Shown in pieces: positions 1 to 64,000 of a stretch of DNA of 64,000 bases. Source of the DNA: an uncultured Bacteroidota bacterium (GTDB lineage: Bacteria; Bacteroidota; Bacteroidia; Bacteroidales; UBA12481). The position numbers and the translations under genes are program-made. Below the pieces are notes generated by a model, which was not told the origin of the DNA, did not search any database, and worked only from the letters and a program-made list of their open reading frames with translations. Each line of letters opens with the position of its first letter. The first letter of the stretch is position 1. The stretch is taken from contig CAINOB010000098.1 of the NCBI GenBank assembly GCA_903851365.1, positions 1-64,000 of the forward strand, written 5' to 3'.

Positions 1-180
1 TGTCTTTCGTTTGCTTATCATTACATTTGATTTGTTGCTTGAAGGTAAGAATAATGTATTTAATTACCTAACAATCAACGCATTAATGTTGTTTCTGTCG
101 CAAATTTATATCGATTCTAAATAACATTTTGTCCCAGCCCCCTATTAATAGGAGAATCCAATGGCTCACTGCCACAATCT

Positions 181-1575
181 CTACAGCAAGCTGTCAAACT
201 TCTTCCGGGTAGCCTTATCCGAAGGACGCGTCATTTTAACAGTAACAATTTTACCCTGCTGATCAAAAAGCATGAAGGTAGGAACGCCCATGATTTTATA
301 CTTTAAACACAGGTCAGATTGCCATGCTTTTTCCCCAATGATCTGAACACCCTGTAATTTCTTTTCAGGTACGAATTTCATCCAGGCAGCATGATCTTCA
401 TCGATTGAAAAACTGATAAAAACGATATTTTTCCCATGATAATCCGACTCGAGTGTATCCAGGAAAGGTATTTCATAATTACACGGGCCGCACCAGGTTG
501 CCCAAACGTCTACATATACCAGTTTTCCTTTGAAATCAGACAGTTTTACAGTATTGCCCTGCATATCCTTACCAGCAAATTCGAAGGCCGGTTGGCCTGC
601 TGCAAGCCTTTTCCAGTCGGCTATGGTTGAATTCAGCTTATTGGTCAGGGAGGTGTCTTTGCAACGGCCCAGGAAGAAATCGATATTTTCCTGCATGTCC
701 TTATCGATGTCCTTCCACTGAACATCTGAGGAGATTGCATCAAAAAGATAATTATCCAGAACAGCATCGTTTTTCAAAATTTCCTGAGCTGTTTCTGCCC
801 TTAACTTTCCAGTATTGATGGCTTTTGTGGAATCGGCTTTCTTCAGTGCGTCAACCTTCTTTGAAACGCTTTTCTGAACCATCATGGAAAGATATTGCTT
901 AAATGCATTTGACCCCAGGAAGGCCGATTGAGTCAGATCCAGATCCTTTTGGAATGCATAAAATTCCTCGGGCACCTTGTATCCCTCATTTTTAGTAAAA
1001 TAGACGTGATAACTTTCAAACATCATCAGGTTATTAGCCCAGCTGTAAAGGACTTCAGCTTCCTCAGCTTTCCATAAAGGCGAATTCGCATCGTCTTTTT
1101 TTGCAGCTGCCAAAACCGATTTTTCGGCATTGAGGATTGAATCCTGTTTGGTTTTGAACTGAGCGGGCTCAAGTTTGTAATCATCATAATTCATCTGACC
1201 GGCCTTATTGGCCTTAGCAATCAGATAATTATTGATATCAGAACCAGGTCCTTCAAACTTTAATGAGGTTTTAAACGCGGCAGCATCGAAACTGATATTC
1301 AGTTTCATACCGGGACCAACTTTGAATGGGGCATAATCTTTTCCTCCGGATAACAGATAATAATTCGACACCTTGGTCAGGTCCTTGATGGGAAAAGTAA
1401 ACTTTCCGGTGGCATCAAGATGAATAGAATCCTTGGCACCGCCCGGGCCGCCAAGTACAAAGATCCCGGACGTCAGGTTTTTTACCGTGCCGGATAGTTC
1501 AGCACCCTTTTTAACGGTTGGGGTGCAACCGAAAAGAAATGGGATCAGGATAAAGGATAGAAACAACTTTTTCAT
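181..1575 (-). CDS. TlpA-type thioredoxin-fold lipoprotein with DUF4369-like N-terminus
   Basis: 464 residues. The N-terminus is a lipoprotein signal ending in the lipobox LFGC, so Cys17 should be lipidated and the protein periplasm- or outer-membrane-anchored. Residues about 22-115 resemble the DUF4369 beta domain common in Bacteroidetes redox lipoproteins, followed by a helical linker. Residues about 330-460 are an AhpC/TSA-TlpA thioredoxin fold with active-site WCGPC (Trp361-Cys365) and the cis-proline motif GVPTF (Pro432). Both redox cysteines are present. Family knowledge predicts a periplasmic thiol-disulfide reductase; the client is unknown. It lies just downstream of the BNR-repeat gene on the same strand (34-nt gap), so the two may be co-transcribed. 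The ATG start is well placed before the signal peptide. Confidence 0.85.
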   Translation of the reverse strand: MKKLFLSFILIPFLFGCTPTVKKGAELSGTVKNLTSGIFVLGGPGGAKDSIHLDATGKFTFPIKDLTKVSNYYLLSGGKDYAPFKVGPGMKLNISFDAAAFKTSLKFEGPGSDINNYLIAKANKAGQMNYDDYKLEPAQFKTKQDSILNAEKSVLAAAKKDDANSPLWKAEEAEVLYSWANNLMMFESYHVYFTKNEGYKVPEEFYAFQKDLDLTQSAFLGSNAFKQYLSMMVQKSVSKKVDALKKADSTKAINTGKLRAETAQEILKNDAVLDNYLFDAISSDVQWKDIDKDMQENIDFFLGRCKDTSLTNKLNSTIADWKRLAAGQPAFEFAGKDMQGNTVKLSDFKGKLVYVDVWATWCGPCNYEIPFLDTLESDYHGKNIVFISFSIDEDHAAWMKFVPEKKLQGVQIIGEKAWQSDLCLKYKIMGVPTFMLFDQQGKIVTVKMTRPSDKATRKKFDSLL

Positions 1576-1609
1576 TTGCGATTTTATATTTAGGTAAATT
1601 TCTTAATGC

Positions 1610-4312
1610 CTACTGCTTAATAAACCGTTCAGTCAAATTCTGCTTACCGGCCCAAACTCGGATAAAGTACATTCCGGGAGCCAGGTTCGGGTGCAATTGT
1701 TTCTGAATGGTCCCGTTTGATACCGGTATTACTTCTTCAAACACTCGCTCACCAGTCACAGAGATCATCTCCACCCTTGCCTCACCAGTCTGGATTCCAT
1801 TAACTTGCAGATTAACCACTCCATTCGTTGGATTTGGATACACCAACATTTTACTGCTCAGAAATCCGGTTGGCTCGGTTCCTGATGTTCCCTGAACGAG
1901 GTTAGCCATCCAAATTCCCCTTCCGAAGGTAGCCGCATAAATTTTCCGGGAAGGGTAATGAATCTCCAGTTCATCAACAACCACGTTGGGCAGCAAATTA
2001 CTGTAAATGGTCCATTTACCGGATTCCTCAGTATAATAATAAACTCCCGCATCTGTGCCGATATACACAACACCGTTGCCGTAACCCGTCTGGTAAACCA
2101 CTGTATTGACCGGAATATTCGGGAGGTCCATCGACATATTCTGCCAGGTGACCCCGCCATCTTTTGTGCGGTAAACATGTTGCCCGGGGAGAAATCCACC
2201 GTAGGTAACCCATAATTCCAGAGAGTCACTTCCACTCACTGCCAGGGACGTAATATAAAGCGAATCAGGAATTCCGTCGATGATATTCACCCATCGGGTT
2301 CCACCGTCCTGTGTGGCCCATAGTCTTGTTTTTACCGGGTAATCAAACCTGATCTTGGTTGATGCATAAAGCGTTTTATTATTTCCGGGATACATCGCCA
2401 GGGCAGTAATCTCAGGAGGTGCATTATACCCACTGAGAATAGGGAAATTTGAGATCTTGTTATAGGTATCCCCTTTATTGGTGGATTTATAAACATTCCC
2501 ATAACCGGTAAAAATGATATTGGGATTATTCATATCCTGGATTATCGGGGTGGTCCATTCACCTTTTTCACTACCTATATTAGGCTGGATGCCTTTAAAT
2601 GCATTTCCTCCATTATCTGAGCGGGAGATGCTTCCATATTGTGACGAACTGTAAACGATATCCGGATTATCCGGATTAATCATGCAATCCATCCCGTCTT
2701 CGCCATTAATGCTGACCCAGTTTCCGTTCTTGTCGTAGAAACTCGAATTATCCTGTGCACCGCCGACGATATAGCCGGGGAACATCTCGCATAAACCGAT
2801 GCGGTAAAACGAAGTAATAATCATGCCATTAGAACGTTCCTGCCAGGTAGTGGCCCATTTGCCACCGGTCTTGGTTCCGGGAATGATAGTATCCGTGCGG
2901 GTGACTCCACCATCATGAGTAGCATAGTACTTTTTATCGGCGGGGTTATATTTGTACTGATGCTGATCGGCGTGAAGGGTAAAGTTATCGGCCGAAAAAA
3001 CCCAGTTTGAAACTGCTGTCCAGGTGAGACCACCATCGGAAGAAGCCATCATGTCCAGGCCACCGGCGTATACCCTGTCCTTATTTTTCGGGTCAACAAG
3101 ATGAGCAAGGTCATACCATCCTTGACTGGCTTCAAGGATATTAATCCCGTTGATAGCCATCGTATTTCGGGCGGTCCAGGTTTCACCACCGTCGGTTGAC
3201 CGGTAATAGCCATAAAATCCTCCGGCTGTATTGGTGGCCAGGATGTAAATATAGTCGGATGACTGAGGCGTCAGGCCGATATCAGTACGTCCAATACTCA
3301 GATCATTGGGCCAGTTGGTGTTCTTTTCCAGCCAGGTTTGGCCAAAATCGGTTGATTTCAACAATTTGGCAGGACCGCCGAAACCGGTGATATGCCCCGT
3401 TGTGGCATAAACAACGGATCCGATATTAAAGTCCTGTTCAAAATCCCAGATCATGTTGGTATTGACCTTGATCCAGTTATCGCCGTTGTCAGTCGACCTA
3501 AAGATACCGTTAACTCCGGCAGCCAGTAAGGTTCCTGCTTGTGTCGGATGAAAAAGGATCCTTCGGATAAGGGAGCCATCCATTTCGGTTTCACTGAATT
3601 TCAAGCCTGTAGCCTTCCAGGTGATACCTCCGTCATTGGTCTGATAAACGCCCAGTCCATAATGGGTATTGCGCTTGCGGTTGTCGATCTGAAGTGAGAT
3701 ATTGATATAAGCGTAGTCGCAAACGGATATGAAAATATTATCCGGATTTTTTGGATTAACAGCGATATCTGACACCCGGAGAATCGGCAGGTCATCGGTC
3801 AGCGGCAGGTATGTATTACCACCGTCAACCGTTTTCCATACCCCGCCCTGAGCCACTCCAACCCAGTAAATCAGCGGATCTGTCGGGTGAAAGGCGATAC
3901 AGTTGATTCTTCCAACACCATTCGAGGCCATTGTTTGCACGCTTGGTGGCCGGTGATCGGGGCCCACGGGTGACCAACCATTACCGGTTTTCATGCGGGC
4001 TTCCATCTGCTTTTGAACCTGCACTTTTGCTACTTCGTTCAGGAAAATACCGGGGTCAGCCGGATTTCCGTCCGGATCAAGCCGGCTGCGGTTGAACTCC
4101 ATGAAACGGCCATAAGCCTTCCATCCTTTGGTCTGGAGGTTTGCGGGCACAGAAGCCCACTTGTCATAGGCATTCAAAGCATCCTTAAAAGAATACTTTC
4201 CATCAGTCGACTGACCCTGCGGTATAACAAACTGTCCCATCAGGCTGGCACCTGTCAGCATCAGGATAACACTGAAACCTAATAACCTCAGCTTAATTGA
4301 ATAATCCTTCAT
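1610..4312 (-). CDS. BNR/sortilin-repeat surface protein with T9SS sorting domain
   Basis: 900 residues with a Sec signal peptide (first ~26 residues). At least eight Asp-box/BNR motifs of the form S/T-x-D-x-G-x-T-W are spread through it (for example TNDGGITW, STDGGETW, TKDGGVTW). This is the pattern of VPS10/sortilin-like beta-propellers, probably two propellers. The last ~75 residues are a type IX secretion C-terminal domain starting near YPNPTNG and ending in a short beta strand with FIKQ. The family is exported through T9SS and often attached to the surface. No catalytic residues for sialidase or glycosidase activity are evident, so I do not assign an enzyme function. It may bind glycans or proteins. 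Confidence 0.85.
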   Translation of the reverse strand: MKDYSIKLRLLGFSVILMLTGASLMGQFVIPQGQSTDGKYSFKDALNAYDKWASVPANLQTKGWKAYGRFMEFNRSRLDPDGNPADPGIFLNEVAKVQVQKQMEARMKTGNGWSPVGPDHRPPSVQTMASNGVGRINCIAFHPTDPLIYWVGVAQGGVWKTVDGGNTYLPLTDDLPILRVSDIAVNPKNPDNIFISVCDYAYINISLQIDNRKRNTHYGLGVYQTNDGGITWKATGLKFSETEMDGSLIRRILFHPTQAGTLLAAGVNGIFRSTDNGDNWIKVNTNMIWDFEQDFNIGSVVYATTGHITGFGGPAKLLKSTDFGQTWLEKNTNWPNDLSIGRTDIGLTPQSSDYIYILATNTAGGFYGYYRSTDGGETWTARNTMAINGINILEASQGWYDLAHLVDPKNKDRVYAGGLDMMASSDGGLTWTAVSNWVFSADNFTLHADQHQYKYNPADKKYYATHDGGVTRTDTIIPGTKTGGKWATTWQERSNGMIITSFYRIGLCEMFPGYIVGGAQDNSSFYDKNGNWVSINGEDGMDCMINPDNPDIVYSSSQYGSISRSDNGGNAFKGIQPNIGSEKGEWTTPIIQDMNNPNIIFTGYGNVYKSTNKGDTYNKISNFPILSGYNAPPEITALAMYPGNNKTLYASTKIRFDYPVKTRLWATQDGGTRWVNIIDGIPDSLYITSLAVSGSDSLELWVTYGGFLPGQHVYRTKDGGVTWQNMSMDLPNIPVNTVVYQTGYGNGVVYIGTDAGVYYYTEESGKWTIYSNLLPNVVVDELEIHYPSRKIYAATFGRGIWMANLVQGTSGTEPTGFLSSKMLVYPNPTNGVVNLQVNGIQTGEARVEMISVTGERVFEEVIPVSNGTIQKQLHPNLAPGMYFIRVWAGKQNLTERFIKQ

Positions 4313-4370
4313 CGCGTATTAGCATTAGTATAAATGAATGTGAAATAATCATAATCAGAAAAATAACATA

Positions 4371-4378
4371 CAAATATA
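4371..4378 (-). promoter_or_regulatory. Candidate -7 box (TATATTTG) for the BNR-repeat gene
   Basis: On the minus strand the octamer TATATTTG matches the Bacteroides -7 consensus TAnnTTTG about 60 nt before the ATG of the BNR-repeat protein. I see no good TTG/TTTG -33 element at 19-21 nt spacing, so support is partial. Confidence 0.35.
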
Positions 4379-4450
4379 GAATAATAGACCTTTTGTTAAT
4401 GATTGTTAATCAAAAGCGCTGATTAGCTCACTTGTGTGTAATTTGGCTTC

Positions 4451-5827
4451 GTGAACAGGAACCTGCGATATATTATTATTACCATGCTGATTGCGTTGGT
4501 AGGTATTATTATTTTCCAGATATACTGGATCAGCAATTCCTATGACCTGCATAACAAAACCTTCAGAAATGAGGTAAACACGGCTCTGGAAGAGGTACTT
4601 AACCTCGAAACCGAGGAAACCATTATCGGGCACATTCTCGATATGCAGGATAGTTCTAAAGAACCCATTGTAATTGAAACCTACCGTATTACCCAGCAGG
4701 CAGACAGCCTATCGACCGAATCCAATGCGGGAATCCTTAAAGATTCCATGTTTATCAAGCAGGCTGACCTTAACCGGATTGTCGGCAAAGTTTTCCAAAG
4801 CCTTGCCACCATTCATCCTGAATTGCCGGCCATCAGCAAAAAGTACGAGAAAGTTCTGAAGGAACGCAACATTACCACACCATTTTTGCTGGGGTTCAGC
4901 AAGAATGACACTGTGTTTGACCTTACCGGAGGCACACCGAAGCAATTTGAATCGGCACAGGCTATCCAAAAGCTTCCAGGCATCAACCGACATAATGAAA
5001 AAGTGCTGGCTTTTTTCCCGGAAACCCGATCATTCCTCCTCAAGAGAATGTGGATAACACTTTTCGCCTCAGTATTTTTTGTCTTGCTCATCGCAGGAAG
5101 TTTCTTTTATATGCTGGCAATGCTCGTCCGGCAGAAAAAACTATCAGAAATAAAAAATGATTTTGTCAACAATATGACTCATGAGCTCAAGACTCCAATT
5201 GCCACAGTATCAGCTGCAATGGAAGCCCTGGTGCAATTCGACGCATTGGACGACCGGACCAAAAGCCTGAAATACATCGATCTTTCACGTCGCGAGCTTA
5301 ATCGTTTGTCGGGTATGGTAGAAAATGTTTTACGCATAAGTACGTTTGAGAAGCAACGACTCGTTCTATTTAAGGAAACATTTAATATCAGCCAGGTTTT
5401 GGAAGAAACAGCGCAGAAATTCATCCTGCAGTATCCCGGACGTGTGGAATTTCAGTTTAATCTGAAGGGTCCCGGGTATATCCATGCCGACAAGTTTCAC
5501 ATACAGAATATCATTAACAATCTGTATGACAATGCTGTAAAATACTCAGGAGCTTCGGCACAACTGGAGGTCGGCTGTTTCCGCGAGAATGAATTTGTTG
5601 TGATCGTGGTTCGCGATCACGGGATCGGTATATCTAAAGAACAACAAAAACATATTTTCGATAAATTTTACCGGGTACCAACCGGCGACCTCCATGCTGT
5701 CAAGGGTTTCGGTCTTGGCCTGGCTTATGTCAGGCAGATTGCCGAAGCTCATGGCGGAACTGTTGGGGTTAAAAGCCAGCTAGGTGCCGGTTCAGAATTT
5801 ACTGTTGCATTACCAGAAATCCAATGA
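4451..5827 (+). CDS. Membrane sensor histidine kinase
   Basis: 458 residues. A transmembrane helix at residues about 8-27 and another at about 197-217 enclose a ~170-residue periplasmic sensor of no recognised family. The cytoplasmic part has a HisKA domain with the H-box MTHELKTP (His244) and a HATPase domain with N-box (NNLYDNAVKY), G1 (RDHGIGI) and G2 (GFGLGLAYV) motifs. The start is GTG. The next in-frame ATG falls inside the first membrane helix, so GTG is preferred. The stop overlaps the start of the response regulator by 4 nt (ATGA), so they form one translationally coupled two-component pair. The architecture resembles Bacteroides RprX, but identity is not shown. The signal is unknown. 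Confidence 0.9.
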   Translation: MNRNLRYIIITMLIALVGIIIFQIYWISNSYDLHNKTFRNEVNTALEEVLNLETEETIIGHILDMQDSSKEPIVIETYRITQQADSLSTESNAGILKDSMFIKQADLNRIVGKVFQSLATIHPELPAISKKYEKVLKERNITTPFLLGFSKNDTVFDLTGGTPKQFESAQAIQKLPGINRHNEKVLAFFPETRSFLLKRMWITLFASVFFVLLIAGSFFYMLAMLVRQKKLSEIKNDFVNNMTHELKTPIATVSAAMEALVQFDALDDRTKSLKYIDLSRRELNRLSGMVENVLRISTFEKQRLVLFKETFNISQVLEETAQKFILQYPGRVEFQFNLKGPGYIHADKFHIQNIINNLYDNAVKYSGASAQLEVGCFRENEFVVIVVRDHGIGISKEQQKHIFDKFYRVPTGDLHAVKGFGLGLAYVRQIAEAHGGTVGVKSQLGAGSEFTVALPEIQ

Positions 5828-6513
5828 AAAAGACTAAAGTACTGTTTGTTGAAGATGAGCAATCGCTCGGGTTGATTGTTCAGGAGAGCCTCGAATCCAG
5901 GGGCTTCGAGGTTCGCTATTGCCAGGATGGAAAGACCGGTATGCAGGTCTTCTCTGAATTTAAGCCTGATATCTGCCTGTTAGACATTATGATGCCGGTA
6001 AAGGACGGCTTCACTATGGCACAGGAAATTCGAAAAACCGATTCCGTAACACCGATTATTTTCCTCACCGCACGTTCGCAAACAACAGATGTGGTTAAAG
6101 GGTTTGAGGTCGGAGCCAACGACTATATTAAGAAGCCTTTCAGCATGGAAGAGCTCATTGTCAGGATCAAAGCCAGGCTGACAGATCCAGGACAATCCTT
6201 GAAATCGGATGATGAGGTAATTATTCACCAGTTAGGTGAATACCGTTTTGATCACCGGAAACAAACACTGGAATTCCGGAATCAGATCACAAAACTCACT
6301 CACCGCGAAGCCGAGATTTTAAGATTGCTCTGCGTCAATCGCAGTCAGGTGGTGGAACGGAGCTTTGTTCTAAAGAAAGTATGGGGCGACGACAACTTTT
6401 TCAATGCCAGGAGCATGGACGTTTTTATCACCAAGCTTCGCAAACATCTTCAGTACGACAGCAATGTGGAGATTCTCAATGTCAGGGGAATTGGGTATAA
6501 GATGATATATTAG
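5824..6513 (+). CDS. OmpR/PhoB-family response regulator
   Basis: 229 residues. The N-terminal receiver domain (about 5-120) has the acidic pair in VEDE, phospho-acceptor Asp54 in CLLDIMMP, Thr in FLTA and Lys in KKPFS. The C-terminal winged-helix DNA-binding domain (about 130-229) contains the typical LTHREAEILRLL helix and ends in a RGIGYKM wing. Its ATG overlaps the stop of the upstream kinase, marking a cognate pair. It resembles RprY-type regulators of Bacteroidetes. Target genes cannot be inferred from the window. Confidence 0.92.
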   Translation: MKKTKVLFVEDEQSLGLIVQESLESRGFEVRYCQDGKTGMQVFSEFKPDICLLDIMMPVKDGFTMAQEIRKTDSVTPIIFLTARSQTTDVVKGFEVGANDYIKKPFSMEELIVRIKARLTDPGQSLKSDDEVIIHQLGEYRFDHRKQTLEFRNQITKLTHREAEILRLLCVNRSQVVERSFVLKKVWGDDNFFNARSMDVFITKLRKHLQYDSNVEILNVRGIGYKMIY

Positions 6514-6529
6514 ATTCAAAGACCAATCC

Positions 6530-6557
6530 CGAATTCTGAAGTTGGAGTTTCAAGTGT
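6530..6557. repeat. Dispersed intergenic repeat, copy 1
   Basis: This 28-nt stretch, starting CGAATTCTGAAGTTGGAG, matches 23 of 28 positions of a stretch at 54224-54251 starting CGAATTCCGAGGTTGGAG. Both copies lie just downstream of a plus-strand gene, in a spacer before a minus-strand gene or another transcription unit. No coding function is seen. Confidence 0.55.
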
Positions 6558-6569
6558 GCACCGAAGTTA

Positions 6570-6597
6570 CTGCCTACTGCTGACTGCCGACTGCCTT
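6570..6597. repeat. Four tandem heptamers of CTGCYKA type
   Basis: Units read CTGCCTA, CTGCTGA, CTGCCGA, CTGCCTT. The array sits between the convergent ends of the OmpR-type regulator and the LytTR regulator, and its last bases overlap the LytTR stop codon. It directly follows the dispersed repeat at 6530, so the spacer looks like a composite small repetitive element. Confidence 0.5.
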
Positions 6598-7351
6598 AAA
6601 ATCCCAGCACCTCTCTGAGCTTCTTCAGCCCCGCTTTACTGGTATGAATCTTCTTACCCGACTTCATCACTAATACCTTGGTTTCTTTATCGTAAGGCTC
6701 GAGCTGCACGATCTGACTTAACCTGACAATATGTGATCGGTGTACCCTGATGAATTCCGCCGGATCCAGATGTTCTTCCAGATACCCCATGGTCATTTGT
6801 TTCAGGTATCTGCCATCGCTCACATAAACCATGACATAATCATCCTCAGCTTCGATATATTCGATTTGGTCAATGGCAATGACCTTAATTTTCTGACCGC
6901 TTCTCACCACGATACGGTCGAGGTACATCCCCGGGGTAAGCATTCCGCTGGCAAGTTTCGACAGTCCCGGAGCCGGTCCGGTTTTCTGATTGATCCTTTC
7001 GATTGCTTTATTGACTGATTGTGCAAAACGATCGCGGGAGTAAGGTTTCAATAAATAATCCACTGCATTGAACTCGAAAGCTTTAATTGCAAACTCATCG
7101 AAAGCTGTTGAAAAAATCACCTGAGGATATTCATCAAGCAACTCCAGCATTTCAAATCCCGAAATTTTAGGCATTTGAATATCCAGAAAAATCAGGTCGG
7201 GTTTATCTGACTGTATAGCTTTCATGCCTTCAAAACCATTGGCACATTCGCCTATAATGCTGATGTCAGGAAAGGATTCAAGATAAGACCGGATCAGGAT
7301 TCTGGCCGGTTCCTCATCGTCAATGATCAGTGCTTTGAGCTGGGGTTTCAT
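6596..7351 (-). CDS. LytTR-family response regulator
   Basis: 251 residues. The receiver domain (about 5-120) has the acidic pair in IIDDEEP, phospho-acceptor Asp57 in LIFLDIQMP, and Lys in LLKPYS. The LytTR DNA-binding domain (about 145-247) carries the characteristic IEYIEAEDDYVMVY and FIRVHRSHIV segments. It is the last gene of a minus-strand operon behind the LytS-type kinase, whose 3' end it overlaps by 32 nt. Family knowledge: LytTR regulators bind direct repeats and often control envelope or surface genes. Confidence 0.92.
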   Translation of the reverse strand: MKPQLKALIIDDEEPARILIRSYLESFPDISIIGECANGFEGMKAIQSDKPDLIFLDIQMPKISGFEMLELLDEYPQVIFSTAFDEFAIKAFEFNAVDYLLKPYSRDRFAQSVNKAIERINQKTGPAPGLSKLASGMLTPGMYLDRIVVRSGQKIKVIAIDQIEYIEAEDDYVMVYVSDGRYLKQMTMGYLEEHLDPAEFIRVHRSHIVRLSQIVQLEPYDKETKVLVMKSGKKIHTSKAGLKKLREVLGF

Positions 7352-8408
7352 GATTTGGGTTTTGCGGAATAGTCAGTTTAATGGTAAAGCGATTTTCCGT
7401 TCGCTGCACTTCCAGGCAATTTTCGCAATTATATGCCAAAAATAGGCGGTTCTGCGTATTGATCAAACCGATTCCCTTGCCCTTTCGCGGAGGCGCTTCC
7501 GGATCAAAATCGTTCGTAAGCTCTATCAGCAGATTTTCACTTTGATTACAGGAAGCTCTAAGTTCAATTTTCACTGGTTCAGTACTTTCGTAAACTCCAT
7601 GTTTTATTGAATTCTCGACCAGCGGCTGAAGTATCATGTGGGGAATTGTCATCGTCAGACACTCTTCGGGTACAATAAAATCAAACTGAAGTCTTTTGCC
7701 AAACCTTACTTTTTCAATTTCCAGATAGTACCTAATATTTTCGATTTCCGCGGAAAGGGAAGTCAGGTTGTTGTGTCGATTTTCCAGTGCATATCTCAGG
7801 AAACCCGAAAGCCTCACCAGCATTTCCCGAGCCTGCTCAGGCTGCGATGTTATCAGAGAGGATACTGAATTCAGGCTATTAAAGAGGAAATGAGGATTGA
7901 TTTGTGCCTTGAGCCGGTCGATTTCCGCTTCCTTAACCTGGAGACGCAAGGTAGATTCCTTACTTATCCTGGTTTTGCGGTCCTCGCTGTTGATATAAAG
8001 GTAGTAGATCATGATAATCAGCGAGTAGTAGAAAAAACCCGCTATGCCTCGCCATGGCAATGAACTGACAAGGAACTTCTGATACAGGGTCTGGTCGGTC
8101 CAGAGGTTATTTAGGATGATGAAACCCAGGCCGAGCCATACTCCCAGCACGAACATGGAAATCAGCAGATGGTTTAAAAGTCGGTCGAGCATCCCGGCCT
8201 TATTCAGATCATAATAACGGATTGAATACCAGAGGCCAAGTGCTATTCCGGCAAACAGGATATTGAATGTCGCGCTATCTGAAACAGCCATCCTGAGTTC
8301 CAATCCACCAGCCAGCCATAAAACAACTGCATGGATACCGGCAATCAGCATCCATGCAGTAATATAGGTTAAAGTATACGTCCGGTTGATCAGGAACGGA
8401 TTTTTCAT
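7320..8408 (-). CDS. LytS-type sensor histidine kinase (His_kinase/PF06580)
   Basis: 362 residues. Four predicted membrane helices lie in residues 10-140, with no sizeable extracytoplasmic domain. A short coiled-coil linker leads to the His_kinase motif AQINPHFLFNSLNS (His173) and a degenerate HATPase domain (MILQPLVENSIKHG; GKGIGLINTQNRL). It is cognate to the LytTR regulator that overlaps its 3' end. The gene upstream encodes a LiaF-like membrane protein ending 2 nt before this ATG, so the signal may reach the kinase through that partner, as in three-component Lia-type systems. That link is inference. Confidence 0.9.
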   Translation of the reverse strand: MKNPFLINRTYTLTYITAWMLIAGIHAVVLWLAGGLELRMAVSDSATFNILFAGIALGLWYSIRYYDLNKAGMLDRLLNHLLISMFVLGVWLGLGFIILNNLWTDQTLYQKFLVSSLPWRGIAGFFYYSLIIMIYYLYINSEDRKTRISKESTLRLQVKEAEIDRLKAQINPHFLFNSLNSVSSLITSQPEQAREMLVRLSGFLRYALENRHNNLTSLSAEIENIRYYLEIEKVRFGKRLQFDFIVPEECLTMTIPHMILQPLVENSIKHGVYESTEPVKIELRASCNQSENLLIELTNDFDPEAPPRKGKGIGLINTQNRLFLAYNCENCLEVQRTENRFTIKLTIPQNPNHETPAQSTDH

Positions 8409-8409
8409 T

Positions 8410-9180
8410 TTAGATACCGTATGATTTTACTTCGCCGCCACCAAAGATAGCCACACCCTTTATGATAAGCATTGTATTCTGATCATAAACAAGGTTTGGC
8501 ATCCTTTCGCGTTTATCGCTGAATCCACCAAAAATGGCCATGACTTCAACTTTAACGGTCCAGCCTGCCGGAACAATAACGGTAGATCCTCCGAAGATAC
8601 TGAGTGTATCGAGTATTTGCTGACCTTCAGCCAGCTTGGCATTCATCAGATTAATCTTTGACCCGCCAAAAACGCTTAAAATACGGCCACCTTTAAAACT
8701 CTGTGAGGTGATGATCCTGTCGCCGCCGCTGAATACAGCCACCTCATCTATAAAATCCCGGTTGTCTCCATTCTGCTGAGGGTTCCTCCAATGACGGAGA
8801 TAACGGGGTGGAGCAGCAATCAGGTAGATACCAAACAACAGAAGCATAGCTGGCCAGAAAGCATGGCGCCAATACTCCGGGAAATCATAAAAATGATTGA
8901 CGAGTGAAATACCCCCGATGGCAATCAGGAAGATTCCCGGAAAAGCATTTCGATTGTTGATCAGTGAAATAACTCCTATAGCGATCAGAAACATTTGCCA
9001 GGATATTACAATCCTCCTAACATCGTAAGGGATAATATCAAATACGTTGCCTAAAGCTATCAGGCCAACAAGAATAAGCAAAACACCCCATCCTCGGCGG
9101 CTATTGAGGTGCCTGCGCTGGTCGAAAACCGGACGATCGTGCCGGTGACCCCTTGTGAAATCTCTGTCCATTCGTTCCAT
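8410..9180 (-). CDS. LiaF-like membrane protein (DUF5668 plus FGG beta repeats)
   Basis: 256 residues. The N-terminus is a His/Arg-rich cytoplasmic tail, followed by four short hydrophobic segments (about 30-125) as in LiaF-TM/DUF5668 domains. The C-terminal half is an all-beta domain with a recurring core: VFSGG, VFGGS, IFGGS, IFGGF, IFGGG. This matches the 'cell-wall-active antibiotics response' (DUF2154-like) domain of LiaF proteins. In Firmicutes LiaF represses the LiaRS kinase system. Here the gene heads an operon with a LytS/LytTR pair, so a similar accessory role is plausible but unproven. The protein could alternatively be a bactofilin-like assembly factor. Confidence 0.75.
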   Translation of the reverse strand: MERMDRDFTRGHRHDRPVFDQRRHLNSRRGWGVLLILVGLIALGNVFDIIPYDVRRIVISWQMFLIAIGVISLINNRNAFPGIFLIAIGGISLVNHFYDFPEYWRHAFWPAMLLLFGIYLIAAPPRYLRHWRNPQQNGDNRDFIDEVAVFSGGDRIITSQSFKGGRILSVFGGSKINLMNAKLAEGQQILDTLSIFGGSTVIVPAGWTVKVEVMAIFGGFSDKRERMPNLVYDQNTMLIIKGVAIFGGGEVKSYGI

Positions 9181-9228
9181 TTTGCTAATTATTAGTTGAT
9201 TACCAATATTATTTTTCTAATCACGACC

Positions 9229-9260
9229 CAAAGATATCACCGTAAAAAAGGGGTATTCAA
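9229..9260 (-). promoter_or_regulatory. Promoter candidate for the LiaF-LytS-LytTR operon
   Basis: On the minus strand TATCTTTG (9236-9229) matches the Bacteroides -7 consensus TAnnTTTG, and a TTG at 9260-9258 lies 21 nt upstream as a -33 element. The box is about 50 nt before the ATG of the LiaF-like gene. Confidence 0.5.
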
Positions 9261-9411
9261 CGCAGTTTCGGTGAAGGAGTGATTTTTTACCGGCGAATAG
9301 CGAAAAAAAGTTAGAATTGCTTTAGGGGGAGCAACACCCAATATGCCCGTATTGTTTTATAAGTGAGCCTCTTTTTTTTTTAAAAATTAGGTATTTCAGT
9401 TTTGTTGATAT

Positions 9412-9419
9412 TATATTTG
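9412..9419 (+). promoter_or_regulatory. Candidate -7 box (TATATTTG) for the exbB-tonB cluster
   Basis: TATATTTG matches TAnnTTTG and is the best plus-strand promoter box in the 369-nt spacer. No clear -33 TTG lies 19-21 nt upstream. It would give a 5' leader of roughly 125 nt. Confidence 0.35.
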
Positions 9420-9549
9420 CATGCTTGGCAAATAATGATGAAAAAAGCAGAAGAGCTGTGTAGGAAATGCCCAGTCGGTTAAACTCTTACGATGAGAACA
9501 TTTTAATAACAATGCATAATCAATTAACAATTAATTAATTAACTACTCA

Positions 9550-10350
9550 ATGAAAAAGGCTAGAAAAAAAAGTAAGATCCAGGTTGCGTCGCTGGTCATC
9601 CCGGCTGCATTTGTAATCGCTGAATTGATCTTCGCATTTGTTTTTGGATCAGGAGATAACTTTATTGGTGGCAATCACGACAATATGCCGATTGTCGGTA
9701 ATTTTATGGGAACGATTTACAAAGGAGGTTTTATCGTACCTATCCTGATGACTCTTTTGCTCACCGTTATCACTTTTTGTATTGAGCGTTTTGTTGCCAT
9801 CCGCAGGGCAAAAGGCAAAAATCAGGCAGGTCAGCTGATTGCTGATGTTAAAGAAAAGCTGAATACCCATAAAGTTGCTGAAGCAATTGTTTTATGCGAC
9901 AACCATAAAGGCTCATTAGCCAATGTTATCAAATCTGGCTTGCTGAAATATCAGGAAGTTGAGAAAGATGATACTTTGAGTAAAGAACAAAAAACTCTGG
10001 CTATTCAGAAAGATGTTGAAGAATCAACTTCACTTGAATTGCCTTCATTGGAGCAAAACCTCGTTATCCTGGCAACTATTTCTTCAGTTTCAACCCTTAT
10101 GGGTCTGTTAGGAACAGTTCTTGGTATGATCCGGTCATTTGCCGCTATGTCAAGTGCTGGTGCTCCTGACTCCACCAAGCTTGCAACTGGTATTTCTGAA
10201 GCTCTGATCAACACAGCTTTTGGTATCGGTACTGCAGCTCTGGCTGTTATCATGTATAACTTTTTTACATCCAGTATTGATAAAATCACCTATAGCATCG
10301 ACGAAGCCGGCTATAGCATTGTTCAGTCATTTGGTGCGACCCATAAATAG
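9550..10350 (+). CDS. exbB: ExbB/TolQ/MotA-family proton channel subunit, first copy
   Basis: 266 residues. A basic N-terminus precedes a hydrophobic helix (about 12-32), a Gly/Asn-rich extracytoplasmic loop, a second helix (about 58-82), a cytoplasmic domain, and two C-terminal helices (about 160-185 and 205-235). The C-terminal part carries the family signature around GLLGTVLGMIRSF and ALINTAFGIGTAALAV. The extra N-terminal helix makes it longer than the second copy at 15375 (217 aa). ExbB forms a pentamer around an ExbD dimer and uses the proton motive force to drive TonB. Here two exbD-like genes and tonB follow directly with 4-12 nt gaps. Confidence 0.93.
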   Translation: MKKARKKSKIQVASLVIPAAFVIAELIFAFVFGSGDNFIGGNHDNMPIVGNFMGTIYKGGFIVPILMTLLLTVITFCIERFVAIRRAKGKNQAGQLIADVKEKLNTHKVAEAIVLCDNHKGSLANVIKSGLLKYQEVEKDDTLSKEQKTLAIQKDVEESTSLELPSLEQNLVILATISSVSTLMGLLGTVLGMIRSFAAMSSAGAPDSTKLATGISEALINTAFGIGTAALAVIMYNFFTSSIDKITYSIDEAGYSIVQSFGATHK

Positions 10351-10359
10351 TCCTGGTTT

Positions 10360-10965
10360 ATGCCAAAAATTAAAATTCCGAGGAAAAGTACCTGGCAGGA
10401 TATGACTGCGATGTGCGATGTGGCATTCTTGTTATTGACATTCTTCATCCTTACATCGAACATGGTCCAAGTCGAAGCTGTCAAGGTAGCGATACCCTCT
10501 TCGATTTCCGAGATAAAAATCTTGGAAACTAATATTGTCAAAATCCTGATCGATCCGCAAGGAAAGATTTTCTACGAGATTGACGGACAAGAGCATCGCA
10601 TGAACTTGCTTAAAAAGATGGGCGAGCAGTACAACGTCACTTTTACTGACAAAGAATTAAGAGAATTCAGTATTGTCCCAAGCTTTGGCGTACCCATGTC
10701 GGCCATGAAATCCTATCTCGCAATCAAAGCGGAGGATAGGTCCAACAAAGAAAACCTGCTGGGCATACCCTGCGATTCTACCGACAACCAGCTTAAATAC
10801 TGGATCGGGATGTCGTTAGCCGTTAACCCGAAGATCCTAATTTCCATCAAAGCTGACCAGAGCACTCCGTTTCCGGTTATTAAAAAAGTTTTCGGGACCT
10901 TACAGGACCTGAAACAAAACCGGTTCAACCTGATCACCAGCCTTGAGGAAAATCCAATCCGCTAA
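10360..10965 (+). CDS. exbD: ExbD-family protein with enlarged periplasmic domain
   Basis: 201 residues, against roughly 130-145 for typical ExbD. The N-terminus has the ExbD layout: a short basic cytoplasmic tail, then one membrane helix with the conserved aspartate in MCDVAFLLLTFF (Asp19). The periplasmic part includes an apparent insertion at about residues 75-150 that contains a Cys and a Ser/Asp-rich stretch. The C-terminus returns to an ExbD-like fold (ISIKADQSTPFPVIKKVFGTL). It lies between exbB and a second exbD. Because motors contain two ExbD chains per ExbB pentamer, this copy may pair with the next gene product as a heterodimer. That is inference. Confidence 0.85.
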   Translation: MPKIKIPRKSTWQDMTAMCDVAFLLLTFFILTSNMVQVEAVKVAIPSSISEIKILETNIVKILIDPQGKIFYEIDGQEHRMNLLKKMGEQYNVTFTDKELREFSIVPSFGVPMSAMKSYLAIKAEDRSNKENLLGIPCDSTDNQLKYWIGMSLAVNPKILISIKADQSTPFPVIKKVFGTLQDLKQNRFNLITSLEENPIR

Positions 10966-10977
10966 ATAAACTGAAAA

Positions 10978-11604
10978 ATGGCAGAAATAAATACAGATAA
11001 GGGTGGCGGTAAGAAGCATTCCAAGAAGCCCAAAGGGAAAAAGATGTCGACTCGAATCGACCTTACCCCTATGGTCGACCTTGGCTTCCTGCTGATCACT
11101 TTTTTTATGCTGGCTACTACACTGATCAAACCTCAAACAATGGAGATCAGTATGCCTTCGAAAGATAAAGTTCCCGAAGAGGAGCAAAGCAAGATTAAGG
11201 CATCCAAGGCTATAACAATTATTCTCGCCAAGGATGACAGTATCTACTATTATTTCGGAACCCGCGAAAATGATATCGACCCTGAAGTGATAGTTTCAAA
11301 CTTCGGACCTACTGGAATCAGACAGGTCTTACTCGACAGGAATGCCTCTGTTATGGCAAAAGTCGCTCAATTGAGAAAGGAAAAATCGGCAAAGAATCTT
11401 ACTGATGAAGATTTCTCAAAGCAGCTTTCTTTAATAAAGGCTGATGATCAAGCTCCTATTGTTGTAATTAAGTCAACTGACAATGGCACTTATAAAAATA
11501 TGGTAGATATTCTTGATGAGATGAATATTTGCAATATCGGCAGATATGCCATTGTTGACATTACGGCTTTTGACAAAGAATTAATTCAAAACCGTAAAAA
11601 ATGA
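10978..11604 (+). CDS. exbD: ExbD-family biopolymer transport protein, second copy
   Basis: 208 residues. It begins with a Lys/Gly-rich cytoplasmic tail of about 25 residues, then DLTPMVDLGFLLITFFMLA, where the conserved aspartate sits at the start of the single membrane helix. The periplasmic domain of about 155 residues includes a variable middle part, and the C-terminus (APIVVIKSTDNGTYKNMVDILDEMN) matches the ExbD core. It starts 12 nt after the first exbD and ends 4 nt before tonB, so it is part of the same transcription unit. Confidence 0.9.
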   Translation: MAEINTDKGGGKKHSKKPKGKKMSTRIDLTPMVDLGFLLITFFMLATTLIKPQTMEISMPSKDKVPEEEQSKIKASKAITIILAKDDSIYYYFGTRENDIDPEVIVSNFGPTGIRQVLLDRNASVMAKVAQLRKEKSAKNLTDEDFSKQLSLIKADDQAPIVVIKSTDNGTYKNMVDILDEMNICNIGRYAIVDITAFDKELIQNRKK

Positions 11605-11608
11605 TGCT

Positions 11609-12421
11609 ATGAAAACAGGAACAAACATTTTTTCCGATGATTGGATTGCACTCGTATTTGAAGGCAGAAACCAGGAATACGGAGCATTCGATCTCAGGCA
11701 TCTCTCTAACAAAAGGCACCGCCGGGCTATCATAATAGCATTTGTCCTCTTTACCATAGGTATTTGCTCGCCGACGATTATTAAAAAGGTAATGCCAAAA
11801 GGAAGAGAACGTAACGTCGAGGTTACTACTCTTGCCAACCTTAAGTTGGAAGATGCAGCGCCCGAAAAGCCAAAGGAAATTTACATTCCACCGCCACCCG
11901 TAAGGTCGACAATCAAGTTCACTGCTCCGGTAATCAAGCCTGATGAAGAGATCCCTGCTGAAGAACAGATGAAAACACAGGATGAGCTGAATAAAACCGA
12001 TATTACGATTGGTGCAGCTGACGTGAAAGGTGTTGACACCCTCCCGCCTGATTTGTCCGGTCTTGAGGCAGATGCCCAGGGCCAGCAGATTGTTGAAGTT
12101 GAAACATTGCCTTTTGCATTGGTTGAGGAACAGCCGATTTTTCCTGGTGGTGAAGATGCCTTGATGGCATTTATTCAAAAGACCACGCGTTATCCTGATG
12201 AAGCCATTGAAGCAGGCGTTTCGGGCCGTGTTTTTATTGGTTTCGTTATCGATACAAACGGTAAAGTTACGAACGTGAAACTTCTGAGGGGTATATCAAG
12301 GGCTCTTGATGAGGAAGCCTTACGTGTTATCAGGTTAATGCCAGACTGGATGCCAGGCAGGCAAAATGGTCACACCGTAAGAGTATCCTATTCAGTACCT
12401 GTCAATTTTGTACTCCACTGA
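11609..12421 (+). CDS. tonB: TonB energy transducer
   Basis: 270 residues. A cytoplasmic N-terminal segment of about 38 residues (with the Bacteroidetes-type YGAFDLR motif) precedes one membrane helix (about 40-60). The periplasmic linker is Pro/Glu/Lys-rich (APEKPKEIYIPPPP). The C-terminal TonB domain (about 175-270) has the FPGGEDAL, YPDEAIEAGVSGRVFIGFVI and LDEEALRVIRLMPDW segments. It transfers energy from ExbB/ExbD to outer-membrane TonB-dependent receptors. Two such receptors, SusC at 27739 and the riboswitch-controlled one at 54878, are encoded in this window. Its TGA overlaps the ATG of the next small gene by one base. Confidence 0.93.
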   Translation: MKTGTNIFSDDWIALVFEGRNQEYGAFDLRHLSNKRHRRAIIIAFVLFTIGICSPTIIKKVMPKGRERNVEVTTLANLKLEDAAPEKPKEIYIPPPPVRSTIKFTAPVIKPDEEIPAEEQMKTQDELNKTDITIGAADVKGVDTLPPDLSGLEADAQGQQIVEVETLPFALVEEQPIFPGGEDALMAFIQKTTRYPDEAIEAGVSGRVFIGFVIDTNGKVTNVKLLRGISRALDEEALRVIRLMPDWMPGRQNGHTVRVSYSVPVNFVLH

Positions 12422-12642
12422 TGAAGACTGTTCCCGTTAAAGCGATCAGGTACTTTCGTTTGATTATGCCGGCGTTCTATATTCTTGTGGGAATCCTTCT
12501 TTTGTTCACCGAGTTTCTGGTTGAACAGGTTGGTAAGTACGGGCGTGCTGCCGGAGGCCTGATGGTTATTTACGGGATATTCCGGATTTACCGGGCTATT
12601 AGCGATAATTCAAATAAGGAAAGTGATGAAACAGCCAATTAG
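12421..12642 (+). CDS. Small two-helix membrane protein
   Basis: 73 residues with two hydrophobic helices (about 12-31 and 43-61), a basic start (MKTVPVKAIRYFR) and an acidic, Asn/Ser-rich tail. No named family is recognised. It overlaps the tonB stop by one base, and its own 3' end overlaps the ATG of the PstS-like gene by 17 nt. This tight packing on both sides supports it as a real, co-translated gene. It may be an accessory of the TonB motor or of the PstS-like protein; the sequence does not decide. Confidence 0.7.
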   Translation: MKTVPVKAIRYFRLIMPAFYILVGILLLFTEFLVEQVGKYGRAAGGLMVIYGIFRIYRAISDNSNKESDETAN

Positions 12643-13570
12643 CATATTTATTGTGCCTTTGGCTGTTTTATTGCTGACCTGTGTTTCCTGTCAGAATAAT
12701 AAAACAAAGGAGCTCAGCACTCCTACCTCCGGGACTGTGACCATTTACTCCGACGAGTCATTCAAACCAGTCATTGACCCTTTGCTGAGCGTATTTAATG
12801 CAATTTATCCGTATGCCACGGTTAGCTGCATTTACCTTTCAGAAACGGATGGAATGAACCTATTTCTGAAAGGCAGAAATTCGATGATTTTTGCCACGCG
12901 CAAACTAACCTCAGCTGAAAAAGAATATTTCAATTCTTACCAACTGTTTCCAGTTGAAATTCATTTTGCCAGTGACGCTATTGCATTAATTGTTCATCCA
13001 ACCCATACCGACTCTCTGATCTCGGTAAAACAAATCCGCGAAATTCTCACCGGCAAGATATCTAAATGGAACCAGCTTGGGTCTCGGAGCAGTTCCGATA
13101 GCATCAAGCTGGTTTTCGATAATACAGGTTCAGGTACTGTGCGCTTCATGATTGATTCAGTTTGTCAGGGTGAAGCTCTTGGAAAACATCTCAATGCACT
13201 TAAAAGCAACAGCGAAGTTATCCAATATGTATCTAACCACCCCAGTTCTATTGGTATCATTGGTGTTGGCTGGATCAGTAACGGACGCGATTCAACTAGC
13301 ATGTCATTTCTTAAGAAAATCAAAGTATTGCGGGTTAGCCGTTCCGACAACCCAACCCTGGCCAATTCATACTATCCTTACCAGGCAAATCTTTTTCCCG
13401 GATTGTATCCGCTGGTCCGGTCCATTTTTCTTATAAATGCCGAACCTCATAAAGGTTTGGCAAGTGGCATGGCATCGTTCGTTTGTAGCGACCGTGGCCA
13501 ACGCATCCTCCTGAAGACCGGAATTTTGCCGGTCTATGAAACTGTTCGAAAAGTTAAAATTAAAGAATAA
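12626..13570 (+). CDS. PstS-like phosphate/oxyanion-binding lipoprotein
   Basis: About 314 residues from the ATG at 12626; a GTG three bases earlier is less likely. The lipoprotein signal ends in CVSC. The mature protein has the PBP-like (PstS/SBP-bac) arrangement: TIYSDESFKPVIDPLL near the start, the central ISVKQIREILTGKISKWNQLG motif, a DNTGSGTVRF anion-binding-like loop, and a late AYYPYQ-like hinge (SYYPYQANLFPGLYPL). No pstC, pstA or pstB lies nearby, and the gene sits inside a TonB operon. It may deliver or sense an anion for a TonB-dependent process, or have been recruited for another role. Confidence 0.8.
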   Translation: MKQPISIFIVPLAVLLLTCVSCQNNKTKELSTPTSGTVTIYSDESFKPVIDPLLSVFNAIYPYATVSCIYLSETDGMNLFLKGRNSMIFATRKLTSAEKEYFNSYQLFPVEIHFASDAIALIVHPTHTDSLISVKQIREILTGKISKWNQLGSRSSSDSIKLVFDNTGSGTVRFMIDSVCQGEALGKHLNALKSNSEVIQYVSNHPSSIGIIGVGWISNGRDSTSMSFLKKIKVLRVSRSDNPTLANSYYPYQANLFPGLYPLVRSIFLINAEPHKGLASGMASFVCSDRGQRILLKTGILPVYETVRKVKIKE

Positions 13571-13576
13571 CCTGTT

Positions 13577-15271
13577 ATGAAGAAAATCCTTATCTCACTG
13601 GCTACCCTTGCCGCTGTTGTAATTATCCCGGTTTTATCAGGTTTTGCCCAGGATCCGGCTAAACGCATGGAAATGGGACAATATGCCAAAGCCAAACTTG
13701 CCTACCTCGACAAGTACAATAAAAAGCAAACTACAGATCCCAACCTCTTTTTCAATCTGGGAAATATCTACCTGAAAGCTAATCAGGTTGATTCTGCAGC
13801 ATTCTTTTTCAAGCAGGGAATTCTGATTGCTAAATCCAATCCTCTGAATTATGTCGGTCTGGCCAATTGCTATTATCAGACTGGTGATACCGTTCAGGCT
13901 AAATCAAACCTGAAATATTCTTCGTCATTAGCCCGCAGTAATCCTGACTATTATCTGGCCCTTGCTGAAATGTACATGCAGCCTAATCCGGGAAACGCAG
14001 TTTTGGCCGAGAAAAACCTTGACAAAGCGCTGGAAATTAAACCCGGATATGCAAAAGCACACATTTTAAAAGGTGACTTCTACCTTACCCAGAACAAAGC
14101 CGGGGATGCTGCAAACTCCTACAAACAGGCAATTTATTATGATAAAAACAATCCTCTCACCCACTACAAAGCCGCACAGGTTTACCGTAGGGGAGGAATT
14201 TATCAGGATGCCATCAATGAAATGAAGAAGGCAATTGCCATCGACAGCAACTATGTTCCCGCTTACAGGGACATGGGTGAAATCTATCTGTTGTATGATC
14301 AGTATCCATTTGCCCGCAAAAGTTACGACAGCTACATCCGTAAAATTGATCCGGAACCAAACGACCTGATTCGCTATGCTTCGATTCTGGTTTTGGATAA
14401 AGATTTCGCCAAAGCCTCCGAAGTTCTCGCCCAGTTGAAAGCAAAAAATGTTCAGGACAAAAATATTTTGAGGCTCCAGGCTTACACAGATTATGAAACC
14501 GGCAAATATCCTGAAGGTCTGGCTTCTATTCAAAACTTCTTTCAGAATCCACAAAATGTAAATCCGATAGCATCAGATTATGAATATTATGGGAATTTGC
14601 TGAAGAAAAATAATCTTGATTCACTCGCAATTCCGCAATACCTGAAAGTCATTGAACTTGATACAACGCGCTTTTCGCTAAATGAAGAGATTGCAAGGAT
14701 TTATGAGAAAAATAAAAAATTCCCTGAAGCAGCTCATTATTATGAACTTATGATGACTAAAAAAACTCCTACTCAGGTTGAATATTTCAAAGTCGGCAGG
14801 TTATATTATTTGACAGCTACAGCAAAACCAGCCACTGATTCCGTTCAAAAACTTGCCGATTCGCTGGCAAAACCAGAACGCATCAAAAAGGCATCAGCAA
14901 ATTTCGCCAAGGTTTGTGAGTTATCTCCTAACAACTATTTAGGTTGGCTCTTCCAGGCTCGTACACAAACACTCCTTGATCCTGAAACAGAGCAGGGACT
15001 TGCCAAACCATATTATGAAAAAGCATTAACAATCTTGAATGCCACTCCTGATAAATTCAAGAAAGAAATTACCGAATGCTTAAAGTTTATGGGATACTAC
15101 TATTATGTCCGTTTTGACAATGCCACGAAAGCCGCAAAAAAAGCAGACATTCCACTTTACCGGGATTCATCACTGGTCTATTGGAACAATATTGTCACGC
15201 TCGATCCTAACGATAAACAGGCTTTAGATGCTATAGGTGCTTTGAAGCAAAAACCAATTGTCAACAAATAA
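13577..15271 (+). CDS. Periplasmic TPR protein
   Basis: 564 residues with a cleavable signal peptide (VLSGFAQD). It is built almost entirely of tetratricopeptide repeats from about residue 35 to 550, with typical spacing and motifs such as LFFNLGNIYLKANQVDSAAFFF and AYRDMGEIYLLYDQYPFA. It lies 6 nt after the PstS-like gene and is the last gene before a strong terminator. Within the cluster it probably acts as a scaffold in the periplasm. No enzymatic domain is visible. Confidence 0.85.
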   Translation: MKKILISLATLAAVVIIPVLSGFAQDPAKRMEMGQYAKAKLAYLDKYNKKQTTDPNLFFNLGNIYLKANQVDSAAFFFKQGILIAKSNPLNYVGLANCYYQTGDTVQAKSNLKYSSSLARSNPDYYLALAEMYMQPNPGNAVLAEKNLDKALEIKPGYAKAHILKGDFYLTQNKAGDAANSYKQAIYYDKNNPLTHYKAAQVYRRGGIYQDAINEMKKAIAIDSNYVPAYRDMGEIYLLYDQYPFARKSYDSYIRKIDPEPNDLIRYASILVLDKDFAKASEVLAQLKAKNVQDKNILRLQAYTDYETGKYPEGLASIQNFFQNPQNVNPIASDYEYYGNLLKKNNLDSLAIPQYLKVIELDTTRFSLNEEIARIYEKNKKFPEAAHYYELMMTKKTPTQVEYFKVGRLYYLTATAKPATDSVQKLADSLAKPERIKKASANFAKVCELSPNNYLGWLFQARTQTLLDPETEQGLAKPYYEKALTILNATPDKFKKEITECLKFMGYYYYVRFDNATKAAKKADIPLYRDSSLVYWNNIVTLDPNDKQALDAIGALKQKPIVNK

Positions 15272-15275
15272 TCTT

Positions 15276-15304
15276 AAAAAGGCATCTTAGCGGATGCCTT
15301 TTTT
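15276..15304 (+). terminator. Rho-independent terminator after the TPR gene
   Basis: A GGCATC/GATGCC stem with a six-base loop is flanked by A and T runs (AAAAA upstream, TTTTTT downstream). It starts 4 nt after the TPR stop codon and separates the exbB-tonB-pstS-TPR unit from the second exbB-exbD pair. Confidence 0.85.
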
Positions 15305-15308
15305 AATA

Positions 15309-15338
15309 TTGGCTTTATCTAACAATTTATTACCATTG
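15309..15338 (+). promoter_or_regulatory. Promoter candidate for the second exbB-exbD pair
   Basis: TTG at 15309-15311 is followed after exactly 19 nt by TACCATTG at 15331-15338. This is one mismatch from the Bacteroides -7 consensus TAnnTTTG with ideal spacing to -33. It lies between the terminator and the ATG at 15375. Confidence 0.5.
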
Positions 15339-15374
15339 TAATCGTTTTTCAAATAAAACGGGAGACCTACTAAT

Positions 15375-16028
15375 ATGTCAGCAATTTCTGATCAGGTTAT
15401 AGCCAAAGCACCAGCCGGTATTTCAGTTTTCGACCTCTTGCTCAACGGGGGTTACGTTATGATACCGATCTTCCTTCTCTCCATAATCGCCGTTTATGTA
15501 TTTATCAACAAATTCGCTTACATAAGGCGCCTTGCCCTGGTGGACCAGAATTATGTCATTAACATTCTGAATAGCCTTGATGGCACCGATGTTGGCCGCG
15601 CGATCTCGATGTCGAAAATGAATACTACTGCCATTGGCCGGATATTTGAAACAGGGCTTCACTACATAGGAAGGCCTGTTAAGGATATCGAAGCATTCAT
15701 TGAGACAGCAACCAACCTCGAGATCGGTAAAATGGAAAGGAATCTCAGCTACCTGGGTATCATCGCAGGTATAGCTCCAATGCTAGGTTTTATCGGAACA
15801 ATTTCAGGGGTTATAAAAATATTTTACAGCATATCTATGACCGATAATATCAGCATCGGGATTATCGCCGGAGGACTTTATCAGAAGATGGTCTGTAGCG
15901 GCGCAGGTCTTATTGTTGGTGTTATGGCCTATTCTTTTTACCATTACCTGCAGATGATGATCGACCGGTTTACTCTGTCGGTTCAGGATTCCGCATTTGA
16001 TTTTATGAAAAGAATTACCCAGCCGTGA
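15375..16028 (+). CDS. exbB: ExbB/TolQ/MotA-family proton channel subunit, second copy
   Basis: 217 residues with three predicted membrane helices (about 25-47, 120-145, 160-188), the canonical ExbB/TolQ topology. Signature segments are LSYLGIIAGIAPMLGFIGTISGVI and the GGLYQKMVCSGAGLIVGVMAY helix. It is shorter than the copy at 9550 because it lacks the extra N-terminal helix. It has its own promoter candidate after a terminator, and its stop overlaps the start of an exbD gene. It could form a second motor, of TolQR or ExbBD type, or supply alternative channels to the same TonB. Confidence 0.92.
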   Translation: MSAISDQVIAKAPAGISVFDLLLNGGYVMIPIFLLSIIAVYVFINKFAYIRRLALVDQNYVINILNSLDGTDVGRAISMSKMNTTAIGRIFETGLHYIGRPVKDIEAFIETATNLEIGKMERNLSYLGIIAGIAPMLGFIGTISGVIKIFYSISMTDNISIGIIAGGLYQKMVCSGAGLIVGVMAYSFYHYLQMMIDRFTLSVQDSAFDFMKRITQP

Positions 16029-16423
16029 AACTCCGTAGAAACAAACCATTTCAGGCTGAGGTAAGCACCACCTCCCTGAATGACATCATGTTCTTCCTGC
16101 TGCTGTTTTTCCTCATTGTTTCAACAATGGCTAATCCTAATGTCATCAGGCTTCTTCTACCAAAAGCAGGTTCAACTCAAACGGTCAGCAAACTTCAGAT
16201 TACGGTTTCAGTAACTGAAGACAAACGTATTTACCTGGATAATAAAGAGATAACCTTTGATCAATACGTTGCAGAACTAAAGAAGGTTGCAACAACCATG
16301 GATGAGCCAACCATTATTCTACGGATGGCGCAAAACCTGATAATACAGGATCTGGTAGATTATCTTGAGGTTGGGGCCAAGGAAAAGGTAAAAATAGTGC
16401 TGGCGACAGAAAAAAAGAAATAG
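16025..16423 (+). CDS. exbD: ExbD/TolR-family protein, third copy
   Basis: 132 residues, the normal ExbD/TolR length. A short cytoplasmic tail precedes a membrane helix beginning TTSLNDIMFFLLLFFLIVST, with the conserved aspartate in LNDIMF. A compact periplasmic domain follows. The start is GTG, overlapping the upstream exbB stop (GTGA). It pairs with the second ExbB. Compared with the two long ExbD copies at 10360 and 10978, this is the canonical form. Confidence 0.92.
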   Translation: MKLRRNKPFQAEVSTTSLNDIMFFLLLFFLIVSTMANPNVIRLLLPKAGSTQTVSKLQITVSVTEDKRIYLDNKEITFDQYVAELKKVATTMDEPTIILRMAQNLIIQDLVDYLEVGAKEKVKIVLATEKKK

Positions 16424-16567
16424 TTTTCGTCGCAACTCCCTCATGCATAGCTCTATATGCATATCTGTTATTTGCTGCACAATATCACTTTCAATTATCC
16501 CTGAAAAGATTAATTTTAGGGCTTTGAAAAGTAAAATTGAACTTGAAAACAGGTAAACACTGCTGAT

Positions 16568-17155
16568 ATGTCAAGCGCTTCAAATCATGAAATCCATGTG
16601 GATAATTCATTATCCGGGTTAATCTTAAAGCATACTGAAGTACCGGTCCAAAAATGCTATCAATGCGGAAAATGTTCCGCAGGATGTCCGGTGGTTTCTG
16701 AGATGGATTATCCTCCAAGCCTGATTTTAAGAATGTTACAAACCGGTCTTCCGGAAATGGAAGAAAAGGTTTTGCGTTCTTATTCCATCTGGCTCTGCCT
16801 AAGCTGCGAACAGTGCATCTCGCGTTGCCCGATGGAGATAGATATCCCGAAAATGATGGACTATCTGAGGCAGGTATCCTACAAAAAGAAAATGGTTAAT
16901 CCCAGGGCAAAAAACATTGTACGCTTTCATAAGGCTTTTCTCGATTCCATCCGGACTACCGGCAGGTTATCTGAGTTCGGACTGACCGTTGATTATAAGC
17001 TTCGCTCATTAAAGATGATGCAGGATCTGACCCTGGTTCCATCCATGATTTCCAGGGGGAAACTAGGATTTATCCCGGAAATGATCAAAGGCACTAAAGA
17101 GATGGCCAAAATATTCGCGAAAACTACCGGATTAAAATCGGAGGAAGAAAAATGA
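16568..17155 (+). CDS. hdrC: Heterodisulfide reductase subunit C-like ferredoxin
   Basis: 195 residues with two CxxCxxCxxxCP 4Fe-4S motifs (CYQCGKCSAGCP near residue 30 and CLSCEQCISRCP near residue 78). This is the HdrC pattern. The C-terminal ~100 residues are helical and basic. HdrC passes electrons between HdrA and HdrB. It is the first gene of a seven-gene plus-strand operon, and its TGA overlaps the ATG of hdrB (ATGA). The 144-nt region upstream holds only a weak TGCATA/TATGCA inverted repeat, and I find no convincing promoter there. Confidence 0.88.
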   Translation: MSSASNHEIHVDNSLSGLILKHTEVPVQKCYQCGKCSAGCPVVSEMDYPPSLILRMLQTGLPEMEEKVLRSYSIWLCLSCEQCISRCPMEIDIPKMMDYLRQVSYKKKMVNPRAKNIVRFHKAFLDSIRTTGRLSEFGLTVDYKLRSLKMMQDLTLVPSMISRGKLGFIPEMIKGTKEMAKIFAKTTGLKSEEEK

Positions 17156-18060
17156 AGTTAGGAATTTATCCAGGATGCTCATTAACCGGTTCAGCCAGGG
17201 ATTATAATGAATCGGTTTTTGCAATAGCAAAAGCTTGCGATATTCAGCTTGAACAGGTTCCCGACTGGAATTGCTGCGGAGCAACTGCTGCGCATAATAT
17301 GAATAAGGAACTATCTCTGTCACTTCCGGCACGTATACTTGCCCAGGCAGAAAAGGCCGGCCTGACAGATATTGTTATTCCGTGCGCTGCATGCTATAGC
17401 CGCCTGATGGTAACGCAGCACGAACTGAATAACGATCCGGTGTTAAAGAACAGGATTTCCGAAATCATAGAAATGGATTTTAAGGGAACAACCAATATTC
17501 TGAATGTTGTTCAGATGATTGACCTTTATGTATCACCGGTACTTAAAGAAAAAATCGTTAAAAACTTCAGCCATAAGGTTGCCTGTTATTATGGTTGCCT
17601 GATGGTTCGTCCGTATAAAGTTTTGCAGTATGATCAGCATGAGGATCCGCAGGGGATGGATAATGTTATACGCCTTCTCGGCGGGACTGCCATTGACTGG
17701 GGTTACAAAGTTGAATGCTGTGGTGCAGGGCTTACCATGTCGAAAACTGAAATCGTAGGTATGCTTTCCGGCAAAATTGTTAAGGATGCCGCCCGTCGTG
17801 GTGCACAGGCAATTGTTGTTGCCTGCCCGATGTGCCATTCAAACCTCGACATGCGTCGGCCAGCTATCAATGAATATATCGGGGAAAAGATGGATATCCC
17901 GGTTATCTATATTACACAAGCCATAGGGCTGGCATTAGGTATCGATGAGAAGACTCTTGGTTTGCAGCGCCATTTTGTACCCGTAAAAATGGCTGAGTAT
18001 ATTCCCCCGGTACCAGAATCAAAGAAACAGAAAGCTAAAGAACCAACTAACACAATATAA
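17152..18060 (+). CDS. hdrB: Heterodisulfide reductase subunit B-like CCG-domain protein
   Basis: 302 residues with two CCG (cysteine-rich) domains. The first has GCSLTG, NCCGATAAH and CAACYSR; the second has CYYGC, ECCGAGLTMS and CPMCHSN. In HdrB these cysteines hold the noncubane 4Fe-4S clusters that cleave a disulfide. All the expected cysteines are visible, so the catalytic chemistry should be intact. In non-methanogens the natural substrate is unknown. It is coupled to hdrC by overlap and lies 2 nt before hdrA. Confidence 0.9.
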   Translation: MKLGIYPGCSLTGSARDYNESVFAIAKACDIQLEQVPDWNCCGATAAHNMNKELSLSLPARILAQAEKAGLTDIVIPCAACYSRLMVTQHELNNDPVLKNRISEIIEMDFKGTTNILNVVQMIDLYVSPVLKEKIVKNFSHKVACYYGCLMVRPYKVLQYDQHEDPQGMDNVIRLLGGTAIDWGYKVECCGAGLTMSKTEIVGMLSGKIVKDAARRGAQAIVVACPMCHSNLDMRRPAINEYIGEKMDIPVIYITQAIGLALGIDEKTLGLQRHFVPVKMAEYIPPVPESKKQKAKEPTNTI

Positions 18061-18062
18061 AG

Positions 18063-20072
18063 ATGTCCCGAATAGGTGTTTTTGTTTGTCATTGTGGTGA
18101 AAATATTAGTGCAACCGTAGATGTTGCTAAAGTTGCCGAAGAAGCCTCCAAATTACCCGGAGTGGTTCACAGTGTTGATTATAAATATATGTGCTCCGAC
18201 CCAGGTCAGACGCTGGTTAAGGAAGCCATCAAGGAACATAATCTGACTGGTGTTGTGGTAGCTGCCTGTTCACCGCGCATGCATGAGCCAACTTTCCGTA
18301 AAGCCTGCGCTCAGGCCGGGCTTAACCCTTACCTGAGTGAAATGGCCAATGTGCGTGAGCATTGCTCGTGGGTGCACGAAAAGAGCGAACAGACCACTCA
18401 GAAAGCCTTTGATGTTGTCAGGACCATGGTTTCCAAGGCTTCCAATAATGCTGCCCTGGAGCCTATCAAGGTGCCTGTAACAAAAAGGGCCCTCGTAGTT
18501 GGCGGCGGTGTTGCCGGGATCCAGGCTGCATTGGATATTGCCAATACCGGACATAAAGTTATACTGGTGGAGCGCTCTCCTTCGATTGGCGGTCATATGG
18601 CCCAGCTTTCCGAGACCTTCCCCACCCTTGACTGTTCCCAGTGTATTCTCACCCCGAGAATGGTGGAAGTGGCCCAGCATCCCAATATCACGCTTTATAC
18701 CCATAGTGAAGTGGAGAGTGTTGACGGGTTCATCGGTAACTTTCATGTAAAAATCAGAAAGAAGGCCCGTAGTCTCGATGAAGATTTGTGTACAGGCTGT
18801 GGTTTATGTACTACAAAATGTCCGCAAAAGAAGATTCCGAGCGAATTCGAACAACTACTCGGCACCCGTCCTGCCATCTATACGCCATTTCCGCAAGCGG
18901 TGCCAAATAAGCCGGTTATCGACCGCGATAACTGCACTTTCTATAAAACGGGAAAATGCAAGATTTGTGAGATAGTATGCCCGACAAAAGCTATTCGGTT
19001 TGATCAGGAAGATACCATCCTTGAGGTGGAAATCGGCGCCATTGTTCTGGCAACCGGATTCGATGTCAAGCATTCCGATTTCTTCCCCGAATATGGAAAA
19101 GGAAAATACAAGGATGTTATTGATGGATTGCAGTTTGAACGTCTCGCATCCGCTTCAGGCCCCACACAGGGAATGATTCGCAGGCCTTCTGACGGACAGA
19201 TACCGAAAAAAATAGTCTTTATTGCCTGTGCGGGTTCGCGTGATCCGGCCAAAGGAATTGAATATTGTTCAAAGATATGCTGCATGTATACTGCCAAGCA
19301 TGCCATGCTTTATAAACATAAAGTACATGATGGTGAAGCACATGTATTCTATATGGATATACGTGCCGGTGGCAAGATGTATGAAGAATTTGTCCGCCGT
19401 GCAATTGTTGAGGATCATGTAAATTACACCAGGGGACGGGTATCAACCATTTATGAACTTGACGGCAAACTGATTGTTAAGGGAGCCGATACCCTGTTAG
19501 GCGCCCAGTCCGTTGAAATTGAAGCCGACATGGTAGTTCTGGCTACAGCTGGTGTTGCCAGCGAAGGTTCAGAAGATCTGGCTCAGAAGATGCATGTTTC
19601 ATACGATCAGCATAAATTCTTTGCCGAGGCTCATCCAAAACTAAAGCCTGTTGAAACAAATACCGGCGGAATTTTCCTGGCCGGAGCCTGCCAAACCACC
19701 CGGGATATCCCCGACAGTGTTGCCATGGCTTCAGGTGCAGCAGTCAAAGTGGCTGCATTATTCTCGTCCGACCTGCTTACCCGTGAACCTATTGTTGCCA
19801 GAGTAAACCGAATTCCAGGACCATCGCATTCAACCTGCGTGGGATGCTTCCTGTGTCAGCCGGTTTGCCCGTATCAGGCCATCGAGCGTGAAGATATCAA
19901 GGACCGCGCCGGTAACATCATTAAATCCCTGGCCAGAATCAACGAAGGGCTTTGTCAGGGTTGTGGTACCTGTGTAGCATTGTGCCGTTCGAAATCGATC
20001 GATCTGTTGGGCTATACCGATAATCAGATGCACGGTGAAGTTTTGTCAGTACTGGAAGAAGCCTTTGTTTAA
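18063..20072 (+). CDS. hdrA: Heterodisulfide reductase subunit A-like flavoprotein
   Basis: 669 residues, the full HdrA length. The N-terminal cysteine region includes VCHCG, YMCSDPGQ and ACSPRMHE. A Rossmann motif VVGGGVAGIQAA (near residue 145) binds FAD, and a LDCSQCILTPRM motif follows. Fe-S motifs are CTGCGLCTTKCP, CKICEIVCP, CVGCFLCQPVCP and CQGCGTCVALC; the last lacks the usual proline. HdrA is the bifurcating flavin centre in methanogen and bacterial Hdr complexes. No in-frame TGA (selenocysteine) is present. A 30-nt gap separates it from the mvhD-like gene. Confidence 0.92.
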   Translation: MSRIGVFVCHCGENISATVDVAKVAEEASKLPGVVHSVDYKYMCSDPGQTLVKEAIKEHNLTGVVVAACSPRMHEPTFRKACAQAGLNPYLSEMANVREHCSWVHEKSEQTTQKAFDVVRTMVSKASNNAALEPIKVPVTKRALVVGGGVAGIQAALDIANTGHKVILVERSPSIGGHMAQLSETFPTLDCSQCILTPRMVEVAQHPNITLYTHSEVESVDGFIGNFHVKIRKKARSLDEDLCTGCGLCTTKCPQKKIPSEFEQLLGTRPAIYTPFPQAVPNKPVIDRDNCTFYKTGKCKICEIVCPTKAIRFDQEDTILEVEIGAIVLATGFDVKHSDFFPEYGKGKYKDVIDGLQFERLASASGPTQGMIRRPSDGQIPKKIVFIACAGSRDPAKGIEYCSKICCMYTAKHAMLYKHKVHDGEAHVFYMDIRAGGKMYEEFVRRAIVEDHVNYTRGRVSTIYELDGKLIVKGADTLLGAQSVEIEADMVVLATAGVASEGSEDLAQKMHVSYDQHKFFAEAHPKLKPVETNTGGIFLAGACQTTRDIPDSVAMASGAAVKVAALFSSDLLTREPIVARVNRIPGPSHSTCVGCFLCQPVCPYQAIEREDIKDRAGNIIKSLARINEGLCQGCGTCVALCRSKSIDLLGYTDNQMHGEVLSVLEEAFV

Positions 20073-20102
20073 TAACTCTAACTCAATAAATAACACCCGG
20101 AT

Positions 20103-20555
20103 ATGGAGCAGTTTGAGCCTAAATTAGTAGCGTTCGTCTGTAACTGGTGTACCTATGCCGGCGCGGATCTTACGGGAACCAGCCGCATAAAATATGCAAC
20201 CAACGTCAGGATAATCCGCTTTCCCTGTACCGGAAGGATAGATTTCATGCTTATCAGCAAAGCATTTGCCAATGGTGCCGACGGGGTAATTGTTTCGGGG
20301 TGTCATCCCAATGACTGCCACTATACATCGGGCAACTTTCATGCCCGCCGGAGATGGATGTCATTCAATGCCATGCTCACCTTCATGGGAATAGATCCCG
20401 ACAGGATCATTTTCTCCTGGGTTTCAGCAGCTGAAGGAGCAAAATGGGCAGACGTTGTAAATCAAAGCGTTGAACAGATCCGAAAGCTCGGACCTTTCAC
20501 CGAATATCAAAAATTGGTACAATCAGGTATCGAGGAGGAAAATTTCAATGGATAA
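20103..20555 (+). CDS. flxD: MvhD/FlxD-like iron-sulfur protein
   Basis: 150 residues of the MvhD family (methyl-viologen hydrogenase delta subunit). Visible motifs are FVCNWCTYAGAD, RFPCTGRID, and GCHPNDCHY, with the cysteines that bind the 2Fe-2S cluster. In FlxABCD-HdrABC complexes this subunit links the Flx oxidoreductase to HdrA. Its stop overlaps the ATG of the next gene by 8 nt (ATGGATAA), so the two are probably translationally coupled. Confidence 0.88.
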   Translation: MEQFEPKLVAFVCNWCTYAGADLTGTSRIKYATNVRIIRFPCTGRIDFMLISKAFANGADGVIVSGCHPNDCHYTSGNFHARRRWMSFNAMLTFMGIDPDRIIFSWVSAAEGAKWADVVNQSVEQIRKLGPFTEYQKLVQSGIEEENFNG

Positions 20556-21351
20556 CTTGCGTCAGAAAGCCAAAGAATTACTTGAAAGTAAAACCGTTAA
20601 CCTGGTTATAGGCTACGAGAATGGCACTAATGGTAAGGCCCGCGCTGTTTTCATCACGGATCCGGAAAAAACCGGCAAGTTGATTTATGATGAGCGCTGC
20701 AAGCAGAATTTAGCCGTTTACCTTAATAAGCACGAGGTAAAGCACTACGGTAAAATTGCCATTGTCGCACCACTCATGGTTATGCGGTCGATCCTGGTGC
20801 TGGTCTCGGAGTGCCAGGTAAAAAAAGAAAATATTGTTGCCCTGGGCATCGGTGAGGATGGCAGTCTGCTTGATTTCCCCTCACTGGAAGTAGTGGAAAA
20901 ATATGTTGCAAAGATTCCACTTGGCAATCCCCAGTCAGATCAGGAAATACTGGATAAACTAAATGCCATGACGATGGAGCAGCGCAGGGCATTCTGGCAA
21001 AATGAGCTGGAGCGCTGTTTTAAATGTTATGCCTGCCGGGCTGCCTGTCCGATGTGTTATTGTTTGCGCTGCACCGTAGAATGCAACCAGCCGCAATGGA
21101 TATCGGCACCCGCACATCCGCTGGGAAACCTCGAGTGGCACATGCTTCGTACTATGCACCTGACCGGCCGTTGCGTAAGCTGCGGTGACTGTGGCAGAGC
21201 CTGTCCGTTGAATATCCCGATTCATTTGCTAACCATGCAGCAGGCTGAAGAAGCCTTCCATATGTTCGGCGTTCGCGCGGGCACTTCCATGAAGGCTGAA
21301 TCAGCACTTTCGACATACAAACCAGATGATAAAGAAAACTTTATCCTTTAA
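20548..21351 (+). CDS. flxC: FlxC-like 4Fe-4S protein
   Basis: 267 residues from the ATG at 20548. The start is decided by a strong GAGGAGG ribosome-binding site 8-14 nt upstream and by the overlap with the previous stop; a longer frame from 20470 would run through flxD. The N-terminal half resembles a coenzyme F420 hydrogenase beta-like fold. The C-terminal half has CFKCYACRAACPMCYC, then CTVEC, and CVSCGDCGRACP, enough cysteines for two 4Fe-4S clusters. It matches the second ferredoxin-like subunit of Flx complexes. Confidence 0.8.
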   Translation: MDNLRQKAKELLESKTVNLVIGYENGTNGKARAVFITDPEKTGKLIYDERCKQNLAVYLNKHEVKHYGKIAIVAPLMVMRSILVLVSECQVKKENIVALGIGEDGSLLDFPSLEVVEKYVAKIPLGNPQSDQEILDKLNAMTMEQRRAFWQNELERCFKCYACRAACPMCYCLRCTVECNQPQWISAPAHPLGNLEWHMLRTMHLTGRCVSCGDCGRACPLNIPIHLLTMQQAEEAFHMFGVRAGTSMKAESALSTYKPDDKENFIL

Positions 21352-21365
21352 CCATACTTAATAAG

Positions 21366-22403
21366 ATGGCGGTTATGACACCTGAAAAGAAAATTATTGA
21401 CAGGGTTGCGTTAGACAAACTATACGAAAGTTTGAAGGCAGCAGGAAATAAGATGTTTGCTCCTGTTTTCCGTAACGAACAAACTGACTTTGAATACAAT
21501 CCGAATGCCAGTGAAATTTCGTACAATCATATTCAAACCACTCAATCGGTTAAGAACACTGTTTTTCCGAAAATCGAAAACCTCTTCAGATTTGAGTCGA
21601 GCCAAAAAGGCGTTGATCTTTTGAATATCGATTTTACAAAAGTTCCCAGGGTGGTTGTCTGGAATGCCCATCCCTGCGATGCAGCAGCGTTCTCGGCACT
21701 CGATTCTGTTTTCAACTGGGATTTCAAGGATGAAATATATAACTCCAGGCGTGAAAAGCTGGCAGTCATTGGCATGAGTTGCATTAAAGCGGATGAAAAC
21801 TGTTTTTGCACCTCGGTCGACCTGAATCCCGGATCCGTGAAAGGGAGTGATATACTTCTCACTCCTTTGGCAAACGGGACCTACCTTGCTGAAATTCTTA
21901 CTGAACAGGGTAAAGCCATTGCCGATGCGAACGCATCACTTTTTACGGCCTCAAATGGGGAAAATAAAGAAGAGGTTCTGGCAAAAGTTGAAAAGCAATT
22001 TGACCATTCGAAAGTCACAGAAAATCTTGCCAATGGATTTGAAAATCCTTTCTGGCATGAGTTTTCTCTACGGTGCATCGGTTGCGGCGCCTGTGCCTAT
22101 GTATGCCCTATATGCACCTGCTTCGATATCCAGGATGAATCCAAGGCAGGAAATGGCCGCAGGCTGAGATGCTGGGATTCCTGCGGGTTCGGTTTGTTCA
22201 CCCTGCATACTTCCGGTCATAACCCTCGGGAGATTCAAAGCCAGCGTTGGCGCCAGAGAGTCATGCACAAGTTTTCCTATCAGCCCGACAGGAATGAATT
22301 CATCGGATGCGTAGGTTGCGGACGATGTTCCAGGGCTTGCCCGGTCGACATGAATATTCTGGAGCAACTGGTTGCCCTGGAAAAACTTGAGGTCGCTAAA
22401 TAG
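21366..22403 (+). CDS. flxB: FlxB-like 4Fe-4S dicluster protein (sulfhydrogenase beta-like)
   Basis: 345 residues. The N-terminal ~230 residues resemble the beta subunit of sulfhydrogenase-type (HyhB/HydB) complexes, with VWNAHPCDAAAF and CIKADENCFC segments. The C-terminus has CIGCGACAYVCPICTCFD and CVGCGRCSRACPVD, two 4Fe-4S motifs. It would carry electrons between the FAD/NAD subunit and the rest of the complex. It lies 14 nt after flxC and 29 nt before flxA in the same operon. Confidence 0.85.
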   Translation: MAVMTPEKKIIDRVALDKLYESLKAAGNKMFAPVFRNEQTDFEYNPNASEISYNHIQTTQSVKNTVFPKIENLFRFESSQKGVDLLNIDFTKVPRVVVWNAHPCDAAAFSALDSVFNWDFKDEIYNSRREKLAVIGMSCIKADENCFCTSVDLNPGSVKGSDILLTPLANGTYLAEILTEQGKAIADANASLFTASNGENKEEVLAKVEKQFDHSKVTENLANGFENPFWHEFSLRCIGCGACAYVCPICTCFDIQDESKAGNGRRLRCWDSCGFGLFTLHTSGHNPREIQSQRWRQRVMHKFSYQPDRNEFIGCVGCGRCSRACPVDMNILEQLVALEKLEVAK

Positions 22404-22432
22404 AATTGTATTACCGAAATCAACAATAAACC

Positions 22433-23272
22433 ATGAGCCTATCCAATATCTACGTACCTTATCTGATGGAAATCGAAAGCATCACTGAAGAGGCTCCCGA
22501 GGTACGTACCTTTCGATTGAAATTTAAAAACCAGGAAGAAGGGGAAAATTTCAATTTTAAAGCCGGCCAGTTCGCTGAATATTCTGTTATGGGCGGAGGC
22601 GAATCAACCTTTTGTATTGCTTCTCCCCCAACCCGCGCCGGTTATCTTGAATGCACATTCCGCCGTACCGGCAGGGTGACCAATGCATTATCAAAACTTG
22701 AAGTCGGTGACACAGTTGGTTTACGCGGACCTTACGGCAATATATTTCCAATCGAAGAGTGGGAAGGTAAAAACCTGCTGTACATCGCCGGTGGAATCGC
22801 TTTGCCACCCATGCGGTGCGTAATCTGGAACACCATTGACAAACGCGAAAAATATAAGGACATCACCATAGTTTATGGTGCCCGTACCGTTAATGATCTG
22901 GTCTATAAAAATGAATTAAAGGAATGGGAAGAGCGCCCGGATATTAACCTGATAACCACGGTGGATCCAGGGGGCGAAACCCCTGAATGGAAAGGTGAAG
23001 TCGGATTTGTACCAACCATTGTTGACAAAGTGGCACCAAAAGCCGAAAATACTATTGCCATAGTTTGCGGCCCGCCGATCATGATTAAGTTTACTTTCCC
23101 CGTTTTAAAGAAGCTTGGATTCGCGGACGAAAATATATTTACGACACTGGAAAACAGGATGAAATGCGGCTTTGGCAAATGCGGCCGCTGTAATGTCGGA
23201 AAATATTACGTATGCAAGGATGGCCCGGTATTTACGCTGAGCCAGCTGAATAATATGCCAGCAGAGTACTAG
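22433..23272 (+). CDS. flxA: FlxA-like FAD/NAD(P)H oxidoreductase with 2Fe-2S motif
   Basis: 279 residues. A ferredoxin-NADP reductase-type FAD domain (about 1-105) has FKAGQFAEYSV and the TFCIASPP segment. An NAD(P)-binding domain (about 110-235) has YIAGGIALPPMR and VCGPPIMIK. The C-terminus carries a 2Fe-2S motif, CGFGKCGRCNVG with a further Cys in YYVCKDG, as in PyrK and HydG-type subunits. It is the predicted NADH entry point for the Hdr-Flx complex. The last gene of the operon, it ends 3 nt before the end of the convergent dihydroorotate-dehydrogenase-like gene. Confidence 0.88.
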   Translation: MSLSNIYVPYLMEIESITEEAPEVRTFRLKFKNQEEGENFNFKAGQFAEYSVMGGGESTFCIASPPTRAGYLECTFRRTGRVTNALSKLEVGDTVGLRGPYGNIFPIEEWEGKNLLYIAGGIALPPMRCVIWNTIDKREKYKDITIVYGARTVNDLVYKNELKEWEERPDINLITTVDPGGETPEWKGEVGFVPTIVDKVAPKAENTIAIVCGPPIMIKFTFPVLKKLGFADENIFTTLENRMKCGFGKCGRCNVGKYYVCKDGPVFTLSQLNNMPAEY

Positions 23273-23274
23273 TA

Positions 23275-24309
23275 TTATTCGATCTTCGAGTACAGCTTCA
23301 TGAATTGAACCCGCTCATAAGCAGCCGGGTTCTCTATATTTTGCTGGCTCAGTTTACCCCTGAAATCGCTTATCCGTTCAAAATTATTCTCGTCCATCCA
23401 ACCATTCAGTCCAGTCACCAGTTGTTTGACCTGATCGATTCCATGGAGATAGATAGCGGACGCTACCTGAACAACAGTGGCTCCTGCCAAAAGTTGTTTA
23501 ACTACAGGCTCAAAACTATGAATGCCGGATGATGCTGCTATGTCGCATTTCAGCTTTCCTGATAAAATAGCTACCCAACGCAAGGTTCTCGCATATTCCT
23601 CAGGATTGCTCAGCAGGTAATTTGAGGTGAGTTTTAAGTTATGAATGTCAATATCGGGATTGTAAGGCCGGTTAAACATCACCAGAGCTGAAACGCCTGT
23701 CTCGCTTAACTTTTGCACCGTATTTACCAGGCTGGAAAAATAGTATCCAATTTTTAGGGAAATAGGGATTGTTACCTGTTTTTTAACTTCTTCAATAACA
23801 TCAAAATAAACCTGCTCGTTTTCAGTGCCCGTGCGGTTAAAATCCGAAGGCAGAACATAAACATTCAGCTCCAGGGCATCAGCGCCTGCATCCTGAATGC
23901 GCCGGGCAAAATAGCTCCAGTCATACTTTGAAACACAGTGAATACTGGCAATAACCGGGATGCGGAGGTTTTTCTTGGCTTCTTTAATGAAGGCTAGATA
24001 TTGGTCGAGGGTATGTTCCTTGGCGAAATTATTGATATAATCCAGAGCCTCTTCATAGTAATGCGACTGGCTATCAACTATTCCCTTGAAGGTATTGTTC
24101 CATTGCTTAGCGTTTTCGTCGCCCGAATTAATGAATTTTTGAGTTTCCAGGAGGATCTGTTCCTCAAAAATTGATTTCAGCACGACCGCACCGGCGCCGG
24201 CATTTTCAAATTGTTTAAGGTTTTCAAGGCTGTTCATTAAGCCCGAACTTCCGGCAATGATCGGGCTTTTTAATTTCAAGCCCATGTAAGTGGTTGATAG
24301 GTCTGCCAT
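23275..24309 (-). CDS. Dihydroorotate dehydrogenase-like FMN protein
   Basis: 344 residues with a DHOD/PreA-type TIM barrel: MGLKLKSPIIAGSSG at the N-terminus, NAGAGAVVLKSIFEEQI, DALELNVYVLP, IPISLKIGYYF, and a C-terminal SGIHSFEPVVKQLLAGATVVQVASAIY FMN-phosphate site. The catalytic Cys/Ser region differs from PyrD, so it is better called DHOD-like than pyrD. Its substrate is unknown. It is convergent with the hdr-flx operon and so not part of it. Confidence 0.82.
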   Translation of the reverse strand: MADLSTTYMGLKLKSPIIAGSSGLMNSLENLKQFENAGAGAVVLKSIFEEQILLETQKFINSGDENAKQWNNTFKGIVDSQSHYYEEALDYINNFAKEHTLDQYLAFIKEAKKNLRIPVIASIHCVSKYDWSYFARRIQDAGADALELNVYVLPSDFNRTGTENEQVYFDVIEEVKKQVTIPISLKIGYYFSSLVNTVQKLSETGVSALVMFNRPYNPDIDIHNLKLTSNYLLSNPEEYARTLRWVAILSGKLKCDIAASSGIHSFEPVVKQLLAGATVVQVASAIYLHGIDQVKQLVTGLNGWMDENNFERISDFRGKLSQQNIENPAAYERVQFMKLYSKIE

Positions 24310-24407
24310 ATTATGATCTGTTTAATGCTATAAAACTACAAAATCTAGCAATACCGCTGCAAAGAACGCACGTCAAACTTTATTTTTATAATTAGGTACG
24401 GAAAAAT

Positions 24408-24415
24408 TATCTTTG
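24408..24415 (+). promoter_or_regulatory. -7 box (TATCTTTG) for the hexosaminidase gene
   Basis: TATCTTTG is a perfect TAnnTTTG match, 18 nt before the ATG at 24433, implying a very short 5' leader. The -33 region is only T-rich (TTTTTAT) rather than a clear TTG. Confidence 0.45.
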
Positions 24416-24432
24416 GGTTAGACAGAATAAAA

Positions 24433-26076
24433 ATGACAATCAATTACAGGACCTGTTTTCGCACCGGAATTATTCTCGTTTGCCTTCTGATATTTCCCGG
24501 ATGTGCTAAAAATTCGGAAATAACAGATCCTGCCACCGGGCATCCCCATGGTATCATTCCCCTGCCCCTGCGCGTTGACCTGACGGCCGGACAACTAATT
24601 ATAGACGGTAATGCGATACTGGTAAACAATTCAAAATACCAGGAGGCAATAGATATTATTTATAATGCTATTAATCTGTCGATTAAATCACCGGTAAAGA
24701 AAAACAGCACTCCAGCAGGAGCAGTAAATATCCAATTTCTGAATGACAGCACCCTCGACTCCGAAGGTTATCAGATGGAGGTTGCAGCCAAAGGAATTAC
24801 GGTAAAAGCCAGCAATCCGGCCGGTGCTTTTTATGCCGCCCAGTCTATCCGTCAGATGATCTGGAATATCACCTCCGGTGTACAGAAGGATTCGGTCAGC
24901 TTACGATGCATGACGATCAGTGACAAACCAAAATATCCCTGGAGAGGATTTCACCTTGATGTTTCGCGGCATTTCTTCAGCAAGGAATACATTTATAAAA
25001 TCATCGACTGGCTCTCCTACTATAAACTCAACAAACTCCACCTCCACCTTACCGATGACCAGGGGTGGAGAGTTGAATCGGAAAAATTCCCGCAACTCAC
25101 TGAAATTGGCGCCTGGCGTTCATTTAACAGCATGGATTCAGCCTGTATGGAACTGGCTAAAAAGGATATTAATTACACCATCGATACGCGTTTTGTCAGA
25201 GAGGTCAACGGCAAAAAAGTTTACGGTGGGTTTTATTCAAAACAGGACATCAGGGATATCATCGCCTATGCCAGTGCCAGGTATATTGATATTATTCCTG
25301 AACTCGATATGCCCGGTCACATGTCGGCAGCAATCAGGGCCTTTCCCTGGCTTTCCTGCGCCGATTCTGCCGGATGGGGGAAAGAATTTTCGTTCCCTAT
25401 TTGTCCCTGTAAAGATGAAGTAATGGAATTTTGTTACCAGGTATGGGATGAAATCGCCAACATTTTTCCATCGAAATTCATCCACATTGGCTGCGATGAG
25501 GTGGAAAAAGATACCTGGGCAAAGTCAGAGCAATGCAAGGCATTTATGGAAAAGAACAACATTAAGGACCTTAATGGGATTCAAAACTTTTTCGTTAAAA
25601 AGATGCAGGAACACCTCGAAGCCCGGGGTAAAACTGTCATTGCATGGGACGATGTGATAGAAGGGGAAATCGATGGGAATATCACCATGATGTATTGGCG
25701 CGATTGGGTAAAAGATTCACCGGCCCGCAGTGCAGCAAATGGAAATCCGATTATCCTGACTCCATGGGTGCCCTTTTACCTCGCCAGTGCCAACACCGAT
25801 GAGGCGCTGCAAAAGTTGTATGATTATAATCCTGCAACAATTTATTCAGCCGACATTCTGGGAAAAGTTGCCGGACTTCAGACCTGTGTCTGGACCGAGC
25901 AGGTACCCTCAGAAGAAATTTTTGAACAGATCGTTTTTCCCAGGATGCAAGCGCTGGCCGAGATCTGCTGGACACCAGGCCGAAACTGGTATTCTTTTCA
26001 GATAAGAATGAAATCACACTTCAACTATCTGAACTTCAATAAGGTAAATTACAGAAGGCCCGGCTGGTCGAACTGA
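24433..26076 (+). CDS. GH20 beta-N-acetylhexosaminidase lipoprotein
   Basis: 547 residues. The signal ends with FPGC (lipobox), so it is probably an outer-membrane or periplasmic lipoprotein. An N-terminal GH20b domain (about 35-155) precedes the GH20 TIM barrel (about 160-520). Visible barrel motifs are HLDVSRHFFS, KLHLHLTDDQGWR, PELDMPGHM and the catalytic pair in HIGCDEVEKDTW (Asp355-Glu356). The enzyme releases terminal GlcNAc or GalNAc with substrate assistance. It converges with the susD/susC pair, which may import the products, although it is on the other strand. Confidence 0.92.
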   Translation: MTINYRTCFRTGIILVCLLIFPGCAKNSEITDPATGHPHGIIPLPLRVDLTAGQLIIDGNAILVNNSKYQEAIDIIYNAINLSIKSPVKKNSTPAGAVNIQFLNDSTLDSEGYQMEVAAKGITVKASNPAGAFYAAQSIRQMIWNITSGVQKDSVSLRCMTISDKPKYPWRGFHLDVSRHFFSKEYIYKIIDWLSYYKLNKLHLHLTDDQGWRVESEKFPQLTEIGAWRSFNSMDSACMELAKKDINYTIDTRFVREVNGKKVYGGFYSKQDIRDIIAYASARYIDIIPELDMPGHMSAAIRAFPWLSCADSAGWGKEFSFPICPCKDEVMEFCYQVWDEIANIFPSKFIHIGCDEVEKDTWAKSEQCKAFMEKNNIKDLNGIQNFFVKKMQEHLEARGKTVIAWDDVIEGEIDGNITMMYWRDWVKDSPARSAANGNPIILTPWVPFYLASANTDEALQKLYDYNPATIYSADILGKVAGLQTCVWTEQVPSEEIFEQIVFPRMQALAEICWTPGRNWYSFQIRMKSHFNYLNFNKVNYRRPGWSN

Positions 26077-26116
26077 TTTTTCATCAAGGTTCATCTAGTT
26101 TATAAAGCGGTTCCAA

Positions 26117-26170
26117 TAAAAAAATCCCCCGTCTCCGGTTGCCAGAAGCAGTCGGAGCCGGGGGAAAAAT
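26117..26170. terminator. Bidirectional terminator between hexosaminidase and susD
   Basis: The stem CCCCCG-T-CTCCG pairs with CGGAG-C-CGGGGG around a 15-nt loop. It is flanked by an A run on the left and an A-rich stretch on the right, so on the minus strand it ends in seven Ts. It can serve both convergent transcripts. Confidence 0.8.
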
Positions 26171-26207
26171 CATCTCATCCTGCGATGAAGTTCCTTATGG
26201 TAATTGC

Positions 26208-27728
26208 CTAGTATCCGGGATTCTGTGTCAGGTTCGGATTGGCGTCTCTTTCAGGTTGTGGAATCGGCATCAGCCAATGGTTCTGATCGCAGTTGTAAGG
26301 AATCCTGATCGGTGAACTTGGCAGTCCGTTGTTGCAGGTATATTTATATTCCAGGAGGGCTGTCATGATATTCGTGGCTTCTCCCGACCTCACCAGGTCA
26401 TCCCAACGCTGGGCCTCGAATGCAAGCTCCAGCCGTCTCTCATTCAGAATTTTCATCTTCATGTCAGCCTGAGAAAGCCCGGCACTCACCGGGGCCAGTT
26501 TTACCCGTGCCCTGACAAGGTTCAGCGTTGCAGCTGCATCAGACGTACTTCCCAGGGCATTTTGGGCTTCGGCCTTCAGAAGCAGGATATCGCCCAGGCG
26601 CAGCAAGTAAAGATTATCACCGCTTGCCCAGCCTGCTGTGTGTTTCTGTTTGTAATTAAAGGGAACGGAATCCGTTGCATTTCCGCACGGGCTCCAGTTC
26701 TCATCGGCCCATACCAGGTTTTTGTAAAAAATGATGTTCGAGTTCATACGAACATTATCCTTTTCTTTAACATAGGCTGCAACCAGGTCTTTGGAAGGCA
26801 CGCAATATTTCTGCCAGCCATCCTCCGGTGCGAGAAACAATTCAACACCCCAGTTTGAGGTGGGACTGCCCTCGATGAAAGGAACCAGTAAAATGGATTC
26901 TGAATTCAGGTAATTCGATCCGTCAAACAGTTCAGAATAGGTTGGGGCAAGTGCATATCCGGCCGGACTATTCAAAACGGCGTTACAATATTCCAGTACC
27001 TTACTGTAATCCCTATCGCTCCGTTGGGCCCAGATCTTGGCCAGCAGGGCATTTGCGGCTCCTTTGGTGGCCCGTACTTTATCAATGGAAGGGTCTCCGT
27101 AAGAATCAGGAAGATCATTCAATGCGGTTTGCAGGTCAGCGGCTATCTGATTATATACTTCGGCTTCGGTAGCCCGTGGCTTTCTGGTAACTGCCGGATC
27201 GGCTGTGTTAGACTTGAGCTCAAGCGGCACTCCCCCAAACAGCTTGACTAGCTGATAATAGTGGAAAGCACGTAAGAAGGAGGCTTCACCGATGATTTGG
27301 TTCCGCCGGTTGTTTTCGTCAAGTTTGGGGTCTGTTACCGCCCCGATTTTATCGAGCAGGATGTTGACCCGACCGATGCCCTGGTAAGGCTGTCCCCACC
27401 AGAAATTATAATTGTGACTGTTCGACGGGGGCACATTGAACTGATCAATAACCACAAACGTTTCCTCGCCTCCACCACCGGGATAGGCATTGTCGGAGCG
27501 ATTATCGCTAAGCATCACATTTTCCCACTGATAATAATCAGTATAGAAAATACTATAGCAACCAGCCAGTGCATTCTCTATATCACTCGCTGAACTGTAA
27601 GCGTTTCCGGTAGTCAGGCTCGACAGAGGAGCATCATTCAGGAATTTCTGACAGGAAAAAGTTACCAATGATATGAATATCAGGAGGTAAACAGGATATA
27701 ATGGTTTTCGTTTCATGTTTTTATTCAT
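26208..27728 (-). CDS. SusD/RagB-family outer-membrane glycan-binding lipoprotein
   Basis: 506 residues. The lipoprotein signal ends in TFSC (Cys near residue 26), followed by the usual QKFLNDAPLSSLT start of mature SusD proteins. TPR-like helical segments contain ASFLRAFHYYQLVKLFGGVPL, and the C-terminus has LRLGDILLLKAEAQNALG and ERRLELAFEAQRWDDLVRSG, all hallmarks of the family. It caps the SusC barrel and captures substrate at the cell surface. It lies 10 nt after the susC gene. No SusE/SusF-like gene follows. Confidence 0.93.
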   Translation of the reverse strand: MNKNMKRKPLYPVYLLIFISLVTFSCQKFLNDAPLSSLTTGNAYSSASDIENALAGCYSIFYTDYYQWENVMLSDNRSDNAYPGGGGEETFVVIDQFNVPPSNSHNYNFWWGQPYQGIGRVNILLDKIGAVTDPKLDENNRRNQIIGEASFLRAFHYYQLVKLFGGVPLELKSNTADPAVTRKPRATEAEVYNQIAADLQTALNDLPDSYGDPSIDKVRATKGAANALLAKIWAQRSDRDYSKVLEYCNAVLNSPAGYALAPTYSELFDGSNYLNSESILLVPFIEGSPTSNWGVELFLAPEDGWQKYCVPSKDLVAAYVKEKDNVRMNSNIIFYKNLVWADENWSPCGNATDSVPFNYKQKHTAGWASGDNLYLLRLGDILLLKAEAQNALGSTSDAAATLNLVRARVKLAPVSAGLSQADMKMKILNERRLELAFEAQRWDDLVRSGEATNIMTALLEYKYTCNNGLPSSPIRIPYNCDQNHWLMPIPQPERDANPNLTQNPGY

Positions 27729-27738
27729 TTTGAAATCA

Positions 27739-30700
27739 TTAGAAGGTAATATTCACACCGAATAAAATGTCGCGGGATTGCGGATAGGTTCCATAATCCA
27801 CTCCTGCAGAGGTGTTCTTGCTGGTATTGTCCTGATAAGAGGCACTGAAAGCGCTAACTTCCGGATCAAACCCGGAATATTTGGTGAAAGTGAGAAGGTT
27901 TTCTGCAGTGACAAATAACATAAACCGACTGATCCTTAATTTATTAACAATCGATTTCGGCAAATTATAACCAAGAGTGACTGATTTCACACGCAGGTAT
28001 GAACCATTCTCAATGTACCTTGATGAAATCTCAGAGTTCGTTACATCATCCTTGATTGCACGGGGAATAGAGGTAACATCGCCCACTTTCTGCCAGCGGT
28101 TAACCACATCAGCCGACTGGTTCATACCCAAACGCATCGATTCGGAAAGAATCTTTGTGGCATTGAAAATATCGTTCCCCTGCACCCCCTGCAGGAATAA
28201 ATCAAGGGTAAAATTCTTATAAGTTAACGAGTTGCTTAAGCCATAGGTAAACTTGGGACTGGCATTTCCGATAATGGTTTTATCGCTGTCGTCAATTTTA
28301 CCATCCGGTTTGCCGGTCAGTACTCCATTGGCATCCACCCCGTTGATATCGCGGTACTTGATGTTCCCGGTTGCAGGATCCACTCCGTCGGATATATACC
28401 CATAGAAAGCACCAAGCGGCTGACCAGCCTGCACAATAGTCAGGTTATAGGTAGTGCCTGCGGGGTTGACAGGGCCTGAATGAATGGTGGTTCCAACAAT
28501 ATCAAGAACCTTGCTGCGGTTAAAATTGATATTAAAATCGGTATTCCATGTAAAATCAGGCTTAACGATATTTTTTGAGCTGACCTGAAATTCGACTCCT
28601 CTGTTTTCCAGACTGCCGACGTTTTGGAGGGCCACATTGCCCGGGATCCCGACGCTGGCAGGTATTGGCACATAAAGCAAGAGATCAGAGGTTTTCTTGA
28701 TATAATAATCGGCACTGAATGTTACCCTGTTCTCCAGGATTCCTGCGTCCACCCCAACGTTGAACTGAGCAGTTTTTTCCCAGCGCAAAGCCGAGTTCTC
28801 CAGCGAATTGGGTACATAGGCATTGACTGCATGACCACCAATAACGTATGCTGCAGGATTGACCAGGCCAAACCATGCATAGGGATTTGCGTTGTCGTTA
28901 CCCACTAATCCCCAGCCGGCACGAAGTTTCAAGTCGCTGACAGCCTTTATGCTTTTAAAGAATTCTTCCTTGGAAATACGCCATCCGGCGGAGAACGATG
29001 GAAAGTAACCCCACCTGTTGGAGGCGGAAAACTGACCCGAGCCGTCAGCCCTGAAATTGGATGTCAGCAGGTATTTATCCTTATATCCATAGTTCAGCCT
29101 GGCAATGAAAGCAGCGTGTGACTTTTCGTAAATCGATACCTGTGGAACATTCTGGACCGTACCGGCCGTAACTGTAGTGATGGCCGTACTCCCACCGAAT
29201 CCATGCGAACCAATGCTCACCGACCGGGCACCCTCTTTGGAGGCGATAAAACCGGCCAGCACCGAAAAAGCATGATCCTTCACTTTTCGGGTATAGTTCA
29301 GCGTATTCTCCGATACCCAGTAATTGAATTCATTATCGCTTTCGGAAGCCAGTCCGTCCATCGAGCGGCCAAAACTGGTTTGGGTAGGATTCTGGAATGA
29401 AGTATATATACCGTTGCTGTGCTCAAATCCTAACAGACTCTTGAATTTAAGGTTTGGCAAAAGACTGGCTTCACCAAAGACATTTCCATGAAACCGGTTG
29501 TGAGAAAACTTTTGCTGGGGCTGATATACAGTCGAATAGGGGTTCTCAAGATCAGGAATAAACGGATTTACCGCATACTGATCCGGATACTGTTGATCCC
29601 AGATTCCGATGATCGGGACGCCGGTAAGGAGACGGGTAATAATACCGTTGCGGTCATTTTCCGGGACCGAAACATCAGTCCATTTATCGTAGGAAAGACT
29701 GGTACCAACATTAAAAAAGTCACTGACACGATGATCCAGATTGACCTTAAATGTGGCACGTTCTAAACTGTTATTCAATATGATACCTTGCTGGTTGATG
29801 GTTGAACCGGAGATATAGTACTTGGTATCTGCGTTTCCACCCGTCACCGATAACTGGTAATTCTGGGTCAGAGCATGTCTGAAAAGCTGATCCTGCCAGT
29901 TGGTGTTGGCATTATACAGCGTCCAGTCGATGGATGGAAGTCCCAGTTCGGTCGCCAGGTCCTTGAACTGGCTGCTGTTTAACACAGCCATTCTTTTCCA
30001 GGCACTTGAGGTCATGAGCGTGGTGTTGAATTCCACCTTGGCCAGCTGGTTTTTACCCCGTTTGGTAGTGATCAGAACGACTCCGTTGGAACCGCTGCTA
30101 CCATAAATAGCTGCCGAAGAAGCATCCTTCAGGATGGTGAAACTTTCAATATCGGCAGGGTTGATCTCGTTGGTATTGTAGGTCTGCACTCCATCAACAA
30201 TATAGAGGGGCTCGCTTCCCGAAGTGATCGAGGAAGTTCCGCGGACCCTGATAGAGAATCCGGCCTGAGGCTGTCCTGACGAGCGTATCACCTGCACACC
30301 CGCCGCCTTACCTTCGATTGAATAACCGAACTGGGTATTGGGGCGTGCTTCCATTTCCTTGGATGAGATCACCGAAACGGCACCGGTTACATCCCTTTTC
30401 TGTTGTGTACCGTAACCCACAACAACCACTTCGCTGATGTTACTCACTGACTCCCTGATGGTGATATCCACCTGGGTTCTTCCGGCAATCGGAACCTCGA
30501 TATTCTCGTAGCCTATCGACGAAAAGACCAATGTGCCCGCGGAAGGCGCGTTTATTGCATACCTGCCGTCAGAGCCCGTAACCGAAACGGTTTTAGTGCC
30601 CTTTACGGTTATGTTTATTCCGGGTACAGAAGCACCATCGGCCGATCTGACCGTTCCTTTCACATTTATCATCTGTGCAAAAAGTCCGGCTTGCGCGGCA

Positions 30701-30777
30701 AAAAGCAAAAACGCTGTAATTAGCAGCATTTTAACCTTTTGCGATCGCATGGATTGAAATAGTCGCTTTTCTTTCAT
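27739..30777 (-). CDS. SusC/RagA-family TonB-dependent transporter
   Basis: About 1012 residues from the ATG at 30777; an upstream TTG would add seven residues and is less likely. A signal peptide ends at LFAQ, a carboxypeptidase-regulatory-like domain follows (about 30-110), then SEVVVVGYGTQQKRDVTGAVS, the standard SusC plug start. The plug contains IEGKAAGVQV and EPLYIVDGV. The 22-strand barrel ends in DILFGVNITF with a terminal Phe. It imports the substrate bound by the adjacent SusD, energised by TonB/ExbBD. No regulator such as an anti-sigma factor or hybrid two-component system is directly linked on the same strand. Confidence 0.95.
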   Translation of the reverse strand: MKEKRLFQSMRSQKVKMLLITAFLLFAAQAGLFAQMINVKGTVRSADGASVPGINITVKGTKTVSVTGSDGRYAINAPSAGTLVFSSIGYENIEVPIAGRTQVDITIRESVSNISEVVVVGYGTQQKRDVTGAVSVISSKEMEARPNTQFGYSIEGKAAGVQVIRSSGQPQAGFSIRVRGTSSITSGSEPLYIVDGVQTYNTNEINPADIESFTILKDASSAAIYGSSGSNGVVLITTKRGKNQLAKVEFNTTLMTSSAWKRMAVLNSSQFKDLATELGLPSIDWTLYNANTNWQDQLFRHALTQNYQLSVTGGNADTKYYISGSTINQQGIILNNSLERATFKVNLDHRVSDFFNVGTSLSYDKWTDVSVPENDRNGIITRLLTGVPIIGIWDQQYPDQYAVNPFIPDLENPYSTVYQPQQKFSHNRFHGNVFGEASLLPNLKFKSLLGFEHSNGIYTSFQNPTQTSFGRSMDGLASESDNEFNYWVSENTLNYTRKVKDHAFSVLAGFIASKEGARSVSIGSHGFGGSTAITTVTAGTVQNVPQVSIYEKSHAAFIARLNYGYKDKYLLTSNFRADGSGQFSASNRWGYFPSFSAGWRISKEEFFKSIKAVSDLKLRAGWGLVGNDNANPYAWFGLVNPAAYVIGGHAVNAYVPNSLENSALRWEKTAQFNVGVDAGILENRVTFSADYYIKKTSDLLLYVPIPASVGIPGNVALQNVGSLENRGVEFQVSSKNIVKPDFTWNTDFNINFNRSKVLDIVGTTIHSGPVNPAGTTYNLTIVQAGQPLGAFYGYISDGVDPATGNIKYRDINGVDANGVLTGKPDGKIDDSDKTIIGNASPKFTYGLSNSLTYKNFTLDLFLQGVQGNDIFNATKILSESMRLGMNQSADVVNRWQKVGDVTSIPRAIKDDVTNSEISSRYIENGSYLRVKSVTLGYNLPKSIVNKLRISRFMLFVTAENLLTFTKYSGFDPEVSAFSASYQDNTSKNTSAGVDYGTYPQSRDILFGVNITF

Positions 30778-30960
30778 AAGTTTTGGTTTAGTTAACAAGT
30801 TATGAAGTTAAAGAAAGTTTTCTAGCAAGCCCAAACGGTCAGGAAATCGTATTGAGCCATCAGGCCGTCAGGTATGAATTATAAAACATAATCACAGAAT
30901 TGTGTAACACTTTACCATAAAAAGTATTGCACCTTTGGCCCTTCGCTTAAGGAAAAGAAA

Positions 30961-33084
30961 ATGGAAAGAACACAAACACATGATTCTCAATACGCCAGCA
31001 GTCTGATTGAAGCCATTCTCGACCCGCTGATCACCATAAACACAGATGGCAAGATAACCGACCTAAATCAGGCCAAAGTTACAATTACCGGGGTCGAACG
31101 TCACGATTTGATTGGTACAAATTTCATTGACTATTTTACTAATCCTCAAAAAGCCAAGGAAGTATATGAGGAAATATTTGAAAAAGGAACAATCATCGAT
31201 TGCCCTCTGACTTTCAAGCATATCAATGGAAAACTGACAGACGTACTATTTAATGGATCGATTTACAAGAATGTTCAGGGAGAGGTACTCGGAGCTGTTG
31301 TCGTTGCGCGAAATATCACGGAGCAAAAATGGGCAATTGAGTTACGAAGGGCCAATAAGGAACTTGCCTTTCAAAACAATGAGAAGGAAAAGCGGGCCGC
31401 TGAACTGATCCTGGCAAACAAGGAGCTTGTTTTTCAAAACAACGAGAAGGAGAAACGAAGAATTGAAAACAGAGAGCTTGAGGAATTCAGCTATTCTCTA
31501 AAGCTCGCTTCGCAATATTCCCTGAGTCTCATTGAGGCCAGCCTTGACCCACTAGTCACCATAAGCCCAGAAGGTAAGATAACCGATATGAATGAGGCTT
31601 TGGCAAATATTACTGGTATAGCAAGGGAAAACCTAACCGGCACTCACTTTTTCGATTATTTCACTGAACCTGATAAGGCCCGTGAGGTGTACGAGGAAGT
31701 ATTTGCCAAGGGATCCGTCGCCGACTCGCCGCTTACCCTTCGTCATAAAGACGGTAAGCTGACTGATGTTTTGTTCAATGGATCAGTTTATAAGGATGAT
31801 AAGGGCAATGTGCTCGGTGTTGTCATTGTTGCAAGGGATATTACCGACCAAAAGAGGATCGCAACAGAATTAACAGAGGCTATTGTTTTTGCGGGATTGG
31901 CCGTAGAAATTGCCGAAGAAGCAAAATTAAAAGCCGAAAGTGCCACCTTAATTGCAGAATCTGCAGTCAAGGCAAAACAGCAGTTTCTGTCGAACATGAG
32001 CCACGAAATCCGGACTCCGATGAATGCGATAATCGGATTTACGAAGGTTTTATTAAAAACGGATATTACAGCCAAGCAAATAGAATACCTGCGGGCCATA
32101 AAAATCAGTGGCGATGCCCTGATCGTGCTAATTAATGACATACTCGACCTGGCAAAAGTTGATGCCGGAAAAATGAGCTTTGAGCAAACGCCTTTCAAAA
32201 TGTCCATTTCCATATCGGCAATGCTTCATTTATTTGAACCGAAAATCCATGAAAAGAATTTAAGTCTGGTTAAAGATTATGATAAATCCATACCGGACAT
32301 GTTGGTGGGTGACCCGGTACGATTACACCAAATCATCTTAAACCTGGTGAGTAATGCAGTGAAATTTACCAACCGAGGGTCAATCACCATCAGCGTTATG
32401 TTGCTCGGACAAGACGACAACAGCGTGACCATTGAATTTAAAGTTAAGGATACCGGAATTGGAATATCTGCGAGTAAAATGGACAGCATTTTTGAAAACT
32501 TCCAACAGGCATCAAGCGGTACGTCAAGGTTGTATGGCGGAACAGGGTTGGGCCTTGCCATTGTCAAGCAATTGGTGGAAGCCCAGGGCGGAAGCATAAA
32601 AGTTGAAAGTAAAATTGATCATGGATCCACTTTCAGCTTTATTCTGAATTTTCAAAAGACCAAAATTCAGACTGAATCAGAAACAGATTTATTAAAACTT
32701 GAAGCGGACGTTAAAAATATTAAAGTTCTGGTAGCTGAAGATATCAAGCTTAATCAACTTCTGATGAGGACACTGTTGGATGATTTCGGATTTGAATGCG
32801 AGATTGCCGGAAATGGAAAAATAGCTATCGAAATGCTTAAAACAAAATCGTTTGACATCATTCTCATGGATTTGCAGATGCCTGAAATGAATGGATTTGA
32901 GGCAACGGAATACATCCGTCACCAATTGAAATCAGATATTCCGATCATTGCCCTGACGGCGGATGTCACTACTGTTGATCTGGAAAAATGCAAAGCTGTA
33001 GGTATGAATGACTATATTTCCAAGCCTGTGGATGAAAAATTGCTGTACAGTAAGATTATCGGATCGGTGAAAAAGTCGCAATAG
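30961..33084 (+). CDS. Hybrid PAS-PAS histidine kinase with receiver domain
   Basis: 707 residues and no membrane helix, so probably cytoplasmic. Two closely similar PAS domains (about 14-125 and 180-300) share LIEA-LDPL-TI, GKLTDVLFNGS-YK and VVVAR-IT-QK. Between them the linker has two copies of ANKEL-FQNNEKEKR with 22-residue period, forming a coiled coil. Then come HisKA with MSHEIRTPMN (His348), HATPase (NLVSNAVKF, GIGIS, GGTGLGLAI), and a receiver domain with phospho-acceptor Asp637 in LMDLQMPEMNG. No HTH domain is present, so it must signal onward to another protein. It ends 25 nt from a second PAS kinase gene that points towards it. Confidence 0.92.
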   Translation: MERTQTHDSQYASSLIEAILDPLITINTDGKITDLNQAKVTITGVERHDLIGTNFIDYFTNPQKAKEVYEEIFEKGTIIDCPLTFKHINGKLTDVLFNGSIYKNVQGEVLGAVVVARNITEQKWAIELRRANKELAFQNNEKEKRAAELILANKELVFQNNEKEKRRIENRELEEFSYSLKLASQYSLSLIEASLDPLVTISPEGKITDMNEALANITGIARENLTGTHFFDYFTEPDKAREVYEEVFAKGSVADSPLTLRHKDGKLTDVLFNGSVYKDDKGNVLGVVIVARDITDQKRIATELTEAIVFAGLAVEIAEEAKLKAESATLIAESAVKAKQQFLSNMSHEIRTPMNAIIGFTKVLLKTDITAKQIEYLRAIKISGDALIVLINDILDLAKVDAGKMSFEQTPFKMSISISAMLHLFEPKIHEKNLSLVKDYDKSIPDMLVGDPVRLHQIILNLVSNAVKFTNRGSITISVMLLGQDDNSVTIEFKVKDTGIGISASKMDSIFENFQQASSGTSRLYGGTGLGLAIVKQLVEAQGGSIKVESKIDHGSTFSFILNFQKTKIQTESETDLLKLEADVKNIKVLVAEDIKLNQLLMRTLLDDFGFECEIAGNGKIAIEMLKTKSFDIILMDLQMPEMNGFEATEYIRHQLKSDIPIIALTADVTTVDLEKCKAVGMNDYISKPVDEKLLYSKIIGSVKKSQ

Positions 33085-33109
33085 CTTCCGACCCCTGATT
33101 TATTTGCAT

Positions 33110-34690
33110 TTACTTTGGCTGGGGAATTGTAAAATAAAAAGTTGAGCCAGCATTTTCCTCACTCTCTGCCCATATTTTACCACCATGGTGTTCAACATAT
33201 TCCTTGCATAGAATCATCCCTAGCCCTGTGCTTGACTCACGCTCTGTGCCTTTGCGCTTAATGTCAGCATCGAGGCTGAACATTTTACCTATCATTTCCT
33301 CATTCATACCGATTCCGTTGTCCTGTACCGAAATCTTCACAGAATTGTCCGTCGTTACTATGGAAGCTAATTTAATATTCCCTCCCCTCGGTGTAAATTT
33401 AATAGCGTTATAGATCAGATTTTGCATCAAGCTTGCAAACATCTGTTCATCAACCACTATCCTCAAATCTTCCAAAAAATCATTGCTGATCCTGATCATT
33501 TTCTTATCAGCAGTTTCACGTACCGACTTCAAAATTGGCACCATAAGATTTATTAAAAGGAAAGATCTGGGGTTAAAGGCATGCAGGTTTCTTTGTAGCA
33601 TTGACCATTCCAATAGGTTTTGAAGGAGGTTATACAGATTGGTTGCAGAAATTTTCATACTTAAAGCAATTGGCTTTATTTCGTCCAATGTTAAGTTTGG
33701 CAATTCTTCAACCAAAAGATTGGTAAAACCCAGAAGCGTGCTAAATGGATTTCGTAGATCGTGAGCGATAATCGAAAAGAATTTGTCCTTCGTGGCATTT
33801 AGAGTATGAAGCTCCTCATTTTGATGCCGGATCTCTTCATCGACTTGCTTCCGATCTGAGATATCCCTAAACATCATGCTGGTTCTCCCTCCACCTGAGG
33901 AATCTTTAAAAATGGTCGAAGAAATCTCGATCGGAAAAACAGTTCCATCTCCTCTAACCATTCTTAATTCACCCTTAAACAGACCTGTTCTTTTTCTTTC
34001 CTCCAGAGCTAATGCAAAAAGAGGATCGGTTGCATCCATGATTCCTGATCTTCCAATGGAAATTATTTCAGCTTCGCTGCGACCTAATAACTTGCATGCC
34101 TCCGGATTTGCCGAGTAAATAGTTCCATCGGGGTTGGTGAAAAGAATTGCTTCCCCGCTATTCTCGAAAAGGAGTCGATTTAATTCTTCACTCTGTTTTA
34201 ACGTTTTCTCCGCATTACTGCGATCTGTGATATTTACAGAAGTGGACATCACAGCAAATATTTCTCCATGGTCGTCTTTAACAGGCAGTACCTGATAAGA
34301 ATACAAAAAGGCACCTTAAGGCATCTCAAAGTACGAGGGGTCGCCTTTTAATGCCTTATTATAGAGTGGTTCAAAAATTTCAACAATGTCATTGGGAAAT
34401 GCTTCCTTAAGTAACTTCCCTTCGATTTGGGATTTATCAAAATTATTCTTTTCAACTTCACCTCCACCGATGGCAATGTAGCGTAATTCCTTATTTAATA
34501 GATGAATAGAGGTATCCGGAATGGAATTTATCAGATAACTATACAAGTTCCTGCCTTTTGTAAGAGCTTCTTGGATTTTTTGGTGTTCGACTAAATCTTT
34601 CTCGTAGGTCAACTTTAAAGAAGCGTGTTCATGTTGAAGGCTTTGGAGAGCTTCAAACAGCTCTTCCCTCGACAAGTGTTTTATATCCAT
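33110..34690 (-). pseudogene. PAS-PAS histidine kinase gene interrupted by in-frame TAA
   Basis: Two open segments in the same reading frame (34690-34316 and 34306-33110) are separated by one TAA at 34318-34316. Read through, they give a 527-codon kinase: an N-terminal coiled coil, PAS1 (broken between EMP and GAFLYSYQVLPV), PAS2 (QSEELNRLLFENSGEAILF onward), HisKA with FSIIAHDLRNPFS, and HATPase with NLIYNAIKF, NGIGM and GLGMILCKEY. No insertion or deletion is needed, as one base change in the TAA restores the frame. It may be a recent pseudogene, a sequencing error, or two separately translated pieces. The downstream piece would need a TTG start in the middle of the PAS fold. Confidence 0.75.
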
Positions 34691-34740
34691 AGCTTTTAAC
34701 GCTTCCTTATTTTTCTTACAAGTTATGGAAATTCAGGCAC

Positions 34741-34778
34741 AAAAAAAACACCTACCCGGTTAAGCCTTGTAAGTGTTT
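34741..34778 (-). terminator. Terminator of the tRNA-Met gene
   Basis: On the minus strand AAACACTTAC and GTAGGTGTTT form a ten-pair stem (one G-T) around a 13-nt loop, followed directly by Ts (eight As at 34741-34748 on plus). It begins 10 nt after the tRNA 3' end. Confidence 0.75.
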
Positions 34779-34787
34779 GTTTTTCAG

Positions 34788-34861
34788 TAGCGAGAGCCGG
34801 GGATGATCCGGCGACCTCATGATTATGAATCATGCGCTCTAACCAGCTGAGCTACCTCGCC
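34788..34861 (-). tRNA. tRNA-Met (anticodon CAT), 74 nt, no encoded CCA
   Basis: All four arms can be drawn. The acceptor GGCGAGG pairs with TCTCGCT (G-T at both ends), D stem GCTC/GAGC, anticodon stem CATGA/TCATG with loop TTCATAA, and T stem GCCGG/CCGGC. The discriminator is A73 and the next bases are CTG, so CCA is added after transcription. The anticodon stem lacks the three G-C pairs of initiator tRNA, so it is an elongator Met tRNA, although a lysidine-modified tRNA-Ile(CAT) cannot be excluded. The T loop is ATCATCC instead of TTCRANY. Confidence 0.9.
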
Positions 34862-34875
34862 ATTTTTAGAGGACG

Positions 34876-34883
34876 CAAATATA
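34876..34883 (-). promoter_or_regulatory. -7 box (TATATTTG) for the tRNA gene
   Basis: TATATTTG on the minus strand is a perfect TAnnTTTG match 15 nt before the mature tRNA 5' end. The -33 region is not clear. Confidence 0.45.
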
Positions 34884-34979
34884 ATAGTTTTTACCAACCT
34901 AAAAAGTCCGCATGCCAGTAAATATTGCTTGGTCCCTAAAAATTTCATATATTGCCGAAATTGAACTAAAAGAATAAAA

Positions 34980-35366
34980 ATGCCGGGAAAACAAAAATAT
35001 GAACTTGAATATGTGATCAATGCTTCTCCAAAGGTGCTGTTCACCAGGCTAAGTACCCCGGGTGGCCTTTCGGAATGGTTTGCCGATGATGTTAATATCG
35101 AAGGATCTGTGCTCACCTTCATGTGGGAAAAATCGATTCAGAAAGCCGAACTAGTCCTCCTCAAGGAAAATCGTGCCGTTCGATACAAATGGTTGGATGA
35201 TCCTGACCCCAAAGCTTATTTTGAATTCCGGATAACCCAGGACGCTCTCACCAGCGACGTTTCCCTTACCATTACTGACTTTGCAGAAGAAAGCGACCTG
35301 GAAGACGCCAAAGGATTATGGGATAAACAAATTTCGCAATTATTCAGCCAATTGGGATCTGCCTGA
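34980..35366 (+). CDS. START/AHSA1-like domain protein
   Basis: 128 residues forming one SRPBCC (START-like) domain. It starts KYELEYVINASPKVLFTRLSTPGGLSEWFADDV, typical of Aha1/START-like helix-grip folds, and ends with the long C-terminal helix (LEDAKGLWDKQISQLFSQLG). No catalytic residues are known for this group; small hydrophobic ligand binding is possible. It is the first gene of a plus-strand run and lies 14 nt before the LptF/G-like gene. Confidence 0.8.
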   Translation: MPGKQKYELEYVINASPKVLFTRLSTPGGLSEWFADDVNIEGSVLTFMWEKSIQKAELVLLKENRAVRYKWLDDPDPKAYFEFRITQDALTSDVSLTITDFAEESDLEDAKGLWDKQISQLFSQLGSA

Positions 35367-35380
35367 TCCACCTCCCACCC

Positions 35381-36829
35381 TTGAAAAGATTACACCGCTA
35401 TATGATCCGATCGTATATCGGACCTCTGGTAATGACGGTTTGCCTTGCCATGATCATCCTGATCCTGCAATTCGTTTGGAAATATATCGATGAACTGGTA
35501 GGAAAGGGACTCTCCTGGTCGGTAATCGTTGAGTTGCTGTCATACGTTTCCGCCAGCCTGATACCTATGGCCCTGATTCTCGGCGTATTACTCGCTTCCA
35601 TCATGACCTTTGGAAATCTCGGGGAACATTCAGAACTCAATGCATTGAAATCCTCCGGCATATCACTTACCCGAATCATGGCGCCACTGTTTTATATGGC
35701 GATTGCCATTGTAATCGGGGCCTTCCTCTTATCGAACTACACGATACCGAAAACCAACATGAAGTTTTATACCCTTCTGCTGGATATCCGAAACGCGCGA
35801 CCGGAATTTGATATCAAGGAGGGACAGTTCTATAATGGTTTGGAAGGTTATAGCATGAAAATCGGACGGCGATCAAAAAATAGCCAGATGTTGTACGACC
35901 TGATGATATACGACCATACCGCCAAGGTCGGCAATGCCTCGGTAACTATTGCCGACTCAGGCTATCTCGTCCAAACGGAAGATAAGCGAAACCTGATGCT
36001 TACCCTTTACAACGGTTACGGATATTCCGAACAGCTCGACGATAATTTGCGAATCAAGAAAAACAAGCCTTTCCGCCGCGATCAATTCGCGATGCAGCAA
36101 TTCCTATTCAAAATACCTTCCAGCGAATTAAACCGGACCAAGGAAGACCTGTTTAAGGACAACTACAAGAGACTGAATATGGCTGAAATCTCGAAGTATG
36201 TTTCTGATTTTAAGGTTACCATGACCAAAAAGCGCGACCGGGTAACCAAGGAACTGCTCCGTAACCAGTATTTCAAGATGGCTGACAAAAAGGACACCAT
36301 CACCCCGCTTAACGATCATCAGAAAAAGCTGGCTACTTTACGAATCAATACCCAGAATGTATACGATTCCCTGCCGTTGTCCGAAAAATCAAAAATTCTT
36401 GATGTAGCCCTCGGTTTGGCAAGGACCTCACAAACCATGATCAAGACGGCTGCTGAAATTTACTCCAATGATCAGGCCTTTATGTACAGGTATCAGATTG
36501 AATGGCACCGCAAACTTACGCTCTCACTGGCCTGCCTGATATTTTTCATGATCGGCGCACCCTTAGGCGCTATTATCCGAAAAGGAGGGTTGGGCACGCC
36601 GGTGGTCGTTTCCACCATGTTCTTCATTTTCTACCATATCGTTTCACTGGCCGGCGAAAAATATGCCAAGGCAGGAATGTTGCCGGTCTGGCTGGGAATG
36701 TGGGGTTCAACCTTTATCCTGCTGATCATTGGGATTTACCTAACGATTAAATCAACCCGCGATTCTGCCATATTATCAGTAGACACCTATCTGGTGGCCA
36801 TCAGGAAATTTTTCAGAATCGGCCCATAA
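35381..36829 (+). CDS. LptF/LptG-family (YjgP/YjgQ) lipopolysaccharide export permease
   Basis: 482 residues. The start is TTG; the N-terminus KRLHRYMIRSYIGP matches the conserved LptF/G start, which supports TTG over the ATG seven codons later. Helices lie at about 12-35, 55-78 and 98-120, a large periplasmic beta-jellyroll domain follows with an unusually long helical insertion (about 250-345), and three more helices lie at about 378-470 with GAPLGAIIRKGG. In the Lpt system the permease dimer extracts LPS from the inner membrane. The neighbouring glycosyltransferases fit an envelope role. Confidence 0.88.
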   Translation: MKRLHRYMIRSYIGPLVMTVCLAMIILILQFVWKYIDELVGKGLSWSVIVELLSYVSASLIPMALILGVLLASIMTFGNLGEHSELNALKSSGISLTRIMAPLFYMAIAIVIGAFLLSNYTIPKTNMKFYTLLLDIRNARPEFDIKEGQFYNGLEGYSMKIGRRSKNSQMLYDLMIYDHTAKVGNASVTIADSGYLVQTEDKRNLMLTLYNGYGYSEQLDDNLRIKKNKPFRRDQFAMQQFLFKIPSSELNRTKEDLFKDNYKRLNMAEISKYVSDFKVTMTKKRDRVTKELLRNQYFKMADKKDTITPLNDHQKKLATLRINTQNVYDSLPLSEKSKILDVALGLARTSQTMIKTAAEIYSNDQAFMYRYQIEWHRKLTLSLACLIFFMIGAPLGAIIRKGGLGTPVVVSTMFFIFYHIVSLAGEKYAKAGMLPVWLGMWGSTFILLIIGIYLTIKSTRDSAILSVDTYLVAIRKFFRIGP

Positions 36830-36845
36830 AACGAATTTACCAGAA

Positions 36846-38054
36846 ATGAAAATCCTTCAACTTACCAATAAAGTCCCCTACCCGCCACGCGACGGCGGGG
36901 CCATAGCCAGCCTGACGCTGGCCAGGGAACTGACCAAAGCCGGCCATGAGGTGATTGTTCTGGCGATGAATACCTCCAAACATTTTATGGATGAGGATCA
37001 GTTTCCGACCGTCCAGATTGCTGGGCTGAGAGTGGATGTCATTCCAGTGGATACGCGAACCAGATGGAGCAAAGCACTGCTAAACCTTTTCTTCTCAAGA
37101 TTGCCTTATAATGCTGTCCGGTTTATTTCTGATGATTACCGGGTGCGATTAAGAATTCTGCTGGCCGAAAACGATTTCGATTTTGTTATCCTCGACCAGA
37201 TTTACACTGGGCTCTATCTTAAAGACATAAGATCATGCACCTCGGTGCCAGTCATACTCCGGGCTCATAATATTGAATATGAGATTTGGGACCGGACTGC
37301 GAAATCTTCCGTTGGATTAAAAAGATTTTACCTTACCATTCTGGCCAACCGGATCCGCCGGTTCGAACTTTCGCTGATTAACCGGTATGATGCATTGGTT
37401 CCGATTACAGACCGCGATGCAGCTCACTTTGCCAAATTCGGCAATACCCGGCCCTGCCATGTTTTACCCACCGGAATGGAACTCCATGAAGAACGGCAGG
37501 AGAGTAAACCTGTCGCCAGTGTTACGGTGGCACATCTTGGAGCCCTCGATTGGCTGCCAAATGAGAACGGAATTAAATGGTTCATCAGCCAGGTCTGGCC
37601 AATTATCAGGCGCCACCGGCCCGGGATCGAATTCCATCTTGCCGGGCGAAATGCACCAGAAAAATTCGAGGCACATATATCGGCACCCGGAGTGGTTTAC
37701 CATGGAGAGGTAGCAGATGCAAAAGACTTTATCAGCAAACATGACATATTCATTGTCCCTCTTTTCTCCGGTAGCGGCATGCGGATAAAACTGCTCGATT
37801 ATATGGCAGCCGGCAAATCTATTGTTACCACCACTATTGGCGCCGAGGGCATCCCAATTGTCGGAGGCCACGAAGCCTTCATTGCTGATCAGCCGGAAGA
37901 ATTTGCCAACCATGTAATTACTCTGGCCCAAAGCCCCGGGTTGAGGCAAACCATTGGACAAAACGCCAGGGAATTCGTTAAAACCAATTTTGATAATCAG
38001 GTGCTTATCCGGCAATTCACCGATTTTTTAAAGACCATTGATCACCGCAGCTAA
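36846..38054 (+). CDS. GT4-type glycosyltransferase (group 1)
   Basis: 402 residues with a GT-B fold. The N-terminus has KVPYPPRDGGAIASL (Gly-rich acceptor/nucleotide loop), followed by a Rossmann-like domain. The C-terminal half has VAHLGALDWLPNENG, FHLAGRNAP, VVYHGEVADAKDFIS and the donor-binding region around PLFSGSGMRIKLLDYMAAGK, with the expected acidic and Lys residues. It probably builds a surface polysaccharide or glycolipid. The next gene overlaps its 3' end by 17 nt. Confidence 0.88.
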   Translation: MKILQLTNKVPYPPRDGGAIASLTLARELTKAGHEVIVLAMNTSKHFMDEDQFPTVQIAGLRVDVIPVDTRTRWSKALLNLFFSRLPYNAVRFISDDYRVRLRILLAENDFDFVILDQIYTGLYLKDIRSCTSVPVILRAHNIEYEIWDRTAKSSVGLKRFYLTILANRIRRFELSLINRYDALVPITDRDAAHFAKFGNTRPCHVLPTGMELHEERQESKPVASVTVAHLGALDWLPNENGIKWFISQVWPIIRRHRPGIEFHLAGRNAPEKFEAHISAPGVVYHGEVADAKDFISKHDIFIVPLFSGSGMRIKLLDYMAAGKSIVTTTIGAEGIPIVGGHEAFIADQPEEFANHVITLAQSPGLRQTIGQNAREFVKTNFDNQVLIRQFTDFLKTIDHRS

Positions 38055-39213
38055 TATATTATTCTGGCTTTGTGCACTGGCAATATTCCACAGCTATGTG
38101 CTATTTCCCCTTATTCTGCAGCTGCTTGGTGCGATCCGCCGTCGGAAGTTGGTTTCTCCGGTCGAAGTGCAGGCTCCCCCGTTCATAAGCATTCTTTTAT
38201 CTGCTTATAACGAAGAAGATGTTATTGAAGAGAAAATCCGCTCGGTTTTTAATACCAGTTTCCCAGTATCGCAATTCGAACTGATCCTTGGATCGGATAA
38301 TTCTTCGGACCGTACGCCGGAAATCATTGAAAAGCTGGCCCTTGAATTTCCAACCATCCGATTTTTCCGTTTTAATGAGAGGCAGGGCAAGCCAAATGTG
38401 ATTAATAAACTGGCAGAGGCAGCGAATGGAGATATTCTTGTCCTGACAGATGCTAATGTTATTTTCGACCAGGATACGCTCACGCAGATCACTCTTCCCT
38501 TTGGTGACCAGAAAATTGGATTAGTTGATACACAGATGATTAATCTGGGAATGAAACGCGAGGGGATATCTTTCCAGGAGAAAGCATATATCTCCCGGGA
38601 GGTAAAAATCAAACATCTGGAAAGCATACTCTGGGGAGTGATGATGGGTCCGTTCGGAGGGTGTTTTGCGATCAGAAAAAGATTATTTGTTCCCATTCCA
38701 CAGAACTTTCTCGTGGATGATTTCTTCCTGAACATGCAGGTTTTTAAGTCCGGATATCAGGCTGTCAATAATCCCGATGCCCGGGTTTATGAAGATGTGT
38801 CGAACGACTTATCCATCGAATTTAATCGAAAGATCCGCATTGCCACTGGAAACTTCCAAAACCTCAGCCATTTCGTCAAGCTTCTTTCCCCTGCCCGGCC
38901 AGCTCTGGCATTTTGTTTTTTGAGCCATAAAGTTCTTCGCTGGCTCGGTCCTGTCTTTCTTCTTCTGTCTTTCGTCTCTCTTGTCTATCTGTCTACTGTC
39001 TCTCCAGTCTATCTGTCTTTCTTAATTGTCTTTCTGGGGGCTCTCCTGATTCCGGCCGTAGATTATCTGCTAAAAAAGCTAAATTTGCACTTTCGAATTT
39101 TAAGGTTCGTCACCCATTTTCTTGGAATGAACCTTGCATTAATTTTAGGAATGGCGCGATATCTGAAAGGGGTAAAAACGAATGTCTGGCAACCGACCAA
39201 ACGTCATCAATAA
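38038..39213 (+). CDS. GT2-family membrane glycosyltransferase
   Basis: 391 residues. The N-terminal helix (about 5-28) precedes a GT-A domain with [18 protein letters not shown], a DNSSD motif, DILVLTDAN and the VDDFFLNMQ segment, all typical of processive GT2 enzymes. About three C-terminal helices (300-375) follow. The start is a TTG inside the upstream gene; no suitable ATG exists near the N-terminal helix. The C-terminal membrane segment is encoded by a very pyrimidine-rich stretch (38950-39036). The 3' end overlaps ribBA by 32 nt. Confidence 0.85.
38950..39036 (-). repeat. Polypyrimidine stretch sharing a 16-mer with 52598-52613
   Basis: This part of the GT2 gene is almost purely C/T on the plus strand. 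Its reverse complement contains GACGAAAGACAGAAGA (38976-38961), 15 of 16 identical to GACGAAAGACGGAAGA in the xse spacer at 52598-52613. It encodes a membrane helix (with VYLS repeated), which by itself favours T-rich codons. Confidence 0.35.
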
Positions 39214-40444
39214 AGGCCTTGATAGTATAGAGGATGCCATAGAGGCAATCAAAAAAGGCGAGATAATTATAGTGGTGGATGATGAGGACCGCGAAAATGA
39301 GGGCGACTTTATCGCCTCTGCACAACTAGCCACTCCCAAAACCATCAATTTCATGGCACGGTTCGGCCGTGGGCTGATTTGCGCTCCACTGCCAAAGGAA
39401 CGCTGCCAGGAGCTCGATCTTCCTCCGATGGTTGGGAAAAATACGTCATTTCACGAAACAGCATTTACCGTTTCGGTGGATCTGCTCGGTCAGGGCTGCA
39501 CTTCCGGAATCTCGGCACAGGACAGGTCCAAAACAGTTCAAGCGCTGGTGGATCCGCGGTCGAAACCTGAAGATTTTGGGCGCCCGGGGCATATCTTTCC
39601 ACTGATCAGCCAGGAAAAAGGGGTAATTCGCAGAGCCGGTCATACCGAAGCCGTGGTGGACCTCACACGGTTGGCAGGATTAAGGCCAGGCGGCGTACTG
39701 GTTGAGATCATGAACGAAGATGGCACGATGGCCAGATTGCCGGAATTGTTGAAAATAGCTCAGGAATTTGAGCTGAAAATTGTCACCATCAAGGACCTGA
39801 TCGCTTACCGGCTGAAACAGGAAAGCCTGATCGACCGGGGAGTAAGGGTTAGCCTGCCCACTGATCACGGAAATTTTGATCTGATTCCTTACCGTCAGAA
39901 ATCAAACGGACAGGAACATATTGCACTGGTAAAAGGAACATGGACCGATAACGATTCTGTATTGGTCAGAGTGCATTCATCCTGCGTTACCGGCGACATT
40001 TTTGGTTCGTACCGGTGTGATTGCGGTCCTCAGCTTCACAAGGCAATGGAGATGATCGACCGCGAAGGCAAAGGCGCCGTGATATACATGAATCAAGAAG
40101 GCCGTGGCATTGGCTTGTTCAATAAAATGGCAGCCTATAAACTCCAGGAGGAGGGTCAGGATACCGTTGAAGCCAATATCAATTTAGGTTTTGACGAAGA
40201 TGAACGGGATTATGGCGTTGGGGCTCAGATTCTGCGAGATCTGGGAATTAAGAAAATCAGGCTGATCACCAATAATCCGAAAAAACGAGCCGGCCTTGAA
40301 GGCTATGGAATTCAAATTGTTGAAAATGTTGCACTTGAGATATCGCCAAACCCGCACAACGCTTTTTATCTGCAAACCAAGCGTGATAAAATGGGGCATT
40401 TTCTACATTTGCATTTAGATTTTCCAGACCCTGAGCTGACCTAA
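39182..40444 (+). CDS. ribBA: Bifunctional DHBP synthase / GTP cyclohydrolase II
   Basis: 420 residues. The N-terminal domain (about 10-210) is RibB with [20 protein letters not shown] and [11 protein letters not shown]. The C-terminal domain (about 215-410) is RibA with [20 protein letters not shown] (three zinc-binding cysteines), NQEGRGIGL and LLTNNP-type (LITNNPKK) segments. Together they catalyse the two entry reactions of riboflavin synthesis. The ATG lies 32 nt inside the end of the GT2 gene. No other rib genes are nearby and no FMN riboswitch is seen. Confidence 0.95.
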
Positions 40445-40452
40445 TCTAAAAT

Positions 40453-41421
40453 ATGAGCAATAACCTTCCTCGCATAGTCTTCATGGGAACGCCCGAATTT
40501 GCGGTTCCATCACTTGATGCCCTGTATCAGGCCGGATATCCGATTGCCGGTGTGGTTACAGCGCCTGACAAGCCTGCAGGCAGGGGATTGCAGCTCACAT
40601 TGTCGCCGGTTAAAAGATATGCGGAAGATCACGATCTGATGGTTTTGCAACCCGACAGTCTGAAGGAAGATTATTTCATCGAGGACCTTCAGGCATTGAA
40701 CGGCGAACTGTTTGTTGTGGTAGCCTTCAGAATGCTGCCCGAGGTTGTATGGGCCATGCCCCGCCTGGGCACCGTCAACCTGCATGCATCCCTGCTTCCT
40801 CAATATCGTGGGGCAGCGCCGATTAACCGCGTGTTGATCAATGGCGATCTGGAAACCGGAGTGACCACATTTTTTATCGAAAAGGATATCGATACGGGTA
40901 ATATACTAAAGCAGACCCGGGTGACTTTAACAGAAAACACTTTAGCCGGGGAATTGCATGACCAGCTTATGGTTACCGGTGCAGGACTATTACTGGATAC
41001 CATAAAGGAGATTGCTGAAGGAACGATAAAGCCTATTCCTCAGGATGAGATCATCAAGCCGGGCATGGTTCTCCAGAAAGCGCCAAAACTCAGCCGCGAG
41101 GATGGGCATATTATCTGGACCGATCCGGCTCAGAAGATACACAACCAGGTACGCGGGTTATCGCCGGTCCCAGGCGCATGGACCCAATTTCTGACAGATA
41201 CCGGTTATAGTTTCGGCATTAAAATCATTGAAACAGAGATTGATCCTCACGGACAGTGGGGGTATCCGGGTGAAGTTTTGTTCGAAAAGCCCAATAAATT
41301 GTGGATACAAACAGGGTCCGGTGCCCTTCGGATAAAGAAACTTCAGCAGGCCGGTAAAAAAGTGATGGTTATTGCTGAATTCCTTCGCGGCTTTCGTGAG
41401 CAGATTCTCAGTGCTGGCTAG
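40453..41421 (+). CDS. fmt: Methionyl-tRNA formyltransferase
   Basis: 322 residues. The formyltransferase domain has RIVFMGTPEFAVPSLDAL at the start and the catalytic region NLHASLLPQYRGAAPINRVLINGDLETGVT with the conserved His and Asn. The C-terminal OB-like domain begins near HNQVRGLSPVPGAWT. It formylates initiator Met-tRNA. It follows ribBA by 8 nt and overlaps the end of the convergent glucosaminidase gene by 14 nt. Confidence 0.95.
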   Translation: MSNNLPRIVFMGTPEFAVPSLDALYQAGYPIAGVVTAPDKPAGRGLQLTLSPVKRYAEDHDLMVLQPDSLKEDYFIEDLQALNGELFVVVAFRMLPEVVWAMPRLGTVNLHASLLPQYRGAAPINRVLINGDLETGVTTFFIEKDIDTGNILKQTRVTLTENTLAGELHDQLMVTGAGLLLDTIKEIAEGTIKPIPQDEIIKPGMVLQKAPKLSREDGHIIWTDPAQKIHNQVRGLSPVPGAWTQFLTDTGYSFGIKIIETEIDPHGQWGYPGEVLFEKPNKLWIQTGSGALRIKKLQQAGKKVMVIAEFLRGFREQILSAG

Positions 41422-42364
41422 TAGGTTTCATCCCTCTTAACCATATTTGCTGCCCCACTTTTGGCTGAGTGCCAATTTTCATCCCATTACGTTTGTAGAG
41501 CCATTTCATCTGAATTCCATAATTCTGAGAAATGCTGTACATGGTTTCCCCTTTTTCCACGGTATGAAGAGTATAGCCTGGTTCTGCCTGTCGGCGTTTA
41601 GGCTGCAAAAAAACCACTTGGCCGGGCTTGATATCTTTGTTCCTTGGGATCTCATTGTACCTTCGGATCTGCCAACCGAGCAAGTCGAGCTTTTTGGTGA
41701 GTGATTCAACATTGTCGCCACGCTGAGCGACCACATATTTTATCCGGTTGCGATGGCCTGCTCTTAATTCCGGCGCTGTTCCATTCGGGATATTATTCGG
41801 TATCTGAACATCCGAAATTGAATTCATGGGCTCAACCACCGTTCGCTTGTTATCAAGCTGATACAATTTATAATCTTCCACCAGCTTGATCAGGATGCTT
41901 GCATAATTGGGATTCGTTGCATATCCTGCCTGCTTAAGACCCTTGGCCCATCCGACATAATCATTTGGATCGAGCTGAAAAAGAGCCGCATAGCGGGGCC
42001 TTGTCAGCAGAAAATCCGAATGGTCGCGGTATGACTGGGCCACCGAATCATATAATCGAAAGCAATTATTAGCATCGTCGTCCTGGTATTTATAGGTCTT
42101 GCCTGACCAGCCGGTCTGGCATTTAATACCAAAATGATTGTTTGCCTTAACAGCCAGCTCGCTGGTTCCGAATCTCGATTCATGAAGTGCCTGAGCCATG
42201 ATAATGCTTGCCGGGATTTTGCTGTAATTCATTTCGGAAACCGCTGCATCCGACCATTTCCGGATATAGCTAAGATAGGCGGTATCGGTTTGGGCGATAA
42301 CCGCAACAGATTGAAATACAAATATCAGCGGGAAAAATAATCGAATGAATTTACGAAAGATCAT
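41408..42364 (-). CDS. Glucosaminidase (FlgJ/LytB-type) with LysM repeats
   Basis: 318 residues. The signal peptide ends near VAVIAQT. A glucosaminidase domain (about 35-165) has KIPASIIMAQALHESRFGTSELAVKANNHFGIK with the catalytic Glu in HESRFG. Two LysM-like motifs follow: one near residue 210 (VAQRGDNVESLTKKL) and one near 265 (HTVEKGETMYSISQNYGI). It probably hydrolyses peptidoglycan in the periplasm or at the septum. It is convergent with fmt and divergent from cytidine deaminase. Confidence 0.9.
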   Translation of the reverse strand: MIFRKFIRLFFPLIFVFQSVAVIAQTDTAYLSYIRKWSDAAVSEMNYSKIPASIIMAQALHESRFGTSELAVKANNHFGIKCQTGWSGKTYKYQDDDANNCFRLYDSVAQSYRDHSDFLLTRPRYAALFQLDPNDYVGWAKGLKQAGYATNPNYASILIKLVEDYKLYQLDNKRTVVEPMNSISDVQIPNNIPNGTAPELRAGHRNRIKYVVAQRGDNVESLTKKLDLLGWQIRRYNEIPRNKDIKPGQVVFLQPKRRQAEPGYTLHTVEKGETMYSISQNYGIQMKWLYKRNGMKIGTQPKVGQQIWLRGMKPTSQH

Positions 42365-42417
42365 CAGTGGGGTTCCTTAGAATTTTGGTTGCCAAGATAG
42401 CCAAACTATTTATTTCT

Positions 42418-42425
42418 TACATTTG
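42418..42425 (+). promoter_or_regulatory. -7 box (TACATTTG) for the cytidine deaminase gene
   Basis: TACATTTG matches TAnnTTTG 16 nt before the ATG at 42441. An alternative TTG start at 42423 lies inside this box, which argues for the ATG. No -33 TTG with ideal spacing is seen. Confidence 0.4.
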
Positions 42426-42440
42426 AACAAAACACAAAGC

Positions 42441-42911
42441 ATGCAATCCAAGGAAATCCGCCTACCCTATATTGAATTCAGTCCTTCAGAGATCATGGAT
42501 GCGGGAATTACCTCATTAGTGGAAAAGGCCCTCGCTTCGGCTGACCTTGCCTATGCGCCATTCTCGGGTTTTCACGTGGGGGTTGCAATAGAACTAATTG
42601 ATGGACAGATTTTTACATCGAATAATCAGGAAAACAAAGCGTACCCTTCGGGATTATGCGCTGAACGAGTCGGTTTGTTTTTTGTTCAGGCAAATTATCC
42701 TGACATCCCGATAAAGAGAATGGTTTTGGTTGCCAAACAGAATGACAGGCAAACCGATGAGCCGGTATATCCTTGCGGGGCCTGCAGGCAGGTGATGGTC
42801 GAATCGGCCGAGCGACAGGAAATCCCCTTTGAAGTATGGATGGCCGGTAAAAACAGAATGGTAAAAGTTGATACGCCGGATTACCTGCTGCCTCTCAAAT
42901 TCTTACTCTGA
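42441..42911 (+). CDS. cdd: Cytidine deaminase
   Basis: 156 residues from the ATG at 42441. The zinc site is complete: CAER (Cys and catalytic Glu) and PCGACRQ (two Cys). The AYAPFSGFHVGVAIE segment is typical of the homotetrameric cytidine deaminases. It converts cytidine/deoxycytidine to uridine/deoxyuridine for salvage. The 3' end overlaps the end of the convergent RluA-type gene by 31 nt. Confidence 0.9.
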   Translation: MQSKEIRLPYIEFSPSEIMDAGITSLVEKALASADLAYAPFSGFHVGVAIELIDGQIFTSNNQENKAYPSGLCAERVGLFFVQANYPDIPIKRMVLVAKQNDRQTDEPVYPCGACRQVMVESAERQEIPFEVWMAGKNRMVKVDTPDYLLPLKFLL

Positions 42912-43600
42912 CGGAACGGCGACGAAGTTTGTTCCATAAACTCCAGCCACAGCTGATCATTCTGCGGAGGATCGGCTATAATCTCCACCGGTTCTTTTGT
43001 TACGGGATGCGTAAAACAGATTTTACGTGCATGCAGGTGAATTCCACCCTCAGGGTTCGACCGTGCAAATCCATATTTCAGGTCGCCCTTTATAGGGCAG
43101 CCGATTTTTGCCAGCTGGCAGCGGATCTGATGGTGACGGCCGGTTTGAAGATCAACTTCCAATAGATAAAAGTTATTTGTGGTGCCAATCAACCGGTAGG
43201 TCAGCCGGGCTTCTTTGGCTTTACCTTTAGGTTTCGGATAGGCATAACTTTTATTGTGCTCTTCATCTTTCAGTAAATAATGGACCAGTTCGCCCTCTTC
43301 ATTTTCAGGTCGGTTTTTAACCACCGCCCAGTAGGTTTTTTTTACCTCATGGTCCTTGAACATCTGATTCATACGAGTGAGGGCCTTGCTGGTACGGGCA
43401 AAAATCACTGCTCCCGTAACAGGCCTGTCGAGCCGGTGAACAATTCCTAAAAACACATCACCGGGTTTCTTGTATTTCCTCTTGATATATGCCTTAACCC
43501 GATCGCCCAAAACCTCATCACCAGTGGCATCAGACTGCACCAGGTCAGACGATTCCTTATTAATTACAATTAAATGATTATCCTCGTATATTATCTCCAT
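42881..43600 (-). CDS. RluA-family pseudouridine synthase
   Basis: 239 residues. The catalytic Asp is in VHRLDRPVTGAVIFARTS (Asp58), followed by the TGRHHQIRCQLA segment. There is no N-terminal S4 domain, so this is a single-domain RluA-type enzyme. The RNA substrate (23S rRNA or tRNA) cannot be told from sequence alone. The C-terminal tail of ~15 residues overlaps cdd on the other strand. Confidence 0.88.
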   Translation of the reverse strand: MEIIYEDNHLIVINKESSDLVQSDATGDEVLGDRVKAYIKRKYKKPGDVFLGIVHRLDRPVTGAVIFARTSKALTRMNQMFKDHEVKKTYWAVVKNRPENEEGELVHYLLKDEEHNKSYAYPKPKGKAKEARLTYRLIGTTNNFYLLEVDLQTGRHHQIRCQLAKIGCPIKGDLKYGFARSNPEGGIHLHARKICFTHPVTKEPVEIIADPPQNDQLWLEFMEQTSSPFRQSKNLRGSR

Positions 43601-43610
43601 AACCTATTTT

Positions 43611-43641
43611 CCTATTAACTCCTCACCTATTAAACTCCTCA
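43611..43641. repeat. Two tandem 15/16-bp units between panB and the RluA-type gene
   Basis: CCTATTAACTCCTCA is followed directly by CCTATTAAACTCCTCA, and a partial CCTATTTT precedes them. The spacer is only 47 nt, so the repeat fills most of it. No function is evident. Confidence 0.55.
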
Positions 43642-43647
43642 CCTTCC

Positions 43648-44463
43648 TCAGTATTGTTCTTTTTCGTTAGGGAAGTTCATTTCCTTAACATCGGTGATAT
43701 ATCTTGCCATCGCTCCTTTAATCTCTTCAAAAAGATTGTGATATCTGCGGAGAAAACGAGGCGAAAAGTCCTGTGTAATACCCAGCATGTCATGCAATAC
43801 CAGCACCTGGCCGTCGCAAGGTGAGCCGGCACCGATACCAATAGTCGGGATTCTGATGGAAGCAGTGACCTGGGCAGCCAAAGCGGCTGGAATTTTTTCC
43901 AGAACTATGGCAAAACAGCCTGTTTCTTCGAGGAGTTTGGCATCATACAGCAGTTTTTCAGCTTCGGCTTCCTCTTTGGCACGAACTACATAAGTTCCAA
44001 ATTTATGTATCGACTGCGGTGTCAAACCAAGATGGCCCATAACAGGTATCCCGGCAGAAAGGATTCGTTCAACCGATTCAACGATTTCCGCGCCACCTTC
44101 CAATTTCACTCCTCCTGCACCTGTTTCCTTCATGATGCGAATGGCCGATTGAAGCGCTTCCTTGGAGTTTCCCTGATAAGTGCCGAAGGGCATATCCACA
44201 ATAACAAGAGCCCTTGAAATACCTCGTACCACTGATGCCCCGTGATAGATCATCTGATCAAGAGTAATCGGCAGTGTCGTTTCGAAACCGGCCATCACGT
44301 TTGAGGCTGAATCTCCCACCAAAACCACATCAATTTCGGTGCTGTCCAGAATCCTTGCAATGGAATAGTCGTAAGCAGTGATCATAGCGATCTTATCGCC
44401 CCTCGACTTCATTTCCTGAAGAACATGAGTAGTAACTCTTTTTATCTGCTGATGAACTGACAT
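43648..44463 (-). CDS. panB: 3-methyl-2-oxobutanoate hydroxymethyltransferase
   Basis: 271 residues. Characteristic motifs are [26 protein letters not shown] (metal-binding Asp), GASVVRG, VKLEGG and [12 protein letters not shown], and IGIGAG. It makes ketopantoate for coenzyme A synthesis. No panC or panD is adjacent. A minus-strand TACCTTTG (44517-44510) before the ATG could be its -7 box, overlapping the start of the divergent gene by one base. Confidence 0.95.
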
Positions 44464-44516
44464 GATATGCTTCTTTACAATACGGTTAATTCACTAATTT
44501 TATACTTTGCAAAGGT

Positions 44517-45548
44517 ATGATTATTTTGAGCATACGCCGGTTTATATTGCTTATCCTGATTTCTGCATCACTGTTATCGTGCCGTGATAACCTTGTTGTT
44601 ATGGCTCCATATAATGTGGTACCGGTGGTTTATTGTGTGATCAATCCCAAGGACTCAACCCAGTATCTGAGGCTCGAAAAGTCATTCCTGGGCGAAGGGA
44701 GCGCCTACGACATGGCTCAGCAAACAGATTCCATCTATTATAAAGATGCCACAGTGGTTATCGAAAGATGGGCCGATGGCCAGATGAAGGAACGTTTTCC
44801 GATGGAACTGGTTACAGCTCCCGTGAGGGATATCGGCATATTCTCGAATGATCCCAATTACTTATACCGGTTGCAATCCCCGATACTGGGAAATCAGGAG
44901 TATCGCCTGAATATCAGGATACCATCCACTGGAACCGAAATCACAGCATCAACTCATACTGTCAGCGATTTCAAGGTTGTTAAGCCGGAAGGGTTCAAGA
45001 AAAACCTGCCTTTTTCGAGTTATGATAATTATCAGACGGTTCAGTGGATATCAGCTCCATTTACACGGATTTACCATCTGATGATCCGGTTTCACTATCT
45101 TGAAGTGGTTAACCGGGATACCAGTTTCCTGCATGCGGATTGGAATATCGGTCAGTATACCACAGAATCCGGGGTCGGCGGTGAACTGATGACCTCCGAG
45201 GTGTTACAACGCAATTTCTATAAATGGATCGGGAATAAAATTCTTGCACCGGCGCCGGATGTTCAGCGCCTGGCGGATAAAAAAGCCATCGACTTTATTT
45301 TCACCGTTGGCGCAGAGGAACTGTATACTTATATGGAGATATACAAAGTTGACAACGGCCTTCCGAAAGAAAAACCGGTGTTTACCAATATCGCTAATGG
45401 CATTGGATTGTTTTCCGCACGGTTTGTACAGTCTGTATTGGGAAAATCGCTGTCGGAACATTCCATCGATTCCCTAGCCTATGGGATCTACACCAAACAT
45501 TTAAGGTTTGCTGACAGTCAGAACGACTATTATTATACCGGGTTCTAA
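44517..45548 (+). CDS. DUF4249-like lipoprotein
   Basis: 343 residues with a lipoprotein signal ending LLSC (Cys22), then a predominantly beta protein with the PVVYCVINPKDSTQYLRLEKSF start typical of DUF4249 outer-membrane proteins of Bacteroidetes. Such proteins usually accompany a TonB-dependent receptor, but none is adjacent here. I can give no biochemical function. It lies directly upstream of dnaK (84-nt gap). Confidence 0.6.
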   Translation: MIILSIRRFILLILISASLLSCRDNLVVMAPYNVVPVVYCVINPKDSTQYLRLEKSFLGEGSAYDMAQQTDSIYYKDATVVIERWADGQMKERFPMELVTAPVRDIGIFSNDPNYLYRLQSPILGNQEYRLNIRIPSTGTEITASTHTVSDFKVVKPEGFKKNLPFSSYDNYQTVQWISAPFTRIYHLMIRFHYLEVVNRDTSFLHADWNIGQYTTESGVGGELMTSEVLQRNFYKWIGNKILAPAPDVQRLADKKAIDFIFTVGAEELYTYMEIYKVDNGLPKEKPVFTNIANGIGLFSARFVQSVLGKSLSEHSIDSLAYGIYTKHLRFADSQNDYYYTGF

Positions 45549-45555
45549 TCACGCT

Positions 45556-45596
45556 CTGTCGTTTTGTCACAATTATCCGATTGGCACAATGCTTGA
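45556..45596 (+). promoter_or_regulatory. Sigma-54-like motif and TGTC repeats before dnaK
   Basis: TTGGCACAATGCTTGA (45581-45596) fits the -24 half (TGGCAC) and spacing of sigma-54 promoters, but the -12 half reads TTGA instead of TTGC. Just upstream CTGTCGTTTTGTCAC (45556-45570) holds a direct repeat of TGTC. No TAnnTTTG box is found in this 84-nt spacer, so this is the best promoter candidate for dnaK. Confidence 0.4.
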
Positions 45597-45632
45597 ATGG
45601 TTGGGATAACTAATAATTGATATCCCGAAATC

Positions 45633-47552
<1,920 letters not shown>

Positions 47553-47621
47553 ATTAACCGGTCGCGGAACTTTTAACTGACAAGGATGTTTAAGAAACAA
47601 ATCAAAAAATAATAAAAATTT

Positions 47622-48254
47622 ATGGAGACTTTAATAGGCAAAAAAGCACCGGCATTCACTGCAAATGCAGTAGTTAACGGCAATGATATTGTTGAAGGAT
47701 TTTCACTTGAGCAGTATCTCGGAAAGAAAGATGTTGTATTCTTTTTCTATCCGCTTGATTTCACTTTTGTTTGTCCGACTGAGCTTTTGGCTTTTCAGGA
47801 AAAACTCGCTGAATTCGAAAAACGCGGTGTAGCTGTTGTTGCCTGCTCGGTAGATTCAGAATTCTCCCACTGGGCATGGTTAAATACCGAGCTGAAGAAT
47901 GGAGGTATCAAGAGTGTAAAATACCCGATCGTATCAGACCTGACAAAAACCATTGCATACAACTTTGGTGTTTTGGCCGGCGATTATGATTATGATGATA
48001 ATGGCAACCTGGCATTCACCGGTGGAGCCGTGGCTTTCCGCGGTCTCTTCCTGATTGATAAAAATGGCGTTGTCCGTCACAGCGTTGTCAACGACCTGCC
48101 ACTTGGTCGCAGTGTTGATGAAGCTTTGCGTATGGTTGATGCCCTGCATCATTTCGAAAAATACGGTGAAGTTTGTCCTGCCAACTGGCATGAAGGCGAT
48201 AAGGCAATGAAAGCTACCGCAGCCGGTGTTGCAGAATATCTTGGCTCGAAATAG
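47622..48254 (+). CDS. 2-Cys peroxiredoxin (AhpC/TSA family)
   Basis: 210 residues. Peroxidatic Cys51 sits in DFTFVCPTE and resolving Cys185 in GEVCPANW, so this is a typical 2-Cys enzyme reducing peroxides with a thioredoxin-type donor. A short acidic insertion (AGDYDYDDNGNLAFTGG) sits where GVLxxxxGxAFRG is usual. The thioredoxin at 57448 is a possible partner but is unlinked. A strong terminator follows 31 nt after the stop codon. Confidence 0.92.
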   Translation: METLIGKKAPAFTANAVVNGNDIVEGFSLEQYLGKKDVVFFFYPLDFTFVCPTELLAFQEKLAEFEKRGVAVVACSVDSEFSHWAWLNTELKNGGIKSVKYPIVSDLTKTIAYNFGVLAGDYDYDDNGNLAFTGGAVAFRGLFLIDKNGVVRHSVVNDLPLGRSVDEALRMVDALHHFEKYGEVCPANWHEGDKAMKATAAGVAEYLGSK

Positions 48255-48284
48255 TCAGATATTCAGGGTCATAAAATAAACTGA

Positions 48285-48325
48285 CAAAGGGTTGCGTTCA
48301 ATTGAGCGCAACCCTTTGTATTTTT
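48285..48325 (+). terminator. Strong terminator after the peroxiredoxin gene
   Basis: A perfect 12-bp stem (CAAAGGGTTGCG/CGCAACCCTTTG) with a 10-nt loop is followed by TATTTTT. It lies before the ATG of the next gene at 48343 and rules out a longer frame starting at 48292. Confidence 0.9.
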
Positions 48326-48342
48326 GCATAGAAACAAATGTT

Positions 48343-49137
48343 ATGTGGCGACTGATTATTATACTACTACTCGGATTCACCCTTCAGGTAAATGGCCAGC
48401 AAGATACCGTGAATCAGTTAGATAGTAAAGGAAAGAAAACCGGATACTGGGTTTCTAAGGATCCTTCGGGCGTGAAAGTTTATGAAGGATATTTTCGCGA
48501 TGGACACCCGGTTGGCCGTTTTTTCCGCTTTCATCCGAATGGAAAAATCCGCGCTGAAATGAATTATCAACCCGACGGAATGAGGGTTGCAGCCAGGCTT
48601 TATGACACGGAAGCAATATTAAGGGCCGAAGGAGTATACCTGAATCAGGTGAAAGATGGTTTGTGGTCTTTTTATTCCGGACAAGGCAAACCGATTTACC
48701 GCATCAATTATAACAAGGGGAAAGTCCACGGGGAGGCGCTCCGGTACGACAGCAACGGAACTCTCCTGGAACAAACTCACTGGACAAACAACCAGCTGAA
48801 TGGCCTTCAGATAATTTTTTATCCCGACAACAAACCACAGGCAAAAATCAATTACCGCGTCGGGAATATTCACGGGCCTTACCAGTTACTTTTCCCGGAT
48901 GGCCTTCCTGAAGTTCAGGGAATCTACGACACAGGTTTAAAAACGGGGAAATGGGACTATTTCAAGCCCGGGGGCGATAAAGATTATGTTCTGAATTACA
49001 AAAATGGAAAGTTGCTGAATCCTGAGATTCTGAATGCAAGGCAGCGGGAAACATTTGAGCGGTACGAAAAGAACAAAACACTTTTGAAGGATCCGCAGGA
49101 TTTTCTGAATAATCCGGAGGGTTTGCTGGTCAGATAA
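48343..49137 (+). CDS. MORN/YwqK-type repeat protein, exported
   Basis: 264 residues from the ATG at 48343, with a signal peptide ending near QVNGQQ. It consists of repeated units of the form G-x-W/L-x-x-F/Y-x-P/S-x-G-x (for example KTGYWVSKDPSG, PVGRFFRFHPNG, KDGLWSFYSGQG, HGPYQLLFPDG, KTGKWDYFKPGG). This is the 'toxin-antitoxin YwqK/MORN' repeat family. The family's function is unclear; no toxin partner is seen. It precedes the subtilase gene. Confidence 0.8.
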   Translation: MWRLIIILLLGFTLQVNGQQDTVNQLDSKGKKTGYWVSKDPSGVKVYEGYFRDGHPVGRFFRFHPNGKIRAEMNYQPDGMRVAARLYDTEAILRAEGVYLNQVKDGLWSFYSGQGKPIYRINYNKGKVHGEALRYDSNGTLLEQTHWTNNQLNGLQIIFYPDNKPQAKINYRVGNIHGPYQLLFPDGLPEVQGIYDTGLKTGKWDYFKPGGDKDYVLNYKNGKLLNPEILNARQRETFERYEKNKTLLKDPQDFLNNPEGLLVR

Positions 49138-49170
49138 TGATATATTCACATATTGATAAATGGATCGGAT

Positions 49171-50841
49171 ATGAAAAAGGCAGGAATCTTATTGGTAATA
49201 GTGCTTTTATCCTTAAAAGCAGTACCGCAGACGGCACCCGGTAAATACTGGGTACAATTCAGCAATAAGGCACATACTCCTTTTGTTATCAGCCAGCCAA
49301 AAGATTTTTTATCCGACCGTGCCCTGGAACGGAGGGCCCGTTACCATGTTTCCATTACAGACGATGATTTACCGATTGATCCGGCCTATCCTGATTCACT
49401 ACAGAAATTGGGCGTTACTGTTTTGAACCGGTCGAAGTGGTTTAATGCAGTCACCATAGCTACAACGGATACGCAACTTCTTGAAAAAATCCGCCACCTG
49501 GGATTTGTCAAGCAGCTTAAGTCAGTTAGTGCTTTAAAGTCGGCCCGGACTAACGAAAACAAATTCGCTTCTGAATTCTTTTCCACTTCTTTTGGAGGGA
49601 GTTTAACTGATACCACCGTCCTTCAATATGGCCAGGGAACACGTCAGATTGGCATGTTAAATGGACATATACTTCACAATCAGGGATTTCAGGGACAAGG
49701 GATGATCATTGCCATACTGGACGCAGGGTTTCGAAATGTCAACGTAAACCATGCCTTTGATTCCCTCTGGATGAAGAATAAAATTCTTGGGAACTGGGAT
49801 TTCGTAAATCACAGACCTGTTGCTTTTGACGGAGAGCAGCATGGAGCCCAGGTTTTATCGATCATGGGCAGCAACCTGCCAAGGCAAATGGTAGGCAGTG
49901 CCCCAAAAGCATCCTTCTATCTGCTGATTACTGAAGATGCCAACAGTGAATATCCCATTGAAGAAGATAATTGGGTTTCCGGCGCTGAATATGCAGATAG
50001 CGTTGGCGCTGATCTGATTAATTCATCCCTCGGATATTCCGAATTCGACAATCCGGCGATGAATCATAAATATTCAGACATGAACGGAAGAACCACCCGT
50101 ATTTCGCTGGCCGCTACTATCGCCAGCCGTAAAGGCATTCTGGTTTGCTCGAGTGCCGCCAATGAGGGGAATAAGGCGTGGCATTATATTACGGCACCTG
50201 CAGATGCCGACAGCATTCTCACCGTCGGGGCAGTAGACTCTCTTGGAAAATACGCCTATTTCAGCTCCACGGGGCCAACTTACGATAAGCGGATCAAACC
50301 AAATATTTCAGGACAAGGATCTTATACGGCGCTGGTCAGCACCAGCGGTACAATCATCCGGGGCAGCGGTACTTCCTTCAGCTCGCCTCTGGTTTGCGGA
50401 CTGACCGCTTGTTTATGGCAGGCCAATCGTACCCTCAGCCCGGTTCAGATTATTAATGCCATCCAGGCAAGCGCATCGCAGTCAACCTCTCCGGATTCAC
50501 TGCTTGGCTACGGCCTTCCCGATTATGGCAAGGCATGGTTCCTGATCCAGGGCATTGATCCGGTAAAATTGGGTAATGAGTCGCTGTTTGGCGTTTTTCC
50601 AAACCCATTTGCCGATAAACTCACCGTCGAATTTTATTCCCACGACGCGCAAGGCATTACGATAGAATTAATCAGCTCCACCGGAGAATTGCTTTATTCA
50701 AAACCGGTGGTTGTCGGATATACTTCGATAAACCATATCGAAATAAATGATTTTCAGCATCTTCCGACCGGAGTTTATTTCCTTCGTATCATTACAAAAA
50801 CATCGCACCATCAGCAGCGGGTAATCAAGGTTTCGCAATAA
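49171..50841 (+). CDS. Subtilisin-like (S8) serine protease with T9SS sorting domain
   Basis: 556 residues from the ATG at 49171. A signal peptide is followed by a propeptide (to about 130). The S8 domain has the catalytic triad Asp184 (ILDAGF), His224 (GEQHGAQ) and Ser402 (GTSFSSP). The last ~75 residues are a type IX secretion sorting domain beginning FPNPFADK. It should be exported to the surface or medium. It lies 17 nt upstream of xseA, but the functions are unrelated. Confidence 0.92.
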   Translation: MKKAGILLVIVLLSLKAVPQTAPGKYWVQFSNKAHTPFVISQPKDFLSDRALERRARYHVSITDDDLPIDPAYPDSLQKLGVTVLNRSKWFNAVTIATTDTQLLEKIRHLGFVKQLKSVSALKSARTNENKFASEFFSTSFGGSLTDTTVLQYGQGTRQIGMLNGHILHNQGFQGQGMIIAILDAGFRNVNVNHAFDSLWMKNKILGNWDFVNHRPVAFDGEQHGAQVLSIMGSNLPRQMVGSAPKASFYLLITEDANSEYPIEEDNWVSGAEYADSVGADLINSSLGYSEFDNPAMNHKYSDMNGRTTRISLAATIASRKGILVCSSAANEGNKAWHYITAPADADSILTVGAVDSLGKYAYFSSTGPTYDKRIKPNISGQGSYTALVSTSGTIIRGSGTSFSSPLVCGLTACLWQANRTLSPVQIINAIQASASQSTSPDSLLGYGLPDYGKAWFLIQGIDPVKLGNESLFGVFPNPFADKLTVEFYSHDAQGITIELISSTGELLYSKPVVVGYTSINHIEINDFQHLPTGVYFLRIITKTSHHQQRVIKVSQ

Positions 50842-50858
50842 TCTTCACATCCTCAAGC

Positions 50859-52097
50859 ATGACGGAGCAGGAACCCCTGGGGCTTTTTGAATTAAACCGG
50901 CAAATACGCCTGATAGTGCAGGCGGGATTTCCCGGACCCGTTTGGGTGGTGGCTGAAATCAGTGATTTCTCTGTCAACCGCAATGGTCATTGTTATCTCG
51001 AGCTGATCGAAAAAGAACCCGACGGGAACAAGATACTTGCCCGGTCGAGGGCCACCATCTGGTCGTCGGCCTACCGTATGCTGCGTCCATTTTTTGAATC
51101 CGCAACCGGTCAGGAATTAATGCCAGGAATTAAGATTCTCGTAAAAGCGGATATTGAATTCCATGAAATATATTCTATCAGTCTTAATATCAGAGATATC
51201 GAGCCCAGCTTTACGGTGGGTGACCTAGCCCGTAAACGCCAGATGATCATTCGGAAACTCCAGGAAGCCGGAATTTTTGAAATGAATAAAGAGCTGGAAC
51301 TTGCCCTCGTTCCGCAGAAAATTGCCGTTATTTCCTCCCCAACTGCAGCCGGATATGGCGACTTCAATGATCAACTGCATAATAATCAGCACGGTTTTGT
51401 ATTCTATACCCACCTTTTCCCAGCTGTTATGCAGGGAGAAGAAACCAGCAGCTCCATCATTGCAGCACTGGATACCGTTGCTGCACACGGACAGTTTTTC
51501 GATGCAGTGGTGATTATACGCGGTGGCGGATCGAAACTCGACCTGAGCAGTTTTGATGATTATGAATTAGGTTTGAATGTGGCCCAATTCCCCATGCCGG
51601 TGGTTACCGGGATCGGTCATGAGCAGGACGACTCCATCATCGACATGGTGGCTCATACCCGATGTAAAACACCAACGGCAGTTGCTGAATTCCTGATCAG
51701 CCGTGTCGGGGAGTTTGAGGCACGTCTTGACGACTCAGTTCAATCGACCATCGATCAGGTTGAATCCTATCTTGCCGATGAAAAAAACGCTCTGTCGGGC
51801 ATTATGGAAGGCATGCGGCTTCGGATCAGAGGATACCGGGATTATAAGCAGCTGGCCTTATCGCAGCTGCTTATGCGATCGAAGAGCTCTGTGGCTCATT
51901 GTTTCAGGATTCAGCAAGATAAGCTTGCACGCTATGAGCAGATTGCAACATTGAAAGATCCTGTCAATATCCTGAAAATGGGCTACTCGATAACACTGAA
52001 AGACGGCAAACCAGTAAAATCTGTTAAGCAGGTAGATATTGGTGATTTGATCTACACACGGTTAAGCGATGGACTTATCAATTCTAAAATAAGTTAA
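50859..52097 (+). CDS. xseA: Exodeoxyribonuclease VII large subunit
   Basis: 412 residues. An N-terminal OB-fold has PVWVVAEISDFSVNRNGHCYLEL, and the catalytic domain has KIAVISSPTAAGYGDF, VVIIRGGGSKLDLSSFDDY and TGIGHEQDDSIIDMVAHTRCKTPTAVAEFL. A coiled-coil C-terminus follows. With XseB it degrades single-stranded DNA. The small-subunit gene lies 535 nt downstream, separated by a flavin-barrel gene. Confidence 0.95.
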   Translation: MTEQEPLGLFELNRQIRLIVQAGFPGPVWVVAEISDFSVNRNGHCYLELIEKEPDGNKILARSRATIWSSAYRMLRPFFESATGQELMPGIKILVKADIEFHEIYSISLNIRDIEPSFTVGDLARKRQMIIRKLQEAGIFEMNKELELALVPQKIAVISSPTAAGYGDFNDQLHNNQHGFVFYTHLFPAVMQGEETSSSIIAALDTVAAHGQFFDAVVIIRGGGSKLDLSSFDDYELGLNVAQFPMPVVTGIGHEQDDSIIDMVAHTRCKTPTAVAEFLISRVGEFEARLDDSVQSTIDQVESYLADEKNALSGIMEGMRLRIRGYRDYKQLALSQLLMRSKSSVAHCFRIQQDKLARYEQIATLKDPVNILKMGYSITLKDGKPVKSVKQVDIGDLIYTRLSDGLINSKIS

Positions 52098-52098
52098 A

Positions 52099-52563
52099 AT
52101 GAACTTAAGACCGAGAATGCTATCGAAAATGGATGAGATGGAGAAGATCATCCATGAAGCGCAGGTTTGTTATCTGGGAATGGCAGAAGACAATAATCCC
52201 TATGTACTCCCGATGAACTTCGCCTATGAGCCCGGAGTATTTTACCTGCATGCTGCACCCGAAGGGCATAAGCTTGAAGTTTTGAAAAGCAACCCGGCAG
52301 TGTGCATCAATATTAATACCGGCAATGAACTTTTTCACAGGCATAAGGAAGTGGGCTGTTCCTGGGGCATGAAATTTAAAAGTTTGAATGTCTTTGGGAA
52401 AGCTGAATTTATCGACGACTATGATGAGAAGTATCGTATCATGCAGCTGTTTATGGTCAAGTTCTCAGGCGAAATCTACGAATTCTCTGAGCCCTCGATT
52501 CGTAATGTGTTAATTTTCAAGGTGTCTGCTGAGAAGATGACAGGGAAGGTATACGGATATTAG
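52099..52563 (+). CDS. FMN-binding split-barrel protein (PPOX/NimA-like)
   Basis: 154 residues of the pyridoxamine 5'-phosphate oxidase-like split-barrel superfamily. It begins KMDEMEKIIHEAQVCYLGMAEDNNPYVLPMNFAY and contains FYLHAAPEGHKLEVLKSNPAVCINI, as in NimA-type (COG3467) proteins, some of which reduce nitroimidazoles. It starts 1 nt after xseA and interrupts the xseA-xseB pair. The substrate is unknown. Confidence 0.85.
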   Translation: MNLRPRMLSKMDEMEKIIHEAQVCYLGMAEDNNPYVLPMNFAYEPGVFYLHAAPEGHKLEVLKSNPAVCININTGNELFHRHKEVGCSWGMKFKSLNVFGKAEFIDDYDEKYRIMQLFMVKFSGEIYEFSEPSIRNVLIFKVSAEKMTGKVYGY

Positions 52564-52565
52564 AT

Positions 52566-52628
52566 CGGGAGACGAGGAAGAAGATCGGTGGACGAAGGAC
52601 GAAAGACGGAAGACAAAAAAAAAGAGAC
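52566..52628 (+). repeat. Purine-rich spacer with GACGA/GAAAGAC units
   Basis: This stretch between the split-barrel gene and xseB is almost pure A/G with regular C: GGAGACGAGGAAG, GGTGGACGAAGGACGAAAGAC, GGAAGAC, then nine As. A 16-mer of it recurs in reverse complement inside the GT2 gene. The end of it (AAAGAGACAAG) precedes the xseB ATG and may also act as a ribosome-binding region. Confidence 0.4.
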
Positions 52629-52631
52629 AAG

Positions 52632-52829
52632 ATGGAAGAGAAAGTGGTGAGTTATAAGCAGGCGATTGAGGAGATCGAAGCTATCCTTAAGAAGATTGAG
52701 AGCCAGGATCTCGATGTTGATGATCTGGGTAACAAGTTGAAAAGAGTGAACGAATTAGTTCGAATATGTAAAAAGAAGCTCCACACCGCTGAGAAAGAGG
52801 TTGAGAAGATTCTGGGAGAAATGGAATGA
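52632..52829 (+). CDS. xseB: Exodeoxyribonuclease VII small subunit
   Basis: 65 residues, the normal XseB size. It shows the helical-hairpin pattern with SYKQAIEEIEAILKKIESQDLDVDDL and VNELVRICKKKLHTAEKEVEKIL. It forms the small subunit of the XseAB exonuclease encoded just upstream. Its stop overlaps the start of the SGNH gene (ATGA). Confidence 0.92.
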   Translation: MEEKVVSYKQAIEEIEAILKKIESQDLDVDDLGNKLKRVNELVRICKKKLHTAEKEVEKILGEME

Positions 52830-54196
52830 GAAAGAAACTGATTTCGATATTATTTTTTTGTATGCTGGGCACAGTCGTTTTGTATGCCCAGCAAGTGGTT
52901 AAAATTGCCTGTGTAGGAAATTCAATAACCTATGGATCAGGCATTGCCAACCGGGAAAAACTATCATACCCCGCACAGTTGCAAGCCTGGCTGGGATCAA
53001 GGTATGACGTTAAAAATTTTGGAGTATCAGGAGCTACGATGCTTCGCAAAGGAGATCGACCTTATTGGAATCAACCTGAATATCAGGCTGTGATGAATTT
53101 CAATCCCGATATTATCATTATTAAGCTGGGCACAAATGATTCGAAACCCCAGAACTGGAAATTTGCTGACGAATTTGAGAAGGATTATACTGATATGATC
53201 GTGGCCTTTAAAGACCTGGAATCAAAACCTCGTATCCTGCTGGCCCTACCGGTACCGGTTTTTGTACCTGACAAATGGGGCATTCGCGATTCCATCGTCA
53301 GGGACCGGATTATTCCGATGATCAAAGATATAGCCAAAGACACCAAGTGCTCATACATTGATCTTTACACACCTCTGCTTCCCTTTAAGTGGGCCTTCCC
53401 AGATGATGTTCATCCCAATTCTTTAGGTGCTGCCGAAATGGTGGAACAAATTTACCGGTCATTATTCCAGCGCGATAAACTGCATAGCTCCGGATACCTT
53501 AACACAGCGGTATTACCTGCTCCGGGAGCAGAATGCCGCGGAGCTTTAGCCGGTTGGGGTGAAGGAAAGGATTGGTATTCCGAGTTTGATGAAATAAACA
53601 AGATCGGGCTGGATCGCAAGGTTGACCTGGTATTGCTTGGTAATTCGGTCACCCAGGGATGGGGCGGTGAAGGCAGGTCGGTTTTGTCGCCGGTTCCGGA
53701 AATCTGGGATTCCCTTTTTAAACCGCTGAATGCCGGGAATTTCGGGATCTCCGGTGACCGCACCCAAAATGTTTTATGGCGTGTGCTGAATGGTGAGTTC
53801 GATAAGGTAAAACCCAAAGTCGTTGCGTTGGAAATCGGGGTAAATAATTTTCAGGAAAACAGCGCCAAAGAAATTGCCGATGGGATTCAATCCATTGTCA
53901 GGGCCCTGCAGAAAAAGGCGCCTTCAACAAAGATTATCCTTTTTGGGCCACTCCCGGCAGGCATCAACAGTAAGGATCCGAACCGGCAGAAATACAGGCA
54001 GGTACATGAAATCATCCATGGGTTAAGCAATGGGAAAAATGTTTTTTACCAGAACATGGATAAAAAGTTTATCAATCCCGATGGATCACTGGTTGAGGGG
54101 CTAATGTCGGATGATGCTATCCACCTGACAGCTGCAGGTTATCGGGTTTGGGCCAGTGTGTTGGTACCGGAGGCACGGAAGTTGTTAGGAAAGTAA
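52826..54196 (+). CDS. Tandem SGNH/GDSL hydrolase, two complete domains
   Basis: 456 residues with a signal peptide (VVLYAQQ). Domain 1 (about 22-210) has GNSITYGSG (Ser), GVSGAT (Gly), LGTNDSK (Asn) and DDVHPN (Asp-His). Domain 2 (about 240-455) has GNSVTQGWGGEG, GISGDR, IGVNNF and DDAIHLTAAG. Both active sites look intact. SGNH enzymes remove acyl groups from carbohydrates or lipids; domain 2 resembles PAF-acetylhydrolase/sialate-esterase-like members. The substrate is unknown. It is exported and overlaps xseB by 4 nt. Confidence 0.9.
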   Translation: MRKKLISILFFCMLGTVVLYAQQVVKIACVGNSITYGSGIANREKLSYPAQLQAWLGSRYDVKNFGVSGATMLRKGDRPYWNQPEYQAVMNFNPDIIIIKLGTNDSKPQNWKFADEFEKDYTDMIVAFKDLESKPRILLALPVPVFVPDKWGIRDSIVRDRIIPMIKDIAKDTKCSYIDLYTPLLPFKWAFPDDVHPNSLGAAEMVEQIYRSLFQRDKLHSSGYLNTAVLPAPGAECRGALAGWGEGKDWYSEFDEINKIGLDRKVDLVLLGNSVTQGWGGEGRSVLSPVPEIWDSLFKPLNAGNFGISGDRTQNVLWRVLNGEFDKVKPKVVALEIGVNNFQENSAKEIADGIQSIVRALQKKAPSTKIILFGPLPAGINSKDPNRQKYRQVHEIIHGLSNGKNVFYQNMDKKFINPDGSLVEGLMSDDAIHLTAAGYRVWASVLVPEARKLLGK

Positions 54197-54223
54197 GATG
54201 GTTGAAATTCGAATTTAGAATTT

Positions 54224-54251
54224 CGAATTCCGAGGTTGGAGATTCAGGTAT
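54224..54251. repeat. Dispersed intergenic repeat, copy 2
   Basis: It matches the copy at 6530-6557 at 23 of 28 positions. The sequence just before it contains an inverted repeat (GAAATTC and GAATTTC around GAATTTA) that could fold. It lies between the SGNH hydrolase and the small outer-membrane protein gene. Confidence 0.55.
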
Positions 54252-54310
54252 TTTGAAGTGGAGCATTGCACAGTAGTAAATTTATTTTTTTCGATTTTAT
54301 TTATAAGTCT

Positions 54311-54883
54311 ATGAAATACAAAGCATTATTCCTTACGACCGGACTTTTACTGGCATCATTTTCGGTTAAGGCACAAGAAGTAAATAAACCTGCTGAAAAT
54401 CAGGTTCGTTATTATATCGGTCTGCAACCGGGATTAAAGTTGGATTCTGTTAATTACGCCCCCATGTACAGGATCAACATCTTGCCTTTAACCCTGGAAT
54501 ATTCAATCGACAGGCATTGGGACCTCAGAGTCCACTCAATATGGGAATTAGCTGTAAGTACCGAAAACCTGCCTACCGAATTCACTTCTGTTGGTGTCGA
54601 ACTATCAGGTCTGTATCATTTTGTTTCAAAAAATAACCAGGAAGGTCCGCGAGGATTTTATATTGCTCCAGTACTTACGCCTTCCTTTCATTACCAGAAA
54701 TTAAGTCCCTATTATTCACTTGGTGTGGGCGGTGAATTGGGATTCTCCTTCCTCATCGGAAACCGATGGAGTTTCACCCTTGGTGCACAGGCTGGTTATC
54801 TGTTGCAATTAGACCCGTCGATTCAAACTTTACGTTTTTACCCTTACGCAAGTCCCGTCATAGGATTCGGAATCTGGTTATAG
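54311..54883 (+). CDS. Small outer-membrane beta-barrel protein
   Basis: 190 residues from the ATG at 54311; an earlier TTG would spoil the signal peptide. The signal ends SVKAQE. The rest is made of alternating amphipathic strands rich in aromatic residues (RYYIGLQPGLKL, GFYIAPVLTPSFHY, WSFTLGAQAGYLL) and ends GFGIWL, typical of small outer-membrane barrels. Its function is unknown. It overlaps the end of the convergent TonB-dependent receptor by 6 nt. Confidence 0.7.
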   Translation: MKYKALFLTTGLLLASFSVKAQEVNKPAENQVRYYIGLQPGLKLDSVNYAPMYRINILPLTLEYSIDRHWDLRVHSIWELAVSTENLPTEFTSVGVELSGLYHFVSKNNQEGPRGFYIAPVLTPSFHYQKLSPYYSLGVGGELGFSFLIGNRWSFTLGAQAGYLLQLDPSIQTLRFYPYASPVIGFGIWL

Positions 54884-57244
54884 CTTGACTCTGAGTCCTG
54901 CCATGAAATTGATCCCTGCCTGAGGAAAATATCCGTCCATTTTATTACGCTGCCCTTCATAATAATAGCTATAAACCCAGGCATTGGTTTCGTATTGATG
55001 GTTAAGCAGATTATTTACCTGGAGAAACAACATGAGTTCCTTGACTTTCGGCGGCTTAATGGTCCACGAGAAGGAGAGGTTATTTATCCAGTAAGGATCT
55101 AGGGACCGGCTTATATCTGAGGTGTTATCGATAAATTGCCGCCCGACAAAATGGCTATCAAAGGTAAAGCGCAAATCGCTCAAAATCAACCATGTTAATC
55201 GGCCTCCTGTAATAATTTCAGGCGAAAATGCCAGGTCGGTGGTTCCCAGGTTGGTCACCTTTTGAATGCCGGTATCCCAATCATCAACATATTCGGTAAA
55301 ATTCCTGATTTTATTTTTGCTCAGAGTAAGGTTGAGTTCCAGCTGAACAGATTTTACAGGATTGATGCGGAGGGAAGATTCCAGCCCGGCCCGATAACTC
55401 GATGGAATGTTAACCATAATCGGGGCCCCGACATCATTGATCTGACCGGTCAGGATAAGCTGGTCGGTATAATCCATCCAATAAAAAGTGAAATTGGCAG
55501 AAACAGGGCGCTGATCGATTTTATATCCCACTTCAAGATCGCGGAGCATTTCCGGCCTGATATCCTGATTAGCCGGTGCATCAATAAAGTTGCTCCTGGT
55601 GGGTTCGCGATGGGCAATCGAATAGCTGATAAAGGCTTTTTGTATATCGGTAATATCATAGGTAAACCCGATTTTGGGATTGAGAAAATGATATTGATGG
55701 TCCTGCGTAATCGTACTCAGGTCGTCGTTGGTACCTGAAATCTGATAATTGATATAACGGTATTGAATGTCGCCGTATAAACCAAATCGTGGAAGCAGTT
55801 GGTAATTGACCTTGACAAATTGACTTGCCTCCTTCTTTAATCCCCTGCTCAGATAATATTCGTGGTCGGGAGCAGCATTTGAAGCAAATTCCGACCAGAT
55901 CACCCGGCCATAATGATCCCCGGCATATTGATTTACGCCACCTCCGGCGGTTAAGGAAAAGGCCTTTTTGTGATAGTTCAGAGAATATACCCCTCCGTAG
56001 AAATTGTTATTGAGCCATAGCCTGCGTACCAGATTACTTTGAGTGATCGTATCAGTACCTATAATAACCGGATTGATCAGGTAGTTAGCCAGAGTTTCAT
56101 TTTCACGATATTGCTCATAATATCCTGAGCCTCCGGTATAATGAAAGGCCAGGGAAAAATCGAGATGCTGATTAACCTTGCGCGACCAATGAAGCTGAGC
56201 ATTGTTTTGGAGATAATCATCTACCTCATCTTTATAGGTATACGGGTTATAGGTCCGGTCGGTCAGAAGCAATTCCGAGGGTACCCCGTCCCAGGCCTGA
56301 TAGGTTCTTTCCTTGCCGGTGAAGAAAGTCACTTTGATAATATTCTTATCCGAAAAATACCCGCCTGAAATATAGGCCGAAGCCAAATTTGTAAAAGCAC
56401 GGTCGATAAATCCATCCGAGTGTATTTTCGACAGGCGAACATCCATGCTGAAATGATCGTTTATCAATCCGGTACCAGCGCTCAGAGTGGTTTTCCAGGT
56501 ATTGAATGACCCTGCTGATGAATTAATTTCAGCGCCTGGCAATGGGTTCAACGCGAGAGTCTGAAAGTTGATATTAGCACCGAAGGCAGCCGCTCCCTGC
56601 GTTGAAGATCCCACCCCTCTTTGTATCTGGATATTTTCAGTGGATGAAACGATATCCGGAATATCCACCCAATAGACTTCATGGGACTCAGGATCATTAA
56701 AAGGCACTCCATTGATAGTTACATTAATACGCGAAGGATCGGTACCCCTGATCCTAAGCGCTGAATACCCTACCCCGGTTCCAGCGTCAGAGGTTGCTAC
56801 AACCGACGGCGTATTCAGAAGGAGGAATGGAATATCACGGATCTGATTTTCTGCTTTCAGATCAGATCTCGATAGGTTGGTGAAGCTGACCGGATCTTTC
56901 TGCCCTGCTCTTGTGCCGTGGATGATCACCTCATCGGCCATTAAATCTTCAGGCTGCATTTTTATCCTTATGTTCTCAGGGTCCTTGAGATCCAGCTGGT
57001 ACTCCTGTTTGCGATAACCCAGATAGGTAACAGAGATTGTAAACTTTCCCGGAACCAGGTTTTTCAGTCTGAAGGTTCCGTCAACATTCGACATCACACC
57101 CAGGAGGGTATGATCCACCACTACATTTGCCCCTGCGAGGGGCTGATCCTGCTCGTTAGTAATTGTCCCGGTAATCGTTAGCTGTGCGGAAGCCGACAGA
57201 ACAACGAAGCAGGATGCTGCAATAAGCATAATCCTTTTAATCAT
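54878..57244 (-). CDS. TonB-dependent receptor under TPP riboswitch (putative thiamin receptor)
   Basis: 788 residues. The signal peptide ends VLSASAQ. A carboxypeptidase-regulatory-like domain (about 22-108) is followed by the plug (about 115-230) with PFLLLNTPSVVATSDAGTGVGYSALRIRGTDPSRINVTINGVP, and a barrel ending in MAGLRVKL. It is not SusC-type and has no SusD partner. A TPP riboswitch in its leader (57284-57366) predicts repression by thiamin pyrophosphate, so import of thiamin or a precursor across the outer membrane is likely. That assignment is from regulation, not from the protein itself. Confidence 0.85.
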   Translation of the reverse strand: MIKRIMLIAASCFVVLSASAQLTITGTITNEQDQPLAGANVVVDHTLLGVMSNVDGTFRLKNLVPGKFTISVTYLGYRKQEYQLDLKDPENIRIKMQPEDLMADEVIIHGTRAGQKDPVSFTNLSRSDLKAENQIRDIPFLLLNTPSVVATSDAGTGVGYSALRIRGTDPSRINVTINGVPFNDPESHEVYWVDIPDIVSSTENIQIQRGVGSSTQGAAAFGANINFQTLALNPLPGAEINSSAGSFNTWKTTLSAGTGLINDHFSMDVRLSKIHSDGFIDRAFTNLASAYISGGYFSDKNIIKVTFFTGKERTYQAWDGVPSELLLTDRTYNPYTYKDEVDDYLQNNAQLHWSRKVNQHLDFSLAFHYTGGSGYYEQYRENETLANYLINPVIIGTDTITQSNLVRRLWLNNNFYGGVYSLNYHKKAFSLTAGGGVNQYAGDHYGRVIWSEFASNAAPDHEYYLSRGLKKEASQFVKVNYQLLPRFGLYGDIQYRYINYQISGTNDDLSTITQDHQYHFLNPKIGFTYDITDIQKAFISYSIAHREPTRSNFIDAPANQDIRPEMLRDLEVGYKIDQRPVSANFTFYWMDYTDQLILTGQINDVGAPIMVNIPSSYRAGLESSLRINPVKSVQLELNLTLSKNKIRNFTEYVDDWDTGIQKVTNLGTTDLAFSPEIITGGRLTWLILSDLRFTFDSHFVGRQFIDNTSDISRSLDPYWINNLSFSWTIKPPKVKELMLFLQVNNLLNHQYETNAWVYSYYYEGQRNKMDGYFPQAGINFMAGLRVKL

Positions 57245-57283
57245 CGTTTTAACAATTATAGCCAGGCCATAAGTCCCCGTGGC

Positions 57284-57366
57284 CGTTCTCCCTTCGCCGG
57301 CATTATCCGGATCAGGTTCTAAGGGTATGATCTCAGCCCGTAATATTAAGGCACCCCCTTAGAGGA
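57284..57366 (-). promoter_or_regulatory. TPP (THI-box) riboswitch
   Basis: On the minus strand the conserved core elements appear in order: GGGGGTGCC, GGGCTGAGATCATACCC, GAACCTGATCCGGATAATGCC and GGCGAAGGGAGA. These are the P2-P3 and P4-P5 segments of the TPP aptamer; the P1 ends (CTCT and GGAG) can pair. It lies ~40 nt before the ATG of the TonB-dependent receptor. The expression platform is short, so control of ribosome access is more likely than a separate terminator. Confidence 0.93.
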
Positions 57367-57371
57367 CGATA

Positions 57372-57379
57372 CAAAATTA
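57372..57379 (-). promoter_or_regulatory. -7 box (TAATTTTG) for the riboswitch transcript
   Basis: TAATTTTG on the minus strand fits TAnnTTTG and ends 5 nt before the riboswitch P1 stem, so transcription would start right at the aptamer. It sits immediately beside the T tract of the thioredoxin terminator. Confidence 0.4.
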
Positions 57380-57380
57380 G

Positions 57381-57416
57381 AAAAAAAAGCCGGTCGGAAT
57401 AAATCCCGGCCGGCTA
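57381..57416 (-). terminator. Terminator after thioredoxin
   Basis: On the minus strand AGCCGGCCGGGA and TTCCGACCGGCT form a 12-bp stem (two G-T) with a short loop, followed by seven to eight Ts. It ends the trx transcript just before the riboswitch promoter. Confidence 0.85.
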
Positions 57417-57447
57417 AACCCAAACCAAACAAACCAAAATCACAAAT

Positions 57448-57813
57448 TTACTCTATCTCAATTTTTAAAACATCTGAAAAAGCTTGTTTAAAAGATTCCT
57501 TTGGCATCGCGCCTTTAGCCATTGCCGGCTGGCCATCCATCGGAATAAACAGAATAGAAGGGATGCTCTGAATCGCAAACATGCTTGCCAATTCTCTTTC
57601 TGCTTCAGTATCTACCTTGAAAATGTCAATTTTCCCCTGGTAGTCCACAGCCAGTTCTTCAAGAACCGGAGCAACCATTTTGCATGGCCCGCACCAATCT
57701 GCATAAAAATCAACTACTGCCGGACGGGTTCCTTCGAACTTCCATTCGGTGTTTTTTTCGAAATCGAAAACCTTCGTCTTAAATGTTTCTAATGTCAAAT
57801 GTTCGAGTGCCAT
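57448..57813 (-). CDS. trxA: Thioredoxin
   Basis: 121 residues. The active site is DFYADWCGPCKMVAPV (Cys41, Cys44), and the cis-Pro motif is in IQSIPSILF. The N-terminus has about 15 extra residues relative to E. coli thioredoxin. There is no signal peptide, so it is cytoplasmic. It is the likely reductant for the peroxiredoxin and other thiol enzymes. Its own terminator separates it from the downstream riboswitch gene. Confidence 0.93.
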   Translation of the reverse strand: MALEHLTLETFKTKVFDFEKNTEWKFEGTRPAVVDFYADWCGPCKMVAPVLEELAVDYQGKIDIFKVDTEAERELASMFAIQSIPSILFIPMDGQPAMAKGAMPKESFKQAFSDVLKIEIE

Positions 57814-57975
57814 TTTTTACCCTTCCTCATTCTTAGTTGTTATACAAATCCCTTTTCTTTTTGTTTAGAACAATGTAAAAAATTATCTGTTAATCTAATT
57901 ATTCATATACTTGCATATATCAATATTTGTGCCTTTTTCGCTGACACCTAAAATTTGGTAATTTTGTCAGTTTTA

Positions 57976-59412
57976 ATGAAAGATATGTCATTCCCACTGC
58001 TGAAAGAGCTCAATCATCCAGTCTTTAAAATTGTTTCAGACGAAGCTGCCGTGGAAGGCATTGATGTATATGTAATTGGAGGGTATGTTCGGGATCTGCT
58101 CCTGCACCGTCCATCCAAGGATATTGACATCATGGCGGTAGGCAACGCCATGGACCTGGCCGGTAAAGTCGCAAAGAAACTTGGAAGCTCCAAGGTTCAG
58201 GTTTTCAAGAATTTCGGGACAGCGATGATAAGGTATAAAGATCTCGATATTGAATTTGTAGGTGCCAGGCGCGAATCTTATATACCGGAATCCAGAAAAC
58301 CCGAAGTGGAGACCGGCACGCTGGAGGATGACCAGAAGCGAAGGGATTTCACGATTAATGCACTGGCTATCAGTCTGAACAAAGCTAATTATGGTGAGCT
58401 GATCGATCCTTTTGAAGGGGTGAAAGATTTGGAGGATGGGATTATCCGCACACCGTTGGATCCTGATATCACATTTTCAGACGATCCCCTCAGAATGATG
58501 AGGGCTGTAAGATTTGCCGCACAATTAAAGTTTCATATCGCTGAGGAAACCATTGAATCGATTACCAGAAACAGGCACCGGATTGAAATTGTATCGGCGG
58601 AAAGGATCTCCGATGAATTGAATAAAATCATTTTATCCTCCAAACCCTCGATTGGATTTAAGCTTTTGGATGGCACCGGCCTGCTTGAAATTGTATTTCC
58701 CGAGCTGTTTGCGTTGAAGGGAGTGGAAGAACGAAAATTAATCCGTCATAAGGACAACTTTCTGCATACCATACGTGTGCTGGATAATATATCAAGGAAT
58801 ACCGATGACCTCTGGTTGAGATGGGCTACCCTACTGCATGATATTGCCAAGCCTCTGACCAAACGATTTGATTCTGAGGCAGGATGGACATTTCATGGCC
58901 ATAATCATTACGGAGCACGAATGGTTCCCGAAATTTTCAGAAGGATGAAGCTTCCGATGAATGAAAAAATGAAATTTGTCGAGAAGATGGTTAACCTGCA
59001 CATGCGTCCGGTCGTTCTGTCGCAGGAAATTGTAACGGACTCTGCCGTGCGGAGATTATTGTTTGAAGCGGGCGATGATATTGATGACCTGATGACGCTT
59101 TGCGAAGCTGACATAACTTCAGGTATCAAGGATAAAGTGGAACGTTACCTGAGGAATTTTCAATTAGTTCGTCAGAAACTCACTGAGATAGAAGAAAAGG
59201 ACAGGGTTAGAAACTGGCAACCTCCTATCAGCGGTGAAGAAATCATGGCAACTTTTGGTATTCCCCCGTGCAGGGCTGTGGGTGATATTAAAAATGCCAT
59301 TAAGGATGCTATCCTTGATGGCGTTATCCATAATAACAGAGAGGAAGCTTGGGCCCTCATGATGGAGAATGGAATTAAACTCGGGCTGAAACCAATAAAT
59401 GAACAATCATGA
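57976..59412 (+). CDS. CCA tRNA nucleotidyltransferase/poly(A) polymerase family with HD domain
   Basis: About 478 residues from the ATG at 57976; a TTG seven codons earlier is less likely. The class II nucleotidyltransferase head has YVIGGYVRDLLLHRPSKDIDIMAVG with the catalytic DxD, followed by RRDFTINALAI and DDPLRMMRAVRFAAQL. An HD domain is near residue 265-365 (ATLLHDIAKPLT with HGHNHYGA). It most probably adds CCA to tRNAs, which the CCA-less tRNA-Met gene here requires. The stop overlaps the next ATG (ATGA). Confidence 0.9.
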   Translation: MKDMSFPLLKELNHPVFKIVSDEAAVEGIDVYVIGGYVRDLLLHRPSKDIDIMAVGNAMDLAGKVAKKLGSSKVQVFKNFGTAMIRYKDLDIEFVGARRESYIPESRKPEVETGTLEDDQKRRDFTINALAISLNKANYGELIDPFEGVKDLEDGIIRTPLDPDITFSDDPLRMMRAVRFAAQLKFHIAEETIESITRNRHRIEIVSAERISDELNKIILSSKPSIGFKLLDGTGLLEIVFPELFALKGVEERKLIRHKDNFLHTIRVLDNISRNTDDLWLRWATLLHDIAKPLTKRFDSEAGWTFHGHNHYGARMVPEIFRRMKLPMNEKMKFVEKMVNLHMRPVVLSQEIVTDSAVRRLLFEAGDDIDDLMTLCEADITSGIKDKVERYLRNFQLVRQKLTEIEEKDRVRNWQPPISGEEIMATFGIPPCRAVGDIKNAIKDAILDGVIHNNREEAWALMMENGIKLGLKPINEQS

Positions 59413-59999
59413 AAACTGATTTCAAACCCGGAACGATGGTCTATCCGTTACCTGCAGTTTTAGTTAGCTGCGGTGAGACTGAAAGCGAATACAATATGGT
59501 AACGATAGCCTGGACAGGCACTATCTGCACCAATCCGCCCATGTGCTATATCTCAGTCAGGCCCGAACGACACTCCTACCCGATTATTAAACGTACAGGA
59601 GAATTTGTCATCAACCTCACCACGATCGAAATGACCAAGAAGGTTGACTGGTGCGGTGTGCGATCAGGAAGGGATTTTAATAAATTCGAGGAAACGAATC
59701 TCACCCCGGGGCCATCAAAGCTGATCAAGGCGCCGATAGTGATGGAATCGCCGGTAAATATTGAATGTAAAGTATTTGATATCAAGGAGCTGGGCACGCA
59801 TCACATGTTCATGGCCGAAGTGGTTAATATCCAGGTTAATGAAAAACTGATTAATGCCGACACCGGAAAGCTCAACATACTTGATTCAGGCTTAATCGCC
59901 TATGTACATGGAAGCTATTGCGTGATGGGCAAAAGAATCGGGACTTTTGGTTATAGTGTTGCCCGTTCAGGTGGTGTGGGTAAAAGCCGCCACCAATAA
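59409..59999 (+). CDS. Flavin reductase-like FMN-binding protein (DIM6/NTAB)
   Basis: 196 residues of the flavin reductase-like split-barrel family. It begins PLPAVLVSCGETESEYNMVTIAWTGTICTNPPMCYISVRPERHSYPII, and EFVINLTTIEMTKKVDWCGVRSGRDFNKF follows, as in flavoredoxin-type proteins. It binds FMN. The role may be reduction of flavin or an electron-transfer partner. It overlaps the CCA-adding gene by 4 nt and is convergent with the endonuclease-like gene. Confidence 0.85.
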   Translation: MKTDFKPGTMVYPLPAVLVSCGETESEYNMVTIAWTGTICTNPPMCYISVRPERHSYPIIKRTGEFVINLTTIEMTKKVDWCGVRSGRDFNKFEETNLTPGPSKLIKAPIVMESPVNIECKVFDIKELGTHHMFMAEVVNIQVNEKLINADTGKLNILDSGLIAYVHGSYCVMGKRIGTFGYSVARSGGVGKSRHQ

Positions 60000-60005
60000 T
60001 TTAAA

Positions 60006-61058
60006 TCACTTCCGGTACCGGATATCCAGATATACCGGCAGATGATCGGAATAACCGCCCTGATAGAAATTTCCCATATAAGTTCGAAGCGGCCGCTCAC
60101 CCAGATTTTCCTTATCTGCTTCCAGCAGATATGAAGCCTGAAAAACATGCAGATCCGCCGGTTTTGAATAGAGTATGCGAGTGGTATCAAGGAGAGAGCC
60201 TGAAACCACCATGTGGTCGAGTGTACTCCAGGTTCCCTTATATTTATAGGAGCCACCGGGCTTGCCTTTTTTCAACTGGTTCGTCAGGTCATACAATTTC
60301 GAAGGAGATGGATTAACATAAGTCAGCATGGCTTTCAGTCCGGATACCACACTCAGGTCCATCGGTTCATCGTTAAAATCGCCGGTGATCACTATTTGGG
60401 CGGATGGACTCTTCAAAAGAATTGAATCGACTTTTGATTTTACAGTTTCTGCCACAAAAACACGGAGTGGCCGAGTTTGGACTTCTCCTGATGACCTTGA
60501 TGGCCAATGATTTACAAACACATGTATAGTATCCTTCCCTCCAAGAATTCCATGAGCATAAAGGATCTCCCTCGTTTTAAATGTTGTATCAACTGGATAA
60601 TGAATCTTGATAAAATGTGAATCCAGCAATTGAAAATACCGTGAGCGATAAAGCAGGGCTACATCAATACCACGGGAATCAGGTGATTCGTGATGAATTA
60701 CCTTATAATCCGATCCATTCAGGAAGGTTTTACCGATCAGATCATCGACTGTCTTCCGGTTCTCTACTTCACAAAGGCCCACCATGATTGGAAGGGTGTC
60801 GTTGCCGAGGTCACGGATCACTTTGGCAATATGATCCAGTTTCTCCTGATATCTTTTCTCTGTCCATTTTTTCGTACTCGTTGGCAGGAACTCCTCATCA
60901 TTGATTAGCGGATCGTTGACTGCATCAAAGAGGTTTTCCGTATTATAGAACATTATACGATAATACGGGTTGGGATCAGAAACAACAGAGGTCTGCTGCT
61001 TTTCACAGGACGCAGCAAGGAGAAGAGACGCTAGAACAATAACGATGAAATATTTCAT
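60006..61058 (-). CDS. Endonuclease/exonuclease/phosphatase-family lipoprotein
   Basis: 350 residues with a lipobox LAASC (Cys18). The EEP fold is clear from FYNTENLFD, GLCEVENRK (metal Glu), NHWPSRSSGE, ITGDFNDEP (Asp-Asn) and YSDHLPVYLD (final Asp-His). All metal-binding and catalytic residues are present. Being a lipoprotein, it works outside the cytoplasm, on extracellular DNA or a phosphodiester substrate. It overlaps the upstream beta-helix gene by 4 nt, so the two form an operon. Confidence 0.9.
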   Translation of the reverse strand: MKYFIVIVLASLLLAASCEKQQTSVVSDPNPYYRIMFYNTENLFDAVNDPLINDEEFLPTSTKKWTEKRYQEKLDHIAKVIRDLGNDTLPIMVGLCEVENRKTVDDLIGKTFLNGSDYKVIHHESPDSRGIDVALLYRSRYFQLLDSHFIKIHYPVDTTFKTREILYAHGILGGKDTIHVFVNHWPSRSSGEVQTRPLRVFVAETVKSKVDSILLKSPSAQIVITGDFNDEPMDLSVVSGLKAMLTYVNPSPSKLYDLTNQLKKGKPGGSYKYKGTWSTLDHMVVSGSLLDTTRILYSKPADLHVFQASYLLEADKENLGERPLRTYMGNFYQGGYSDHLPVYLDIRYRK

Positions 61059-62515
61059 TTTTCGATTCTTTCATATGCTCCGATATCCGGTCCGGCATCT
61101 GAAAGCCGGTTGTTTCCTTTTATGTCCAGGGGAAAGTATTTTGCGAAAAACAGGTTCCCTTTATCCTTTGCCGGTGAGAGTGTATCCAGGCTATAATCTC
61201 GGTGAGTGTATGTTAATGAATCAAAGCGGGGATTCAGATTCTTGATGACATTAATCCATTTCGTCGCATCGCTGGTATTCATGGTATCAACGGTTACAAG
61301 GCAATGGTCAAAGACATAATTGAATTGCCCGGGTACCGGCTTTTTGTCGATCGTATTCAGGAATTCAATTTCCATTTGCCGGCTGCCCGTGATTATACAA
61401 TTAGCAAACACGGCGTTATACAAATTATAAACATAGGCAGTTCCGTTGAATACCAGGAAGTTATTCAGCATCAGTGTGGGTTCCGTACGGTTACCAACGC
61501 CAAAGTTGTTGGACAGGGTACAATGATAGAACTCGTACGATCCGCCTAAGGTAAGCGCAACACACCAGGACCCACAATTCGCTATCAAACAATTACTTGC
61601 AACGATTGTTGAACTTTGTGCATAGATCCCGGCAATCGACATATTTTCGATCCGGGTATCGGAAATGGTTAGAGTGGGCTTTTTAACATTGGCCAGGGTA
61701 TCCACCTGGATTCCTTTCATGGCATTTTTGATGATACCATATTTAATGACATTATCCTTGCTGCCCATCGCGAAATGTATGCCGCCATAAATATATTTTG
61801 ATCCGTCGGGATATTCCTTCCAGCTACCCCATTGCCCAGGATATTCATCATATTGATGCTCCAGCCGGTCGCCCAGAAAACTCACAGGCTCCTCTAAGGT
61901 TCCGTTAACCAGCAAGGTCCCTTTAACCAACAGGCTCGAGTGTTTATGAAAATATATGCGGGTACCCGGATCGATGGTGAGGGTTTGCAAACTGTCGACA
62001 AGCATTGAATTATAAACGAGGTAAGGTTTATCATTCACCCACTTCTGAGTTTTGAGAATCTTCCCGTTTATCAGGTGGACATCCTGGCCAAAGGCTATCA
62101 CCTTAACATCCTGGGTATTTCCGCTGGTCAGAAAAACAACCGAATCCTGCACCACCAGAGGATTATTCAGATTATTTGGATTCAATGTAACGGCCACGAA
62201 AATGTATATACTATCATTGGCAGGGATTTCAATATTGTTGATTTCATTTACCTGCCTGCCATTGATATTCAAACGGAAACTGGAGCCCGCATTACCAGCC
62301 AGCCCAATGTGGTCAATAGTAACTGCATGGTTCTGCTTATTATAAATCCTGAAGTTTTTTGTCGTGGAACCTATAGTAGTGAAGATGGTATCAAACAATA
62401 CTGTATCCGCCGAAAACTGCAGTTTAGCAGCCGGATTGATGACAGGATCTTTTCGGCAGGAAAAAAATAGCACCAGCAAAAGGGAGCCGGCAAAAACCAA
62501 GTATTTAAACTTCAT
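61055..62515 (-). CDS. Lipoprotein with right-handed beta-helix region
   Basis: 486 residues. The lipobox is LFFSC (Cys20). The N-terminal ~115 residues form an Ig-like domain (QFSADTVLFDTIFTTIGSTTKNFRIYNKQ), and the rest shows parallel beta-helix rungs (LANVKKPTLTISDTRIENMSIAGIYAQSSTIVASNCLIANC), ending near DIGAYER, a common end of such repeats in Bacteroidetes. No catalytic residues for a lyase are evident. It is co-transcribed with the endonuclease-like lipoprotein and may hold a surface polymer. Confidence 0.78.
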   Translation of the reverse strand: MKFKYLVFAGSLLLVLFFSCRKDPVINPAAKLQFSADTVLFDTIFTTIGSTTKNFRIYNKQNHAVTIDHIGLAGNAGSSFRLNINGRQVNEINNIEIPANDSIYIFVAVTLNPNNLNNPLVVQDSVVFLTSGNTQDVKVIAFGQDVHLINGKILKTQKWVNDKPYLVYNSMLVDSLQTLTIDPGTRIYFHKHSSLLVKGTLLVNGTLEEPVSFLGDRLEHQYDEYPGQWGSWKEYPDGSKYIYGGIHFAMGSKDNVIKYGIIKNAMKGIQVDTLANVKKPTLTISDTRIENMSIAGIYAQSSTIVASNCLIANCGSWCVALTLGGSYEFYHCTLSNNFGVGNRTEPTLMLNNFLVFNGTAYVYNLYNAVFANCIITGSRQMEIEFLNTIDKKPVPGQFNYVFDHCLVTVDTMNTSDATKWINVIKNLNPRFDSLTYTHRDYSLDTLSPAKDKGNLFFAKYFPLDIKGNNRLSDAGPDIGAYERIEK

Positions 62516-62556
62516 TGAATAATAATTCCGGGTTCGGTGTTATAACGCGGTTAAAT

Positions 62557-62579
62557 CAAATTTATGTTTGGCAAAGTTA
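62557..62579 (-). promoter_or_regulatory. Two overlapping -7 boxes before the lipoprotein pair
   Basis: On the minus strand TAACTTTG (62579-62572) and TAAATTTG (62564-62557) both fit TAnnTTTG, 42-64 nt before the ATG of the beta-helix lipoprotein. The first overlaps the stop of the FISUMP gene. No -33 element with ideal spacing is seen. Confidence 0.35.
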
Positions 62580-64000
62580 GTTTTTAACGCATCTTATGGA
62601 AAAACCGTACCCTTTGTCATACCAATCGCGGCCCGCCTGTATTTTGTCCTTATGGAGCGCTCTGTATATTGCCTTGCCATCGGTATTTCCGGTGGAGGAC
62701 CAGAATCCAGCATGGGTATTAATCCCTCCGAAGAGTCCGCCAGGAGTCCGGTAACCTCCCGGACGTGCAGTAAACCCGGAAATATTTGTTGCCCCGGCAT
62801 TTGGTGATGCCCAGTATAACATTCCCTCTTCTTTTAGCATCCCACCTTCCGCTTCTCCCCGGTACCATTCTAAGAGCGATGATGCTTCGCTCATGCCCAG
62901 GAACACTTCCAGCTGTCGCCATTCTGCATCAGTTGGTAAGTGCCACCCTGACGGGCAGGCAGAAAGAGCAGTATTCCAATCATATAATCTTCCATAAACA
63001 GATGCTGAATTGCCACTGTTTTCGTAAGCATAGCTACCCGCAATCGAATAATTCAAGTTTTCCGACATCCAGTATTGCGTACCCAATTTGATGGCCGTAT
63101 AACTTTTCCCATCGCGTGAATCATCAAGTCTGAAACTGGAAACAAAGGATATTAACACCAGATCGGAATTTTCGATGCAGGCTCCTGAAAGTGTCCATTT
63201 CAACATATAAAGCTGACCATTGACTCCGGTAAAATTCGATTGTGGGTTGCCCGGATTTTCTAAGGAACCACCTGTCCCGGAAATAATGGACCAGGTACCC
63301 GAGGTCCCGGCTTTTGGGGCATTGCCCTGCAATTTTACTGTCAGCACACCATCGGATATTCTCATATCCTGACCAGCATCGGCCTTAATATCAACCTGAT
63401 TAATAGTCACTGTAACCTCATCGAATGAAGAACTGCAGGCAGTTGATACAGTCCATCTGAGGATATAACTATGGCATTGCAGACCGTAAAAGATTGCATT
63501 CGGGTTACTTGGATCCGAGAGGCTGCCCCCACCGCCTGAAAGGATGGTCCAAAGTCCGTTCCCGTTCAGTGGCGGAATAGCATTCAGTTGGGCAAAAGTG
63601 CTGCCATCGGTAATATATAGATCTGCGCCGGCATTTGGTGTCGATGGCAGGTTGGTAAAGCTTAATGTCATTTCGTCGGAAGAGCTTTCGCAGGCAGTTG
63701 CGATTGTCCATCTGAGCACATACGACTGGCAGGGCAACCCGGTAAAGGTACTGGCCTGACTATTAGGCTTATCGATTATTCCTCCGGTACCTGAAACAAT
63801 TGACCAGGTTCCGGTACCCACGCCAGGGGCATTGGCAGCAAGTGTAGCAGTGAGGCCCCCGTTGGTGAAGGTTTGGTCGGGACCGGCATTTGCCTTATTG
63901 AGGAAGGGTTTAAAGAGGATCCCCACTGTATCGGCTGATGTAGCACAGGGAGTTGATACACTCCAGATAAGTTTATAATCACCGCAAGCCTGGCCGGTGA
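62577..64000 (-). CDS. PKD-like repeat/FISUMP-domain protein, 5' end beyond the window
   Basis: The frame stays open to the right edge, so the start and signal peptide lie outside; an apparent GTG start at 63926 is internal. The visible part has three complete ~90-residue repeats with NAGPD/NAGAD openings, GTWSIVSGTGG cores and SYVLRWTIATAC-type ends, plus part of a fourth. The C-terminal ~185 residues are a FISUMP (Fibrobacter succinogenes major paralogous) domain with YWMSENLNY, YGRLYDWNTALSACPSGWHLPTDAEW and FSIRCVKN. It is a large surface protein of unknown function. Confidence 0.85.
   Translation of the reverse strand, partial: TGQACGDYKLIWSVSTPCATSADTVGILFKPFLNKANAGPDQTFTNGGLTATLAANAPGVGTGTWSIVSGTGGIIDKPNSQASTFTGLPCQSYVLRWTIATACESSSDEMTLSFTNLPSTPNAGADLYITDGSTFAQLNAIPPLNGNGLWTILSGGGGSLSDPSNPNAIFYGLQCHSYILRWTVSTACSSSFDEVTVTINQVDIKADAGQDMRISDGVLTVKLQGNAPKAGTSGTWSIISGTGGSLENPGNPQSNFTGVNGQLYMLKWTLSGACIENSDLVLISFVSSFRLDDSRDGKSYTAIKLGTQYWMSENLNYSIAGSYAYENSGNSASVYGRLYDWNTALSACPSGWHLPTDAEWRQLEVFLGMSEASSLLEWYRGEAEGGMLKEEGMLYWASPNAGATNISGFTARPGGYRTPGGLFGGINTHAGFWSSTGNTDGKAIYRALHKDKIQAGRDWYDKGYGFSIRCVKN

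Follow-up and report, generated by a model that had tools for sequence, protein, structure and literature searches.

A phylum-wide Bacteroidota Ton operon with two distinct ExbD proteins, a PstS-like lipoprotein and a TPR protein

The window, i.e., the whole stretch of 64,000 nucleotides analysed here from an uncultured Bacteroidota bacterium, carries a cluster of Ton-type genes whose open reading frames all lie on the plus strand. The order is exbB-exbD1-exbD2-tonB, followed by genes for a 73-aa membrane protein, a PstS-like lipoprotein and a TPR protein, then a terminator and then exbB2-exbD3:

exbB1, 9550..10350, plus strand: 266 aa, subunit of a pentameric proton channel of the ExbB/TolQ family; Pfam MotA_ExbB 6e-32
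exbD1, 10360..10965, plus strand: 201 aa; Pfam ExbD 5e-17; own clade A_D1
exbD2, 10978..11604, plus strand: 208 aa; Pfam ExbD 4e-21; own clade A_D2
tonB, 11609..12421, plus strand: 270 aa; Pfam TonB_C 1e-20
small membrane protein, 12421..12642, plus strand: 73 aa, resembling half of a DUF308 domain, with two TM helices recognised by inspection
PstS-like lipoprotein, 12626..13570, plus strand: 314 aa; Pfam PBP_like_2 3e-32; alternative GTG start at 12623
TPR protein, 13577..15271, plus strand: 564 aa; many Pfam TPR models
terminator hairpin, about 15276..15303, no strand: A and T runs on the flanks; recognised by folding energy
exbB2, 15375..16028, plus strand: 217 aa; Pfam MotA_ExbB 2e-20
exbD3, 16025..16423, plus strand: 132 aa; Pfam ExbD 5e-24

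From exbB1 to the TPR gene, the successive gaps measure 10, 13, 5, 0, -19 (-16 with the ATG start) and 7 bases. This gene order had been claimed in a first-pass annotation and stands, with open reading frames and Pfam matches for all genes and the same order kept across the phylum. ExbB/ExbD-family motor proteins and a TonB are encoded together, all above the Pfam cut-off; neither tolB nor pal is found among the genes of the cluster, which encodes a TonB_C protein instead. The 73-aa membrane protein matches DUF308 at 4.5e-4, below the cut-off. The hairpin at 15276-15303 folds at -14.6 kcal/mol (z -3.5) and is likely a bidirectional terminator, in line with the terminator proposed earlier between the first operon and exbB2. 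The promoter candidate that the same annotation assigned to exbB2 did not hold up: sigma-70-like and Bacteroidota-like (TTTG-N-TANNTTTG) motifs are no more frequent than expected by chance, and the 72 bases from the terminator to exbB2 contain no TANNTTTG.

The cluster TonB consists of a cytosolic N-terminus with the motif FEGRNQEYGAF, one transmembrane helix, a proline-rich linker and the TonB_C domain. Residues about 69-76 (NVEVTTLA) resemble a D-box, the strand expected between the transmembrane helix and the linker; in a pattern search of the TonBs from related operons (type A, defined below) the motif was only loosely discernible and gave no clear consensus. The SHLS histidine is absent from the transmembrane helix, and a pattern S...H or H......L is matched by just one type A TonB out of 104, so that docking must differ in detail from that of E. 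coli-type TonB. The ExbBs and ExbDs of the cluster are the only ones in the genome. Its other TonB_C proteins are a fusion to an M56 peptidase and a short protein without evident membrane anchor, leaving the cluster TonB as the only membrane-anchored one found. Plug-domain matches number 30, corresponding to roughly 30 TonB-dependent transporters.

We refer to operons with the order exbB-exbD1-exbD2-tonB and ExbDs in clades A_D1 and A_D2 as type A, a definition that the window operon fits. The ExbB1 protein is 37-92% identical to type A ExbBs of the whole phylum. The search for this gene order across Bacteroidetes genomes, proposed in the first-pass annotation, found it kept phylum-wide. Exactly two exbDs lie between exbB and tonB in 110 of 110 readable loci of relatives, a partly selected tally, as 33 loci had been chosen for their tandem exbDs and 77 came from an ExbB search blind to exbD; tonB is next in order at 104/104 loci. 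The loss of exbD linkage that the annotation had named as counting against its reading was therefore not seen. For the PstS-like gene, linkage is kept together with the TPR gene in 76 of 95 loci, but neither lies beside the motor in the other 19, and the two are thus not universal. Neither gene ever occurs without the other. At three loci they have moved jointly to a position upstream of exbB, and in one genome (G182) the genes for the small protein, the PstS-like protein and the TPR protein form one unit on a different contig. A counterpart of the 73-aa membrane protein is present in 59 of the PstS-bearing loci. The cluster operon is a phylum-wide Bacteroidota Ton system and not a curiosity.

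The type A gene order is already published for Riemerella. The TonB2 operon of R. anatipestifer matches that of the window in gene order, with its two exbDs and with a PstS-type gene that was noted only as a neighbour; the window adds the interposed small membrane gene and the downstream exbB2-exbD3. There, uptake of iron and hemin depends on tonB2, and exbB2-exbD-exbD-tonB2 without the downstream genes was inactive in E. coli, whereas a plain exbB-exbD-tonB1 worked (PMC4446302). This failure is as expected if the accessory parts are needed; it may also have other causes. Tandem exbDs likewise occur in the Bacteroidota Ton operon exbB-exbD1-exbD2-tonB of Flavobacterium psychrophilum (Alvarez 2008, as related in PMC4446302 and PMC3551730, whose accessible accounts do not mention accessory genes) and, in a different phylum and as a likeness of arrangement, in tonB-exbB-exbD1-exbD2 of Xanthomonas campestris, where the second copy has a distinct phenotype (PMC3551730). 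The E. coli ExbB5-ExbD2-TonB complex shares the ExbB, ExbD and TonB families, the proton-carrying Asp and the TonB C-terminal domain, but differs in its single exbD, which forms a homodimer, in the SHLS histidine of TonB and in having no PstS-like or TPR partner (PMC12215075, PMC10907165). The Vibrio TonB2 system (TtpB, TtpC and the TPR protein TtpD) also combines a Ton motor with a required, system-encoded TPR protein, a likeness by description, and differs in that no PstS-like protein or second exbD is described (PMC6957404). A further known system, with a vWA transducer in place of TonB, shares the TPR protein and a hetero-pair of ExbD/TolR-type genes.

ExbD1 and ExbD2 are 35% identical to each other, and ExbD3 is 21-25% identical to either. 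In the ExbD tree a single branch sets each of the two classes, ExbD1 and ExbD2, apart from the remaining sequences, and they form two separate ancient clades. Conservation alignments show the transmembrane Asp to be invariant in both (D20 in ExbD1, D34 in ExbD2). ExbD1 is marked by GIP.DS..NEL in a helical insert at about residues 92-150, and ExbD2 by a conserved Lys51 right after the transmembrane helix and by a C-terminal strand RYAIVDIT. Foldseek searches with the AF2 model of ExbD1 (pLDDT 84) returned ExbD:D-box complexes, ExbD and TolR as top matches, with weak E-values. At the exit of the transmembrane helix, the ExbD1 class is acidic at +19 from the Asp in 94% of sequences and the ExbD2 class basic at +17 in 96%, such that one ExbD is acidic and its partner basic just outside the membrane in 106 of 110 type A pairs. 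A second exbD-exbD type (type B) has the same pattern, with an acidic residue at +18 in 97% and a basic one at +16 in 100%; the single-ExbD class (type C) is neutral there, in a control of just eight sequences. Charges beside membranes are common, and 69% of the ExbD1 class also carry a basic residue at +16.

The lipobox Cys22 of the PstS-like protein is invariant (44/44). Its AF2 model (pLDDT 92.5) predicts a two-lobed type II periplasmic-binding-protein fold, and phosphate-binding proteins are its best Foldseek matches, with 4gd5 at a TM-score of 0.90 (target length) and an rmsd of 2.1. Among 86 relatives, the residues of the phosphate site are exchanged (S to D in 82/86, loop S to E in 75/86, R to D in 75/86), whereas canonical PstS keeps the same positions (15/15, 15/15 with S or T, and 12/15); part of the S-S-T loop remains in place. 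As noted in the first-pass annotation, no pstC, pstA or pstB lies in the operon, and the canonical pstS of the genome is followed by pstC elsewhere (G000:C98, about 93 kb). The TPR protein is predicted to be periplasmic from a signal peptide recognised by inspection, and its C-terminal half matches the solved TPR protein 3u4t at 4e-37.

We lean slightly towards reading the cluster as the main Bacteroidota Ton motor in a type A variant, an explanation that includes the pairing of the two ExbDs and an accessory role for the downstream proteins. The motor would consist of five ExbB subunits, two ExbD paralogs that are not equivalent, and TonB, with the two-helix membrane protein, the PstS-fold lipoprotein and the secreted TPR protein as a putative periplasm-facing accessory set. 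By the mechanism described for E. coli, protons passing the Asp of each ExbD would rotate the two ExbDs within ExbB, and the rotating pair would pull TonB and open the transporters of the genome. One ExbD1 would pair with one ExbD2, which would fix the direction of the D-box and hence the docking side of TonB. The PstS-like and TPR proteins are probably structural or sensing partners of the motor or of TonB rather than an anion carrier.

A heterodimer of ExbD1 and ExbD2 is plausible as a hypothesis because two exbDs are kept, fall into separate clades, both have the Asp and carry charges of opposite sign where the helix leaves the membrane, in type A and type B pairs alike. In E. coli, the D-box is held by two ExbD protomers (2:1; PMC10907165), and the ExbD homodimer, being two-fold symmetric, binds one TonB D-box strand in either direction (PMC12215075). 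An obligatory heterodimer is argued against by exbD2 mutants of X. campestris and F. psychrophilum, in which iron uptake is reported to persist (PMC3551730); ExbD1 may thus work without ExbD2, at any rate in the presence of another Ton system. We consider it rather unlikely that an obligate ExbD1-ExbD2 axle with a single TonB docking direction drives outer-membrane uptake across most of the phylum, with the acidic-site lipoprotein (cationic or protein ligand) as gate and the TPR protein as coupler. The two ExbDs could instead form separate homodimers that compete for ExbB1, so that two motors would serve different tasks, for example uptake on the one hand and signalling or another envelope task on the other. 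The old, distinct clades with different signatures would fit this, as would the exbD2 mutants, which are reported to lose pectate-lyase induction or virulence but not iron uptake (PMC3551730). We regard these separate homodimers as possible but doubtful: motors with separate duties should sometimes split or vanish, yet both exbDs stay in place at every readable locus; the fixed opposite charges would bring like charges together in homodimers; and most operons have one tonB only.

The first-pass annotation also suggested that the PstS-like protein feeds or senses an anion. Binding of an anion (phosphate) that is delivered by, or sensed for, TonB-driven uptake would suit the PstS fold, the structural matches and the remaining part of the S-S-T loop, but is very unlikely, because the Ser/Ser/Arg of the phosphate site have become conserved Asp/Glu/Asp and a genuine pstS-pstC exists elsewhere, with no permease genes linked here. 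Still more improbable is a neutral retention of the second exbD and the PstS-TPR genes, as passengers of an old operon that share no function; the absence of PstS-TPR from some loci would allow this, but phylum-wide retention, class-specific conserved residues and the joint relocation of the trio speak against it. The annotation's dual motor is right in that two ExbB-ExbD sets exist, but a single membrane-anchored TonB was found. ExbD3 is a divergent member of the type C clade. Its nearest relative outside the genus, at locus L159 from a Cyclobacteriaceae MAG, is likewise encoded immediately after a type A TPR gene. A spare motor able to act on the operon's TonB as well, in a switchable two-motor system, would be consistent with this shared adjacency, with the position of exbB2-exbD3 directly downstream and with the finding of a sole anchored TonB; we judge it unlikely, given that ExbB2 is only 23% identical to ExbB1, that the terminator separates the two sets and that the adjacency was seen only in the window's genus and at L159. 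The second pair may serve an unrelated function in the envelope, similar to that of Tol.

The SusC-type transporters with which Bacteroidota acquire glycans number in the dozens and are energised by such motors. B. fragilis reportedly depends on one of six TonBs for most SusC-type uptake (work cited in PMC11658791). The cluster is ordinary in identity, and its interest lies in the conserved, unexplained parts. These include an acidic-pocket PstS-like protein as a conserved partner of the Bacteroidota Ton motor. Should ExbD1 and ExbD2 indeed form a heterodimer, each protomer of this 5:2 rotary motor could be mutated on its own. The timing of proton transfer by either Asp and the face to which TonB is bound would then become accessible, both of which are masked by symmetry in the E. 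coli homodimer.

The first-pass annotation had described the cluster correctly, and its gene names all stand against Pfam: nine genes lie on the plus strand at 9550-16423, seven of them in a tight operon and two past the terminator.

7320-9180 (-): LytS-type histidine kinase and LiaF-like membrane protein, divergent, upstream of the operon
9550-16423 (+): exbB1, exbD1, exbD2, tonB and genes for a 73-aa membrane protein, a PstS-like lipoprotein and a TPR protein; terminator; exbB2, exbD3
15375-16423 (+): the exbB2-exbD3 pair
16568-20072: Hdr-like genes after the cluster, encoding an Fe-S protein, a CCG-domain protein and an HdrA-like flavoprotein

The three ExbD and two ExbB matches in the genome all fall within 9550-16423. 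Three proteins carry a TonB_C domain; because one of the other two is a fusion with an M56-type peptidase and the second, with 159 residues, has no evident membrane anchor, judging from sequence, the operon TonB is probably the sole classical one and probably serves the about 30 Plug-domain proteins of the genome. A fusion of an M56/BlaR1-like peptidase with a TonB C-terminal domain is encoded on another contig (C103; locus L235, positions 3724-5375, minus strand), adjoining a BlaI-like repressor gene.

The cluster belongs to a type that occurs across the phylum and has been published in part. ExbD searches in 148 genomes of the phylum, plus two smaller samples, found tandem ExbDs in most of the phylum. 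Loci were read in 60 regions and in 80 named loci (GTDB genomes, fetched through ExbB), including Bacteroides, Phocaeicola, Parabacteroides, Barnesiella, Pedobacter, Sphingobacterium, Hymenobacter, Pontibacter, Spirosoma, Cytophaga and Chitinophaga. Operons like that of the window, here called type A, contain two exbDs in 110/110 loci readable past exbD1; the lone apparent exception, L171, is explained by a split frame. Its exbD2 lies in two overlapping frames (10487-11130; 108 and 117 aa), a MAG frameshift or a real break. The next gene is tonB in 104/104 loci. Among 95 loci with room, the PstS-like and TPR genes lie downstream in 73 and upstream of exbB in 3, and are never separated from each other beside the motor. 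In genome G182, the small membrane gene and these two stand as one block, with exbB-exbD-exbD-tonB located on another contig. Type A operons of Hymenobacter, Pontibacter and related loci (L107, L109, L113, L114, L118, L135) have two consecutive tonB genes before the PstS-like and TPR genes.

In type B motors, exbB is followed by a membrane-protein gene (about 158 aa) and then by two exbDs; type C pairs exbB with one exbD, frequently alongside tonB. In a maximum-likelihood tree built from 109 ExbDs, a single branch separates each of five groups from all others: first copies of type A, second copies of type A, first copies of type B, second copies of type B, and type C. Across 45 genomes, drawn from the window's order and closer relatives, 11 have type A alone, 30 type B alone, 2 both and 2, which are incomplete, neither (Fisher 5e-7, without kinship correction). 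Types A and B look like alternatives because they seldom share a genome and because the window's genus splits into four genomes with type A and four with type B. In this swap (loci L034-L036, L044-L047), G000, G148, G150 and G153 stand against G149, G151, G152 and G154, members having either the type A operon or a type B motor together with type C.

ExbB2-ExbD3 belong to the type C side of the tree, on a long branch common with a Cyclobacteriaceae MAG (locus L159), whose counterpart follows a type A TPR gene at a distance of 156 bases. The pair sits just behind that gene in both the window's genus and the MAG, and the two ExbDs are mutual nearest kin. The separate promoter proposed for exbB2 was not borne out, since sigma-70-like sites and the Bacteroidota-type motif occurred there only at chance frequency.

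The PstS-like protein has a phosphate-binding-protein fold, and its lipobox cysteine is invariant (44/44). When 86 relatives were aligned with 15 canonical sequences, an oxyanion-ligating S was replaced by D in 82/86, the neighbouring D/S/T by E in 65/86, a loop S/T by E in 75/86 with loss of glycines, and R by D in 75/86; an S-G-T loop is partly retained. Such an acidic pocket, its geometry read from the alignment, should repel phosphate, so that the suggested feeding or sensing of an anion is disfavoured; any ligand that it has may be an amine, a protein side chain or a cation. A canonical pstS-pstC pair is encoded on the same contig, C98, some 80 kb from the operon (L094/L233, about 93.2-95.3 kb). 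This pstC has a PBP-like stretch in its N-terminal part, an arrangement that recurs in relatives (L182, L184, L186, L188, L189).

In Riemerella anatipestifer, uptake of iron and hemin requires tonB2 of the matching operon. That operon, taken as exbB-exbD-exbD-tonB only, was inactive in E. coli even with its own hemin transporter, whereas a plain exbB-exbD-tonB1 set was active (PMC4446302). The outcome is compatible with the downstream proteins being needed but does not demonstrate it. A TPR protein, TtpD, is required in Vibrio TonB2 systems (PMC6957404). In a conserved departure from E. coli, the SHLS histidine is missing from type A TonBs (pattern in 1/104), and about half carry a cytosolic RN..YGAY-type motif (58/104 by pattern).

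Both ExbD paralogs keep the transmembrane Asp. Their differences lie beyond the membrane: ExbD1 has a GIP.D signature within an inserted helical region (91/110), and ExbD2 a conserved Lys past the transmembrane helix and a conserved C-terminal strand. At position +19 from the Asp, 94% of ExbD1 sequences carry an acidic residue, and at +17, 96% of ExbD2 sequences carry a basic one; an acidic ExbD1 exit and a basic ExbD2 exit occur together in 106/110 pairs. Type B shows the corresponding contrast, with an acidic residue at +18 of the first copy (97%) and a basic one at +16 of the second (100%), while single type C ExbDs are neutral there (only 8 sequences). Opposite exit charges are suggestive of an obligatorily adjacent pair, and like copies would repel each other. 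Against obligate pairing counts the dispensability of exbD2 for iron uptake reported for Flavobacterium psychrophilum and Xanthomonas campestris (PMC3551730). The proposed ExbD heterodimer is reasonable and better supported now, but unproven. Neither the oppositely charged hetero-pair nor the acidic-pocket PstS-like protein seems to have been described in the searchable literature (most subscription journals and preprints excluded).

Two ExbD protomers clasp one TonB D-box strand, which runs parallel to one of them and antiparallel to its partner (PMC10907165). A symmetric dimer accepts the strand either way round, and this has been linked to ExbB having several sites at which TonB docks (PMC12215075). 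This work gives a mechanical reason for interest in the hetero-pair, which would choose one D-box orientation.
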